A program made the position numbers and the translations under genes. The notes under the pieces are model-generated. The model had not been told where the DNA came from. It searched no databases and saw nothing but the letters and a program-made list of their open reading frames with translations. Positions 1-64,000 of a DNA stretch of 64,000 bases are shown here, piece after piece. Position 1 is the first letter of the stretch, and every line of letters begins with the position of its first letter. Origin of the DNA: Cymodocea nodosa (taxonomy: Eukaryota > Streptophyta > Magnoliopsida > Alismatales > Cymodoceaceae); contig JAZBRI010000003.1 in NCBI GenBank assembly GCA_036874045.1, positions 20,685,501 to 20,749,500 of the forward strand. The letters run 5' to 3'.

Positions 1-97
1 AAACGAGATCTAATCGAATGCATACAATGGCATACATCAAACTTCCAACGGCCTGTAAGTAAAGAACACGCTTCATGTAATCTTTCTCAGACTAAGA

Positions 98-3000
98 CTA
101 TAGTACCATAGCAAAAGATAAGCACAAGTTCCTATCATAAGGAGTACTAATGGCTTTGCTAGAAGTCATCCCAAACTTGAATAAAATCTTTTCAATGTAA
201 CTGCGTTGATGGAGAAATAATTTCCCAACATCTCTGTCACGGTGTATCTCCATCCCAAGTATTTTACCAATTGCTTCAAGATTCTTCATATCAAATTTTG
301 ATTTCAAAGTTTCTTTCAACTCCTGTATAACATGCATATCTTGAACTGCAATCAAGATATCATCAACATATTACAAGAGATATACGTATGTATCATCATC
401 TAGTTTCTAATATACACACATGAATCATAAGAGCTACAGGTAAATCCAATTTTGGTTATAAAAATATCAAATCTTTTATACCATTATCTGAGAGATTACT
501 TAAGTCCATACAAAGACTTCTTAAGCTTGCAAACTAGAGCTAATTTTCCTCTCTTCACAAAATCTGTCGGTTGTTTCATCCATATTTCTTCATCAAGATC
601 ACCATGCAAAAAAGCTGTCTTCACATCTAACTGTTCCAATTCTAAATTATTTGCTGTAACAATTGCCAAAAGAACTCTGATAGAAGTGTGTCTGACTATT
701 GGCACAAAAACTTCATTATAATCCACACCTTCTTACTGAGAATAGTCTTTTGCAACAAGTTTTGCCTTGTACTAAACTCCTTAGTTGCCTTGAGTTCCAA
801 TCTTTTTCTTGAAGACCCATTTACAACCAATATTTTTGCATTGAGGGTGCTTCACCAAATCTTAGGTCTAATTCTTCTGAAAGGATTAAAGCTCTTCCTA
901 CATGGTTGTCACCTAATGAGCAACATCTGAATTCTTTATGATAGCATCATAGGTTGTCGGATCAACATCTTCCTCCGCCTTATTAGCTACCTGTAAAACA
1001 TAAACAATCATGTTGTCATATCCATACCTCTGAAGAGGTTGAACATCCCTCCTAGGATAATCCCTAGCAACACATCTATACTTTCTCTTCCATAGTAGGT
1101 TCCTCATAGTGATTAGCTAATTCTGAAGACTGACTTGAACTTGTACCAAGCTGTTCACTATTAACTGATTGCAATATCTCAAACTCCACCTATTCTAAAG
1201 CACTAGGAACTTCTGAATCATCAGCTTCATCCTTTTTTAGCATGAGATGCTTCTCATCAAATGTAACATCACAACTATAAATCACTTTCTTGGATACTAA
1301 GTCAAAGATTCTGTATCATTTTACTCCAATTCCATAACTTATAAAAATGTCTTTCTTTGCTCTTGGCTCTAATTTATCATTGTGTACATGATAGTAGGTA
1401 GGGTATCCAAATATCTTGAGTTTGGAATAATCTGCAACCTATCCTGATCAGACTTCATATGGGATCTTATCTCCAATAACACTAAACAATGATCTATTGA
1501 TAAGATAAGAGACTGCATTAATTGCCTCTACCCAAAAGCTTTTGCTCAAACTAGCATGAGAGAGCATAAATCTAGCTCTTGCTCAAACTAACATGAGAGA
1601 GCATAGATCTAGCTCTCTCTAAAAGAGTCTGGTTGAGGTGTTTAGCCACTCCATTTTGCTATAGAATGCCTCTAACCATGTGATGTCTTGTTATTTTAGC
1701 ATCCTTGCAAAATTATTCAAATTCAGCAGAACAAAATTCTAGCACATTGTCTGTTCTTAGGTATTTAACCTTTCTATCAGCCTAATTTTCAACCATGGCT
1801 TTCCACTGCTTGAAATTCTTAAAGGCTTCATTTTTATACTTCATAATGAAGATCCATGTCATACATAAAAAATCATCTACAATGGACAAGAAGTATCTTG
1901 AGCCTGCTAGAGAAGGCTGTTGAGATGGACCCCAACAATCAGCATAGACATAGTCTAAGGTTCTTCTAGTGGTGTGTTTCCTTTACCAAATTACATATGT
2001 TTCTATTTTCCAAAAATGTAATATTCACACAAGTCTATATCAACAAACTTGTGCCCTTCCAATCTATCTAAACTGTCAAGTATCTGCATTCCCCTCTGCC
2101 CCAAGTGTCCTATCCTGAAATACCAAACTACAAAAGTAGACTGTTGATCATCATTAGTAGCTACAACAACTGAACCAATAACAGGAGAACCTTGTAGGAT
2201 GTACAAAGGTCCATATTTAACTCATTTCATGACTACCATGAAGCCTTTCAAGACCTGAAGTTTACCTTCTCCACCTATATACTTGAACCCCTTTGAATCA
2301 AGTGTCATCAAAGAAATCAAGCTCTTGCCCAACTTGGACACATGCCAAGCATCCTCAAGAATTTTCATTCTACCATCTTGCATTTTGAATTTTATTAAGT
2401 TAATGTTAGCTCTATGCAAACATCATTGTTTGATGTTTGCCAAAGTCACTTGTCTACTATCCACCCGCTCATAGGTATAAAAATACTTTTGATTAGGAGT
2501 CATGTGGTGTAACGCACTAGAGTCCATGATCTAAGACTGATCTGAGTAGACACTACATGACACTGTCAAAGAAAAGTCATAATCTGACGTTGAATCTTCC
2601 TTTTCTGCCACAGCTACACTTCCCTTAGATTTTAACTTTGGCCAATTTGCTTTCTAATGCCTCTTTTCTTTACAATAGTTGCACATGTCCTTGAAGTACT
2701 TTCCCCTGAACTTACTTTTGCCTTTATACTTGTTATCCTTCCTATTCTGACGTCTCCTAAACTCTACATAATGCACTAACAAACCAAAGCCACCTACATC
2801 ACTGTTGCCATAAGTGGCCATATGTCTCAATTCCCTTGAATGAAGGTTTGATCTCACCTCTTCCAAAGTGATGGAGTCTTTACCCACCACAAAAGACTGC
2901 ATAAAGCTCTCAAAAGAAAGCAGAAATGATACCAACAAAATGAGAGTTGCATCCTCATCTTCTACAATGACACCAATGTTCCTCAACTCCATGAGAATGG

Positions 3001-3375
3001 TGTTGAGTTGTTCTAGATATTGTTTCAATGGTGTTTCCTCTTTCATTCTTAAAGAGAATAATCTTTACTTCAAGAGCAATTTGTTGGCAAAGGACTTTGT
3101 CATATTGAGGGTTTCCAATTTATTCCAAATACCTAAAGCAGTTGTTTCATCTACAACTTCAATAATCACCTCATCCGACAAACAAAGCAAAATTATGGAG
3201 TGAGCCTTTTCTTCTTACAATTCAAAATCTACAGATTTCCTATCAATGGTAGACTCCTTATTTAAGGGAGTCCAAATACCTTGTTGTTTTAACAAAACTC
3301 TCATCTTAATCTACCATAGGCTAAAGTTGTTCTTGCCATTAAACTTCTCAACTTTCAAAGCTGGTGAAACCATTT
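98..3375 (-). pseudogene. Copia gag-pol pseudogene (Tnt1-like)
   Basis: Gag (UBN2 type) lies at about 2654-3375 and ends in a damaged zinc knuckle (CNYCKEKRH). The protease/GAG-pre segment at 2222-2419 includes LISLMTLDSKGF. The integrase zinc-binding region at 2003-2206 shows IGHLGQRGMQ. The integrase core at about 1540-1990 retains the DDE surroundings in pieces (ADCWGP, RTDNVLEF, QNGVAKH). Reverse transcriptase covers about 98-860: EQLDVKTAFLHGDL sits at 496-726, YVDDIL near 358-372 follows a stop, and the segment ending ISTPYD lies at 98-355. A 37-bp tandem duplication at 1542-1615 shifts the integrase frame. Stops are scattered throughout. RNase H is not visible. Confidence 0.88.
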
Positions 3376-4074
3376 AGAATTTTGTAATCTCTCAACAAAT
3401 TTCTAACAAACATAAATAACCCTCCAAAAAACTCTCTGCTAGATGCTAAAACCAGTAATAATTGTGCCCTAAACTGATTGTCAACTCAAAGAATCTCAAG
3501 AGCTGCATACGGAAGTACAACAACAACTCCATCTTCACAAATGTGAACACGTGCGTAAAGCTAGGGCTCAAGCAAGGGCGTTTGAAATTCGGATTTCAGA
3601 CATCCAAAACAGCTACTAGGTCTTGGATGCGAGAAACACACGTTCTAGAAGGTGGTTAGGGCAATTGCCAACACAAACAAGGATTGTCAACCGTTTCTAA
3701 AACTCATAGGTGAGCTTCCACCTAGTTATGGTCTAATGGCAATGTCAAATGGCGATTTCTAGGGCACTGCCGATGGATTTCTACTAGCTAAAAGCCAAAT
3801 GACCAACTTTCGATGCTGGAAGCGGGTTTCAAGGGTGCAAACGGCAAGTTGCAAGCACAAACAACATGTTGTAGGCACGCATGATGAGGTTCCCACACAT
3901 GTAAGTTTCAAATGAGGCTTCATGCCTCCTACACGCAAGATACAGGCTTTCGCAAGCTTGCTTACGTAGACGGCAAGCCTTCAACGGCAAAACAACTGGA
4001 GAATGGGCAAACGGCTTGCTCTCTCCTCCCACACACACACTCTCCTCTCTCAAATCCTAGGTTCTACAACTCTA

Positions 4075-4087
4075 GACTCTGATACCA
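4075..4087 (-). other. Primer binding site, tRNA-iMet type
   Basis: The minus strand reads TGGTATCAGAGTC two bases inside the LTR edge. This matches the standard Copia primer site complementary to the 3' end of initiator methionine tRNA. It fixes the element's orientation and the LTR boundary. Confidence 0.85.
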
Positions 4088-4089
4088 GT

Positions 4090-4417
4090 TGTTATACATA
4101 AGAGAGTAGGAAGAAGAGTTGGTGAGTATGCAATCGCAAGGTTCTTACATGGTTCTCCTTTAAGGTACATCCACGGGATGAGATGAGGGAGTGATCCACT
4201 ATTTGGGAGAAAGGATACAAATGAGGGCTTAGAACAAATGCCCAAGACCCATAAGCTTATATAGCTTAGAGTTTCATGTCCAAAGGACCAAAATGCCCTT
4301 ATACAAATAATATATGTATTCAAGAAACATATCAACATTATTAAATATCCTATCCACTATATATACAATGTAACCCTAACTAGTAATGATTGATGCCATT
4401 TTTCTTTTGCATCAACA
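4090..4417 (-). repeat. 5' LTR of the Tnt1-like Copia (328 bp)
   Basis: On the minus strand it opens TGTTGATGC and closes GTATAACA, giving the TG...CA ends expected of an LTR. It is followed at once by the primer binding site. The flank beyond 4417 is VPS51 intron sequence. The partner LTR is not in the window, so no target duplication can be checked. Confidence 0.8.
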
Positions 4418-4664
4418 ATTATAATATTTTTGAATACTGAAATGTGAATTTCCGTTTCTCTACTTTTAGCACCTACTAGGATATAGCAACATGTGAAATT
4501 TTTAATGCAAGATAACTAGATAAGACTATCACTTATTTATAAGATGCCAAGATAATGTTGAGGAAAACTGCAATCAAGCAAGCAAGCAATCTATAACTAT
4601 ATTTCATAGAATTGGAAAAGTAAAAGGACTAAAGAAATTTCAAATTAGTAGGAAGGGGCATCAC

Positions 4665-4804
4665 CTTTTTATTGTATCCGTGGCGCTTATGAATTTGTTG
4701 TAATTTTCATAAACTAGCATTTGAAGGTCTGTGTCCAAGTTTTTTATCTCAGTTGCAATCTGAATATGCTTTTGAACAAGTCCCTCCAAATTTGATGTAT
4801 GAAT
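4665..4804 (-). CDS. VPS51: VPS51 homologue, exon 2
   Basis: This 140-bp exon follows an acceptor (GTGCAG) and ends at a GTGATG donor. It encodes 46 residues plus two bases, beginning IHTSNLEGLV and including NLDTDLQMLVYENYNKFIS. That is the strongly conserved N-terminal coiled-coil region of VPS51, a subunit of the GARP and EARP tethering complexes acting at the trans-Golgi and recycling endosomes. It joins exon 1 in phase 0 and ends in phase 2, consistent with the next family residues (IKR). No third exon is visible in 1-4664, where the remaining sequence is intron and a retrotransposon. The exon itself is undamaged. Confidence 0.9.
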
Positions 4805-4999
4805 CTGCACATAACAAATCAAAAAGATAGTAGCACATACTAATTTGTTTCATTCCTTTTAAAAACCACAATAAAACAATATCTTTGAATAGTTTGTTTT
4901 CTTTCTCAAAGAATGAATGATCTTAAAAATAAACTCATGCAAATCAATGTTAAATTGAAGGCAAGCAAATGATATTTAGGTGAATAAAACATGTTAGAC

Positions 5000-7900
5000 A
5001 CTTGACTCAATGCCTCATATGTAAAGCAACTTCTGCCTCTAGGGATATGCTCATAAGCGCAAATAATGGCTAAGAGAAATCAAAAAGTTTTCTAGAATCT
5101 ATAAGCATAAGGATTATCTAACATCTCAAATGAAGAAAGACCTAAGATCTGGGCTTGTGTAAGACTCCCTAACCCCTTAAAAATATGACATCTACTTAGA
5201 GGGAAATTGAAACCAAGAAGTAAACATAAATGGTGCATCAACCTATGGTAGGAGGGCACATTTCTCCCTTACAGATATGGTTTAGGTCAAACTCATGGTT
5301 GACAAAGAACATGTCATGGTAAAGGTCACAAACACCCAACTTCAATCCATAACCCTACCTCTAACAACTCATGTGCCCCATCTTTCATCAAATGGTTAAT
5401 AGATCCGCATTGTCCAACTTTTCAAAGAACTTATCTCAAAAGGAAGAATTAGACTCTACAAGAGTAGTTTCAAGCTTGCAACCAAAATAACATGTTTCTT
5501 TTAGTAGATCCATTGCATATTTACGCTACAACAATATTATTTTCTCCTTAAAATATGCAAATTCAATCCCAAGGAAATAACTTAGTCTACCCATATCCTT
5601 TGTGGTAAAAACTAATGGAGATAAGTTTTAATCCATGCAATTTCAACTATATCACTACATGTAAGAAGAGTGTCATCAACATGCACTACTAAGATGACAC
5701 ATCCTATGGTTGTCCTCTATATGAAAATCGAGTGATCAACAACACAATGTTGAAAGCTCCCGTTTAACACAACATGGCTGAATTTTGCAAACCATGCATG
5801 TAGACTCTACTTGAGACTATAAATAACCTTCTTTAACTTGTAGACAACATTCTTCTTCTAAGCAACATATCTAAGAGATTACTCCATAAAGACTTATTAC
5901 CCTAAATCACTATAGAAGAAAGCATTTTCGACATTAAACTGATGTAGTTGCCATCTAGTGTTAACTACAATAGACAATAAGATATGAATAGAATTAAGTC
6001 TAACCACAAGAAAAAAGGTCTCAACATAATCCACGTCATAAGTCTAAGTGAAGTCACGAACAATAAGATGTGTTTTATATATTGTCATAGTCATTGATTT
6101 ATGCTTGAAAATGAAAACCTACTTGCAAGATATTACTTTTACCTAAGTAGGACAAGATACTAACTCTCAAGTACCACATTATCGTAAAGTTATTACTTCA
6201 TCCATAACATCTTTCCAACATAGTAGTTGTAAAACATCTTGATAGGTTCATGGTTTAGATTCAAAAAAAATGCAAAAGTAAAAGTAAAACAAAAAATACC
6301 AAGTTGATCATAAGAAATAAAATAAGACAATGAGTGTAAATTCTTATATCTTTCCATAAGACAATAGGGAGATATAAGTCACAAGTGGGTAAACAAAGAT
6401 CTACATCTAAGGAAGTGGTTGGTTTGATCAAAGAAGGAGATGAATGCTATTGACGTTGCGAATACACCTACAAATCAACAATGGTCGAGATGAACCATCC
6501 TATCTACTATCAATGACCTTCCTATAAAGCAAGGTGGAAAGGCTTGCTCATCACTACAAGGTTTAGGTCAAGAAGAAATAGTACCAAGAGACATAGGAAC
6601 AAAAATAGAAATGGGAATACTATCCATAAATTCAAAATTAGGTTCCAAATTTTCAAAAAAAAAATTAAGAATCACAAAAAGTAACATAAATAGAGACATA
6701 ATATTTTCATATAAAGGGATGAAAATATCAATATTCTTTTAAGTCTTGGAATATCCAACAAAAATATATTTAAGAACCCAAGCGAACAACTTGCCCAAAC
6801 CAAAAAAAAGATTTTGCACAAAAGCAATGCATCCAAACACCTTAAGAGATAAAGTAAAGAGTTCCACATTAGAACTAAGGCAATGAAGAGAGGTCTCACC
6901 TCTAAGAGGCATAAAAGACATGATTTACAAGATAAAATACAGTAAAGACAACATACACCAAAAATACTTTGGAACATTCATTTGATAAAAAGGGATCCTA
7001 GTAATATCTAAAATATAGCGATGTTTACACTCATCTACCCTATTTTGCTAAAAGGTATAGGGGCAAGTGGTTTGATGAATTACTCCAAGAGAAGTACAAA
7101 ACAATAAAAAGCATGACTAACAAATTTTAAAGCATTATTAATGTATAAAACTTTAAGAATAACATAATACTAATTTTTTATTTTAGCAAAAAAATTTTAA
7201 AGAACACTTAAAATACTCTAAAAATCTTTAAGAAGGCATACCAAAGATATTCTAAAATAATCATCCACAACTATAATGTAATATCAATATCTCACCACAG
7301 ACATAATACAACTAGGATCCTAAACATCATAATGAATTAATTCAAAACTACTACTATTAGAGGCAAGCTAAAAACTAATATGACTATACTTGTCAAGTTA
7401 GCAAGACTTACACTCAAACGAAGCCAATAGAAATCCATGGCAATGCTAACTTGAATTTGTCCATAGAAGGGTGGCCAAGCTAAAGGTACCATAGAAAAGA
7501 CAACTTTGTAGTAAATAATAAGGTCACTAAGTCACGTGATGATGCATCACGAACTAGAAAGTACACTTTGTTTATCCTACTTACGATCCAAACAAATTCT
7601 CTTCCCTATCTATAAATCTTGAAAAATACAATGAAATAAGAAAAAGGTAACAAAACATAAAAGTTGCACAATAATGGCATTAATAGACAAAAGATTCATA
7701 AGAAATTCTAAAGCATAGAGTTTAATCAAGTCTAATTTGGGACATGGCATGGATAATGCTTTAGCTAAAAACTCAACATGATCATCCACCAACCATAGTA
7801 ATACTTTTAAGGTTTGGTAGATATTGTAATTGGGTAAAAAGGTTAGTGTTACTTGTCATGTGATAAGATGCTCCTAAATCAATAATTCAAAAACCTCCAC

Positions 7901-8520
7901 CTTTAACTATCATGGTCAAATCCATACCATAATTAAAAGCTAGTGCAATAGTGGGAGAGGAGTTAGTAGCCTATAACTACATGAAACATTTGTAGTCTTT
8001 ATGTAAGATAATCACCCTAATAGGATTTGTTGAAGGAACACCAATAAAAGCATTAGCTACGTCTATAGCCACACAAGCCCAAGTGGGACGCCCATACTTC
8101 TCTCAACATTACTTAGACCAATGATTTGTCTAACCATAATGCAAACAAGGTATATGTTTCTTCCCATTAAAATGTCCACCATTATTATTTCTACCAAATC
8201 TTGGACCACCACTTTTTAATTGATTTTAGTCTTTAACAACCATGGCGACAACCTCCTCATTTTGAGAACTATTTGTAAAAATCCTAAGAACCTAAGAGAA
8301 AATCATAAGTAGATCTAGAGTGGTCTATTCACTAAGAATTTGTGCACAAGCTTATGACATCAAATCAAATGATAGTCCTACTAGGAAGGCTACAACATAA
8401 AAATCATTCTTATATTACTTCAATATGTTGTCATCTATGGTGAACAATTAATAGACATCTAACTCCCCGAATAATGCTCTCAATGTATCATAGTATTTCT
8501 TCCCTTGTAACAACCACCAT
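5000..8520 (-). mobile_element. Ty1-copia relic inside VPS51 intron 1
   Basis: Minus-strand reading finds a broken reverse transcriptase at about 5350-6100, with a VHVDDT active-site region near 5680 followed by a YFLGIEF-like stretch. The integrase C-terminal segment at 6739-6921 includes FGCIAFVQNL and KYIFVGYSKT, which is diagnostic of Copia. The gag C-terminus and linker are at about 7900-8500. Frames are broken everywhere. No LTRs or primer site were found, so the limits are approximate. It is older than the Tnt1-like element at the left edge, judging from its greater decay. Confidence 0.75.
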
Positions 8521-9164
8521 TAATGCCCCAAAACCTTGTACAAGCAATAATAAATCATATCCTTACACACCAATGCCTTATACCCTCAACCCAGGCAACA
8601 CAAATGCTAACTAGAATGCCTTCACTATCAACTCCCCAAAGTTGCATCATTAGACATCCTCCCAAGAGTACCACCTATGTTCCCACACTTGCAAACCACT
8701 TTCCAAACGAAGTAGTCATCAATCATAGAGAAGGAAGGGTGTGTGCTGCCAAGAGCCATAACACTCCCACTCCTAGACACTCACAAGTCAAAGAGTTCTC
8801 AACTATGAAACACCCCCTTTGACTCTCATGGGAATCATTGTATCAACAAATTTTAGTTGAAATTTCAATAATATTGTAGAAATTTGGCTGATATGGACTA
8901 AAATCTCCACTAAAACCTATCTAAAATTGACCAAGTTTATTGGATTAGTTAGCTAGAAAACTAATGCATATCAATGGCATTTCACTAATACAAATAGATA
9001 CATGAGTCCATGCTTCTCAATACCATAGGTACTCAAATCAATGTCTAACAATAAGGATTGGGAACATATAAAAGTGTATGGCCCTTTTGCCTTGTTGCAA
9101 AAACCCTAATTCTTACAAGAACTCAAAAATATTTAGCCTAATCCATAGATCTCCAGTAGCCTGA

Positions 9165-9446
9165 TTGGCAAATGTAACTTTCACTATGGAAATGCATAAT
9201 TTCTATGATTCAATTGAATTGCATAATCATATTGATTATTCAATTACCAATCACTCCTTTACTTGGACCAATTTTCAAGACCCAGTAATGCTCTCTAGAT
9301 TGGACAAGATGATGTTAGGTGACCCATGGAACTCTCTCTATTTATGGGCTTTGATGAGTAGCCTAACTACTACGTGTTCAGACCACCTCTCATTTCTTAT
9401 GCATATGGGTGGAGACAACCAAAGAGGATCAATTGAATGGAATTAA
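9165..9446 (+). pseudogene. LINE (non-LTR retrotransposon) endonuclease fragment
   Basis: This 93-residue frame carries SFTWTNFQDPVMLSRLDKMM followed 20-30 residues later by CSDHLSFLMHMGG. The spacing FTWTN...SRLD...SDH is the C-terminal signature of the apurinic endonuclease-like domain of plant L1-type LINEs; the SDH histidine is catalytic in the family. Sequence downstream to about 9660 may be the broken linker toward reverse transcriptase, but no RT motif is seen. It is on the opposite strand to VPS51, in its first intron. Confidence 0.75.
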
Positions 9447-9884
9447 AGTGAACCTCAAAGGAAACTTTTATGAGATGGTTACAATAGTTGAGTGGAACGT
9501 TGCACTAGGTGAAGAGAACTTTGCATTGGATGAACATTATTACAAAGTAATGAGAATCACCCAAATTGCCTTTCAAAAAAAACCCTAAGAAGTTAAAAAA
9601 GTTCTAATATTCTTTATTTTAGGATTGAGATGGTTCAAAAGAGAGAAGTGAATTGTAAATACAAAATGTGTGATTCTTTTATTTAACTATACATTCCTTC
9701 ATAAAACTTTTTTAATCAACTTACAACAATATAATGAACAAATCATGAATAGATATATGATCACAATAAACTATAAATGCATAAGAGAATTTTTATAATG
9801 ATTGTCTAAATTAGGTATATTCACTTCCCAAGTATTTCTACTTGAGCCTTTCTTATTTCCCTATTATTTTGCTGTTATTACGAG

Positions 9885-10225
9885 TCAACACCCAACCTTT
9901 TACAAACAAGTGTTTTAAGGTGTAAACACTTCAAACCAATCTTTTACAAGTAGCCATTTTAAGGTGAAAACACTTCAAACTAATCTTACAATAGGTGTTT
10001 AAAGCCAAACACCTCAACTAACACAATCAAGTGTCAAAAGTCAAACACCACAACCAATTACATAAGTTTTTTAAGGTAAAAACACTTTAAAGCGACACAC
10101 AAATAGGTTTTTAGGGTAGAACACCTCAACCAACACAAAACTAGGTGTTCAGGTAGAACACCACAACCAACTTTCCTCCAGCCAAGGAAAACCAAGTGTT
10201 TTAAAGTAAAAACACTCAAACCAAC
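9885..10225. repeat. Degenerate ~40-bp tandem array with internal palindromes
   Basis: About eight diverged units each contain an arm pair of the type GTGTTTTAAGGT ... AAAACAC followed by CTCAACCAA-like spacer. Units start near 9895, 9937, 9985, 10028, 10067, 10108, 10143 and 10190. Each unit could form a short hairpin. There is no CRISPR-like identical repeat/unique spacer structure. Confidence 0.65.
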
Positions 10226-12667
10226 CAAACCCTTATAGATATACCTTGCAAAATTAGGGCACAAAAATAAGTTACAACTGAACTAACTGCATTGTGAAGT
10301 GTGTTGATCTTGGAGCTCAGGAGAAAAGGAACGCTTTTGTGAGTTCTTTTTGGTTGCAAGAGAGAATGTAAAGTATGCAAGAGTTATTCCAAGTTGTAAG
10401 AGCCATTATATTTGTAGATGAGAATGTGTAGAGTTGGCTCTAACATCTAGTTTTTCAATCAAATCAAATAAATGTTTTTGGCTCCATTAATTTGTTCTAT
10501 TGTAACAGCTAGTTTCTAAAGTTTGACAAATAAAGACTGTTAATCTATTCTGTATATCTGAAAACTCCTATTCCAATTTGGCAAGGAATGAATATCCGAT
10601 TTACAAAAACATTGGTCCAATCTGGAAATGTCCTCAATTCGGATTTAGGTTGCATTCTAATAGTAATCCCAAAAGTTGATCTATTTTTCACTATCCCAAT
10701 ATGTGTATAGAATTGGTATCCGATATGAATACCATTAATTCATTTTGGCAAGAAGACACTAGCAAATAAAATGTTCCTAAGATTTATCTAATAATGGTGA
10801 TCCATTTAATAGGTCTGAAATTTTCTACTTTCTAAAATCCCATAACAATTATCGAAATTTTTAGTTTGTTGCACTGTTTGAACTTAGCAGAAATTTTTGT
10901 TAGTAGCATAACAATGTGAAGCATAGTCCTTCTGATCAAAGGTGCCTAAGTGATAGGTTCTTCCTTTAGGATTTCTAGATGTGAATCTAAGGGTAATGAT
11001 ACTTAAGGGTAGATCCTAAAAAGCAAGTGCATTACAAAAGTAATTCCACATTTCTTCTAATGCTAAATATTTGCTCTCTTTCTTCAAGTCTTCAATCTGT
11101 CTTTTGCATTTTCAATTTTCATCCTCTTTCACCTAATCTTTCTTGAAGTCTTTAAGCATCATCAATCTTCTCTTTAAATGTTTCATCAGTCTTCTCTTTG
11201 ATGTTCTTTGCTTCTTATTGTACACACTTTGTATTCCTACAAGAGACTAATAGGTTTTGTAAAGCATCAAAATTGGAGAGAACACTCCTCAACACTTTGC
11301 ACCCAAGAAAAATGAAGCATCACCATCGGTAAACCTAGGTTAAATTCAGCTTGACCCTGTATTTTGTGTAGACTCTCCTTGACAATTGATTAAGCCCTCA
11401 AATCAAGCCCACGAAGAAGCCCCTAATCAAGTGCTGCTAGAGTGCCTAGGCCAACCTCATTCTCCTCAAAGTCCATGGGCTTGGGATCCTCCACAGACCC
11501 AACAAACAGGAGGGCTACATAGTATGTCTCATAGATGTCCTTCCTAAAATCAAGACTTTTGACTTAAAGAGGCCTCTAACATCCTCCACATTTAAAATGG
11601 ATCCTGAGAATCTTGAATTTAATGAGTAGATTTTTCAACTACTAAATCGTCAACCCAAATCAATATTTTTTTGTTCTCATCTTTAGAAAAATCTATTGCT
11701 CCTTCAATCATAGAACTCCTCTTCGAACTAGGTGCATCCCAAACTAGACTAGACAGAGCGAGGGACAACTGAATTATCAAGAAATTATTTCCTCTAAACC
11801 TGCCTTGAATACCTCTTTCAGTACAAGATGAATGACTTTCAGACATTGAGCCCTCTATTCATGGGAGGTTAAGTGCTTTAGACCCAGAAATTATGCCATT
11901 TTCCATTGATGCCTCAGTCAATGCCATCCTAACGGTCACTGAGTTCATCACCAAGACCCAGCTATGAGACAGATGGTGGATCAATGTCAGCAAGGTACTA
12001 ACTTGATGTATACCCAGCCAAAAGGCTTCCAAACCCAACTAGATCCTGACCTATTTCGGTACCCTAGAAGATTATCACAACTCCACTCACAGCTTCTAGG
12101 TCTAAAGCTGAAGATAGTCAGTTCATCTTTCTTTATCAGGTATCTTTTACTTATTTGAGTTGTTAATGACTGTTGAGAAAATGTATTATCAATGACAAAG
12201 ATCAGGAATACATTTTTTATGTTTATTTTACTGAAACCCATGTGTTGCCCGGGTATCCTAGGTTAACGAACATACGCTTTCCAGCATTAGAACCTTGTTT
12301 GACGCATGCTAGTATGTAGAATATCTGCCACCATATATACTAGCCGGTTTATTCAAGATCTAACGATGTACAAGTCTCCACGGACGACTTGACCAATCGA
12401 CTCCAATACCAATTCCACCTGTGTGCTGGGTAAATTTCCATCAAAGGAACAGCCCGCTTTGGAAATTTCATTTTTCTCATAGCCACATTGTCTGCAAACT
12501 AACATCTACTCTCGCAGATTCACAGTGCCTGCTCGCAAGGGAATCAATGTGTTGCCAGAGCAGCACGATGACAGGAGTATATCAATTAGAAGACAAAAAA
12601 TGCAAAACCGAAAACCGAGGCAACACGAGGAGACAGCTTCCGTGGAAGGGAGGGTGAACGAAATTAC

Positions 12668-12859
12668 CAGGAGATTCATGTACTTTTCCGGGTCGAATGC
12701 CGGGGAATTGATAAAGTCCATTGAGGCGACCTTGTCGGGGGACGTGGCGGCGGTGGTGGACCCAGCAGAAGGGTCCGGCGCGTAGAAGCTCGCCAGCAGC
12801 TCCCTAGTCCGTTTTGCCTTCTCGTCCAGGGGAAGCACGTCGGCCGTCGACTTCGCCAT
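12668..12859 (-). CDS. VPS51: VPS51 homologue, exon 1 with start codon
   Basis: The exon encodes 64 residues starting MAKST and ending EKYMNLL at a GTAATT donor. Hallmarks of the plant VPS51 N-terminus are DEKAKRTRELLASFYAPDPS and, after a low-complexity linker, FDPEKYMNLL. The start codon is the first ATG of the frame, in an AAAGATGGCG context, after a GC-rich leader without in-frame coding similarity. The protein would be a membrane-tethering subunit (GARP/EARP) for retrograde endosome-to-Golgi traffic. Only about 110 of the roughly 780 residues typical of plant VPS51 are in the window; the rest lies left of base 1. Both visible exons are intact, so the gene may be functional despite large TE-filled introns. 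Confidence 0.92.
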
Positions 12860-12975
12860 CTTTACGCTCCCTCCAAGATCTCACTCCGTCTCTGTTTCTC
12901 TCAGATCTGCCGCGGCCCGTCGGTGCCCCGTGGAAACAACGCCGAGGCCGAACCATACGCACGGCCCATAATAAT
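12860..12975 (-). promoter_or_regulatory. VPS51 5' leader and proximal promoter
   Basis: Upstream of the VPS51 ATG is a GC-rich, pyrimidine/purine-patterned leader unlike the AT-rich surroundings. A GGCCCATA at 12963-12970 reads TATGGGCC toward the gene. This is a site II element of the kind bound by TCP factors in plant housekeeping promoters. No TATA box is obvious, which fits a housekeeping gene. The transcription start cannot be placed from sequence alone. Confidence 0.45.
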
Positions 12976-14030
12976 AATTACGTGTAAATTGTAAAAAAAA
13001 TGTATATTAAATAAAATAATAATTATTAAATATCACAAGAGTTTAAACACTATATATATCGAAATTATGAATTATAAACATATCAACACGATACCTTGTT
13101 CAATTCAATTTTAGGGTCATCACAGGGGATTGGTTAGCTTATCTTGATCTTAAAAAAAATCTAAATCATTGATTTTGATTTATTTAATTAATGTGGCTCT
13201 ATCTGTGCATAGAGAAGAACGTTGGAAAAAATATCGATCATTTTTTTTTTTTTTTGTATAAAAGCACGTTCGTCTCTAATTTTCCTATCCTCAGAGGTCC
13301 GAAAATGATGGAAAATCCACCGTCTACATTGAGCAACCCACATCGTCACCTGTAAATAGCTTTGTGCACGGTCATTCGCTTCCATGAGTCGTTGACGTTG
13401 AGCCTGAACCCATTAGGATGCAGCGTGGGATGGACGATGACAACGGAGGAAGAAGGAAGGAGGAGGTGTAGTGGAAGGAAAAGAAAATTAAAAATTCGAA
13501 AGATATTAAAAAAAAGAAAGAATAAAAAAACTTGTAAGAGAGAGAAGAAGAAAAAAAAATTAAAATAATTATTATATAAAAAATATATTTTAAAAATGTA
13601 AGAAGTATTAAATCCTATTTTTATTTTTATTCTTATTTTAAATTTATGTTTGGTTATGTATAACATTCCATCTCAACTTATCTCTTGTATACTTACACAT
13701 TTTATTTTCTATTTTTTTAATTAATTCATGTGAGATTTTACTCAAAAAGATATTAATTACACTACAGGAATAAAATTTATGATTTACTCTAAAATTTTAT
13801 AATCAATTACATTTTTAATTATTGAGTATTATATTTTATACATATTGTTTTATTTTATAATACATTATAATTTAAGTTAAAATTCTATCATTTTTTGTTA
13901 GGTGTATAAACATTCAAATTTTATATTTCATTATTTTCTATTACATATACAAATACTAGAAAAAAAAATAGTTTCCATTATTTTCTTTTTCTATCATTTT
14001 TCACTATTCTCTAATTTTCATTTTCATTAT
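12976..14030. other. Intergenic AT-rich sequence, no gene seen
   Basis: Short frames here (for example at 13188-13385 and 13346-13666) are low complexity, rich in Lys/Arg or Phe/Leu from A- and T-runs. A poly-T tract lies at about 13243-13255. Nothing with family similarity was found. Confidence 0.6.
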
Positions 14031-15660
14031 TTGCTACTTAAGAAAGGAGGTGAATTAAGTTTTTTATTCCCTCTTTAAGAACTAGTTATAGTTCATGGTG
14101 AAATTAAAACTATTTTAATAAAATCTTGAAAGTAAGTAAAAATAATTTATAATTAAAGTACACAAAAAACTTTATAAAAGTTCCTAAAACTAAGTATGTC
14201 TACTCTTTTATTTTCACTCAAGTATCTACTATTCACTTGAAGTTTTTGGTTAACTCCACAATCTGATGTTACATCCTTTATTTTCCTTAACTTGTCACTA
14301 ACTGCAATTTAAGGATAAACACCATATGGCAACTAATAGAGCACCTACTTCATTTAGTTTACTTAAACACCATAAATCAATAAGGCATAGTACTCATTGT
14401 TTTCATGTAAACACCACAAAAGACTCATTCAATGTTTAAAAAGCATGAAATAACTAAAAACACTTTCTATTAGTTCTATCCTCCACTTACAACTCAAGTG
14501 GAATGAGTTTTGTAACATTTTAAAATCTTGAGAAAAACTTTAACAATTTAAAGCATAAAAATAGTATTATTTTTCTCAAAAATATGGAAACTTTGACCAA
14601 GTTGGAAAAGCTAAAACATAAATCTTTGACTTCACACTTCTCTAAGGATTGATCCACAAAGTTCTCTTGATCAGCAACTCCTATACAAATACTTTTGGTG
14701 TTGTGTTGGGGTGTTTATGATCTCCTTAGTATTAGTACGTATTTATATTCATGTATTCTTGTACATGAATAAATACATGTTCAATCCATGATCTTCAATC
14801 TTTCATACACGATTGTAAAAATGTAGCTTGACTATTATTTTTCCTATAACTCTGAAACTTTCATTAAATTTGAATTTTGATTTTGAAATCATGCATTCAT
14901 TGTGTCATTTAACTTTGGTCAACACTGAACTCCCACAAAGCTTTTCGTTGAAATATTCCTAAAATAAATTATAAAACTAACTCTTGCAAAATTTATTAGA
15001 AAAATATGGAAGACTAATTATAAAATCATAAGATAAAGTCCTACAAAAATACTTATATTTATGTTCATAGAGTTTGTTCAAACATAACAAACTTATTCTA
15101 TCATGTTTGTACTTGTTCCAAATCAAACCATCAATATTCATGTGCATAAAAGTTAAATACAATGAACTTACTTTGTTGAGTTTACATAAAGTTTACATAT
15201 ACATGTCCAAGTGTGCTAAGGTTAAATACAATGAACTAACTTCATTAAGTTTACACAAATAACACGAACATACATAAGTGCATAAAGATAAATACAATAG
15301 ACTAACTTCGTTGAGTTCATTTAAATACTACAGGTACCTCATGGAGTTTAAAGTTTAAACATAATGAACTAATTTCATTAAGTTTATGTGAACACCATGA
15401 ATTCTTCGTAACAGTTATGCCCAAACATAACAAACTAATACTGTTAAGTTTACACAAATATTACAAACTTCCATGAGAATCACATAAAACTTAAACACAA
15501 CGAACTAACTTCGTTACGTTTAAGTAAATATTACAAGCCTTCATTAAGTTTACCTAAACCTTAGGAGCTTATTTTGTTGGATTTGCATTTGTTAAATTTT
15601 TCATGCAAATTCATAAAGACAATTCTTTTATCATTAGTTTCAAGTCATATCAAGATTAAA
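14030..15660 (-). repeat. Decayed LTR-like sequence
   Basis: The left edge has AAAGGAGGTGAATTAAG near 14043, resembling the GGAGGGGTGAAT motif near the inner ends of the LTRs at 23247 and 24678. The right part carries a GTTGAGTT-type tandem array. By analogy this is an old LTR read on the minus strand. Ends, target duplication and internal domains are not visible, so this is tentative. Confidence 0.3.
15050..15560. repeat. Degenerate tandem array of ~60-80-bp units
   Basis: The motif AACATAACGAACTAACTTCG-like, then TTAAGTTTACATAAA, recurs with drift at about 15160, 15225, 15300, 15370, 15435 and 15500. Each unit pairs an ACAATGAACTAACTT core with GTTGAGTTTA or GTTAAGTTTA. No coding potential. 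Confidence 0.6.
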
Positions 15661-16269
15661 AAAAAAAATCATCATCAAAACTCAAGATCTATAACACTAT
15701 CTATTGCTACAACCAATTACAAGTATCCTTTTAAGTTAGTTTGATTATAAATTTTATTCATTTATTAAATATATAACTCTTCTTTATTGTAATTATGTTA
15801 GTCCTTTTTGCTATGCTTTTTTTTAAGTGTCTCAACTTATGATCAAGAAAATAATAAATGTTAGGCATCTTTTGAATGAAATATTATATTTTTTCTCAAC
15901 AAATAGTTTCTTAAAATTTTGTTTTCCTTATGATTTGTCACAAATTAATGAAAGGATCAAAGGGATAATTGACCATTGTTTGGAATTAAAAGTATATATT
16001 TTATATGCACTTTTTTAATGTAATTTTATATGTCACGAAGGTATTTTTTTGAAGATATTAAAGAAAATCTAAGAAGAGATGAAAAAGACTTAAAAGTGCA
16101 AAATAAAGGAAAAATACCTTAAGAAATGATGATAAATGGAAGAAGGTAAAAAAAAAAAAGAGACCAAAGAAGACGATTAGAGAGGAGAAAAGTGATTATG
16201 AACATGCAAAATTAAAAGAATAGTATTTTAATGTAAAGAAAGATGAAACAAGGGTAAAAGTGAGGAGCT

Positions 16270-16302
16270 CATTTCTTTGAGCATATAAAAGCCACAAATG
16301 AG

Positions 16303-16348
<46 letters not shown>

Positions 16349-17530
16349 GACTCTTGCATGGCAAATGTTGGATATCGTTTGGTGAATGTTAAACTTCATA
16401 TTTCAACAAGTTTCATGTTCATTTATCTCTAAAAAATTTGTTCTTGGGTGAAGAATGCAATGTAGATTTGTTATAGCAAACTTGCTATTGAATTGAGTTG
16501 ATTCAAATAGTTTATTAGATGTAATGATTTTTTTTGTTATTTTTTTGTGGATGCATGATCTCTTGAAAATCTTGTGTTAAAATTTCATTGTAATCTGCGT
16601 TTTGTGACTTTTGCAATTGACAATTAAAGTCAGGGGTGTCAGCAGTTTTATTTCTATAGAAACTACATATGTATATCTAAATTACAATGAAATCACAGTC
16701 CAAATTCAGTTGGTAGCATTTTTCGTGGATTGTATACCATATTGACTTACTCTTGATGAAATTTTAGATTTTTTAAAGCATTGTAGTGGAAGTTACAAAA
16801 TTTTGAAGGATAGAGTACTATAGTAGAATTCTAGTTGGCTATAGTCCATAATGCATCTGTTCTTCTGAATTCTGTTGTATTTCCATATTATTTTTAGTAT
16901 TTTGGTTGATTGGATGAGATAGCTTGATGAGTTAGCGTTCATCCAAAAGTGATTTCATGTGATTTGAAGTTTTATGTAGATTGTAGTTGCCTTTTGATCA
17001 ACCTCTAAATTTCTACACTTGGGAAAGTTGTTTGTTGATTCTTGGGTGTTTGATTTTGGTTATAAATTAATCTCTTGAGAGGTGCATTGTGTAGTTTCAT
17101 CACTTTAGATATTTGTGGAAGCTTTAATTATGCAAGTGTGGGAATGACATTTGAATGAGCATGTTTACTTGCATTATAATGCAATGGATGAGTACTTGCA
17201 TGGTGAATTGCCTAAATTGTTGTAGTACATGTTAAATTGAACTTTAAAGCACGCTCTTGATTATATTCACTTGTATTAGTTGAAAGAGTTGAATAGCTTA
17301 GCTACTTACACATTAAAAAGGATCATTATCTACAATTTCAATTAAGTGCTAGCTAAGCTATCCTTAAGGGACAACTTGCTTATCTAAGTAGCTTAGACTT
17401 GCACAAAATTCTTTAAATCTAATCTAGTCCTTAAGTTTAATTTGCTCCCCAATTCCCTATGGACAACCTATACTTGTCGAAGTTATTACAATTGACACCA
17501 TGCATTTACAATCCAAATAAATTTTAAAAC
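16270..17530 (+). repeat. Possible Tat/Ogre-type Gypsy LTR remnant
   Basis: A TATAAAAG promoter-like box sits at about 16285. Near 17455-17510 there is CCCTATGGACAACC, then TACTTGTCGAAGTTATTAC, then GACACC. These resemble the conserved 3' part of Tat/Ogre LTRs, which carry a 'CCTGTGGA...GACACC' run. No primer site or partner LTR was found. The rest of the segment has no recognisable coding. Confidence 0.3.
16305..16345. repeat. (CT)n microsatellite
   Basis: An uninterrupted 41-base CT dinucleotide run. It lies just downstream of a TATAAAAG box (about 16285) in sequence that may be a Gypsy-type LTR leader. Confidence 0.95.
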
Positions 17531-17563
17531 TAATTGAAAAATATATCAACCAACCATCACAAT

Positions 17564-18019
17564 TGTTAAGTATTATGTTTTGATGATAATGAGGTCAAGT
17601 GATTTAATTAGTAATTTAATGAAATTAGTTGTTTGATTTAATTAGAAAAATATAAGTCTTATTAGAAAGATAAAATTATAGAAAGACTAAAGTTTAGACA
17701 ATAAAATGGTTAAGTATCTAAGTTAGACGGAAAGTTATTTAAAATGTTAATAAATCATGGAGTTACATGTTTGTGCGTTACAAAAGTTGTAGACTTAAGT
17801 TTAAAAACACTTAGAGTTAAGGAAAGTCATGTGTTAACTTAAAGAGTCACATGAGAAATTAAAAGATAAAAGTAAATAAGATATTTGACAAAAAGTCATT
17901 GAGTTAAGTTTAAAACTTGTAGACTTAATCTTCTTGGGTCTAGTAATGTTAGTTCTTAAAATATTGAATATGTTGCCTCTTAGCAACTACATATGTGTAT
18001 TGATTTGTTAACTTCTATT
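17564..18019 (+). repeat. Truncated SIRE-type LTR start
   Basis: It opens TGTTAAGTATTATGTTTTGA, matching the LTR starts at 43494 and 51917. It is cut off where the Athila-type LTR begins at 18020. It holds GAGTTA-type motifs but no coding sequence. Confidence 0.55.
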
Positions 18020-19963
18020 TGTTAAGCGACACTAGAAAACTTGTTTAATTTGTCTTTATGCTTATATCAATAATTACTTTTAGAAGTAAACAAGCAATCT
18101 TTCACACAAATTAGATATTAATTCCAATTTGTATTTTAATTGCAAGTGCACAGTGTATATTGTATTTGTGTGCAAGTACAAGTCGATCCCACAGAGATTG
18201 AGTAAGAATTGTGTACTGTTTCGATTTTTATATTAGAGTTTACATGTGTTCAATAAGCACTCCATTGAGTTATAATTAACACAACAGACTTAGTTCGTGG
18301 AGTTGTGGCTAACTCAACGGATTGACCTCGTGGACTTAAGTTAACTCCATGAGTCTATCTTTCCAGTTAAATACTGCTATTTACAAAAGAATTCGGTCAA
18401 CCATTGGGCGGTTCCATAGATTGTAAATAACATCAATTAAGCTCTTTAATGTTAGTTAATATTAGATTTATCATTAAGCAACACTAACATTCAAATATTT
18501 CAAACAGTAACCATTAAAATCTTTAAGTATCTGGAACAAATCAATTTTAGTAAATTGTAAAACTATTTTCTATTTTTTGAATCAAACAAACATAAAACAT
18601 TCATAATACTGACGATGATAACATTAATCACGATACAAAACAAACAATACAACACTTTAATGCTAAATGTAAACACAGATAATTTGTTATTTTTGTTTTG
18701 ATATGTTCTTGGAAATGAGTGAAAGGTGAAATGTAAAAATCTCTATCGACAGTAAAAACTTCTGTCACTACATGCGATGCGATTATGCCATTGAAAACTT
18801 AATCACTTACAATCTTACCTCCTCTCCCTATAGAATCGCAAATCCAAAATTGTAAGATGATCTCCTTTTCAGCATATTGGCATCAACCCGAAACCAAGAC
18901 TAGAAGTTTTACGATCTCTTGAAATATGAGTTGGTGTTTAGTGAAAATGGTTTCCCTTCCCACGGCATGATCACTCATCACAGTGGTTGTCAGTTACTGT
19001 GTTTGGCTCGAAATCGACCCAACATCAGGAAAGTATCCTCATAGACCTCCGATAGTTGGTGATTTTGGTGGTGGTGTGGAGCTTCAAGGAACTTCCAACG
19101 CTTTCTACAGTAAGTGCGGTCCTCCACCTCTACACACATACTTTCTTCATCTTTCTCCTCTTCTTTTATATTTCTTTTTGTAGTAACTGATTTTGCTTAG
19201 ATGATCAATTGGATTTCCTTCATTCATATCAACGATGATGATTTCTTCTTCATGCCACAAGTGAATTCCTACGTGATACATGTAATCGTGGTTTTCCTTC
19301 GAATGTTCTGTTTCTGCAATTGCTACCATGCCATATTAGAAAATAAATGGTCCGTGGAGTTATAGATAACTCAACGGACTTACTTCGTTGATTTAACTAT
19401 AAAACACGTGCAATAAAGAAATAACTTATAAGTTACTAACACAACGTGCTACCTTAATGTATATTCAAGTAACTCAACGCGTATAGTTATGCTAACTTAA
19501 CGAGTTAAACATGTGCAGCTCACGTGATATACTAAAGCATTTAAATACAACACGTGCATAATTCTAACTTAACGAGTTCAAATATACAACTTACGATTTT
19601 TACTCACTAACTCAATGAGTTATTACTTGTACTTTTTATATCTTTAAGCCTTTAACTCAACGAGTTGTTACTATGTACCTGAATATTCTTTTAGCATTTA
19701 AAACATAATTGTCCGGTACTTTAAATATAACTCTTCGAAATAACAAAAAATTTGGATACTTAAGAATTTCATAGCTTGCAATTCACTAATAGTTCAGAAA
19801 TGTACTTAATTCACATTAATTCCCTGAAATTATGCAGATCTTTCATTAAATCATATAACAGTGTAATTATAACATAATGGCTTATTTCTCATATGATAAA
19901 CTAAATATTTTGTAATTAACCATCATTTAACCCTTAATATTATGCACTTTTTAATTCTAAATA
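18020..19963 (-). repeat. Lone Athila-type Gypsy LTR (1944 bp)
   Basis: It is alignable end to end with the Athila LTR at 33532-35475 and has the same length, 1944 bp. On the plus strand it opens TGTTAAGCGACACTAG and closes TTCTAAATA (family: TGTTTGGG...TTCTAAACA). It is clearly more diverged than the 28-35 kb pair. No internal domains are attached and flanking 5-mers (CTATT and ATATG) do not match. It may be a solo LTR with an eroded target duplication, or a rearranged piece. Confidence 0.75.
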
Positions 19964-21189
19964 ATATGTCTAGATCTTCTTTTGATAGCAAAAATAGTAG
20001 TGTCATCTTTGTAAGGGCAGATCATACCATCATAGTAGGGAATTTCCTATGAAGTAGCATACCTTAGGCTAAATTTTCTTACTCCTAATCTTTGGAATCC
20101 TATGATTTTATTTAAACAATTTTCTCCTTTTGTAAATTTGCATACAATGTTTTTTAAATTAGTAATTTTAGCTTTTAAATTTTTGTTTTCTTCTTTCATA
20201 TCAAAATTACTACAACTATAGTTATCCAATTCAATTTTTAAATTTCTATTGTCAAATAAAGCATTTTCTAACTCAACAAATGCATCTTTTAAGCAAGAAT
20301 TTAAACTTTTAACTTCATTCTTATAATTTTTACACTTAATATATAAATTATTTACTGTACGAAGAAGACTATCTATATCTAAATTTTCTTCTTCTAAATC
20401 AAAATAGTGAGGAGAAGTAGAACAAATTTCTTGTATTGTAAGGTACACATTGATAGACATATCTTCATCTGAATATGATGAATTGCCTAATAAGTTGTTG
20501 TCATCCAAAGTAGTATTTAATGTCATTTTCTTTTTGTTCTTCCTCCTTTTCTTTTTACCCAATTATTCCTCTTTAGATTACAGAGGATAATAAGCCTATA
20601 TATGTCTTTGCCTTTTACACTTGAAATAAGTTGGGATCTTATTTCTTGAGGTGCTGGGCTTACTACTTTTTTTAATCATTTTTCTAAAGTTCCTTATTAG
20701 TAGTAGTACTTCATCATCTTCCAAGCTCTATGACTCCTTAGTGGAAGGGAAGACAATTTCCTTTTTCTTCTCAACTTTCTTTTTAGCAACTCCTTCCTCT
20801 TCCTTCCAATCTTTCATCTGTACTTCATAGGTCAGTAGATTTCTCATTAGATCCTCCATTAAATATGTGTTGAGGTCCTTAGAATTTTAAATTGAGGTAG
20901 ATTTTTGTTTCCACTTCACAATTAAACTTCTTAGAGTTTTTTATACATGTTCATGCATAGAAAACTCTTTTCCCAAGCCTCTCCAATTGTAAACAATTTC
21001 AATGAATTTAAAAAACATATCAATTATAGATTCATTTTCAATCATCTTAAATAATTCATATTTTCTCAATAAGATACTTATTTTAGTATCTCTCACTTAG
21101 TTGGTACATTCATGAGTAACTTGAAGGGTTTTCTAGGTCTCATGATCAAATTTGCATGTAGAGATTTTATTAAATTGTTTTATTGAAAG

Positions 21190-22955
21190 TGTTAAAACCT
21201 GAGTATTTTGATAATGCAAAACCTATGTGAGGAAACATATTGTATTTCACAGTTAAGTCTATACAACATTAGATCAGAAGGCTGTTAGAACAAATTCCAA
21301 GCAGACGAACAAATTGAGAAGGTTCCAAATGATACTACTTTCAAGTTACAGGAAAATCGGATAGTTAAAAGGATAACTATTCGATTTTACAAAGTCTTCG
21401 GAGCGTTATTTAATCAGACAGTTAAGTTGGTTGAATGATCAGAGAGTTATGGAGTTAACTATCTGAAAGAAAAAGGAAAATCGGAAAGTTAGAAAGGCTA
21501 ACTATCTGAAACTTAAGTCATTCAAATAACCACGGGTAAAAATTCAGAATAGAAGCTTAAAGGATTTTTCGAAGAGTTAGGAAGATAACTATTCGACTTT
21601 TTCGGTAAGTTACAGGTATAACTTTTCAAAACTTAAGTTATCCTATTACGCACGTGCAGAATGGAGAAACCGGTAGTTGAAAGCTTAAAAGGGAAAATCG
21701 GAGAGTTAGATAACTATCCGAATTTTCAAAGAGAGTTTCGGTAAGTTATAGTTTAACTATCTGAAACTTAAGTTATTGAAATTGCCACGTGCAGAATTCC
21801 AAAAAGAAGATCATTTAAGTTTTCAGAGAGTTAGAAAGATAATTATTCGAAATCTCAAGAGAGTTTCGGTGAGTTACGGATTAACCATCCGAAACTTAAG
21901 TCAGTGAATTTCCCATGTGCAGAATTCTAGACAGATGTTCAAATGGGTTTTCGAAGAGTTAGAAAGATAACTATCCGAAAAATGGAAAGGTTTCGGTGAG
22001 TTAAATTTTTAACTATCCGAAACTTAAGTTATGATTTTATGCACGTGCAGATTTGAAGGGACAGCTGCTAGAAACTTAAATGAAAGTTCAAAGAGTTATA
22101 ATAGTTAACTATTCGAAAGTCAGAAGCTCTTTTCGGTAAGTTAAATACAAGACTCCGAACACTTGACATTACACGTGAGCAACTTAAAATCCTCACGTGA
22201 CTTAGATAACAGAATATGAGTGATGAATCGGTAAGCTATAGATGTTTTTCGGTAAGTTATTTTATAACCATTCGAAAAGCCTGAGATTTTCGAAAGGTTA
22301 CTTACTAAACATCAGACAGAACGGTAACTTACCATATTTATGTTTGATTATTTTCCAAGTACAGCAGTATACATCCGTTGATAGAAAAATTATGATCGTT
22401 ATACCTTTGGTATAAATATAAGGAGCTTGAGAGAAGAAAGCATGGAGATAATGTATATATCACATACAATGAGCTACACTCCAACTCCAATTACACTCAA
22501 GTCTACAAACAGTCAAGCTTATACAAAAGATCTGCTGTAGAAAAAGCTCTGTGCGCCAAAACTCTGATTGAAAGATTCAAGCTGTTGGTTTGTGGCTTCA
22601 ACCTGAAAGCTACATTCAGTTGTTGGTTTGAGTTTCGACCTAAAAACTCTAGAGGTTGGTTTACTGAAGTTTATACCTGAAAACTTTTGTGTTGTTGGTT
22701 CTTGCTTGGACCTAAAAACAAGTGCGTAAGTGTTGAAATACTTAGTGAAGCCCAAGTGAATCTTGGGGGTGGACTAGCCAATTTGGTGAACCACCTAAAA
22801 CTTGTCGTATGTCATCTTTCTTTTCTGCTCTGCATTCATTTAGTTTCATCTCATTTCATATCTGTTGAATCATTTGATTCAACAATTAGAAAGAATATAA
22901 AAATTACACACATTCACCATTCACCTCCCTTCTGGTGAGTCTACCGATCCTAATA
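21190..22955 (+). repeat. Solo LTR nested in gag, with 5-bp target duplication
   Basis: It opens TGTTAAAACCTG and ends GATCCTAATA (canonical CA decayed to TA). It is flanked by GAAAG at 21185-21189 and 22956-22960. Its 3' end contains TTCACCTCCCTTCTGGTGAG, typical of Copia SIRE-group LTR tails. A TATAAATA box lies at 22411-22418. It contains no internal domains, so it arose by LTR-LTR recombination. It is opposite in orientation to the gag it splits. Confidence 0.9.
21400..22200 (+). repeat. ~130-bp tandem array inside the solo LTR
   Basis: Six diverged units each have GAGTTAGAAAGATAACTATC, then TTTCGGTGAGTTA...TAACTATCCGAA, then ACTTAAGTTA, then CACGTGCAGA. CACGTG or a one-base variant falls at 21531, 21651, 21786, 21914, 22042 and 22172, a spacing of 120-135 bp. 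It precedes the TATA box, so it lies in the U3 (enhancer) part of the LTR. Confidence 0.85.
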
Positions 22956-23233
22956 GAAAGTGCATAGTATATAGCATTCAATCCTTGAGCATCCATTTAG
23001 ATAAGTTTCTCATCCTTCTCAGACCAGTCTTCTTCTTGACTAGTAGGAAGGAGTGTTCCACGAACTACCATCTTTCAAAGTTTTAAATTAGAATTCATGG
23101 AAAAACACTTTATTCTATTCTTCTAATAACTATGATTGGATCCATTGAATAAAAGAGGTCTATGAATATTCTATCCCTCAACAAAGTGAGTCATAAATCC
23201 TAGATGGTTAAATCTTTGTAGAGATTAACCTTA

Positions 23234-23244
23234 CTCTGATACCA
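23234..23244 (-). other. Primer binding site, tRNA-iMet type
   Basis: The minus strand reads TGGTATCAGAG two bases inside the LTR that starts at 23247. It sets the orientation of the SIRE-like element as minus. Confidence 0.8.
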
Positions 23245-23246
23245 AT

Positions 23247-24485
23247 TAGTGGGATCATATGGACTTACTAGTGAGGGGTGAATGATGAGTGATTATTCTT
23301 TTTAACAATTGTATATGATTTTTATCTTATATATGCATAAACAATTAAATCAATGATGAATATGGCAAGTGATGTAAGAAAATAAAATGCACAATAGGAA
23401 TACGTAAGAAATTTTAGGTGGTTCACCCCAAACAACTAGTCTACTCCTAAGGCATAACTTGAGCTTCACTATCAATTTTACTTATAACTCTTGCTTTATA
23501 GTCAAAGTAAGAAACAACTACAACTTGAGCTTCCTTGTCATAGCTCTAATCTATAATACTTGAAGTTTTCTAGTACAAACTTCAAAAACCAACTAGCTTG
23601 TCTTCAAACATGGTTTGTGCTTAGAGAGTTTGCTACACATAAAATTTGCTTGAGAATTCTTTACAATACTTGAAATGATAGTGAATTGCTGTGATTTTGA
23701 ATTTTCTCTTTTTCACTTCTTAAATTTCTCTCACTATATATATGGATATATTCGTTATGTTTTGTTATTGGTCATAGTCTTTTCTTATATCAAAGAATGT
23801 AATGATCAGATTTCTTTCAACGTTATATAATCTATTATACTTACTAATCTACCAATCCCAAAAATGGAAAGTTGCTATTTGATTCACTATTAAATATCTT
23901 GTAAATAAGATAGTTGTCAATCTTCTTCAAAGTCATTAAGTTATTATTAACTTTATGAGTTGTTCTACTTATATACTTGTAAAGGTACATTAAGTTATCC
24001 TGACTCAACGAGTTATTCTTTTCGTTTGCATGTGATATCTATTAACTTAACGAATTGTTCTACTCATACTCTTGTAAAGACATGTTGAGTTATCCTAATT
24101 CAATGAGTTGTTCCTTCCGTCTACATGTGAGATCTATCATGTGATATCTTAAATTAGCTATATGTGATATATGTTAACTTAACGAGTTGTTTTGCTCATA
24201 TCCTTGTAAAGATACATTGAGTTATTCTAATTCAACAAGTTGTTCCTTCTGTCTATATGTGATATTTGTTACATGATATCTGTTAACTTAATGAGTTGTT
24301 TTGCTCATATCCTTGTAAAGACATGTTGAGTTATCATAACTCAATGAGTTATTCTTTTTATTTGCAATAAAATGTAGCTTTAATCTAACATCTTCTCCTA
24401 TATCTAGCTCTTCATTTGTACCTATAAAATACATTATAATACCTCACATAAATTTTTGCATTATCAAAATATAGAGGTCATTTCA
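23247..24485 (-). repeat. 5' LTR of the SIRE-like element
   Basis: The inner edge abuts the primer site. The motif GTGAGGGGTGAATGATG (23271) and the outer TGCATTATCAAAATATAGAGG (about 24455-24475) match the corresponding edges of the solo LTRs at 24678-26238 and 21190-22955. The terminal dinucleotides have decayed. It includes the tandem array at 23930-24360. Confidence 0.75.
23930..24360. repeat. ~120-bp tandem array in the SIRE-like LTR
   Basis: About four units carry TTAACTTAACGAGTTGTT, CTTGTAAAGACATG, TTGAGTTATC and a TACATGTGATATCT-like block, starting near 23940, 24045, 24170 and 24285. It occupies the U3 side of the LTR. No coding. Confidence 0.75.
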
Positions 24486-24677
24486 TCAACTTCTTTATCA
24501 TGCATGTTTAAGAGAGGTAAAGAGATTCCATTGCATGAAGATTTCATTTGGAATATTTGATAATAAAATGGAAAAATATTTTTGTGACTTATTTCACATG
24601 GTATTGGGCTTAATTGATATTATTTTGATTTAGTTTTGTGCTTAGACATTGGAAAATCTTTCTTACTAGGTTGTAAT

Positions 24678-26238
24678 TGTTAGGACCTAATGGCTTATCA
24701 AAGGAGGGGTGAATGGTAAGATTTAATGATTTTCAAGTAATTTCAAAACTTAACAATAGATGGTTAATTATCAGTTTATTTCAGTAATCATAAAATGATC
24801 TTTCTAGTGAAAATACAAAATAAATGAAGATAATGCACACAAGGATTTTAGATGGTTCACCACTAACGGTTAGTCCTCCCCCAAGAGTTACTTGTGCTTC
24901 ATTAAGTTTTCTGAACTTACAAAACACTTGTTTTATAGTCAAAGCAAGAACCAACCAATCAAACTGAGCTTTCTAGTCGTAACTCCAACCAACCTATCTT
25001 TGAAGTTTTTAGTTGGGAAACTTCAGCAAACCACTAGCTTGAAAAGATCAGAGTTTGTTCATCTAGAGAGCTCTTGACTTGATTTTGTACTTTGTTGAGA
25101 AATTAATCTTGAATGTATTCTACTGTTTCTGTGGAGCTTAATGTATAGATGTGTATGTTTTATTCTATATTGCTCTCTTGATTGCTATTTTTATTTATAT
25201 CAAGAAGCATAACGATCATATTCCTTTCTAATAGCTTTCTCTTGTTGTACTTATTGTTTTGGTAGGCTTAATTTTGGTAAGTTACCATTGAGTGATCGGT
25301 AACACTATAACCTTTTGATAATTCTGAAATTTTAGATAGTTAGCTTCGTAATTCTCCGAAGGATGAACATAACTCTCTGAAAATCTACTAGAGTTTTTCT
25401 ACCTGCATCACGTGAGACTTAAGTTAACCACGTGCTAGAACTTAAGTTCAGATAGTTATTTTTACAACTTTCCAATTTTTCTTACTTTTTCAGATAACTA
25501 GCTTTCCTAACTTATCGAAAAATCCTTTTAAGCTTCCAACTAAGTTTTTGAATTCTACACTTGTTTATTTGAATAACTTAAGTTTCAGATAATTGTAATT
25601 GTTAACTTATCGAAGTGTTTCAACTTTTAGATAGTTAGCTACAATAACCTTCCAATTTTTCCTCTAAGCTTTTAATTGCTATTTTCTAATTTCTACACAT
25701 GTTTATTTGAGTAACTTAAGTTTCAGATAGTTAAATTTGCAACCTTCTAAAACTTTTCATTCTTTGGATAGTTAGCTTTTCTAATTTTTCGAAAATCCTT
25801 TTAAGCTTTTGACTACTGTTTATTTAATTTCTACATGTGCATATTTATTTAACTTAACTGTTCAGATAGTTAACTTTTTTAACTCTCTGATTTTTCTAGA
25901 GTTTTGGATAGTTAGTTCTCCTAACTTTTCGAAGAACGCAAGTCTTTTTCTAACTTTGCAAAAGCCTTCTTATTTTCAAATAGTTAGCCTTGTAACTTTT
26001 CGAAGAGCTTTCTTATTGTATTTAAGTGATCTTTCGAATACTTAACTTGTTAACCTTTCGAAAAATCCATTTTTTTCCAGAAACTTAAGTTGAGAACTGT
26101 TCAATTCTTCTATTTTCATCTGTCAACTTGAATGAACTGCTTTTGATTATTTATAATTGTTTTTCTGTCAACCTGTGAAATACAAAAGATGATTCCTCAC
26201 ATTGATTTTTGCATTACTAAAATCTAGAGGTCCTTTTA
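24678..26238 (-). repeat. Solo LTR (1561 bp) with 5-bp target duplication
   Basis: Plus-strand ends TGTTAGGACC and GGTCCTTTTA form a near-perfect 10-bp inverted terminal match. Flanks are GTAAT at 24673-24677 and 26239-26243. It belongs to the same family as 21190-22955 but in the opposite orientation. It carries the counterpart of the tandem array: TCTACACTTG or TCTACATGTG blocks followed by AACTTAAGTTTCAGATA at about 25554, 25693 and 25831. No internal domains. Confidence 0.88.
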
Positions 26239-26243
26239 GTAAT

Positions 26244-27780
26244 GAGATGTATACTAGTTTTGGTGTGGTCAGTTTGAGTTGAGATCGAACTCCTTAATGT
26301 AAGGAGTAATTTGACACTTAAGGCCTATTAATGCATGACAGAAAGTTTAGACGGAAAGGAAATGAAAAGTTCACATGGGAAGTTAATGGATGACAGAAAG
26401 TTCAAATAGAAAGTTAAAATTTCTTAAGGGAGTTAGTGCATGACAGAATGTTTAGAAAATTAAAAATTAAAAGAATATATTGCAAACACTACCTAAGGTA
26501 GCATGTTTGATACATTACTCTTTATTTTGAAATTTCAAAAGTAAAACAATATTAATGAAATAAAAAGTACATTTGTTCAAAGTATAAATATAGCTTCTAA
26601 GATATCATTTCAATTGTTATAATATAAATAATATTAAATAGTCCTTCCATCTTACATAACCATCATCATATCTTCACACTTCTTATCTATTAATTTTTTT
26701 CTTTGTTCTTGACTCATTCTAACTTGTACATTTTTCTTCTATATGTAATTCTCCTATTAGTTGTATATCATTAGTAATATTTAATTCTTTCAACTCATCT
26801 AGTAGGTTTTCAAGTAAATCTTCTTTATTAGTTTTGCAAATGAAATTGTGAAGTAATAATTATGCGATAACAATTTTCACTTGTGTTTCATATTAATATG
26901 TTATCTAACTCTGTAATATTGAAAAATATTGTCTAACAATTGCAAATGTGCATTTAGTTTATTATATCATTACTAAGAAGTCTATCATTAACATAAGATA
27001 AATGGTATCATACACCTTGAAATGAATAAATATATTTCAGTTGATTTGGATATTCAACATCTACCAAGTAAAACTTACATGTATAAAAAAAGATATTACT
27101 ATGCTAATGTATAATAGGATTTTACTAAGGGTTTGTGTTAGACTTGTAAGGTAGCATAGAAATGTTTTAATATTAGCTTAGAAAATACTAAATGTTGTAG
27201 TATTGGTTTGAAAAATACTAGAGCTTGCCATATTGTCTTATAAAATATACTAGCCAAAGAAGGATAACGTCAAGATTGTGTTAAGCTTTTTTTTTAAGAT
27301 TAATGCGCTCTAACGTGAGGTAAAGAGTATTCTTTCTTTAGATACTTTGGGTATCTCAAACTTGAATAATAGATGATTGAGGTTTTTTTTATTCCTCTTT
27401 TGTTTGTTTCCTTCCTTCCTTTCTTGATAAGATTTTTAGCTAAATCTTTCCCACTTTGTGTTTTTTTTATTATTTTAGATCTTTGATTATGGTTTTTCAA
27501 TTAAAAAAAACTTTCTTTTAAAATGAGTCTCTCAAAATCATTATTAGAAGAGGTCCATGAAAGTAATAGAAAGTTAAGATAAAATATAATACGTTTGTCA
27601 TAACGAAAAGTAAAAAAAAAATTGATAAACTTTTTGATCTAACTTTCTAAGAAAGATTTTTCTTCTTATCTTCTTTTTAACTTTAAGAGATGTAAAAGAG
27701 TCACAAAGTGATGATTCATCATCACCATACGTTAAGCAAAAATTTTCTTTTAATTTCCCTATGAATCATACATTATTATT
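26244..27780 (-). mobile_element. PIF/Harbinger DNA transposon relic
   Basis: Minus-strand reading at 26770-27083 gives KFYLVDVEYPNQL, a degraded middle with IVRQYFSILQS, and then KIVIA-LLLHNFICKT (dash marks a stop). Those are the YLVDAGYPN, FGVLK-RF-IL and ILHNFI landmarks of the DDE_4 transposase. Three subterminal repeats (TGCATGACAGAAAGTTTAG type) lie at 26325-26440. Terminal inverted repeats and a TTA target duplication were not identified, so limits are approximate. The rest of the segment to 27780 shows no gene. Confidence 0.65.
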
Positions 27781-27784
27781 ATAA

Positions 27785-27945
27785 ATTATAAAAATCATAT
27801 TTTATCATCTTTTACCATGAAAATCATATTTTATCATAACAATCATATTTTATCATCTTTTATCTTAAAAATCATATTTTACCATCATAAATCATATTTT
27901 ATGATAAAAATTATATTTTATTATTATAAATCATTTACCATTATG
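27785..27945. repeat. AT-rich tandem repeat, ~20-bp unit
   Basis: The core AATCATATTTTATCAT recurs about seven times with small changes in spacing and sequence. It sits just left of the Athila 3' LTR edge at 27989. Confidence 0.85.
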
Positions 27946-27988
27946 AACAATCTTATGAAAGTACAAATAGAAAAGTTGAAAGAGCAAT

Positions 27989-29767
27989 TGTTTGGGTTTT
28001 CCCAACACTACACTAGAAAAACTTGGATTTGTTACTTCTATTTTTACTTAGTTAATTTATCTTTATACCTATTTTTTCTTTTAGAAGTAAACAAACAACC
28101 TTTAATACAATTTAGATATTAATTCCAATTTGTACTTTAATTGCAAGTGCACAGTGTCTATTGTATCAGTGTGCAAGTACAGGTCGATCCCATAGGGAAT
28201 TGCTGACGAATTTAAGAAATGTTTGATTGTGAACAATTCAAATTTATATTCAATAAGCACTCCGTTGAGTTACAGTTAACTCAACGGACTAAGTTCGTTG
28301 AGTTATGGCTAACTCAATGGACTATCCTCGTGGACTTAAGTTAACTTCACGAGCCTGTCTCTTCTTTATAATACTACTATTTACAAAGGAATTCGGCCAA
28401 CCATTGGGCGATTCCACAGATTGTAAATAACATCAATTAAGCTTTTTAATGCTAGTTAACATTGGATTTATCATTAAGCAATACTAACATTCAAATGATT
28501 CAAACAGTCACCATTAAAATCTTTAAGTTTTTTGTACGAACCAATTTCAGTAAACTGTAAAATTAAAACTAACATAAAACAATCATAAAACTGATACAGA
28601 TAACATTAATCACGATACAACACAAACAATACAACACTCAAATACAACATACAAACAAAGATAAATTGTTTTTGGTATTTTTGTTTTGATGTGAACATGG
28701 AAATGGGCGAAAGGTGAAATGTAAAGTAATCTCACTTGATAGTAAATACTTCTGACACTACTTGCAACGCGATTACACCATTGAAAATTAAACCACTTAC
28801 AATTCTATCTCCTCTCCCTATAGAATTGCGAGTCCAGAATTGCAAGATGATCTCCTCTTCAGCATATAGGCATCAACCCGAAGCCAAGGCTAAAAGCATT
28901 ACGATCTCTTGAAATATGAGTCGGCGCTTAGTGAAAATGTCTTCCCTTCCCGCGACGCGATCACTCCTCACAGTGGTTGTCAGACACTGTGTTTGGCTCG
29001 AAATCGACCCGACATCATGCAAGTATCCTCACAGACCTCCGATGATTGGTGATTATGGTGGTGATACAATGGTCGGTGTGATACTTCGGAGAATCGCCGA
29101 TACTGTCTGCAGAAAGCTTGGTGCTCCTCCTCTGTATACACTGGTCGTCCATCGATCACACTTTCTTCTTTTTTTCTTCTTTTCTTTTATATTTCTTCAG
29201 TAGTAACTACTTCTGCTTGAATGATCGGTTGGATTTCCTTCCTTTAGATCAACGGCGATGCTTCCTTCTCCATGCACGATTGAATTCCTGCGTGATACGT
29301 GCAAACGTGGTTTTTCCTTCCAACTGTCTGTTCCTACAACCGCTATAGTGGCATTTTAGAAAATAACTATAAAATACATGCAATAAAGAAATAAGCCGCT
29401 AACCTAACGCGTTACCTTAGTGTATATTCATCTAACTCAACGCGTGCAGTTATACTAACTTAACGAGTTAAACATGTGCATCTCACGTGATATTCTAAAG
29501 CATTTAAATTCAACACGTGCATAAAATACATGCAATAAAGAAATAAGCCGCTAACCTAACGCGTTACCTTAGTGTATATTCATATAACTCAACGCGTATA
29601 GTTATGCTATCTTATCGAGTTATAACTTAAGTAAATCTACCAGATCTCGACGCGTGTACATCTAGAAATAATAAAATATTCTCTCTAAACATAATTGTTC
29701 GGCAATTTAAACATAACTATCCGAAATATCAGAAAATTCGGATACTCAATTTAAATTAGTATTCAGA
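27989..29767 (-). repeat. 3' LTR of the Athila-like element (inner ~200 bp deleted)
   Basis: It matches the 5' LTR almost base for base with scattered differences, but stops near 29767, where pol sequence begins. The other LTR continues about 200 bp farther. It contains a 151-bp direct duplication (units at 29370 and 29521, CAATAAAGAAATAAGCCGC cores). Confidence 0.88.
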
Positions 29768-29778
29768 GTTTTTAATGC

Positions 29779-30150
29779 CTAATAAGCTTTATATTCTATT
29801 TCAGCAGGTAAATGACAACTTTTTCCATATACTAGCCTAAAAGGTGACATACCTAAGCTCGTTTTATAAGCAGTTCTATAAGCCCAAAGTGCATCTATCA
29901 ATCTATTAGCCCAATCTGTTCTAGTAGGATTTACTACTTTTTCCAAGATTAATTTAATTTGTTTGTTTGCACTTTCTACTTGTCCATTTGTTTGCGGATG
30001 ATATGATAATGCAATTTTGTGGTTTACTCTATATTTCTTCATTAAGGCTTCAAAAATTCTATTACAGAAATGAGTTTCTCTATCACTGATAATAGCTTTA
30101 GGTATTCCAAATCTGACAAATATATTTGTTCTTATAAATTGTATTACCAC
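29779..30150 (-). pseudogene. Athila integrase, N-terminus deleted
   Basis: Sequence jumps from the RNase H tail KDKKGCEN straight into [20 protein letters not shown]. The zinc-binding HHCC region and the first catalytic Asp are missing. The second Asp ([10 protein letters not shown]) and the Glu region ([10 protein letters not shown]) are present, as is the diagnostic [16 protein letters not shown]. The frame ends about 10 bp from the truncated LTR, so the C-terminal end is lost too. Confidence 0.88.
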
Positions 30151-30483
30151 TTTGATCAAATTCTCACAACCTTTTTTATCTTTAATTTCTAAATCAAATT
30201 CTTGCAATAATAATATCCATTAGATCAATCTAGGTTTAGTTTCTTTTTTCTTTATTAGATGTTTTAGAGCTGAATGATCCGTGTATACTATTACTTTAGC
30301 TCCAATCAAATATGATCTAAACTTTTCTAAAGCAAACACAACAGCTAATAATTCTTTTTCAGTAGTTGTGTAATTAACTTGAGTATCATTTAAGGTTTTG
30401 CTTGCATAATGAATCACTCTAGGAGATTTTTCTATCTTCTGTCCTAACACTGCTCTTACAGCAAAATCAGAAGCATCGCACAT
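30120..30483 (-). pseudogene. Athila RNase H pseudogene
   Basis: [15 protein letters not shown] opens the domain, with [20 protein letters not shown] and [11 protein letters not shown] following. A TGA at 30217-30219 sits where the family has the Arg of RLIRW, consistent with CGA to TGA. The frame then reads [20 protein letters not shown] before the integrase deletion junction. Confidence 0.88.
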
Positions 30484-30702
30484 TAATTCAAATGGATGGT
30501 TTCAATTTGGTGCTTGAATTATAGGAGTTGAAATTAAGCTAGTCTTAAGTCTGAAAAATGCTTCCTTGCAATTTTTATCAAAATTAAATGGAACATCTTT
30601 TAATAGATTAGTTAAAAGTCTAGCTATTTTGCTAAAGTCTTTAGTAAATCTTCTATAAAAACCAGCATGTCCTAGAAATGATCTAATATCTTTTACTGAT
30701 TT

Positions 30703-31503
30703 AGGTTATGGTAGATTAGAAATTACTTCTATTTTAGCTTTATCTACTTCCAACCCTTTTTTAGAAATAACATGCTCTAAGACTATTCCTTGTTTAACCA
30801 TGAAGTGACATTTTTCCCAATTTAAAACCAGATTTTTTTCCACACAGCATTTTAATATTTGGTCTAAATTGCTTAAACACACTTCATATGAGTTGCCATA
30901 TACATTAAAATCATCCATAAATATTTCTAAAAATTCTTCAGTCATTCTAGTAAATATGCCCTACACACACCTTTGAAAGGTAGTTGGCGTATTGCATAAT
31001 CCGAATGACATTCTTTTAAAAGCATAAGTTCCATTAGGACAGGTGAAAGTTGTTTTCTCTTGATCCTCTAATGCTACTAGAATTTGATTATATCCTGAAT
31101 ACTTGTCTAGGAAACAAAAATATTATTGCCCTGCTAATCTTTTCAGCATTTGATCTATAAAAGGTAAGGGAAAATGATCTTTCCTAGTCACAACATTCAA
31201 CTTTCTATAGTCTATACATACTCTCCAGCTTGATTGAATTCTAGTAGGTATCAAGTCTTGACTTTCATTCCTAATAACTGTTAATCCTGATTTCTTGGGA
31301 ACTACATGGATTGGACTAACCCACGAGCTATCAGAAATCGGATAAATTATATCATTATCTAACCATTTAACTATTTCCTTCCTGACTACTTCCTTAAGGT
31401 TTGGATTTAATCTCCTCTCAGGAATTCTAACAGGTTTAGCATTCTCTTCTAAATATATGTGGTGACAGTATAAAGTTGAACTTAACCATTTTATATCAGT
31501 CAT
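30703..31503 (-). pseudogene. Athila reverse transcriptase pseudogene
   Basis: It begins with IPERRLNPNLKEVVRKEI and SSWVSPIHVVPKKSG, then WRVCIDYRKLNVVTRKDHFP, QMLKRLAGQ-stop-YFCFLD, and the active site FMDDFNVYG near 30900-30930. Two stops interrupt it (after LAGQ at about 31121, and after FQRCV at about 30960). All principal RT motifs are otherwise recognisable. Confidence 0.9.
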
Positions 31504-31659
31504 AGTCCATCCTATTGCTTCTTTATAACTTTTTACTACATCTTTTAATTTAGCTATTTGATCCTCTTTTAAATCTGAAGCAATAATGATTGGACAGGTC
31601 CATTTATCTTCCAGAAATATATAGGTTAATTCAGGAGGTAAATGTTTTAATTCTAAATG

Positions 31660-32330
31660 TTACCCATCAGAAGCTAGAGCTCCTAATTGAACATCATCAT
31701 TTTTTAAATTAATTTCTTCGTGATCTCCTTCTATATTTATGCTTTCACTTTCTTCTAAAGTTTCAGAATTGATTTGCCTATTTAATTCTTCTTGAATCAC
31801 ATTATCTAACATATCTCCTTCATCCTCTAAAAAGTCTATGGTATGCAAGGACATTTCTAACTCCTCAAACATTTCTGGTTTGAAAATATTTAATTGAGTA
31901 TCCTCATTACCATATGCTAACTTCATTACTCCAGTTTTACAATTTATAACAGCTCTTGATGTTGCTAAAAATGGCCTTCCCAAAATTAAAGATGTATCAC
32001 TATTTTTATGCTTAATTTGTTGGGAATCCAAAATTACAATATCAATAAGATATATAAAATTCTTGATTTTAATTAAGACATCCTCTATTTTTCCTCTAGG
32101 GTATCTTATACTTCTATCAGCTAATTGAGTAACTGTACTAATAGGAGTTAAGTCTTCTAATCCTAAGGATGCAAATATATCATTTGACATAACATTTATA
32201 CCTGCACTTAAGTTTATTAAGGTTCTTTCTAGAATGGTATTACCTATGGTGCATGATATAACAGGGATTCCAAGATCAGATAACTTTTTAGGAATTTGTG
32301 CCAGAAATAGGGAACTACTTTGCTCAGCTA
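31660..32330 (-). pseudogene. Athila protease with lost catalytic aspartate
   Basis: Conserved flanks are present: TIGNTILERTLI upstream, then QLADRSIRYPRGKIEDVLIK and LILGRPFLATSRAVI. Where the family has a D-L-G-A-S active-site loop, this copy reads N-L-S-A-G (about 32190-32215), so the catalytic Asp and following Gly are replaced. Asp-to-Asn and Gly-to-Ser are both explained by G-to-A changes on the coding strand. An acidic tail leads toward RT. Confidence 0.85.
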
Positions 32331-32373
32331 AAAAGACCTTTCTAAGAACATTTCACTGTCTTTTCTTAGTACA

Positions 32374-32673
32374 CTAATCCTTCAGAAATTTAGCACAAGG
32401 TGGCATATTCTGCAATAGATCTAACAAAGGAATGTTAACTTGCACTTTTTCAAAAATTTCTCTAATTTTTTCTTCTTTTTTAGGAATTGTTTGTTGTAAT
32501 CTTTCAGGATAGGGTGCTAAAGATTTTGATTTCAAAGACTCTTTTTGTTTCAATTGATTTGTTTGATCATTTTTAGCTTCAATTGCAGATTCAGATTGTT
32601 CTTGAGTGATTTCTAGATTTTCAGCTATTACATTTTCATTATCATTTTGATTTTTACTCTTGTCCACCTTCAT
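32374..32673 (-). pseudogene. Athila gag-protease linker
   Basis: A Lys/Glu/Gln-rich stretch followed by APYPERLQQTIPKKEEKIRE and VNIPLLDLLQNMPPCAKFLK. This is the conserved Athila segment just ahead of the protease (PQRL...VNIPLLDAI...AKFLK). A stop after FLKD separates it from the protease. Confidence 0.8.
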
Positions 32674-33105
32674 ATCATTTTCATTTTGAGTTCTTGGTGG
32701 TATATCAGTTCTTGATCTTAATGTTACACATACATCTTCCAGATTTTCGTTACTTTCATGATGTTTTTGTATATCATTTTCGTGATTATGATCTTAAATT
32801 ATTTTTAGTTTTAAAGTGCATTCTTTAAATTCTCTTACATTAGTGTTTTCTGTTTGTTGTATATTTTGCAAGTTTTGTAGGTTTATAACATTATAATTTT
32901 CATTGTCTTGTTGCAAAACTTGTATTTTCATTGCATTTTTGTCTAATGCTTTTAATTTTGTTTCCAGATCATCTAATTTCATTGCATTCAATTTTTTATC
33001 AATTTTCTTTATGGCTTTTTCAGTTTCGTAAATTATATCCTATTTAGGTTCTGAATATGCCTCCTTATAGTTTAACCGGTTGACTTCTTGTTATTGACAC
33101 ACAAA

Positions 33106-33426
33106 GTATTCCAGTTTGTCTAGATTGTGTTCTATACTATGCTCCAGTTTGTCATAGCTATCCCTAACTTGAGTGTCTCTCATCATATTACACATTCTAT
33201 ACTGACCATCAGTTGGGTAAACTATAGGATTCTCATACTCGGCTTTATTATATTGAGGATAATTCATTTGTTGTTCATGAGATCTAACAATCTGTAAATG
33301 TCTCAATTTCAAACAATCAAAAATGTTGTGTCCTTCAGAATTACAGAATTCACATATACTAATTAAAGGTTTCAGAAATCTTTGAGCATAAGCATATGCC
33401 ATATTCTCAATTACAGAAGAAAACAC
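33106..33426 (-). pseudogene. Athila gag remnant with CCHC zinc knuckle
   Basis: The frame contains an intact knuckle CEFCNSEGHNIFDC (C-X2-C-X4-H-X4-C) followed by a Gln/Tyr-rich tail. It starts only about 80 bp inside the primer site, so the capsid domain normally upstream is absent, presumably by deletion. A stop closes the frame near 33106, and degraded coding for a coiled-coil region continues at 32794-32991. Confidence 0.75.
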
Positions 33427-33507
33427 ACAACTCTTGCTATTAAAACGAAATAGGTCTAATAGTTACTTATATTAATTCAATTCACTTCGACTCAATTTAA
33501 TTCAATT

Positions 33508-33524
33508 CCCCGGCAACGGCGCCA
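33508..33524 (-). other. Athila-type primer binding site
   Basis: The minus strand reads TGGCGCCGTTGCCGGGG, the standard Athila/Tat primer site. It fixes the orientation and inner LTR boundary. Confidence 0.92.
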
Positions 33525-33531
33525 TAAAACT

Positions 33532-35475
33532 TGTTTGGGTTTTCCCAGCACTACACTAGAAAAACTTGGATTTTTTACTTCTATTTTTACTTAGTTAATT
33601 TATCTTTACGCCTATTCTTTCTTTTAGAAGTAAACAAACAACCTTTAATACAATTTAGATATTAATTCCAATTTGTACTTTAACTGCAAGTGCACAGTGT
33701 CTATTGTATTAGTGTGCAAGTACAGGTCGATCCCATAGGGAATTGCTGACGAATTTAAGAAATATTTGATTGTGAACAATTCAAATTTATATTCAATAAG
33801 CACTCCGTTGAATTAAAGTTAACTCAACGGACTAAGTTCGTTGAGTAATGGCTAACTCAACGGACTATCCTCGTGGACTTAAGTTAACCCCACTAGCCTG
33901 TCTCTTGTTTATAATACTATTATTTACAAAGTAATTCGGCCAACCATTGGGCGATTCCACAGATTGTAAATAATATCAATTAAGCTTTTTAATGCTAGTT
34001 AACATTGAATTTATCATTAAACAATACTAACATTTATATGATTCAAACAGTCACCATTAAAATCTTTAAGTTTTTTGTACGAACCAATTTCAGTAAACTG
34101 TAAAATTAAAACTAATATAAAACAATCATAAAACTGATAGAAATAACATTAATCACGATACAACACAAATAATACAATACTCAAATACAACATACAAACA
34201 AAGATAAATTGTTTTTGGTATTTTTGTTTTGATGTGAACATGGAAATGGGCGAAAGGTGAAATGTAAAGTAATCTCACTTGACAGTAAATACTTCTGACA
34301 CTACTTGCAACACGATTATACTACTGAAAATTAAGCCACTTACAATTTTATCTCCTCTCCCTATAGAATCGCGAGTCTAGAATTTCAAGATGATCTCCTC
34401 TTCAGCATACAGGCATCAACCCAAAGCCAAGGCTAAAAGCTTTACGATCTCCTGAAATATGAGTCGGCACTTGGTGAAAATGTCTTCCCTTCCCGCGACG
34501 CGATCACTTCTCACAGTGGTTGTCAAGCACTGTGTTTGGCTCGGAATCGACCCGACATCAGACAAGTATCCTCACAGACCTCTGATGATTGGTGATTATG
34601 GTTGTGAAAAGATGGTTGGTGTGATACTTCGGAGAATCGTCGATACTGTCTGTAGAAAACTCGGTGCTCCTCCTCTATCTGTATACACTAGTCGTCCATC
34701 GATCACACTTTCTTCTTTTTTTCTTCTTTTCTTTTATATTTCTTCAGTAGTAACTGCTTCTGCTTGAATGACCGGTTGGATTTCCTTCCTTTAGATCAAC
34801 GGCGATGCTTCCTTCTCCATGCACGATTGAATTCCTGCGTGATACGTGCAAACGTGGTTTTTCCTTCCAATTGTGTGTTCCTGTAACCGCTATAGTGGCA
34901 TTTTAGAAAATAACTATAAAATACATGCAATAAAGAAATAAGCCGCTAACCTAACACGTTACCTTAATGTATATTCATCTAACTCAACGCGTGCAGTTAT
35001 ACTAACTTAACGAGTTAAACATGTGCATCTCACGTGATATTCTAAAGCATTTAAATTCAACACATGTATAAAATACATGCAATAAAGAAATAAGCCGCTA
35101 ACCTAACGTGTTACCTTAGTGTATATTCATATAACTCAACGCGTACAGTTATGCTAACTTAACGAGTTATAACTTAAGTAAATTTACCAGATCTCAATGC
35201 GTGTACATATGGAAATAATAAAATATTCTCTCTGAACATAACTATCCAAAATATCAAAAAATTTGGATACTTAAGAATTTCACAGCCTGCAACTTACCGA
35301 CATTTCATAAATGTACTAAATTAACATTAATTCCCCAAAATTAAGTAGATTTTTCAATTAAATCATATAACAGTGCAATTATAACATAATGACTTAATTT
35401 TCATATGATAAGCTAAATATTATGCAATTAACCATCATTTAATTGTTAATAATATGCACTTTTTCATTCTAAACA
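33532..35475 (-). repeat. 5' LTR of the Athila-like element (1944 bp)
   Basis: Plus-strand ends are TGTTTGGGTTTTCCC and TTCTAAACA. The inner edge lies seven bases from the primer site. It has the same 151-bp internal duplication as the 3' LTR (units near 34917 and 35068). Confidence 0.9.
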
Positions 35476-35513
35476 GTAATTATATCTAAATTAAAAGAAA
35501 ATAAAATATTGTA

Positions 35514-35517
<4 letters not shown>

Positions 35518-35542
<25 letters not shown>
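35518..35542. repeat. (AT)n microsatellite
   Basis: A 25-base AT dinucleotide run just right of the Athila element. Confidence 0.95.
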
Positions 35543-35544
<2 letters not shown>

Positions 35545-35589
35545 GAATTAAATACATATATATAAAATAAATCTACACTTCAAAGTGAT

Positions 35590-36370
35590 CAAACAAAGAG
35601 TTTGCCATAAAGGTGTCAATGGGTCGAGCCAACTTGGCTTGACCTAAAAAGTATTAGCTTGTTTGGGTTATGAGCTTGGTTGATTTTTTTTTTAATTTTT
35701 TTGAGACAACTCAACTTGACCCAAAATTTTTTCGAGCTAGCTCAACCCAGCCTGAAATTTTTTCAGGACAACTTGGCCCAACCTGTAGCATACTCCTTTT
35801 ATAACTTTTTATTTTTTTCTTTGGTTTGACCAAATTATTTTTAATTTTTTAACGATATGATCATAACTTTACTTCGGCCTAATCAAATTTTTTTATTATT
35901 TTCTTTTTCGATTTGATTGAAACTTACCTTTGATCCGATTGAAGTTTTTTTATTTTTTAAATATTTTATTATTATTATTTTTTGATTTGACTGAAGTTGA
36001 GCTTTGATTAGATTGAAATTTTTTATTTTTTTTTCAATCTGACCAACATTTTTTAATTTTTTAATTTTTTTCTTCAATCAGATCAAAGATAATTTATTAT
36101 GAGCTTGGTCGATTTTTTTATTTTTTACATTTATATTTATTAATTATGTTACATTTATTAATGTGAGATATATAGGTTACATCTATATTTAATGAAATAT
36201 TAATATATACTATAATATTTAAAATGTTATTTTTCAAATATGATATTTTTTAATTTAGTATTTAATTTTTTTAAAATTATTAAATTTTCTATTATTTTTA
36301 TCAAATTAATAGTACTTTTTATCAATTTATTATTTAATATTTTAAAAATAATTAAATAATATATTTTCTA
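35590..36370. other. AT-rich intergenic sequence with short degenerate repeats
   Basis: From 35630 to about 36110 the motif TTGATT(C/T)GATTGAAG followed by T-runs, and CAACTTGACCCAA-like phrases, recur irregularly. From 36110 to 36370 it is nearly pure A/T. No gene is seen. Confidence 0.5.
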
Positions 36371-36864
36371 TCATTTCCTTCGATTACATGTACATCTCAT
36401 TTTTCTTGCTTTTCGATCGTTTCGTCTGTACAAACGACCTTATATTTTCTAACATCTACTATCAATTTCATTCTCCAATCCAAACGACCCCAATCGTCCA
36501 TCCATCCCTTCTGTTCTCTTCCCGTGCTCGTCACTTTTGTTTTTCTCAAATTGGCTGCGAGTGACTTCCATTGATCAATCCGCAGCAAATGTCATTTTCT
36601 CCCAAACTTTTGTCATCTCACGTTTTGAGCTAATCTCTTTCGAAATTCGTCATTGTACGGATCTTCCCTGTCCATCTGAATCGTACTCATCCCGTTTCTG
36701 TTGCCTAGATCTTCACGTCTCCTGCCTTGATCTCGACAAAAAGGGTGTATCTTTCGCTAAACGAAGTAGGTTATTTAATTACTTTTGATTTCTGTATTTC
36801 ATAATTGTAATTTGAGAAGATTTGAGCTTTGTCTGAGCTTCTTACGTTTTGTGCTTTTTAGGAA
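36371..36864 (+). promoter_or_regulatory. Upstream region and probable 5' UTR of the FAR1-type gene
   Basis: Base composition rises in GC from about 36390 after an AT-rich block. A polypyrimidine acceptor TGCTTTTTAG ends at 36861, three bases before the ATG, implying a leader intron that begins somewhere in 36740-36775. Several GT donors are possible (for example at GGGTGTATC or AGGTTATT), so the exon edge is not fixed. No TATA box is evident. Confidence 0.45.
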
Positions 36865-39800
36865 ATGGAAGATGATGATCATGTTCCCGGGGGAATGCTT
36901 GGTGGAGCCACGCGGTGGGATGGGGAAGTGGAACCTCCGAAGGAGGGCATGATCTTTTCTTCCGAGGAGGAAGCTTATGGTTATTACAAGAAGTATGCTA
37001 GTGTCGTGGGTTTCGGTGTGAGGAGGAGTAACACCAAAGTTGGAGGTGACAGGAAAGTGAAGTACTTCTCGATTGCGTGCTCTAGAAGTAGAAAGCCGGC
37101 CTCCAAGACGAAGGCACGAAAGAATTCATCGATCAGAACTGATTGCAAGGCCAAGATTAATCTTATAGTGGATACTGATAGAAGGTTGATTGTCTCTAAG
37201 GTTCGGCTTGATCATAACCATGCATTAGGCTTTGGCAAGGGTCAGAATGGTGCAGATGGGACAAGGCAAAATGACCAGGGGAATGTAAGATTGAATGGAA
37301 GCGCTCATTTGCTTAATTCTCAGCAGGGAGACTCTGATAACTTGCAACTTGGAGAAGGGTCCTTGACGTACTATATCGAGAATTTGGCACACTTGCAACT
37401 TGGAGTTGGGGATGCAGAGGCTATCCAAGATTTCTTTTTCAGAATGCAAAAAAAGGATGCAAACTTCTTTTATGTGATTGATTTGAATAAAGAAGGCCGT
37501 TTGAGGAACTTATTTTGGGCTGATGCGAGGTCAAGAGCTGTATATGAGACTTTTGGAGATGTGATCTTGCTTGATACCACATATTTAATTGAGAAGTATG
37601 ATTTACCACTTGTGTCGTTCCTTGGAGTCAATCACCATGGACACTCTATGTTGTTGGGTTGTGGTTTGCTTTCCAGTGAAGATACTGAAACCTATATCTG
37701 GTTATTTAGATCTTGGCTGGCATGCATGAAAGGACATTCACCTAAGGGTATCATAACAGATCACAACAAGGGCATACAAGATGCAGTATCTGATGTGTTT
37801 CTGGATGTTCCTCGTCGACTCTGTCTTTGGCACATAATGAAGAAATTTCCAGAAAAATTTGGTGGCTATGCTCAATATCAAGAAATTAGAAAATGTTTTA
37901 AGGGCTCTGTTTATGATTCTTTGACGCCAGATGAGTTTGAAGGAGCTTGGAAAAAAATGATTGATGTGTACAATCTTCTAAAAAATGTATGGTTGCAGTC
38001 CTTGTATCTGGAACGCCATCATTGGGTTCCAGTATTTGTGAAGAACACTTTTTGGGCAGGTTTGTCTAAGACAAGAAGAGATGACACCATGGATGCCTTT
38101 TTTGCTGAATTTGTTCATTCGAAGACTACCATAAAACAATTTTTAGAGCAATATGATAATGTATTGAAAAGCAAGGTTTTGAATGAAAATAAGGCAGATT
38201 TTGCTTCAACAAAAACAAGTGTCACGTTAGTTTCAGATCTTTCTATAGAGAAGCAGTTCAGAGATGTTTATACACATGAAATTTTTAACCTATTTCAGGA
38301 AGAGTTGAAAGGATTGCTATATTGTAACACCTCATTTGTTAAGGTTGATGGTTCCTTTTCTTCATATGAAGTGAGTGATAGTGTTAAAATGAAGGATGAC
38401 CAATCTCGGCGGGAAGTGTCATTCAGTGTTCTTTATAGTGAAGTTGAAAATGAAGTACAATGTACGTGCAATTTGTTTGAGTTTAGAGGGATTATTTGCA
38501 GGCATGCTATTGCTGTGCTAATGAAAAATAATGTAAATGCGATTCCAATGCGTTACATTTTGGCTCGCTGGAGGAAGGACATCAAGCGTAGCTACATTCT
38601 TGTGAAATCCTCCTATGATGATTTTAGCATTAATTCACAAATGCAACATTATGACCGCTTGTGCAAGTACTTTTATCAACTTGCAGAAATTGGAGCTCAG
38701 TCCCAAGAGAAGTATGAATGGTTGATGGAATATCTTGATGGGGCAAAAGAGAAGCTCTTCAAGAATGAATATAGTTGTAGAAGCAGAATGTTGTTGGAGG
38801 AACCATCAATATCATCTAGGGGATTTGATGATATGGTCAGTGGGATACCAAACTCATCCAATTGGCTTCTTAGCCCATTACAAGCATACAGAACTGGTCA
38901 CCCTTTAACAAAACAAAAGGTGCTGATTGAAGATCAACACACAAGCACAAACAAGACAATGGTTACTAAATACAATCTTAATCAGCATGCATAAGTTTCT
39001 ATGCTTTTGTTTCTTTGTTTGTACCACAGTTATCACTTTTGTTAATGAGAGTCATCCCATTCACATTTCAAAATAATGTACGGTTATCATGCTAATAGAC
39101 TCTCAATGAGAAAACACAATCGGGAATCTCTTATTAAACCTTTTTCATGCCATATTTCTATTCTCATTTTCTGTTATTTGATTAACATGCATTTTTAAAT
39201 AGGCCAAACCTCCAACTGGGATAAAAACTGTGACAGCTGGAAATAGTCAACACTTTCTTCGGTACCATTATATACAGGTAATAGGGAGAAAATTAATATC
39301 CCATCCATTCATGTGAATATATAAGTCTTGCTGATGATTTTTATTATTACAGATGAACCCAGATCAACTAAATGAAGGACATGGTACACAACTCAGTAAT
39401 CATTGTGGAATCTGGCAGAATTTCAGTCCCATAGTTCTCTTGCAGGTTTTGGATTACCTTCATTTTGACTTTTGGGGAGGGAGAGACAATCAGAAGTTCA
39501 GAATTACATTTTCATTGACATGTTATAATTCAAAACAGCAATCAGGAAGTTCTGGACCCGATTGCCCTGGTGCTGTTTGCTCTTTTGGTGGGAACAGTGT
39601 TCTCAATCCCGACAATGGAAATTCTGGTATGCTTATGTTGGTTCTACTACCATTTTGTTCCGGATTTTTCTATGCAGAAAATATGCTAAGTTTTTTTTTT
39701 TTTTTCATTTGATGGGATTGAGAATATCTTGTTAAATTGAAAAAAATGAATTTCAATACTATTGACTTTCATCTATACAGATCTTATTCGTGCTACGGAA

Positions 39801-39866
39801 GATGATCAACATAATCCTAATCTGGATGTCATAGAAAATCCTGGTGATGAAATGAGAAAACAGTAA
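36865..39866 (+). CDS. FAR1-RELATED SEQUENCE (FRS) transcription factor, five coding exons
   Basis: FAR1/FHY3 proteins are nuclear DNA-binding factors domesticated from Mutator-like transposases. Proposed exons: 36865-38919, 39203-39277, 39353-39445, 39539-39626, 39781-39866. All have GT-AG edges and compatible phases, giving about 798 residues and a TAA at 39864. Domains: FAR1 (WRKY-GCM1) zinc finger about 28-120, with C72, C94, H117 and H119; MULE transposase-like domain about 230-325, with Asp237 in LLDTTY, Asp299 in ITDHNK and a CLWH motif; SWIM finger C533-x-C535...C545-x-H547. If the first donor is not used, the exon reads through to a TAA at 38992-38994 (709 residues). Exon 4 could also begin without splicing (intron 39446-39538 has no stop and is a multiple of three). 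The frame is intact, unlike its neighbours. The exact FRS subgroup is not assigned. Confidence 0.93.
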
Positions 39867-41560
39867 GGTGTGATATCCAATTTAATGTTGTTCCTTTCTG
39901 CTCTATTTACAAGTTGTAGTGAATATCAATATCTTTTTAAAGTGCTAATGGCTGTTATTTCCATCTCAGTTCAAAATATTTACCTAAATCAAATTGTCTC
40001 CAATGTTTCTCCTTTTGCTACGTGCATCTTCCATTTCTTTAACATGGTAATGAATTGCAAGTCAAAATGGAGAATCATTGCTATATTAAAGTTGTATCGT
40101 TATGGATTTGATATCTGAAAAAATACCTAAATTTCCATAATGTTATGTGGTATTTACTGGAATAATCGCATGTTAGAAAAAGTAAGGACAAAACTTAATA
40201 GAAGGATCTCTTTACCTATTGTGAAATGATTTTGAATTAAATGTTCACATTTTATCATAACATCAGAGTTAAAGGATGTCCAATGGATCTAAGTCATCAA
40301 ATCTTCACCACTTCACCTAATCTAATAAAAGAATGTTAGGATCTGAAATAGGTTACAAGTGAAGTATTAGAATAATTTTACACTGAAAAATTGATGATAT
40401 GACTTGTCCTTGTACATAGAAGGATCTTTCCACTTATTACTAATTAGTATTGAAATGGATATTCACATTTGTATCAAATCTTATACGCAAGATGTGCATT
40501 TGTCTAGAGTGATTTTGGTTAAAACGCTGTAGTTTTTCTATTGCTCTTGTAATTTATTCTTTTGCAATTCTATTCTTGAACTTCCTCTAGTTGAGCAGCT
40601 TGGCTTCAGGCTGTCTAGACTCGAGTCCTGGTCATTCTGGTTGATCTGGCTCGAATCACTCCTCTGATTCCCATCCTCCTGATTGGGTAGACCTAGATTG
40701 GGTAGAGTGGTTGCTCTGCCTACAAAAGACCAGGAAAGACATGTGGCCTGTGGTGTGTGAGTCATCAAATATTTTTTGATGCTTGTGTCAGGCAAGGATT
40801 ATCGGAGGGTTAATCATGCTTAGGAATATGTAGCATCTGTACAAGGCTATATATCGTAGTATTTATGACATTGCTTGATGGTGGTGGTTGGGGAACAATG
40901 AATCAAAGAGCTGCATGTAGTGTTGAGGATGACTGGATGACCACATTGCATCTTGGCAGTCAGGCAGCAAGTTGCAGCCAGGTGGCAGCACAATGGATAG
41001 ATGATCAATCAGCTGGCTGGGGGATGGATGACCATCAGTAGTGAAGAAATGTCTTGAGAACTGGTGGTGTCTTTCTGGATTGGCATGAGCTAGGGGCCAA
41101 TCAAACACCCACATCAGATGTAAACATAATCTCCATCGGAATGATATTTTTAATTTTATATTGTAAATTTTTTGTTATTGAATTAAACAACAGGTCTAAC
41201 CTGCCTGTTTTTCAATCAATCTTTGAGAAGACATCAGTGCTTATAATCACTGCTGATACAGGACGGCTCTTAACAATATACTTGTCTTAATCATAAGAAA
41301 TTACATTTATAAAGCAGTAGTTTGTAGATTAGTTTATCGTACAGTCTGCAGGTCAAATTGACCAGTTTCCTGATCTAGTCTTGTTATTGTTGCTCCAGCT
41401 ATATTACTTTTAAAGGTTTAACACTTGTGTACCTTGTGTTTTAGAATATCTCTAAATGTATCTTACACTGGAAGAATAGAAAAACAAAGTAAATAGCATT
41501 GAATGATTCATAATCTTTCTTTTTTAATCCTCATGATTTATTTTTCTTTCTTCTATACAG
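39867..41560. other. Intergenic/3' flank of the FAR1-type gene, no gene seen
   Basis: Two diverged direct repeats of about 65 bp (40199-40262 and 40419-40482, both starting at TAGAAGGATCT) suggest an old small insertion. A moderately GC-rich stretch at 40590-41060 has short frames on both strands without family similarity; it could be non-coding RNA or old transposon sequence. Confidence 0.4.
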
Positions 41561-41891
41561 AATTCTTTGTTATATAAGAGTTTGCAGTTCATAGTTTCTT
41601 CTTTGGATCTGAGGTAATCACATTCTTCGTAACACCATAGCTTTACAAAGGAAATGCCATTGCTAAAATCTCTCTCTCTCTACAAAATACACTTTTTTGA
41701 TAAACTAACCATCATTCATTCTTTTCTGAAAACAATGACATTTAAGTAGTTTCCAGTAAAGTGGATTCCATATTTTGCTCTGTTGACTCCTGAAGAATAT
41801 ATTTTCCAGATACCCTCAGAACTTGGAGGAAATCAGGAAACACGCTTTGCATATTGTCTTCGATGATGCGGTGGTTGATGTCATAATAAAG
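41561..41891 (+). CDS. Possible exon pair of an unidentified gene
   Basis: Exon A (41561-41613) follows a TTCTATACAG acceptor and ends CTGAG before GTAATC. Exon B (41810-41891) follows ATTTTCCAG and ends ATAAAG before GTAGCT. Both have good intron edges and join in phase 2 without stops, reading LQFIVSSLDLR then YPQNLEEIRKHALHIVFDDA, ending VVDVIIK. I do not recognise the family. No further exons or start were found in 40.0-43.0 kb. It could be a fragment of a host gene captured by a transposon, an eroded gene, or coincidence. Confidence 0.3.
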
Positions 41892-42890
41892 GTAGCTAAA
41901 CTTTGAACCCTGTGTCATTATCTTGCTTTCCACCTCCTAAAGCCATTCTATTAGTTGATTCAATTCCATAACAGGTGAACTAGAATCCTTGTTATGTATT
42001 CAGCATATTAAACTAATTGAACTACTTAAGATAAACTGATTTAAATTGATGAAAACTATTAGATATTTCTATGGATTTCATTCATATTGGGTCAGAATTT
42101 TCTTAGGAATTATGAGAAAAGATTTAAATTTATGTAATTTAACTTGGGTTATTATTTTTGTTGTTGGGTCAGAATTTTCTTGCTTCCTGATGCAGTTTCA
42201 ATGCCCTTCCTAACATATCTTCACTACAACTAATCTGCACCAGTGGCTGAAATGCTACTTTTGCTACTCAAAAATAAGAAATGCTACTGTTATTTTATGC
42301 TTTATCTTCATTCATGTCCATGACTTCAACTATATTTCATTATGAAATTTAACTTTGACACATGTTGGCTGAAATTTTCCTACATGTTTGTTTTCCACTT
42401 GGTCAAAATGCAATTTCCACTTCTTGGTTAAACAATATTTCTGTGCCAACATTGGTAAAATTTCATGTTGTAAGATATTTTTATGTTGTTGAGCTCTGTG
42501 CCTGTTGGCATGTTGCAAATGCTAGACCAACATCATGTTTTTTTCCAAATTCTTTTTGCCTTTCTTATTTCTTCCATTCCTTCTCTCTTCTTTCATATTT
42601 CTTTGTAGACATAAGCTTTTACATAAAATTTGTAGATCTAATTTTTTTTTGAATTTTCATTGTTTTAAATTAAATTTCAAAATCACAAATATTCCTATAT
42701 ATATAATATTATTGTCTCTTGATTTAAATTTTATTGATTTTCAACTAATTAAAATTGTATATCAATTTTGTATGAGTAATTATTCATGTTAGTATCCTTG
42801 ACCATACTTGTTCTCACTTTAGTACCTTTAACTTCAAAATGAATCACCTTGGTACATACTATACTTGTTGACAACATCTATTCAGTGTTA
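41892..42890. other. AT-rich sequence, nothing assignable
   Basis: T-rich stretches produce hydrophobic short frames (42362-42792) with no family features. No repeat or element boundary is clear. Confidence 0.5.
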
Positions 42891-42891
42891 T

Positions 42892-42967
42892 AAAGTTCCC
42901 ATCAAGTTGTTTGCAACAAAAAAAATTACAAAGTTCCCATCAAGTTGTTTGCAACAAAAAAAATTAC
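42892..42967. repeat. Perfect 38-bp tandem duplication
   Basis: Two adjacent copies start AAAGTTCCCATCAAGTTG, at 42892 and 42930, and end AAAAATTAC. They show no differences, so the duplication is recent. Confidence 0.92.
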
Positions 42968-43029
42968 AGCTGAGAAAGAGGAAGAAAGTTCATGAATGGG
43001 CATCATGAACACATGCACCTTTCACATTG

Positions 43030-43455
43030 GTTGAAGGCTTGAATGGGCAATCCATTGCATTGAGTGGTGAGAAGGCCATCATCATCCCCTCAAAATGGAA
43101 ATCATTTGAGTAAAAAAAAATTAGAGAGTAAGAGTGCAAAATTGGAAAACATGGAGGGGAAATTGATGGGGAAGTATGCTAGGAGATAGTGGTTTGAGGC
43201 TTGATTGGGCAATTTGCCACATTGGATAGTGAGAGGGCCACCACCATCTTCTCAAATGACAATCATGTAAGGAAAACAAAATTGGAGAGTAAGAATGTGA
43301 AATTGGAAAACACAAAGGGGAAATTAAAGGGGAAGTGTGATGGTCCCTCAAGGTTGATGAAGATGGTTGGAAGCTTGATTAAGCCATTCACTACATTGGG
43401 TGGTGAGAGGGCTACCATGAACTTCCCAAATCAAAATCACTTGAGATAATTAAAT
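43030..43455. repeat. Three diverged tandem units of ~170 bp
   Basis: Units begin near 43032, 43195 and 43370 with GGCTTGAATGGGCAAT-type sequence. Each runs through TTGAGTGGTGAGA(G)GGCC and a run with AATTGGAAAACA and GGGGAAATTGA. Divergence is substantial and the third unit is truncated. The short minus frame at 43121-43351 is a by-product. Confidence 0.75.
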
Positions 43456-43493
43456 TAAGATGCAAACACCAAAAAGTAATCAATTGGTGATGA

Positions 43494-44851
43494 TGTTAAG
43501 TATTATGTTTTGATGATGTGTGCAAAACATAAATAATCATATTTAGTCAATTATTATTGTTTATGAAAGAAAATTAAGAGTATCATTTAATATAGAAAAA
43601 GTTTAATGTTATATACTTGTCTGAAATGGATATGAAATTATGCTAAGTTAAATAATTAGTCATTAAGTTATACTAACTTTTCATTTAACTAAACGTTAAG
43701 TTAATGTATGTTTTTATTGTAAAATATGATATGTTTTAAAGTTATAGTTTTGTATCATGTACAGTGCACGTTAAGATAATTCATTGAATTAGTGTTTTGT
43801 TTGTAAATCGGTTACATGAGAACTCGTTGAGTTATAAGCTTAAAGGTTAAAAATCAGTCACGTGAGAATTCGTTGAGTTGGTGAATAAAATGTTAAACTG
43901 AAAGGACAAATTTGTTAAGTTAGTATTATGTATGTGGTGAATTTAAGTTTATGAATGTTATAATGTATCATGTGAGTTACACATATTTAACTCATTAAGT
44001 TAATATAACTGCACGCATTGAGTTGTTTTATTGAACATTAAAACAACGTGTTAGGTTAGTGTTATAAACTTAAAGTTATTATTATTGTATGTGATATATA
44101 TATTATTGTTTAAAACATTTATTTATATATATTTAGTTTGTTAAGTTAATTGTAATACCACGAAGTTAGTTCGTTGAGTTAACAAATTATACAATAGAAC
44201 ATGTCACGTGAATGACACATGCTAAACTCGTTAAGTTAGACATGTAGAGTTATAAATTTACTTATTTTACTTGTTTAGTTAACATTAATACAATAACTTG
44301 TTATTACATTTGATGAAAAATTTTAGATGAGAAAGTTTGTTTTACAGGAAATTTCTCACAGGATTTAGGATTGATAATTCAAGAAAATTCAAGAATAAAA
44401 CATAGATCATGTAGTTCGAAATTTGAAAATAAAAGGAAAAAGAAAACATGAAGAGTGGAGATAGATTGTAGATAAACGTGGAGGATATGCATGAAATGGA
44501 AATACAGTATAAAAGGTATAGAATTCTCGTTGATCAATCATTCCTTCACAATTAAAGAAAAATCTTTTCAAGGATCAACACCTCTCAGGAGAAAAATTCT
44601 CAAGAAGGAAGTAACTTCGGTGAAGAAGAGAAAGTTAGATATTTGTCATTGAAGATTTGTTGAAGAAGAAGAAGAAAAGGAAAATCTCAAACATAAGAGA
44701 AATGTTTTAAATTTCATAAATTAGTTTTTCTCTGTTTGTAACCATGAAATTGATTAGACGAAAAAAAATTGTATTAACTTATCATTGCATCTACAATTTT
44801 AGAGGAGAATTGAATTATATATTGAAATTGAAATTTTGAATAAAATGATTT
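43494..44851 (+). repeat. 5' LTR of the SIRE-like element, cut by the Ale-like insertion
   Basis: It opens TGTTAAGTATTATGTTTTGA. It includes GTTGAGTTA and CACGTGA motifs at 43820-44240 and a TATAAAAG box at 44508-44515. The right end is not visible because the Ale-like element begins at 44852. A degraded primer site (CAATATCAGAGTTT, near 48649) follows that insertion. Confidence 0.7.
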
Positions 44852-44975
44852 TGTTAGTGTGTGTGGGTATTGTATTCGGGTATATGGATCATTACATGGA
44901 TCCTCTCCTATATATATACCCTTTATGTAGCTTGTTTTAGATGTATGAATCAATTTTTCCTTCTCCTTCACAACA
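44852..44975 (+). repeat. 5' LTR of the Ale-like Copia (124 bp)
   Basis: It opens TGTTAGTGTGTGTGGG and closes CCTTCACAACA, with TATATATA near 44910. The primer site follows without a spacer. Confidence 0.75.
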
Positions 44976-44989
44976 TGGTATAAGAGTCC
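44976..44989 (+). other. Primer binding site, tRNA-iMet type (one mismatch)
   Basis: Reads TGGTATAAGAGTCC against the usual TGGTATCAGAGCC, directly after the LTR end. Confidence 0.75.
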
Positions 44990-45534
44990 TAGGGTTCATT
45001 TTCCTACCGCCACTACCACCGTCGTTGTCGCTATCGAAACCCTAGTTTCGCCGCCACCGCCGGAAATCGAGTTCCGTAGCCACCGTTGGTCTTCTCCCTG
45101 CGTATAGGTCCCCTCTACACGGCCGTCGTCGTTGCTTGTGCCATCGCTACCATCGCCTACGTCGCTGCGGCCGTCGTCATAGGTTTCCCCTCCGTGTGGG
45201 ATTCCCTTTTCCTTCTCCTTCTTTACAATAAAGAGGTTGTGAAGTCCATAACAAAAAAAAAAAATTGTTATCTTGGATGGTGACTACCATAGTATTCTAG
45301 GTTAGCTGGTTTGTTGATCTCTGTGCAGAAGGTGGCTGTTGAATCCACCGGTGTTGCAGAAGGGAGCTGTTGAACTCTCCTAGTTTGTGGGATGTTGTTT
45401 CGAGACTCGATGATACGTCCCATTTCTAGACCATCCGTGAAGCTGAATGAATTCAACTATCATATATAGTCACTGAGCTTTCTCACCTTTGTTGCTGCTT
45501 AAAGGAAGAGCAAACTTCTAACCTAGCCTCCAAT

Positions 45535-48500
45535 TGATATCAAAGACGTCACCTATGATGATTGGTTTGCAAATGATGCTACAGTTATCACTTGGTTGGA
45601 GAATAGTATTAAACCATCTGTGGCTAAGAGAGTAATGATGCTTCGTCCCACCAAGTTGATTTGGGACACCTTATGGTAGATGTATGTCAAAGAGAGAAAC
45701 ATTCTGAAGGTATATGATGTTTATGAGCAGATTTTCAACCTAAAGATGGTTGATCAATCTATACAAGAGTATTATGAGACTATGAGGTCCTTATTTGAGG
45801 AGTAAAATGTCCTACAACCCCCTACCATTGACCTGACAACTCTACAGAGGTACAAAATGATCTACAGGTGGTTGTTTTCCTTTCTGGTCTTCTCCAGGAG
45901 TTGATTTCCTAGGTTCGGGGGCATTTGCTTGGGGGGGGGGGGGGGAACACTACATTGGATCTTGGATCCGCCTTTGCTAGGGTTCTACGTATCTCTAAGG
46001 CTACCCGTGTGGCGGGTGCAGAACCCTTAGACAATTCAACCCTTGTTTTGAAAGGAAAACAGGAGAGTCGCTCCAACTCAGAGATAGGACAAGGAGGCAC
46101 TGGGTGACATAGAGTCTCGTGTATTCATTGTAGAAAGGTAAACCACAAGTCGGAAAAATGTTGGGAAAAGTTTGGTAAACCCGCTTGGGCAAGGATAACT
46201 ACTGATGCTTATGATACACTTGCTGAGGGCAACACTTCATGGGAAGCTTCTGTAGTGATCTCACAACAAGAGTATGAGAGGTTGAAGCGGGCACAAGGCT
46301 CCAACCCTCCACTCACTATGTCTCTGGTATCTACTTTTGGCATGGCTGCGTGTACTAGTGAGAAACAACCTTAGATTGTTGATTCAAGTGCCTCTCAGTA
46401 TATGATAGGTTGTCCTATCATTTTCTCCCGTCTCCAAAAAATTCCAAACCTTCAGAGTGTTACTGTTGTTGACGATCGTTCATGCTTAATATCCGGACGT
46501 GGCATAGTTGATGTTACTCCTGATATTTAGCTTGAGAATATCCTTTTTGTTCCTGAATTGTCTATTAATTTACTTTCTATTAGTGTTATTATTGTCTAAC
46601 TATCCTATTTTGTAACTTTCTTTCCTTTTCATTGTACCTTTCATGATCTACGGATGAGGATGAGGACGAGGATTGATTTAGGCCATAAGAGGGGCTTAGG
46701 GGAGTATGCTCTTGCTCAAGATTCGCCCTTGCGTGGTCTGGTGGCCTCATTGTTCTCCATTGTTGTGTATTCTTTTCTTTGGCATCGTAGGCTCGGTCAT
46801 TCATCTATTCACAAACTGCACTAGGCGTTACCTTGGATTGATGTTTCTGAGTTTGTGTGTCTTGTCAATTGAGCAAACACCCTTGGACGTCCTATCCTCG
46901 TGTTTCTCTAACCAAGAGTGTTGCTATATTTGATTTGATTTGATTTACTGTGATGTTTGGGGTCCTAGCCGTGTAACCTCTGTCAATGGATATTGGTATT
47001 ATATTGTCTTAGTTGATGACTTCTCTAGAGTCTGTTGGGTACATCTTTTAAAAGACAGGAAAAATATTGTTATGACTATTCAACGCTTTGTTCAAAAAAT
47101 TATCACTTAATTTTTTGTTACCTCAAAATGTCTTAGGACAGACAATGCTCTTGAATCTGTGAGTGCTCAATTTCAACAATTTTGTGCTTCCCATGGTATC
47201 ACTCACTAAATTACTTGTCCTTACACTTCTCAGCAAAATGGAGTGGTTGAAAGAAAACATCAGCATCTTTTAAATATTACTAGAACTCTTCTTATTCACA
47301 TGAATGTTCTTAAATATCTGTGGGTAGATGCTGTTTTTATTGCTGCCTTTCTTGTGAATAGAATGCATTCTTCTCCTCTTAGGGGGGAGATATCTTTTTT
47401 TAGACTTTATCCTGAGGGTGAACTCTTTACTCTAACTCCTAGAGTCTTTAGGTGCACGACATATGTTTAAAACCTTACTCCTGGTTTGGACAAACTTGAT
47501 GCCTGTGCACTCAAGTGTGTGTTTGTTGGGTACTCTAGGACTCAGAAAGGGTATAAGTGTTATCATCCTCTTACCCGGCGATATTACACTACCTATGATG
47601 TCACCTTTTCTGAGGATCAACTTTATTTTCTCTTGGGGGCAAATGACTTAGGTGATCCCTCCACTTCCAGCACCTCTTTGCTTCCTTGTACTACTCCTGT
47701 CCAGTCTGAGGTTCCTATGATAGGTGAGTATCATACTAGAGAGGGCAATGTTGGTGGGGGCAGACCATTGTAGGTGTATCGTAGGTGAGGACCCGAGCCT
47801 GACTCTTTGGCTACACCAAGAATCTCCTCAGAAGCAGATTTTGCCATGCTTTCAGATGACCTATCCATTGCCCTACGAAAAGGTACACACACCTATATGC
47901 AACATTCTATCTCCCACTTTACTTTTTGTAATCACCTTGCACCCTTGTGTCGTACCTTTGCATTGTCTGTCATGTCTGAGTAGGTGCCTAAGACTTATTA
48001 GGAAGCATTCAAGTGTCTCACTTGAGGTGCATTTACACCTTCCTAAGTACTCACTTCTGTAAGAACTTTAGAGTTAACTGTGTTTGAGCAGGAGCAGAAT
48101 CAAGATAGGTGACCATTTGAGAAGTTATTGTGTAGTGCTTATGAATAGTAGTGTTGGCTCTGCTTAAGCGTCGACAAGCTGTAGATGTGTGCACCACTTA
48201 TCTAATTGACATGTCAACATTGTGGGCCTTACTTCAGTCAGTAATCTCAATCGAGTTGGTAGATGGGGTCACTTAGGGTACCTCCAACTAGTTGGGAATC
48301 TTTACGAGATAAAGTGCGCAATACTTAGAGAAATCTACCTTGTTGGGGCCTAGCAATGCTTCTTATAAACTTTCGCCTCCTTGGATACTCTTGGTGTATA
48401 CCAGGCCATTTAAGTGTCTTACTTGGAAATAGGCTATGGATCAAGAAATGGATGCTTTGTTGGCACGTGGGAGCTAGTTCCTTGCCTTATAGATGTTAAT

Positions 48501-48556
48501 CTAGTCTCTTGCAAGTGGATATTCACTGTGAAGTTTAACCCTGATAGCATTATGGA
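45535..48556 (+). pseudogene. Ale-like Copia gag-pol pseudogene
   Basis: Gag core at 45535-45900 (MMLRPTKLIWDTLW, VDQSIQEYYETMRSLFEE). An intact CCHC knuckle at 46120-46161 (CIHCRKVNHKSEKC). The protease shows DSSAS at about 46380, where the family has D-S-G-A-S, so the catalytic loop is altered. Integrase at about 46790-47640 keeps WHRRLGHSS, RTDNALES and NGVVERKHQ, then VFVGYSRTQKGYKC. RT starts at 48414 (GTWELVPC, SCKWIFTVKFNPDS) and is cut off. Stops replace Gln at several conserved positions. A 15-base G run at 45931-45945 sits in the gag tail. Confidence 0.88.
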
Positions 48557-48642
48557 CAGTCAGCAATCTCAATCGAGTTGGTGGATGAGACTACTTAGGG
48601 TACCCCCAACTAGTTGGGAATCTCTGCGAGATAAAGTATGCA
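48237..48642 (+). repeat. Direct repeat pair (~86 bp) at the Ale-like element's broken end
   Basis: 48237-48322 and 48557-48642 share AATCTCAATCGAGTTGGT, ACTTAGGGTACC and CCAACTAGTTGGGAATCT with about ten differences. The second copy sits exactly where the RT reading ends, so it may mark the recombination or insertion that truncated the element. Confidence 0.75.
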
Positions 48643-48879
48643 ATACCAATATCAGAGTTTTGTTAACAGTCTTTGATATAAAATTGATACCAATATAATT
48701 ATATCAAAACATATTTTATCTTCTTTGATTTTAAACAAAATTAACATTTGTGCATAGGTTTAACTTTATTCGTTTAAGGCTTAAGTTATATCGAAAGTTT
48801 TAATTTATTTAAAATATTATAGGTTGAAAAATCTAAGGTTAGGTGACTACCATTAATGGTAATTTTTCTCTATATGAAG

Positions 48880-49660
48880 GTCAGAATCGTAACCGTTCTC
48901 CTTTATTTGATGGAATACATTTTGAATATTGAAAATATAGGATAACAGTCTTTCTTCAAAGTATAGATTACAAGTTGTGGTTTATGATTTCTAAATCATA
49001 TAATTCGTTAATTACTTCTTATAATATTTAGACAGTTACTAAAAAGGAGAATGAAACTCTGAATGCAAAAGATTTAAATATTTTATTCTGTATATTAAGT
49101 TATGAATAGTTCAGTAAAGTGTCGGTACATAAATCTATTTATGAGGTGTGACATGCATTAGGAATTTCGTATAAAGGTACTTCTCAAATTAAAGAGATAA
49201 ATATTAATATGTTAATTCATAAGTATGAATTTTTTAAGATGTATGAAAACGAGAGTATTTCTGAGATGTTTTTTAGATTCTTAGATGTTATAAGTTTTTT
49301 AAAATGCTTAGGAAAGAATTTTGAATAAAAGAATTTAGTGAGAAAAATTCTTAGATTTCTAAGTTCTAAATGGTCTTAGAAAATAATTTCAATTGAGGAA
49401 TCATGAGACTTAAATATTTATACTATAAATGAACTGATAAGAAATTTGACTGTTTATGAAATTCAATTAAATGATTCACTAAGTCAAAATAAATTAAAAT
49501 TGAAGAAAAAAATTGTATTCGAAATAAATTCAGATTTTAATATCTCAACTGATTTTGATGAGGATTTGATTTTGTTGATTAGGAAATTCAAGAAAGTATG
49601 GAAAATTAGGAGACAACAAATGAACATAAATGAAAAATCCTCAACATCAAAATCTTTAAG
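48880..49660 (+). pseudogene. SIRE-like gag pseudogene
   Basis: Reads NRSPLFDGIHFEYWKYRITV near the start, then MLIHKYEFFKMYENESISEM and later LIRKFKKVWKIRRQ. This is the UBN2-type Gag pattern also seen on the minus strand at 20.9-21.2 kb. Stops occur throughout. It ends where the GGGGGTGTTTGTGCATG insertion begins. Confidence 0.75.
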
Positions 49661-50585
49661 GGGGTGTTTGTGCATGTCGGAAAGTTTAGAAATGAAGGAA
49701 ATGAAAAGTTCAGATTCTTGTGAATTAGAAAGTCTAGATTCTTGAGAAATGAATGGCTGTTTGTGCACGTTTCAGAAACTTAGGAAATTTAAGATTCCCA
49801 TAGTGGGGTTTGTGCTAGATGGAATGTTCAGAATTGAAATATATTTTTTTAATTAAAGAATTCTAATAATTAATTTTAATTTACTCTATTTCTTCACATT
49901 ATAATACTTACATTTTTTTAAAAAAATATCAAAAATAAAAATATTTATTTATTAATAATATCATAAACAAATTGAACAAAAGTTGTATTGTGTATTACTT
50001 ATTTGAACATAGCATATCACAACCAATTACCTTTCGAAATTGTTAACTAACGTAAATATATTATTTGGCCAGGCTAGGCTGGTCTGTGGGTTGATTCGGG
50101 TTGGGCCTAGGCTGGCCTGTGGGCCAATTCGGGCCTAGTTGAAATCTAACGGAAAATAAAAAATAGAAAATAGAATATGATACCTCTCTTATATACATTA
50201 ATAAATGTAAACATAAAAGTTGATGTATACAAAATTAATAAATGTTAAAGTAAACGTTGTTAAAAAATTAATAAATGTAATACAAACTTGTTTAAACATA
50301 GAACTTGACGTAACAATTGAAAATTAATAAATGTATTTATAAATAAAATAATGTGTTTGAATGATGAATTGATTATCAGAAACGTTATAAATTTATTTAT
50401 TTTTATTTTAATTTAAAATAAAGAAAATAAATATAAAAAATCAGTTGATGAAAATTAATAAGTTTATTTATAAATAAAATAATGTGTTTGAATGATGAAT
50501 TGATTATCGGAAACGTTGTAAATTTTTTATTTTTATTTTAATTTAAAATCAAAAAAATAAATATAAAAAATTAATAATTGAAAAT
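49660..50585. mobile_element. MITE-like insertion with GTTTGTGC subterminal repeats
   Basis: It starts GGGGGTGTTTGTGCATG after TTAA. Three subterminal copies of GTTTGTGC...GAAA(G/C)TTTAG type lie at 49666, 49753 and 49809, like those beside the PIF/Harbinger relic at 26.3 kb. The interior is AT-rich, with a GGCC-rich phrase at 50060-50140 and a 131-bp duplication. The right end and inverted terminal repeat are not identified; the limit is where retrotransposon coding resumes. Confidence 0.4.
50320..50581. repeat. 131-bp tandem duplication
   Basis: Copies start AAAATTAATA at 50320 and 50451 and share AATAATGTGTTTGAATGATG and TGATTATC(A/G)GAAACGTT. A few substitutions and a small indel separate them. 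Confidence 0.85.
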
Positions 50586-50589
50586 TCTT

Positions 50590-51480
50590 TAATTCATTTT
50601 AGATCTGATGAAGTATTATAGAAATACCACAATTTGATTACATATCAAGTTCTGCATGTTAGACCTATTAAATTTAGAAATTTATTGGAGATTAAAGATC
50701 TATTTAAGTTTCATAGATTAATGAAATTCTTACTAGTTGAAACGAAATAGAAACAATATAAAGAGTTTATTATAGTTTTTTATAGTAATCTGGTATAGAA
50801 TGACAATCTTTTATAGACTCAAATAAGTCAATAGGAATTTACTTTATCTCTTGAATTAATTTTGAAAGTTTTGGGCTTTAGAAATGAAGTTGTTGTTACT
50901 AATAGATTTGACATAATTAGACAACTGAGATAGGACATTCAGTTTTTATCAAAGATTCTAGATATATATTCTAAATTAAGATTAATAAAAAATCTGAATG
51001 TAGAAGGTAGGTTTATTGTAAACATTATGTATGTAAATTTATTTTAGAGATGGACATAATCTGAAAGTAATAAAAAATTGTTTATATGCAACTTATGACA
51101 TATTTAACAGAATACAAATAAATTAGTTTGATATTTTCACTTATCAACTACAACATATGAGTTCAACGTTATTTTATGGAGATGTTGTATATCAAATTAT
51201 TGTAAGCCAAGTGAATTTATCAGACTAGTCTTCTGAAGAAAAAGATATGAAAGCTTTTAGTATTAAAGATTTGCAAAAATAACAACAACAACAACTGAAA
51301 CAATTACTTAAACAACAACGGTAAAATTATTCAGAATAAGTATAACAGCAAACTGAGCTACCTTTTAACTTAAATGCGGTATTAAATGATATTAGAAATG
51401 ATATTAGACATCTAAGAGATAAAATCTGTCATATCATAGACAATTTATGTAGAAGAATAGATAAATATATTGTCATTTGT
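50590..51480 (+). pseudogene. Retroelement accessory ORF remnant (plant transposon protein-like)
   Basis: A heavily stopped frame, read with stops ignored, gives KEFIIVFYSNLV, later EFTLSLELILKVLGF, then LRLIKNL and a Gln/Thr-rich end. This resembles the extra domain often annotated 'putative plant transposon protein' in LTR elements (a VYPNLVK-FYANL block followed by an L-ILNI block). It lies between gag and the polypurine tract, where pol would be expected. Identification is by motif pattern only. Confidence 0.35.
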
Positions 51481-51902
51481 TTGCTAACTTATTTTTTTAA
51501 TATAAAAGGTAGTGTTTGTATTTATTAATTATATGTTCGAACAATACATTTACTGTAAATGTGAATCAAGTTTTATCTTAGTTTACAGAATATTTAGCTG
51601 TACATATTTTGTTTCTCATTAATATTGTGTAATCATCTTTTTTGATTAATGGCAAAAAGAGAGAGATGATTATGTTTTTAAATTGTTAAAAAGAAAAGGG
51701 GGGGAGATGATTATGATTGTTGAAAGTTTTACTTCTGAAAAAAAAACATAATTTTTAAGAGTATAAACACAAACAAACAGAAATAAGCTTAAGTCAATTT
51801 AAGTCAATAAATTTATTTGTTGAATTAAAACTTAACCTAACAGAGGTGCTTTGATAAGTTAAATATATTTTAAAATTGATTTAATATAGTTTTGTTATCA
51901 TT

Positions 51903-51916
51903 AAAAAAGGGAAGAT
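51903..51916 (+). other. Polypurine tract
   Basis: AAAAAAGGGAAGAT abuts the 3' LTR start at 51917, as expected for plus-strand priming. A second purine run (GGGGGGGAGATGAT) lies about 200 bp upstream, near 51700. Confidence 0.7.
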
Positions 51917-52065
51917 TGTTGAGTATTATGCTTTGATGATGTATGCAAAACGTAAATAATTATATTTAGTCAATTACTATTGTTTGTAAAGAAAAATTAA
52001 GAACATCAATTAATATAGAAAAAGTTTAATGTTATATACTTGTTTGAAATAGATTTGAAATTACA
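51917..52065 (+). repeat. 3' LTR start of the SIRE-like element (truncated)
   Basis: Matches 43494-43645 with scattered changes, then breaks off at a different Copia element. Confidence 0.8.
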
Positions 52066-53963
52066 ATATATTAGTTGGAGTTAGCCATGAAAGAAGAAAT
52101 GAAGTCCTTAGAGAAGAACCAAACGTGAAATCTAACTTTATTACTAGAAAGCAAGAAAACATTTGGCAATAAATGAGTGTTCTGGTTGAAGGAATAACTA
52201 GATGACGATCAGACTTGTTGTCAAGGGATACTAATAAATCTAAGACGTTGACTATGCAGAAATGTTCTCTTTAGTAGTCAAAATGACCACAATAAGAGTC
52301 GTCCTGAGCATAATGGCAATTGAAGATTTGTTTTTGGAATAAATAGATGTAAATACAACTTTTCTCTACAGTGAGTTGGACAAAGAGATTTACATGTGGT
52401 AGTTAGAATGATTTGTAGAAATTGATAAGAAAAAAAACCTAGTTTGCAAACTACAGAGAAGTCTGTATGGTTTGAAGTAAACATCTAGATAGTGATATAA
52501 GAAGTTCGACAACTACATCTGTACTCTAGGCTTCTACAAGTACAAAATAGACTACTATTGCTACTTAAGACATTTGAAGGATTGCTATATTATTCTTTTG
52601 ATATACGTAGATGACATACTCATTGCAAGCTTGAGCATAGAGGAAATCTGGAAGCTAAAGGATTAGCTCCATTGGAAATTCGACATGAAAGACATGGGCG
52701 AAGTTAGGTAGATTCTCGAAATGATGATTATCTGGAACAGGAAGATCGACACACTGAGGTTGAGTTAGAAGAAGTACCTAGAAAAGGTACTAGAGTGGTT
52801 TAACATGGACAGATGAGTGGAAGACGAAGTTGTCACTTGGAGCCCACTTTAAACTATCAAAGAATCAATCGCTAGAGATTGAGGCAAAATGAGAAGAAAT
52901 GTCTTGAGTTCTCTACGTGTCAACCGTAGGAAGTTCAATGTATGTCATAACTTACATCCAACCTGGCATAGCACATGTGGTGGGAGTTGTAAGCAAGTTC
53001 ATGGCAAATCCAAGTGTAAAACACTAGCATGCCATGAAGTAGATACTACGGTATCTCAAGTACACATCTGTGCTATAAGAGGGGATCAACTGAGTTAATG
53101 AGTTTTACTGATTTAGATCTAGGAGACCTAAACAAGCTTAGGAGCACCTCAAGGTATGCATTTACCATAAGAGGTACTATAGTAAGTTGGAGGTCCAAGC
53201 TATAGGGCATGATTGCCCTTTTCACCACCAAAGTGGAATATGTGGCAGTTACTGAAGCAGCGAATGAGAGAATCTGACTAGAGAATTTACTAGTTGAACC
53301 TAGCCATCGGCAAAAATGTAGTATATTGTATTGTGATAGCCAATCTACCATTTACTTGGTAGAAAATCTAAAGTTTCATGTGAGATTCAAGCATATTAGG
53401 ATGAGATATATTTTTATTCAAGAGCAAATTGAGAACGAGAGTCTAAACCTTCAAAAGGTGAAAGGAGCTAAAAATACAGTAGACGCTCTCACCAATGTGG
53501 TATCGTTTGGAAAACTTAGGCTCTATTGAAGTCTAATGAGTCTTCTAGGAATGTGAATCAAGGAGTCCAATACTGGATGCAAAAATCCTACAATAGAAAT
53601 TTACAAAGACCCAGATATAGAAAGTAGGAAGATAGTTTCCAAGTGAGAGATTGTTAAAGCAGATGTGTAGAGTCAATCTTCAAAACATAGACAACGGCAA
53701 CTGAAGTGGCGGAAAGTGGAGACCTCAGTCAGTGCATCTAGGAGTTTCACCTAGAAATCAGGTCTCCAACTGGTAACCTAGGAGGTTGATTTCCTAGTAG
53801 GTTAGTAGGTGTAGTTGAGGAAGCTTTTGATAGTATGTACTAGAATTGAATTGCTATTCGATGGAAGACTAAGGTAGAACTTGTAATTGTTGCACTTAAG
53901 GTTTGTATCCTGCCTTATTTATAGAGATATACCTGCACAAATTTATGTGTACTGAAATAAACA
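52066..53963 (+). mobile_element. 3' half of a Ty1-copia element (RT, RNase H, 3' LTR)
   Basis: RT starts at about 52075 (KEEMKSLEKNQTW), with SLVVKMTTIRVVLSI-like and LVCKLQRSLYGLK motifs. The active site IYVDDILIAS at 52601-52630 is intact. RNase H follows (MTYIQPGIAHVVG-like near 52940, then KVEYVAVTEAANE near 53230 and YCDSQSTIYLVEN at 53326). A PPT-like CCAAGTGAGAGAT ends at 53651. The 3' LTR starts TGTTAAAGCAGATG at 53652 and may end near 53963. The 5' half is absent. Most stops replace Gln or Trp. Confidence 0.85.
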
Positions 53964-56928
53964 TTCCAAGAGTTAGAGCATCCATATACTAAAATTTTGT
54001 CAAAAATTGGTTAAGTGGAGAAAAATAAAGGAAAGATGTAAGTTGACAAATAGAGGAAGAAAATTAGGATAGACTACTAGGATCAATAACTATAACCAAT
54101 GGTAAAACATTGCTTTACGATAGTCTACATTAATATCATTTATGACATACTTGATGAGACTTGAAAATCATTTGATTGAGTTATATCTTAAAGAACTTAA
54201 GTATCCATAGTTGATTATTTTCATCTACTAGGTACATAAATAAATTTTATATCAAAATTACAAGCAGTTAACACATTTTATGTCAACTTTTTTTCCTATT
54301 ATTGAATCTTGCATTTTTTAGTTCAGAAATTGTTACCTTAATATGTGTATCATCAATAGCTTTAATATAATCTTGAATAAAGAGATTTAGTCAATGATAA
54401 TTTATAATAAATAATTACCAATGGAATAAAAGAAAATGTAATATAAATATGATGTTACCTTAAAGCATGAGAAAATATTTGAATCATTTCGAATCTTGTT
54501 TAGCATTGATGATGAAAGTTTAGTCAAAAGTATATGATGTAACTAAATTATGCCATTTAACATCTTATTAAAGTAAGTGCTAATTGTTTATGCAGGTGGA
54601 TGAAAATACTCTGTTAGTTCATTATATCATTGGTTTTGACCAATTGCAACAAAAAAAATTGTAAGTTTTTCTTTGACACTTATATTTTTATCAATTTGTA
54701 CTACTCATTCTATTATCAATAAATGACAAAATTGCATGAAAATATGTCGACTCATTTAATATGTTTTTTTACAGTTGTATGATTGGTTCAATATAAAAGG
54801 ATTTTGTCTTTCTCTATGTTATATCCATTTAGTAGCTTGAGGAGCATTAGCAATTGAATATGCTACTACATTGTACATTTAATATAGTAAAATAAGCAAT
54901 TTTCGTATTCTCCTCCTTTGTATTTCAAAAAATCATCTTTGTTCATTTATGCCCATAAATATACAAAGGTAACAATGGACATAATAACACTTCACCATTG
55001 GAAGATGAAAAAATAACAAATCATAAATTATTAACTTGACAAGAATAATAAAGTAAAAAAGAGCATTCATGACATAAATCCATCATATACCAAAATCTTA
55101 ATATTCATAACGCAAAGTTCACATACCAAAATACAAACATAACACATCATAAAAATACTGAAGGACCAAAGTTCAAATGTTACATATAATATTTTAGTTG
55201 TTCAAATTAAACTTCAACCATTTCACCCGTAAATTAGTAGGAAGAGCTAAAAAATGACATTTTCTTTCCTCATTTTCTAATAGTTGCATTGCCTTAAACA
55301 TGTCATCCTCGGTAAGATCTGGAAGTCTAAGTAGTACATCTACCAATCATTCAGTTTGTCTTTCATGTTAATGCTTGAACATATTTCCTTGTCTTTGTGG
55401 AAAAACCTAAAAAGATTCATATTGATATCTTCCATTGACTTTGTGATTGATTAGGAAGATTTTTCATGTAGTCAAGGTTTTTTTTGGTTTTACAAATTTC
55501 ACTCTATATAGGGCTAAGGGAACTTTCATTTCAATTGTAGTCAAATGATAAAGAAACCTAAGTGTTGAATATATTAAAATTATCCATGGGTTTATTATCA
55601 ACATCCTGTGTGACCTATACATCTAGAGGTTGTATGCTTCCACCTTTAGTAATAATGTTGCATTCAAATAAAGTGATAAGGTGATCATAAATCATACATG
55701 CCTTCTTTTTGCACGATCCACACTTTGAATATTTCTACAACAAACAATTCAAAGAAAATATATGTTACATGTTTAATATCTTTTGCCTATTTATTGAAAT
55801 GAAAGATCAATAAGATAAGACATCTAACCTTCACAAATTCATTTGATATCTCATTAGGAATGTTAGTATAACCATGAATGTAATTCCACCTTCATCCACT
55901 TTTTTTAAAATTTTGAAATAATTCTTATACATTGTTCTCTAAGTTTTCATTCAACTTTTAATATGTTTTTTTCTACATTTGCTTCAGTTTTTTCATTGTA
56001 CTCCTTGATCATTTCTACTTACGTTTTAGATTTTATCTTTCCATCATGTATTTTTGTATTCCCCTCTTTAATTGTTGCAGATAAAATATCTAAAATGATT
56101 TCATCTACCTTTGAACTTTAACTTATGTACCTTTTTTCAGAACTCATCTTCTTATATCAAGACTTTGATCAAGATTTAGAACAGACTTGCATGATGATAC
56201 ATCTGATTTGAAAAAAAATTTCAAAAATAAATGAAAAGGATATAATTCCCAAACATAATCAAAACCCTAACCTTAAACCCTAAACCCTAAACCCTAAACC
56301 TTGTATATCATTGGAATAATATCACATCTACCCTGTTTATGCAATTGTTAATTAAAAGACCACATGTAAGCCTAGAATTAAGTTCATTAGGTGAATTAAT
56401 TAATGTACAAACATTAGTTTCATTGTATATTTAATTATTTTAGCAAGGCATACAATATAAAGAAGATGAGCTAAAAGGCTCAACATGGTGCACAGCAATG
56501 CAGCTCAGATCAAGTCACCTGTTTATTGGAAAATATGGTGATTTTCATTAATAATAAGTACCATTCAATATAACTCAAGATGATTGAGCAAGTTGACCAA
56601 TCAATATGAAAAAAAAAGACACCAATCAGGAGTTAAGCAGAGCTCCCTTCCATTTATTCCATTTTAAGAGGAATCATGGCTTATTTTCATGTTATAATGG
56701 GGTGGCTTTGGTTACATAATCAAATTTGAAAGTTCCATATCTTTTGATCAAGATGTGTGTATTTATTATTGGATGTTGTGATTCATGTAAACATTTTGTA
56801 TAATACTGTTCTCATTTGAATTTATGCATAGTTTTGGAAAATTGAACTTGCATGATTTTGTATATATATTTCAAGTAAATTTTCTGTTCGTAACAAGTTG
56901 GATTATAATGTTCTCTTTTCTTTTTCAG
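53964..56928. other. AT-rich intergenic sequence with possible transposon traces
   Basis: Minus-strand reading at about 55210-55400 gives VDVLLRLPDLTEDDMFKAMQ, then FLALPTN and VKWL. This resembles the C-terminal part of Myb/SANT-like proteins that accompany PIF/Harbinger transposases. CKKKACMIYDHLI lies upstream on the same strand, near 55700. Neither is decisive. Elsewhere nothing is assignable apart from the telomere-type run at 56263-56302. Confidence 0.35.
56263..56302. repeat. Short interstitial telomere-type repeat (CCCTAAA)
   Basis: About four consecutive CCCTAAA units after one imperfect copy (CCCTAACCTTAAA). CCCTAAA is the common plant telomere repeat. So short a run inside a chromosome may come from repair, or act as a telo-box-like promoter element. 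Confidence 0.85.
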
Positions 56929-57500
56929 AATCCTGAAGCCTATGACTCAGCATGGAGTCTGTTAAAGGTAAGCCTTGGAAATCTGGACTTCTATGTGGAG
57001 CATTATAGTACCTTAAACATTCTCATAATATTCACTCCCTATTGAAACAAGATCTATGCAGATTTAGAATGTATAAATTTATTTTGTTAGTCATCTTATA
57101 AGTTCTATGAGTCTTGAAACCATTGAAGAGTCCTTGGGATTCCACCAACCTAGTTGCCATATGACCCTAGAATCAAGTGAAGAATTCATCTCTGTTGTAT
57201 TTTCAATTTCTCCCTTAATTTCTCTTGTGTGGTTATCCATCATTTACATTTTGAAATATGCTTTCTCTCTACAGGGCGCAGATGGTGTTTTGGTTCCAGG
57301 GGGGTTTGGAGATAGAGGAGTTGAAGGGAAAATCCTTGCAGCAAAATATGCCTGAGAACAATGTTCCTTTTCTTGGTGTCCACCTAGGCATGCAAATTGC
57401 TTGCATTGAATTTGTTCACTCTGTTCTGAATATGCAATATGCAAATAGTACAGAATTGAATCCAGCCACCAAGATTCCATGTATTATTTTTACGCCTGAG
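56929..57500 (+). pseudogene. CTP synthase glutaminase-domain pseudogene fragment
   Basis: CTP synthase makes CTP from UTP using glutamine. Two exons remain: 56929-56967 (NPEAYDSAWSLLK) and 57275-57500, with GT-AG edges and phase 0 between them. The second reads [20 protein letters not shown], then a TGA at 57353-57355 where the family has Arg (CGA to TGA). It continues ENNVPFLG, with GVHLGMQ where the family has GICLGMQ. The nucleophilic Cys is therefore His (57381-57383). The fragment ends [17 protein letters not shown] at a GTCAGT donor; no later or earlier exons were found. Retained introns show it is not a processed copy. Confidence 0.9.
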
Positions 57501-58130
57501 GTCAGTTTATTCTCTTAATCCCTTGCCATAAATTTCCAGAGAAATTCTCTCATCTTACAGCAAAAATTAATCTAGAGCTCAGATGGCTAGGGGTGTCTAA
57601 CTTTTATTTACTTAATAGAATGACAGCTACAAAGACATGAAGGCTTTTATGTTTCAACGCAAATCACTAAGCAAGTAAAAGGATAAATCACAAACCTACT
57701 GTTTGAAGAGCCCCAATTATCTTATAGATTTTACAAACCTACTGCTAACTTCCACATTTAGCATGGAATATCATAGATTCATGTTGAAGATTGAAGAAAT
57801 GGCTAGATTTGTTTTAGCAAAAGAACTTGCACTGACAAATGAGGGACAGTCATTTCCAAAGTTTGACAAATGAATCAACAATGATAGTGGTGGAGGGATG
57901 ATGGTCGTAGTACTTGACTTTCGTGAGGGGATGTGCTCATGGTTGAGGGGGACGATGCTCATGGTGCTTGTCTTTCCTGAGGGGATGATGCTTGCAGTGC
58001 TTGCAGTAAACTACGGTTGTGGTGCTCGTGACATTGTGATGGCACTACCTTTCTCAATTGGAAATCTCTGTTTTTTACGATACTTGAGGTGCATGATCTA
58101 TAGGAAATTATTTCTTCAACATTTCTTCTT
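57501..58130. other. Sequence between the CTP synthase fragment and Copia gag, nothing assignable
   Basis: Short frames only. A locally repetitive stretch at 57890-58000 repeats GAGGGGATG(A/T)TGCT-like phrases. No downstream CTP synthase exon was seen. Confidence 0.5.
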
Positions 58131-58647
58131 CCTACCCTTGTTGGAGATTCTACTCCATTCGAAGCCTACAAGTGGTGGCACAAAGCTAACAATCTGGTCC
58201 TTAGTTGGATTAAGGCCACCATAGCTTTGTTAGTCTAGAGCATTTTATTATCGTGTCAAATAGCAATTGAGACTTGGGATTTGCTTATCAAGCAGTTGTC
58301 TCCCACCTCCAAGATCTATGTTTGATTGTTGCAGGATTAGCTTCACTCTCTTAAGAATCCATTTCTGATTCTCTTATTGCTTTGGTTCTCTTATTTCTGA
58401 TCGGAATCTTATTGACTTCATTATCGATGGTCTTAGAATGGAATTTCAGGAGTTTATTATTACCTCTTTGCACTTTCGACTGTTGACTTCTTTTGATGAT
58501 TTCTGTGATCTCTTAATTCAAGAGGAGACTCTTTAGAACACAATTTTTGCCTCTAAACTTGCTGCATTTGTTGCCGAAGCTTCATCTCCAAAAACAATTT
58601 CGGAGGACATGGAAGATGTAATAATTGCAACTTTAGAGGTCGCGTAT
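58130..58647 (+). pseudogene. Copia gag fragment, interrupted by a younger LTR
   Basis: Reading gives FEAYKWWHKANNLVLSWIKA and IAIETWDLLIKQL, a UBN2-type gag pattern (W-x2-W...SWI...A-E-W-x-L). Near 58600 there is GHGRCNNCNFRGR, a partial knuckle. The LTR at 58648 begins immediately after, so the next element inserted into this one. Confidence 0.7.
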
Positions 58648-58897
58648 TGTTATATTACTTGAAATATTAATGTCCCTATATGTGAAATGTGCTTTATTTA
58701 GTGTGTAACATGATGAGAGATCGTGGGATGTGTGGCAGTTTCTAGCAGTTATGCCTAGTCCTCTCTCTATATGTGTGTAATGGTAGACGTGAGAAACCAT
58801 CTTGGTTTTTTTATCAATTCAATAGAATTGGTTTTTCTAGGATACATCTCCTCAGCTTCCTTTTCTATCACCCTACTCTTGTGTTTCGACAACAACA
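58648..58897 (+). repeat. 5' LTR (250 bp)
   Basis: It opens TGTTATATTACTTG and closes CGACAACAACA, two bases before the primer site. CTCTCTATATGTGTG near 58760 may serve as TATA region. Confidence 0.78.
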
Positions 58898-58899
58898 TT

Positions 58900-58912
58900 T
58901 GGCATCAGAGCC
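58900..58912 (+). other. Primer binding site, tRNA-iMet type
   Basis: TGGCATCAGAGCC, one change from TGGTATCAGAGCC, two bases after the LTR end. Confidence 0.85.
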
Positions 58913-58937
58913 AGAAAACCACTTGAGAAAGCGTCAA

Positions 58938-60617
58938 ATGGATGGTGAAATGTCTTTCCATCAGTTGGCACCTCATACGTTCAATGGAGACAGCTATCAG
59001 CATTGGGCGATTCAGATGGAGACCTTTCTTGATGCCCTTGACTTGTGGGAGGCTGTTGTTGAGGATCACGAGATGATGAAATTACCTGAAAACCTGACTA
59101 TGGCTCAACTCAAGACTCACAAGGAGAAGAGGACCAAGAAATCTAAAGTCAAAGCCTGCTTATTTAGTGCTGTGTCATCGGCCATCTTCACAAGGATTAT
59201 GTCTTTGAAAACACCAAAGGAGGTATGGGATTACCTCAAAGAAGACTATGCGGGTGATGAAAGAATCAAAGGTATGAAAATTTTGAATCTTATATGTGAA
59301 TTTGAGTTAATGAGAATGAAAGATGAGGAATCTGTGAAAGAGTATACTGATAGATTGTTATCCACTGTCAACAAAGTAAGGTTGCTTGAGACTGAATTTA
59401 CAGATTCTAGGTTAGTGGAAAAAATCTTTGTTACTATTCCAGAGAAGTATGAAACATCTATTATTACCTTAGAAAATACTAGGGACCTTTCTAAGATCAC
59501 TCTATCTGAATTATTGAATGCTCTCCAAGCCCAAGGGTAAAGGAGGCTTATGAGGCAGGAGGGGAATGTGGAAGGTGCTCTATTTGTCAAAAATGAGAGA
59601 AAACCAAAAAAAAAAGGTAGTAAAGGGCATGATGATCGAATCTCAAGTGAACAGGGGCCTAGTTCCAGTAAACCTAGGCAGAAAAAGAATTATTCGTCCT
59701 ATAAGCATTGTAACAAACGAGACCATCATCCATCAAAATGTTGGTGGAGGCCTGATGCAAAATGCACAAAGTGCAATCATGTAAGTCATGAAGCTCAAGT
59801 TTGCAAGCAAAAATTGCAGCAAAAGGAGGGCTGGCAATAACAAAAGGATGTTGAGCAGGAGGATCATTTATTTATGGCAGTGGTTGATAGAAATGAAGAT
59901 AAAAGTTCAACAATCTGGCTTTTAGATTGTGGGTGTACTCATCACATGACATTTGATCGAACTTTGTTTGTCAACTTAAAACCAATTCATACCACTAGGG
60001 TTAAGATTGGTAATGACTCTTATATCATGGTTGAAGGCAAAGGTTCAGTTCAACTAAATACAAAGGTTGGAATAAAGGGCATAAATAATGTACTCTATGT
60101 TTCAAACCTAGGCAAACACATTCTAAGTGTTGGTCAGTTGAGGGAGAGTGGTTTCAAATTGTTCTTTGAAGGATCGGTTTGTACAATAGCAGATTTAAAC
60201 AATCAAGAGTTGTTCAAAATTAAAAAGGAAGATAGAAGCTATCCTTTGAACTTTGAAGAGGATCAAGAGTCTGCCTATTCATGTAGTGCATAAGTGGCAG
60301 ATATGTGGCACAAACGATTGGGCCACTGTCACTTTAAAAGGATGGTAAAGTTACAAAATTTAGATTTGGTTAGAGGACTGCCAAGTTTTGGACAGAACAT
60401 ATCTTATTGTGGAACATGTCAGTTTGAAAAGATTTTTAGAAAAATATTTCCAAAAACAGGTTGCAGAGCTGAATGCAAGTTGCATTTAATACATACTGAT
60501 GTGGCTGGCCCTTTTAGTATTTCAACTTTGTATGGTGTAGAGACAAAATTTGTGCATTTTATTAGATATTATTGCATTATAGTTATGGACTTAATTGTGT
60601 TAAATATATGTTTTTGA
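58938..60617 (+). pseudogene. Copia gag-pol pseudogene with three stops in one frame
   Basis: Frame starts MDGEMSFHQL. UBN2 gag covers about residues 1-200, with WAIQMETFLDALDLWEAV and MKDEESVKEYTDRL. Stops are at 59538-59540, 59838-59840 (after WQ, likely Gln) and 60291-60293, all in the same frame. Knuckles: the first has lost its leading Cys (YKHCNKRDHHPSKC); the second is intact (CTKCNHVSHEAQVC). The protease loop reads LDCGCTHHM where D-S/T-G is expected. GAG-pre and integrase HHCC follow (MWHKRLGHCHFKRM, CGTCQFEK), then HTDVAGP with the first catalytic Asp. Coding similarity ends near 60540. Confidence 0.9.
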
Positions 60618-62190
60618 ATGAGATTACATGTCAACTGTATTTGAGGTTATTGCATGTCAAATGAGCTAAGTGTTGGAAAAATGTACAAATTTATCATTAT
60701 TTTAGTTGCATCACATCAAATAACCCACATGTAGGATTATAGTTAGTTATAAAATTGATTTCATGAAATATGCAACTATTGATTTTTTTATTATTATTTC
60801 ATGAAATCTTATGTACGTGACACATTTATTTTGACAACACCACCGCAAGAGTAAAGTTATCATGGAGGAATTTCATTTAGCAACATACAACACTACTATG
60901 CAAATGAATTGTGAATTAAGTTTCTCATACATGTCAATGTCGTCAATTGATAGTTATTACATGTATGTATATTTTTAGAATAAATTTAATGTTCCTTATG
61001 CATGTCACACATTTATTGTATTAGTTATCAAGTTTTATTTAAAATGTGACATTTAACATTATTTGTAAGTGGTTAGCAAAGGAAAAGTAAAACATGGAAA
61101 AATGAGAGCCATTGATCTTCCTTGGGATCATCTAAAGTACTTTTGAGATTTTAGATCTGAATCTGACTATATATGGCCCAAGGCATTCTCGTTGAAGTCG
61201 ATCTCACCCAACGCACAAGGGCAACTATTCTTCGTCTCCAAAACAGCAATGACGTCCTCCATTCTCTTCTCTCTTTCCCTCCTTCCAAGCTCAAGGAGCC
61301 AACTACATAGGCATGGTGAGCCAAAGGTCTTAACGTCCTCCCCCATCTTGCTTCCACCTCCATTCTCTTGCAAGGAGATCCACGTTCAAGGCTTCATGGT
61401 GAAGTAGGCGGCCTCCTTGGGAGAATCACGTTGAAAACATTGGTAGATTGAGGAGGCACTATTACTCTATCTCTAGAAAGAGTTACTTGTTACTTGTGCA
61501 AAGCTTAAGGAGCTTGAGAGAAAGGTGGCCACTCTATTTTCAATCCAACGAAGGTGCATCTCAAGGGAGGAATTCCAACGTGTGATAGCCATTGGAGCTA
61601 TTGAGTTGAGGTGGAAAACATCCTCAAAGGAGCACGTGAAGTTGGAGTGGAATTGCTTCAAAGGTATAAGAGGACTTGGGTGAGATCTCTATGCTTATTT
61701 TATGTTAAATTGTGTTGTTATATGAGCATAGGTAATTGTTATCTGTTATGTGTGTTGATTGTTGTGTTATCTCTATGCTTATTTTGTGTTGATTATTGTT
61801 GTGGATCTTGTTTGTGTGTTCTTGCATGATATATTAGGAGTAGTAGTGGTAATTACAGCATTTTGCTGTTAGATTTTGATATAAAACAATGGTGAAAACT
61901 TGTGATTATGTTAATAGAATTTTGTGCATATGTGGTGTTTGTGTATATGCCTAACAATAGCTAACTTAGTATAGTTTTTAATTGGTTGTGAATGACTATT
62001 CCTTGCTGTAACTATGACCATACTCATGCGGTAGTTACATATGAATTTAGTGGATGATATTAAGTGTGAATGCATGCACATTCGTTGAAATGATGAAATG
62101 TAAATTTCAGATTATATTGATTGAGGTTGTATGCTTTATATGCATATTTTCTTGGATTTTTGGCACCCATTTTAGATTTCTGTTAATAGC
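60618..62190. other. Unassigned sequence
   Basis: The stretch 61180-61680 is richer in GC and, read in one plus frame, gives CAKLKELERKVATLFSIQRR and REEFQRVIAIGAIELRW with stops between. I do not recognise it; it may be gene or transposon debris. 61690-61820 has a local duplication around CTCTATGCTTATTTT(A/G)TG. The rest is AT-rich. Confidence 0.4.
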
Positions 62191-62194
62191 CGTT

Positions 62195-62330
62195 TACTAA
62201 GAGGGTTTGTGCCTACTTGGATTTTTAAGAAAGGAAAGAAATGAAAGTAAAGAAAGTATGTAAGTAGTTTGTGCAGATTTGGAAACTTGAGAATGTTTGT
62301 TAACTTTCCCAAATATAAAAGGAAAAATTT
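62195..62330. repeat. GTTTGTGC subterminal repeats beside the minisatellite
   Basis: GTTTGTGCCTACTTGG at 62204 and GTTTGTGCAGATTTGG at 62268 resemble the repeats at 49.7 kb and 26.3 kb. They suggest that the GC-rich array which follows lies inside a related DNA transposon. Confidence 0.4.
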
Positions 62331-62389
62331 TCCCTGATTTCGGAGACTCTCCCCTCTGAAATCAAGGAATCCCCGATCGCTCGAATGCC

Positions 62390-63050
62390 CTGATTTCGTT
62401 TGCTTGAAGCTCGCCAGGTGCGTGATTCCTGCCGACCGTTTGAAGCTCGCCGACCGCTCAAAGGCCGTTGATCGCTCGAAGCTCGCGGACTGCTCGAAGC
62501 TCGCGGACTGCTCGAAAGCTTGCGGACTGCTTGAAGCTTGCTGATTGCTTGAAAGCTCGCGAACCACTTGAAGCTCGTCGACTGCTCGAAAGCTCCTGGA
62601 CCGCTCGAAGCTCGCAGACCACTCGAAGCTCGCCGACTACTCAAAAGCTCGCCGGCCGCTAGAAGCTCGTGACCGCCCGAATGCCCTGATTTCGTTTACT
62701 CGAAGCTCGCCAGTTGCGTGATTCTCGCTGACCGCTCGAAGGCCGTCGACCGCTAGAAGCTCGCTGACTGCTCGAAAGCCCCTGGACCGCTCGAAGCTTG
62801 CGGACCATTGGAAGCTCGCCGACTGCTCAAAGCTCGCTGACCGCTCGAAAGCTCGCCGACTGCTCAAAGCTCGACGATTGCTTGAAGCTCGTCGACGGCT
62901 TGAAGCTTGCCAACCGCTCGAAGCTCGCGGACCGCTCGAAGCTCGTCGACGGCTCGAAAGCTCGCGGACCGCTCGAAAGCTCGCGGACCGCTAGAAGCTT
63001 GTCGACCGCTCCAAGCTTGTCGATTGCTAGAAGCTCACCGACCGCTCGAA
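62390..63050. repeat. GC-rich minisatellite, 18-bp unit
   Basis: The unit GCTCGAAGCTCGCGGACC repeats about 35 times with 18- and 19-base variants (an extra A gives GAAAGCTC). A longer duplicated block, CGAATGCCCTGATTTCG, recurs at 62392 and 62678 (286-bp offset). Both strands give open frames of six-residue repeats because 18 is divisible by three; the 19-base variants shift frame, so I do not treat them as genes. Each unit contains the palindromes TTCGAA-like and GAGCTTCGAGC-like. Confidence 0.9.
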
Positions 63051-63055
63051 GGTAA

Positions 63056-64000
63056 TAATTTCATGAAACTTTTGCATAGTTTATTTCTTGCAGTTAGAAG
63101 AATACTAACAAATATTATTACCTATGCATGTCGGCGAGCCACTATTCCTGGTTTATTACGTTCAAAATTTCATTTTTGTCGTTACAAGAACAAATAGGCA
63201 GGGACGTACGGTGGAAACTAATAGGGGTAGACGTAGAGCTTTCCGAGCAAACACTCTTATCTTATCTACTAAAGTTTAAATTGAGCAACTTTTTATTTCA
63301 TCCATTCATCACTTCTAATAATTTCTGTTTGCGATGGAGCTTGTTTTGTATCAGTCGTCTGAACTTATTTACAAGGTAACATTTGTAACATGTATTTTGT
63401 TAATAAGAGTTAGAAGTTCATATCATGTTTATATGGTTAGTGGAGATTAACGAGAAGAGGAAAATTGAAAAAACAAGAAGCAAGATCTTTTGCAAGAATT
63501 AAGGTTGTTGAAGATTTAGGATTTTGTTAATATGACTCAATATTTTCTGTTGTGATCAATATGACTCAATTTGCATTAATGATGTCCTACATTATTTGGA
63601 TTTTGCTCTAGACAAAGAGAGACTACGTTGGCCTTGCATTAACAACAAAACATGCTTGGACCTAAGCAATCTTAGTGTAGGCTATGTGTTAATTCTTGAA
63701 TATCTTTTGCTGCTGTTCTTACTTCATTTGCTTTCTTTTTCATGATATCCAACTTATTTCTTTAGTTATATTTTGATTACAAATCCAACGAAAAAAAATA
63801 TGAAATTCTTATGTATGCCATTTCATATGTGTTATGAATGATTAGTAACTTATTTAAGTTATTCATTTTTATCCATTTTTAATGCATATTGTCATTGAAT
63901 GAATAATAACTTATTTAATTTTTATGTTAATGATTGATGTTGTCATTGTCATCCATATTTTAATGATGTATTTTTCATTTATATATATGTTTTGCAAATT
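63056..64000. other. AT-rich right end, no gene seen
   Basis: Short frames at 63128-63379 show no family features. No element boundary was found to the window edge. Confidence 0.5.

Follow-up and report, generated by a model that had tools for sequence, protein, structure and literature searches.

The window, a stretch of 64,000 nucleotides from Cymodocea nodosa contig JAZBRI010000003.1, carries LTRs of both Gypsy and Copia retrotransposons. All comparisons come from this one window, where a single Copia LTR copy was set against three Athila LTRs. The elements concerned are as follows.

33532..35475, minus strand: Athila-like 5' LTR (TG...CA; element flanks attac/attgc, 4/5 alike)
33512..33524, minus strand: primer binding site (PBS) TGGCGCCGTTGCC, which we take to be Athila-type, adjoining the 5' LTR
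29785..30960, minus strand: decayed Gypsy pol pieces identified with Pfam (integrase core, RNase H, reverse transcriptase)
18020..19963, minus strand: Athila-like LTR, called solo
43494..44851, plus strand: SIRE-like (Copia) 5' LTR, its right end as set by the first-pass annotation
49152..49325, plus strand: Copia-type gag piece lying between the 43494 LTR and its second copy (Pfam Retrotran_gag_2, E 3e-4, 20.8 bits, cut-off 27)
23247..24485, minus strand: Sirevirus LTR used as control (PBS at 23233 with 1 mismatch; same repeat motif, unrelated spacers)

A Gypsy element and a putative Copia element at the locus

The assignment of the element at 27989-35475 to Gypsy is firm. Pfam matches on the minus strand to RVT_1 (30709-30960, E 7.8e-8), RT_RNaseH (30223-30501, E 2.9e-32) and, under the cut-off, rve (29785-30219, E 6e-5) follow the Gypsy-type order of reverse transcriptase, RNase H and integrase, in broken reading frames; no meaningful match to Pfam was obtained for 31126-31659 and 31663-32352, further upstream. 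The limits of the 5' LTR are consistent with its sequence and with the adjoining PBS, which has 0 mismatches and is the sole match in the window at up to 2 mismatches. The 3' LTR is without its first ~200 bp. No long env-like ORF region lies between integrase and 3' LTR, as the integrase piece ends at ~29782 and adjoins the truncated LTR; this absence is read as a deletion, and the element is therefore named Athila-like. The LTR at 18020-19963 aligns to the 5' LTR at 73.8% over 1997 columns (match from 18039) and was called solo, as neither partner nor interior was evident alongside.

The putative assignment of the 43494 LTR to Copia (Sirevirus-like) rests on a weak gag match, a degenerate polypurine tract (PPT) and the LTR start. 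The first 24 bases of this LTR are identical to those of the LTR at 17564, with no match beyond, and TATAAAAG is found at 44508. A second copy lies at 51917-52063 (131/147), and at its start (51908) is the degenerate PPT-like site AGGGAAGATTGTT, one of 3 such sites in the window, with 2 mismatches to the PPT pattern used. The other 4/5 interior pieces tried against Pfam gave nothing useful, and no pol was recognised for this element; Copia pieces at 46.6-47.8 kb are read as a separate, nested element. A nested Copia element with short LTRs seems to have cut off the 3' end of the LTR, and the Sirevirus PBS (TATCAGAGC, as given in the accessible part of PMC2829016) was not found at the LTR end, which seems lost to this insertion. 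The interior is badly decayed and the gag match falls below the Pfam cut-off, as would be expected if the LTR really belonged to a Gypsy element and the sharing described below took place within one superfamily. However, the Copia-type gag piece, the PPT-like site and the Sirevirus-like start of the LTR, in the correct orientation and between two LTR copies, make that reading extremely unlikely.

A colinear block in the U3 of both LTR types

Comparison of the 43494 LTR with the Athila LTRs identified the following shared features.

43967..44024, plus strand: 58-bp core, Copia LTR (51/58 against Athila 29434-29491)
29434..29491, minus strand: 58-bp core, Athila 3' LTR (51/58 against 43967-44024)
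43821..44181, plus strand: shared U3 array, Copia LTR (LTR positions 328-688, colinear with 298-597 of the 18020-19963 LTR)
19367..19666, minus strand: shared U3 array, Athila-like LTR 18020-19963 (LTR positions 298-597)
34946..35071, minus strand: shared block, Athila 5' LTR (partial tandem second copy at 35067-35169)
29399..29524, minus strand: shared block, Athila 3' LTR (partial tandem second copy at 29521-29622)
44201..44239, plus strand: second copy within the Copia LTR of a CACGTG + AACTCGTTAAGTTA unit (LTR positions 708-746, matching 434-472 of the 18020-19963 LTR at 32/39)

The first-pass annotation had described the 58-bp core as a module with 7 differences, 6 of them transitions, between the two LTR types. 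Our recount returned the same figures, and the core of the Athila 5' LTR also matched 43967-44024 at 51/58, that of the 18020-19963 LTR at 48/58. A sharply bounded 58-bp unit, in contrast, was rejected: the match continues colinearly past the 58 bp, which belong to a palindromic repeat array of ~300 bp. The Athila 5' and 3' LTRs also have the further stretch reported to follow the core, ACG(C/T)GTTAGGTTAG, whereas the 18020-19963 LTR has it in altered form. Overall, the 43494 LTR aligned with the 18020-19963 LTR over 285 columns (70.5% identity, E 1e-31) and in one additional patch, colinearly and in the same sense, and with the 33532 LTR over 134 columns (75.4%, E 2e-23). The shared stretch spans ~300 bp on the Athila side and 360 bp in the 43494 LTR and begins ~300 bp into each LTR (position 328 in Copia, 298 in the 18020-19963 LTR), in both cases upstream of TATA. 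The TATA was taken at LTR positions 1015 (Copia) and 794 (18020-19963 LTR); other TATAAA words occur at 758 in Copia and, in Athila, at 1732 and at 324, the latter within the block.

Between two Athila LTRs, the core is among the ~2% best-kept 58-bp windows, and this high conservation fits constraint. At the 6 transitions T or A stands in the 43494 copy and C or G in the 29434 copy, with 3 located at CpG, a skew that looks like decay of methylated cytosines in the 43494 copy. A milder skew was seen among the 62 mismatches between the 43494 and 18020-19963 LTRs, where 23 C>T or G>A changes run towards the 43494 copy and 14 in the opposite direction.

Repeat motif, spacers and flanks

The block is an array of several copies of a dyad-symmetric imperfect palindrome, AACTCGTTRAGTTA (dyad AACT...AGTT), together with G-boxes (CACGTG); the dyad itself is a probable transcription factor site. 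At up to 2 mismatches the repeat 14-mer has 37 matches in the window, compared to a mean of 1.8 in ten Markov sequences, and 37/37 lie inside listed LTRs, with 0 in interiors. Sense copies number 6 in the 43494 LTR, 6 in the 18020-19963 LTR (5 within the block) and 8 in the 23247-24485 LTR. Repeat spacing is kept between the first two, with starts at 328/374/416/496 in the Copia LTR and 298/343/386/458 in the 18020-19963 LTR. The observed/expected CpG ratio was 1.49 at 43821-44181 and 1.8 at 19367-19666, against 0.47 for the whole window; as it was only 0.32 for the whole 23247-24485 LTR, the repeat motif need not bring CpG richness. No RNA family reached gathering score in 28000-53000, and exact matches to core words 25 and 22 bases long numbered 0 in the viral_contigs and genome_contigs collections, neither of which is a plant collection.

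The repeat alone does not account for the match between Athila and 43494 LTRs. When motifs were kept fixed and spacers shuffled, the observed Smith-Waterman score of 136 (43494 against 18020-19963 LTR) compared to a null of 33 +/- 3 with a maximum of 44 in 60 shuffles, and the 33532 LTR scored 106 against a null maximum of 40. The control LTR at 23247-24485 scored at null level against the 43494, 18020 and 33532 LTRs; its matches to the solo Athila LTR and the 43494 LTR do not go beyond words 17 and 24 bases long, the second of them inverted (E ~5e-4). With motifs masked, the 18020-19963 comparison still scored 40, above the highest of 200 shuffles (35), whereas the 33532 LTR remained within its null (31 against 27 +/- 2.7, maximum 39). 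Apart from this last comparison, the motif-preserving and masked shuffles and the control LTR rule out chance or low complexity.

The same results bear on convergence, whereby host factors would select one palindrome in many LTRs and tandem amplification would produce similar arrays. The motif is indeed common to LTRs with unrelated spacers, near-identical repeats are described among Sireviruses of very low overall homology (accessible part of PMC2829016), and with motifs masked 1/2 Athila LTRs tested stays within the null. Conversely, identity extends to 120/166 spacer columns (motifs, 82/98), repeat spacing matches and scores lie far above motif-preserving shuffles, which renders convergence very improbable. 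Somewhat less improbable, yet still unlikely, is that both LTR lineages acquired the array independently from one outside donor, for instance a further Sirevirus LTR or a repeat of satellite type. At least one other carrier exists, since the Sirevirus LTR at 23247-24485 contains the same motif array, but the spacers of this array, the sole other large one in the window, are unrelated, and two separate acquisitions would have had to end up in the same orientation and at almost the same offset.

Outside the block, 3/5 flank comparisons were at null, and the other 2/5 reflected one common patch rich in A, located at the TATA box of Athila, a marginal match whose score was reached by 1/100 and 2/100 shuffles. 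Kinship of the whole LTRs is accordingly unsupported, and most of the ~1.9-kb Athila LTR is without counterpart in the 43494 LTR. Insertion into the Copia LTR, whether of a nested mini-element or of a piece of an Athila LTR, would suit a locus that seems heavily nested, the short-LTR Copia element in this same LTR being an example. Nevertheless, the block has the same sense and offset within U3, most of the Athila LTR is missing and the flanks are unmatched save for the marginal patch, and we regard such an insertion as very improbable.

Origin of the shared array

We consider it likely that this enhancer-like U3 array is common to Athila-type (Gypsy) and Sirevirus-type (Copia) LTRs by descent and was passed between the superfamilies by recombination or template switching. 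Sharing by descent is indicated by the colinear match, repeat spacing, spacer homology, same orientation and U3 place, and flanks mostly at chance. The module exchange proposed in the first-pass annotation is retained in this respect, although the unit is not a sharp 58 bp and recombination or template switching is a step that we infer. The most likely routes would be co-packaging of the RNAs of both elements, with reverse transcriptase switching template and so moving the array, or, alternatively, ectopic recombination between LTR DNA carrying it across. The array would probably bind a host transcription factor and drive transcription of both elements.

Repeated motifs (RM) in Sirevirus LTRs were described by Bousios et al. 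2010 as palindromic, located before the TATA box with a start mostly 200-400 bp into the LTR, forming CpG islands, and Sirevirus-specific relative to "classic" retrotransposons (PMC2829016, accessible part, as for all RM comparisons here). The dyad-symmetric repeat analyzed here also starts 200-400 bp inside the LTR, before TATA. In contrast to the RM, AACTCGTTRAGTTA is without a CGG-CCG core (as is Tnd-1); the RM criterion is at least 8 copies per element, whereas the 43494 and 18020-19963 LTRs have 6 each; and the present array also occurs in a Gypsy LTR, with no Gypsy carrier reported in that part of the source. The CpG islands of the RM are compared here with observed/expected CpG ratios (1.8 and 1.49 in the block, 0.32 in the 23247-24485 LTR). 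Transfer from Sirevirus to Athila may have a slight edge, given that arrays of this kind are reported as a typical Sirevirus feature, an argument weakened by the CpG islands also known at the LTR 5' side in the Gypsy lineage Del (PMC4029996, accessible part).

Recombination among related elements has precedents, each cited from the accessible part of its source. New Onsen insertions arise from recombination between pairs of elements, as happens in retroviruses, but within one family rather than between superfamilies (PMC5668417). Distant Arabidopsis Athila families likewise include lineages of mixed origin, but the named parents are Athila families, with one donor of uncertain origin and none from Copia (PMC2410132). 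LTR recombinants of Drosophila rover are tied to altered cis-regulatory behaviour, but within a single lineage of insect endogenous retroviruses (PMC12992720). Further reports cover recombination between elements, none across superfamilies (PMC7145672, PMC4079200). Among the literature matches listed, from a search with subscription journals mostly outside its scope, titles and abstract starts described no Gypsy/Copia U3 sharing.

The usual assumption is that LTR control regions evolve inside element families; the shared array suggests that such retrotransposons can swap them across family lines. If this is true, retrotransposon families can trade promoters across the Gypsy/Copia divide. Such trade could be one reason why a single stress or tissue activates unrelated families together, and shared U3 arrays could mislead LTR-based classification. 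More tentatively, palindromic LTR arrays might be mobile promoter cassettes, supplying short homology for switching or recombination, with Gypsy and Copia drawing on a common U3 pool that responds to the same host factor.

Two further LTRs in the window (21190 and 24676) carry another repeat type. Against the Athila LTRs they scored 28-36, and as 2/6 comparisons reached or exceeded the highest null score (33 against 30; 36 against 36), no firm claim is made for a link between the Athila LTRs and this repeat type. The 21190, 24676 and 23247-24485 LTRs match each other above their nulls, as LTRs from a single lineage might.

Extent of the U3 match between Gypsy and Copia LTRs

The 58-bp block that the first-pass annotation described as shared by an Athila-like (Gypsy) LTR and a SIRE-like (Copia) LTR is real, with 51 of 58 positions identical between 29434-29491 (minus) and 43967-44024 (plus). 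As a unit, however, it does not stand, being only part (here, the core) of a much longer match.

Longest shared stretch
19666-19367, minus: within the solo Athila-like LTR (18020-19963, minus)
43821-44181, plus: within the SIRE-like LTR at 43494-44851 (plus; the 43494 LTR)

In two-sequence comparisons, the 43494 LTR matched the solo LTR at 70.5% identity over 285 aligned columns (E 1e-31), and the 5' LTR (33532-35475, minus) and 3' LTR (27989-29767, minus) of an Athila-like element at 75.4% (E 2e-23) and 73.9% (E 9e-21), each over 134 columns; these E-values apply to two short sequences, and the solo match stood at 2e-28 when the whole window was self-compared. An extra patch, ACGAAGT.AGT.CGTTGAGTTA, was found in order at positions 576-597 of the solo LTR and 667-688 of the 43494 LTR. 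The sample is one window, with the array present in one Copia copy and three Athila LTRs.

The shared block is built as an array of AACTCGTTRAGTTA, which with 2 mismatches allowed matches 37 times in 64 kb; ten first-order Markov sequences averaged 1.8 matches. All 37 begin within eight examined LTR spans (12,111 bp in total), and 32 are in element sense (summed over per-LTR lists, with the sense of the LTR fragment at 17564 taken as plus). Fifteen of the 19 CACGTG words in the window also lie inside these spans. By alignment and shuffling, the match between the LTRs goes beyond a shared motif. Repeat spacing is kept (328/374/416/496 in the 43494 LTR vs 298/343/386/458 in the solo LTR), and when motifs were fixed and spacers shuffled, scores averaged 33 and peaked at 44 (60 shuffles) for the solo LTR, where 136 had been observed, and peaked at 40 for the 5' LTR, where 106 had been observed. 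When paired with the 43494 LTR, the solo LTR or the 5' LTR, a control Sirevirus LTR with eight sense motif copies (23247-24485, minus) scored at null level, and its BLAST matches were limited to a 17-base word and a 24-base word, the latter inverted. With motifs masked, the solo comparison scored 40, above all 200 shuffles (maximum 35), and the 5' LTR comparison 31, not above its null (27 +/- 2.7, maximum 39). Three of five comparisons of the block's flanks were at null (58, 30 and 76 of 100 shuffles reached the score); the remaining two, which overlap (right flank vs 5' LTR), reflect a common A-rich patch, located at the TATA box of the Athila LTR, whose score was reached by 1 and 2 of 100 shuffles.

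Composition, decay and possible function

The block begins 298 bp inside the solo LTR and 328 bp inside the 43494 LTR. Its CpG ratio is 1.8 (solo) and 1.49 (43494 LTR) vs 0.47 for the window, and only 0.32 in LTR 23247-24485 despite the presence of the motif. TATAAA words at 794 (solo) and 1015 (43494 LTR) are taken as putative promoters; additional ones are present in the LTRs, one of them within the solo block at 324. Both LTRs of the Athila element carry a tandem duplication of ~102 bp of the block, the two copies being 94% alike within each LTR.

All six transitions between the two core copies are T or A in the 43967 copy, three of them at CpG, the pattern expected from decay after methylation. 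In the full solo alignment, 23 of the 62 mismatches are C>T or G>A towards the 43494 LTR and 14 run the opposite way, a mild skew. The two LTRs of the Athila element are 95% identical over 1710 columns, and the two 43494 LTR copies (the second at 51917-52063) are identical at 131 of 147 positions. Between solo and 5' LTRs the core is 93% identical, in roughly the top 2% of 58-bp windows, which is evidence for constraint though not proof, since the core was chosen by its match to the Copia LTR.

PMC2829016 describes Sirevirus LTRs with palindrome arrays upstream of TATA that form CpG islands and yield mainly stress-related factor sites. In our reading the shared block, likewise upstream of the putative TATA, is an array of this kind. 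We infer function, direction and mechanism of transfer alike: the block would serve both elements as a Sirevirus-style putative enhancer, and, given that one Athila lineage has spacers in common with the Copia LTR, probably crossed between superfamilies, via template switching or ectopic recombination. Since LTRs of Del, a Gypsy lineage, also carry CpG islands on their 5' side according to PMC4029996, CpG richness by itself would not point to a Sirevirus donor. Recombination within LTR-element families and among distant Athila families is documented in PMC5668417, PMC2410132, PMC4079200 and PMC12992720; among the literature matches listed, there was no account of a U3 array common to Gypsy and Copia.

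Host elements

The Gypsy identity of the Athila-like element is firm: its LTR has TG...CA ends with flanks attac/attgc (4/5 alike), a PBS of Athila type is present, and the interior holds pieces of RT, RNase H and integrase. An env-like region is absent from this element. Near the 3' ends of its LTRs, a second cluster, of CCGTTGAGTTA palindromes (28258-28321 and 33804-33888), partly resembles the U3 array (87% over 45 columns to solo 569-613; 22/24 to the 43494 LTR).

The Copia identity of the 43494 LTR is weaker. Its initial 24 bases are identical with the start of the LTR at 17564, a degenerate PPT-like site lies at the start of the second copy (51917; the window has two further sites of this kind), and of five interior pieces one matched the Copia gag family (E 3e-4, below cut-off). 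Neither a 3' end nor a PBS was found for the 43494 LTR. A short-LTR Copia, its limits and PBS-like site read from the bases themselves, is probably nested in it at 44852-48690. Pfam matches at 46.6-47.8 kb (gag-pre-integrase, E 0.0019, below cut-off; SH3, E 5e-16) would, in our reading, belong to this nested element, starting near 44852; neither of the other two pieces, of four tried in 44852-48690, was recognised by Pfam.

Other features of the window

Two Sirevirus-type LTRs (21190-22955 and 24676-26300), which match by BLAST, have by inspection a different palindromic unit in common, TCGGATAGTTA / TAACTATCCGA. The pattern AAGTYA-N(6-12)-YAYGTG matched nine times in the window, always in LTRs and in sense, with a gap of 10 in all five matches of these two LTRs, while the four matches in the 43494 and solo LTRs have gaps of 8, 9, 8 and 11; none was found in the Athila 5' LTR, the 3' LTR or 23247-24485.

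Features outside the LTR comparison
36862-38994: 710-codon unbroken ORF with FAR1, MULE and SWIM domains
62400-63050: minisatellite-like array in ~18-bp steps with many GAAGCTCGCCGACCGCTC-like words
57269-57352: glutamine amidotransferase-like piece (Pfam E 0.0099, below cut-off)

Judged by its domains, the ORF would be either a FAR1-like host gene or a domesticated transposase. The piece at 57269-57352 is perhaps an exon of CTP synthase.
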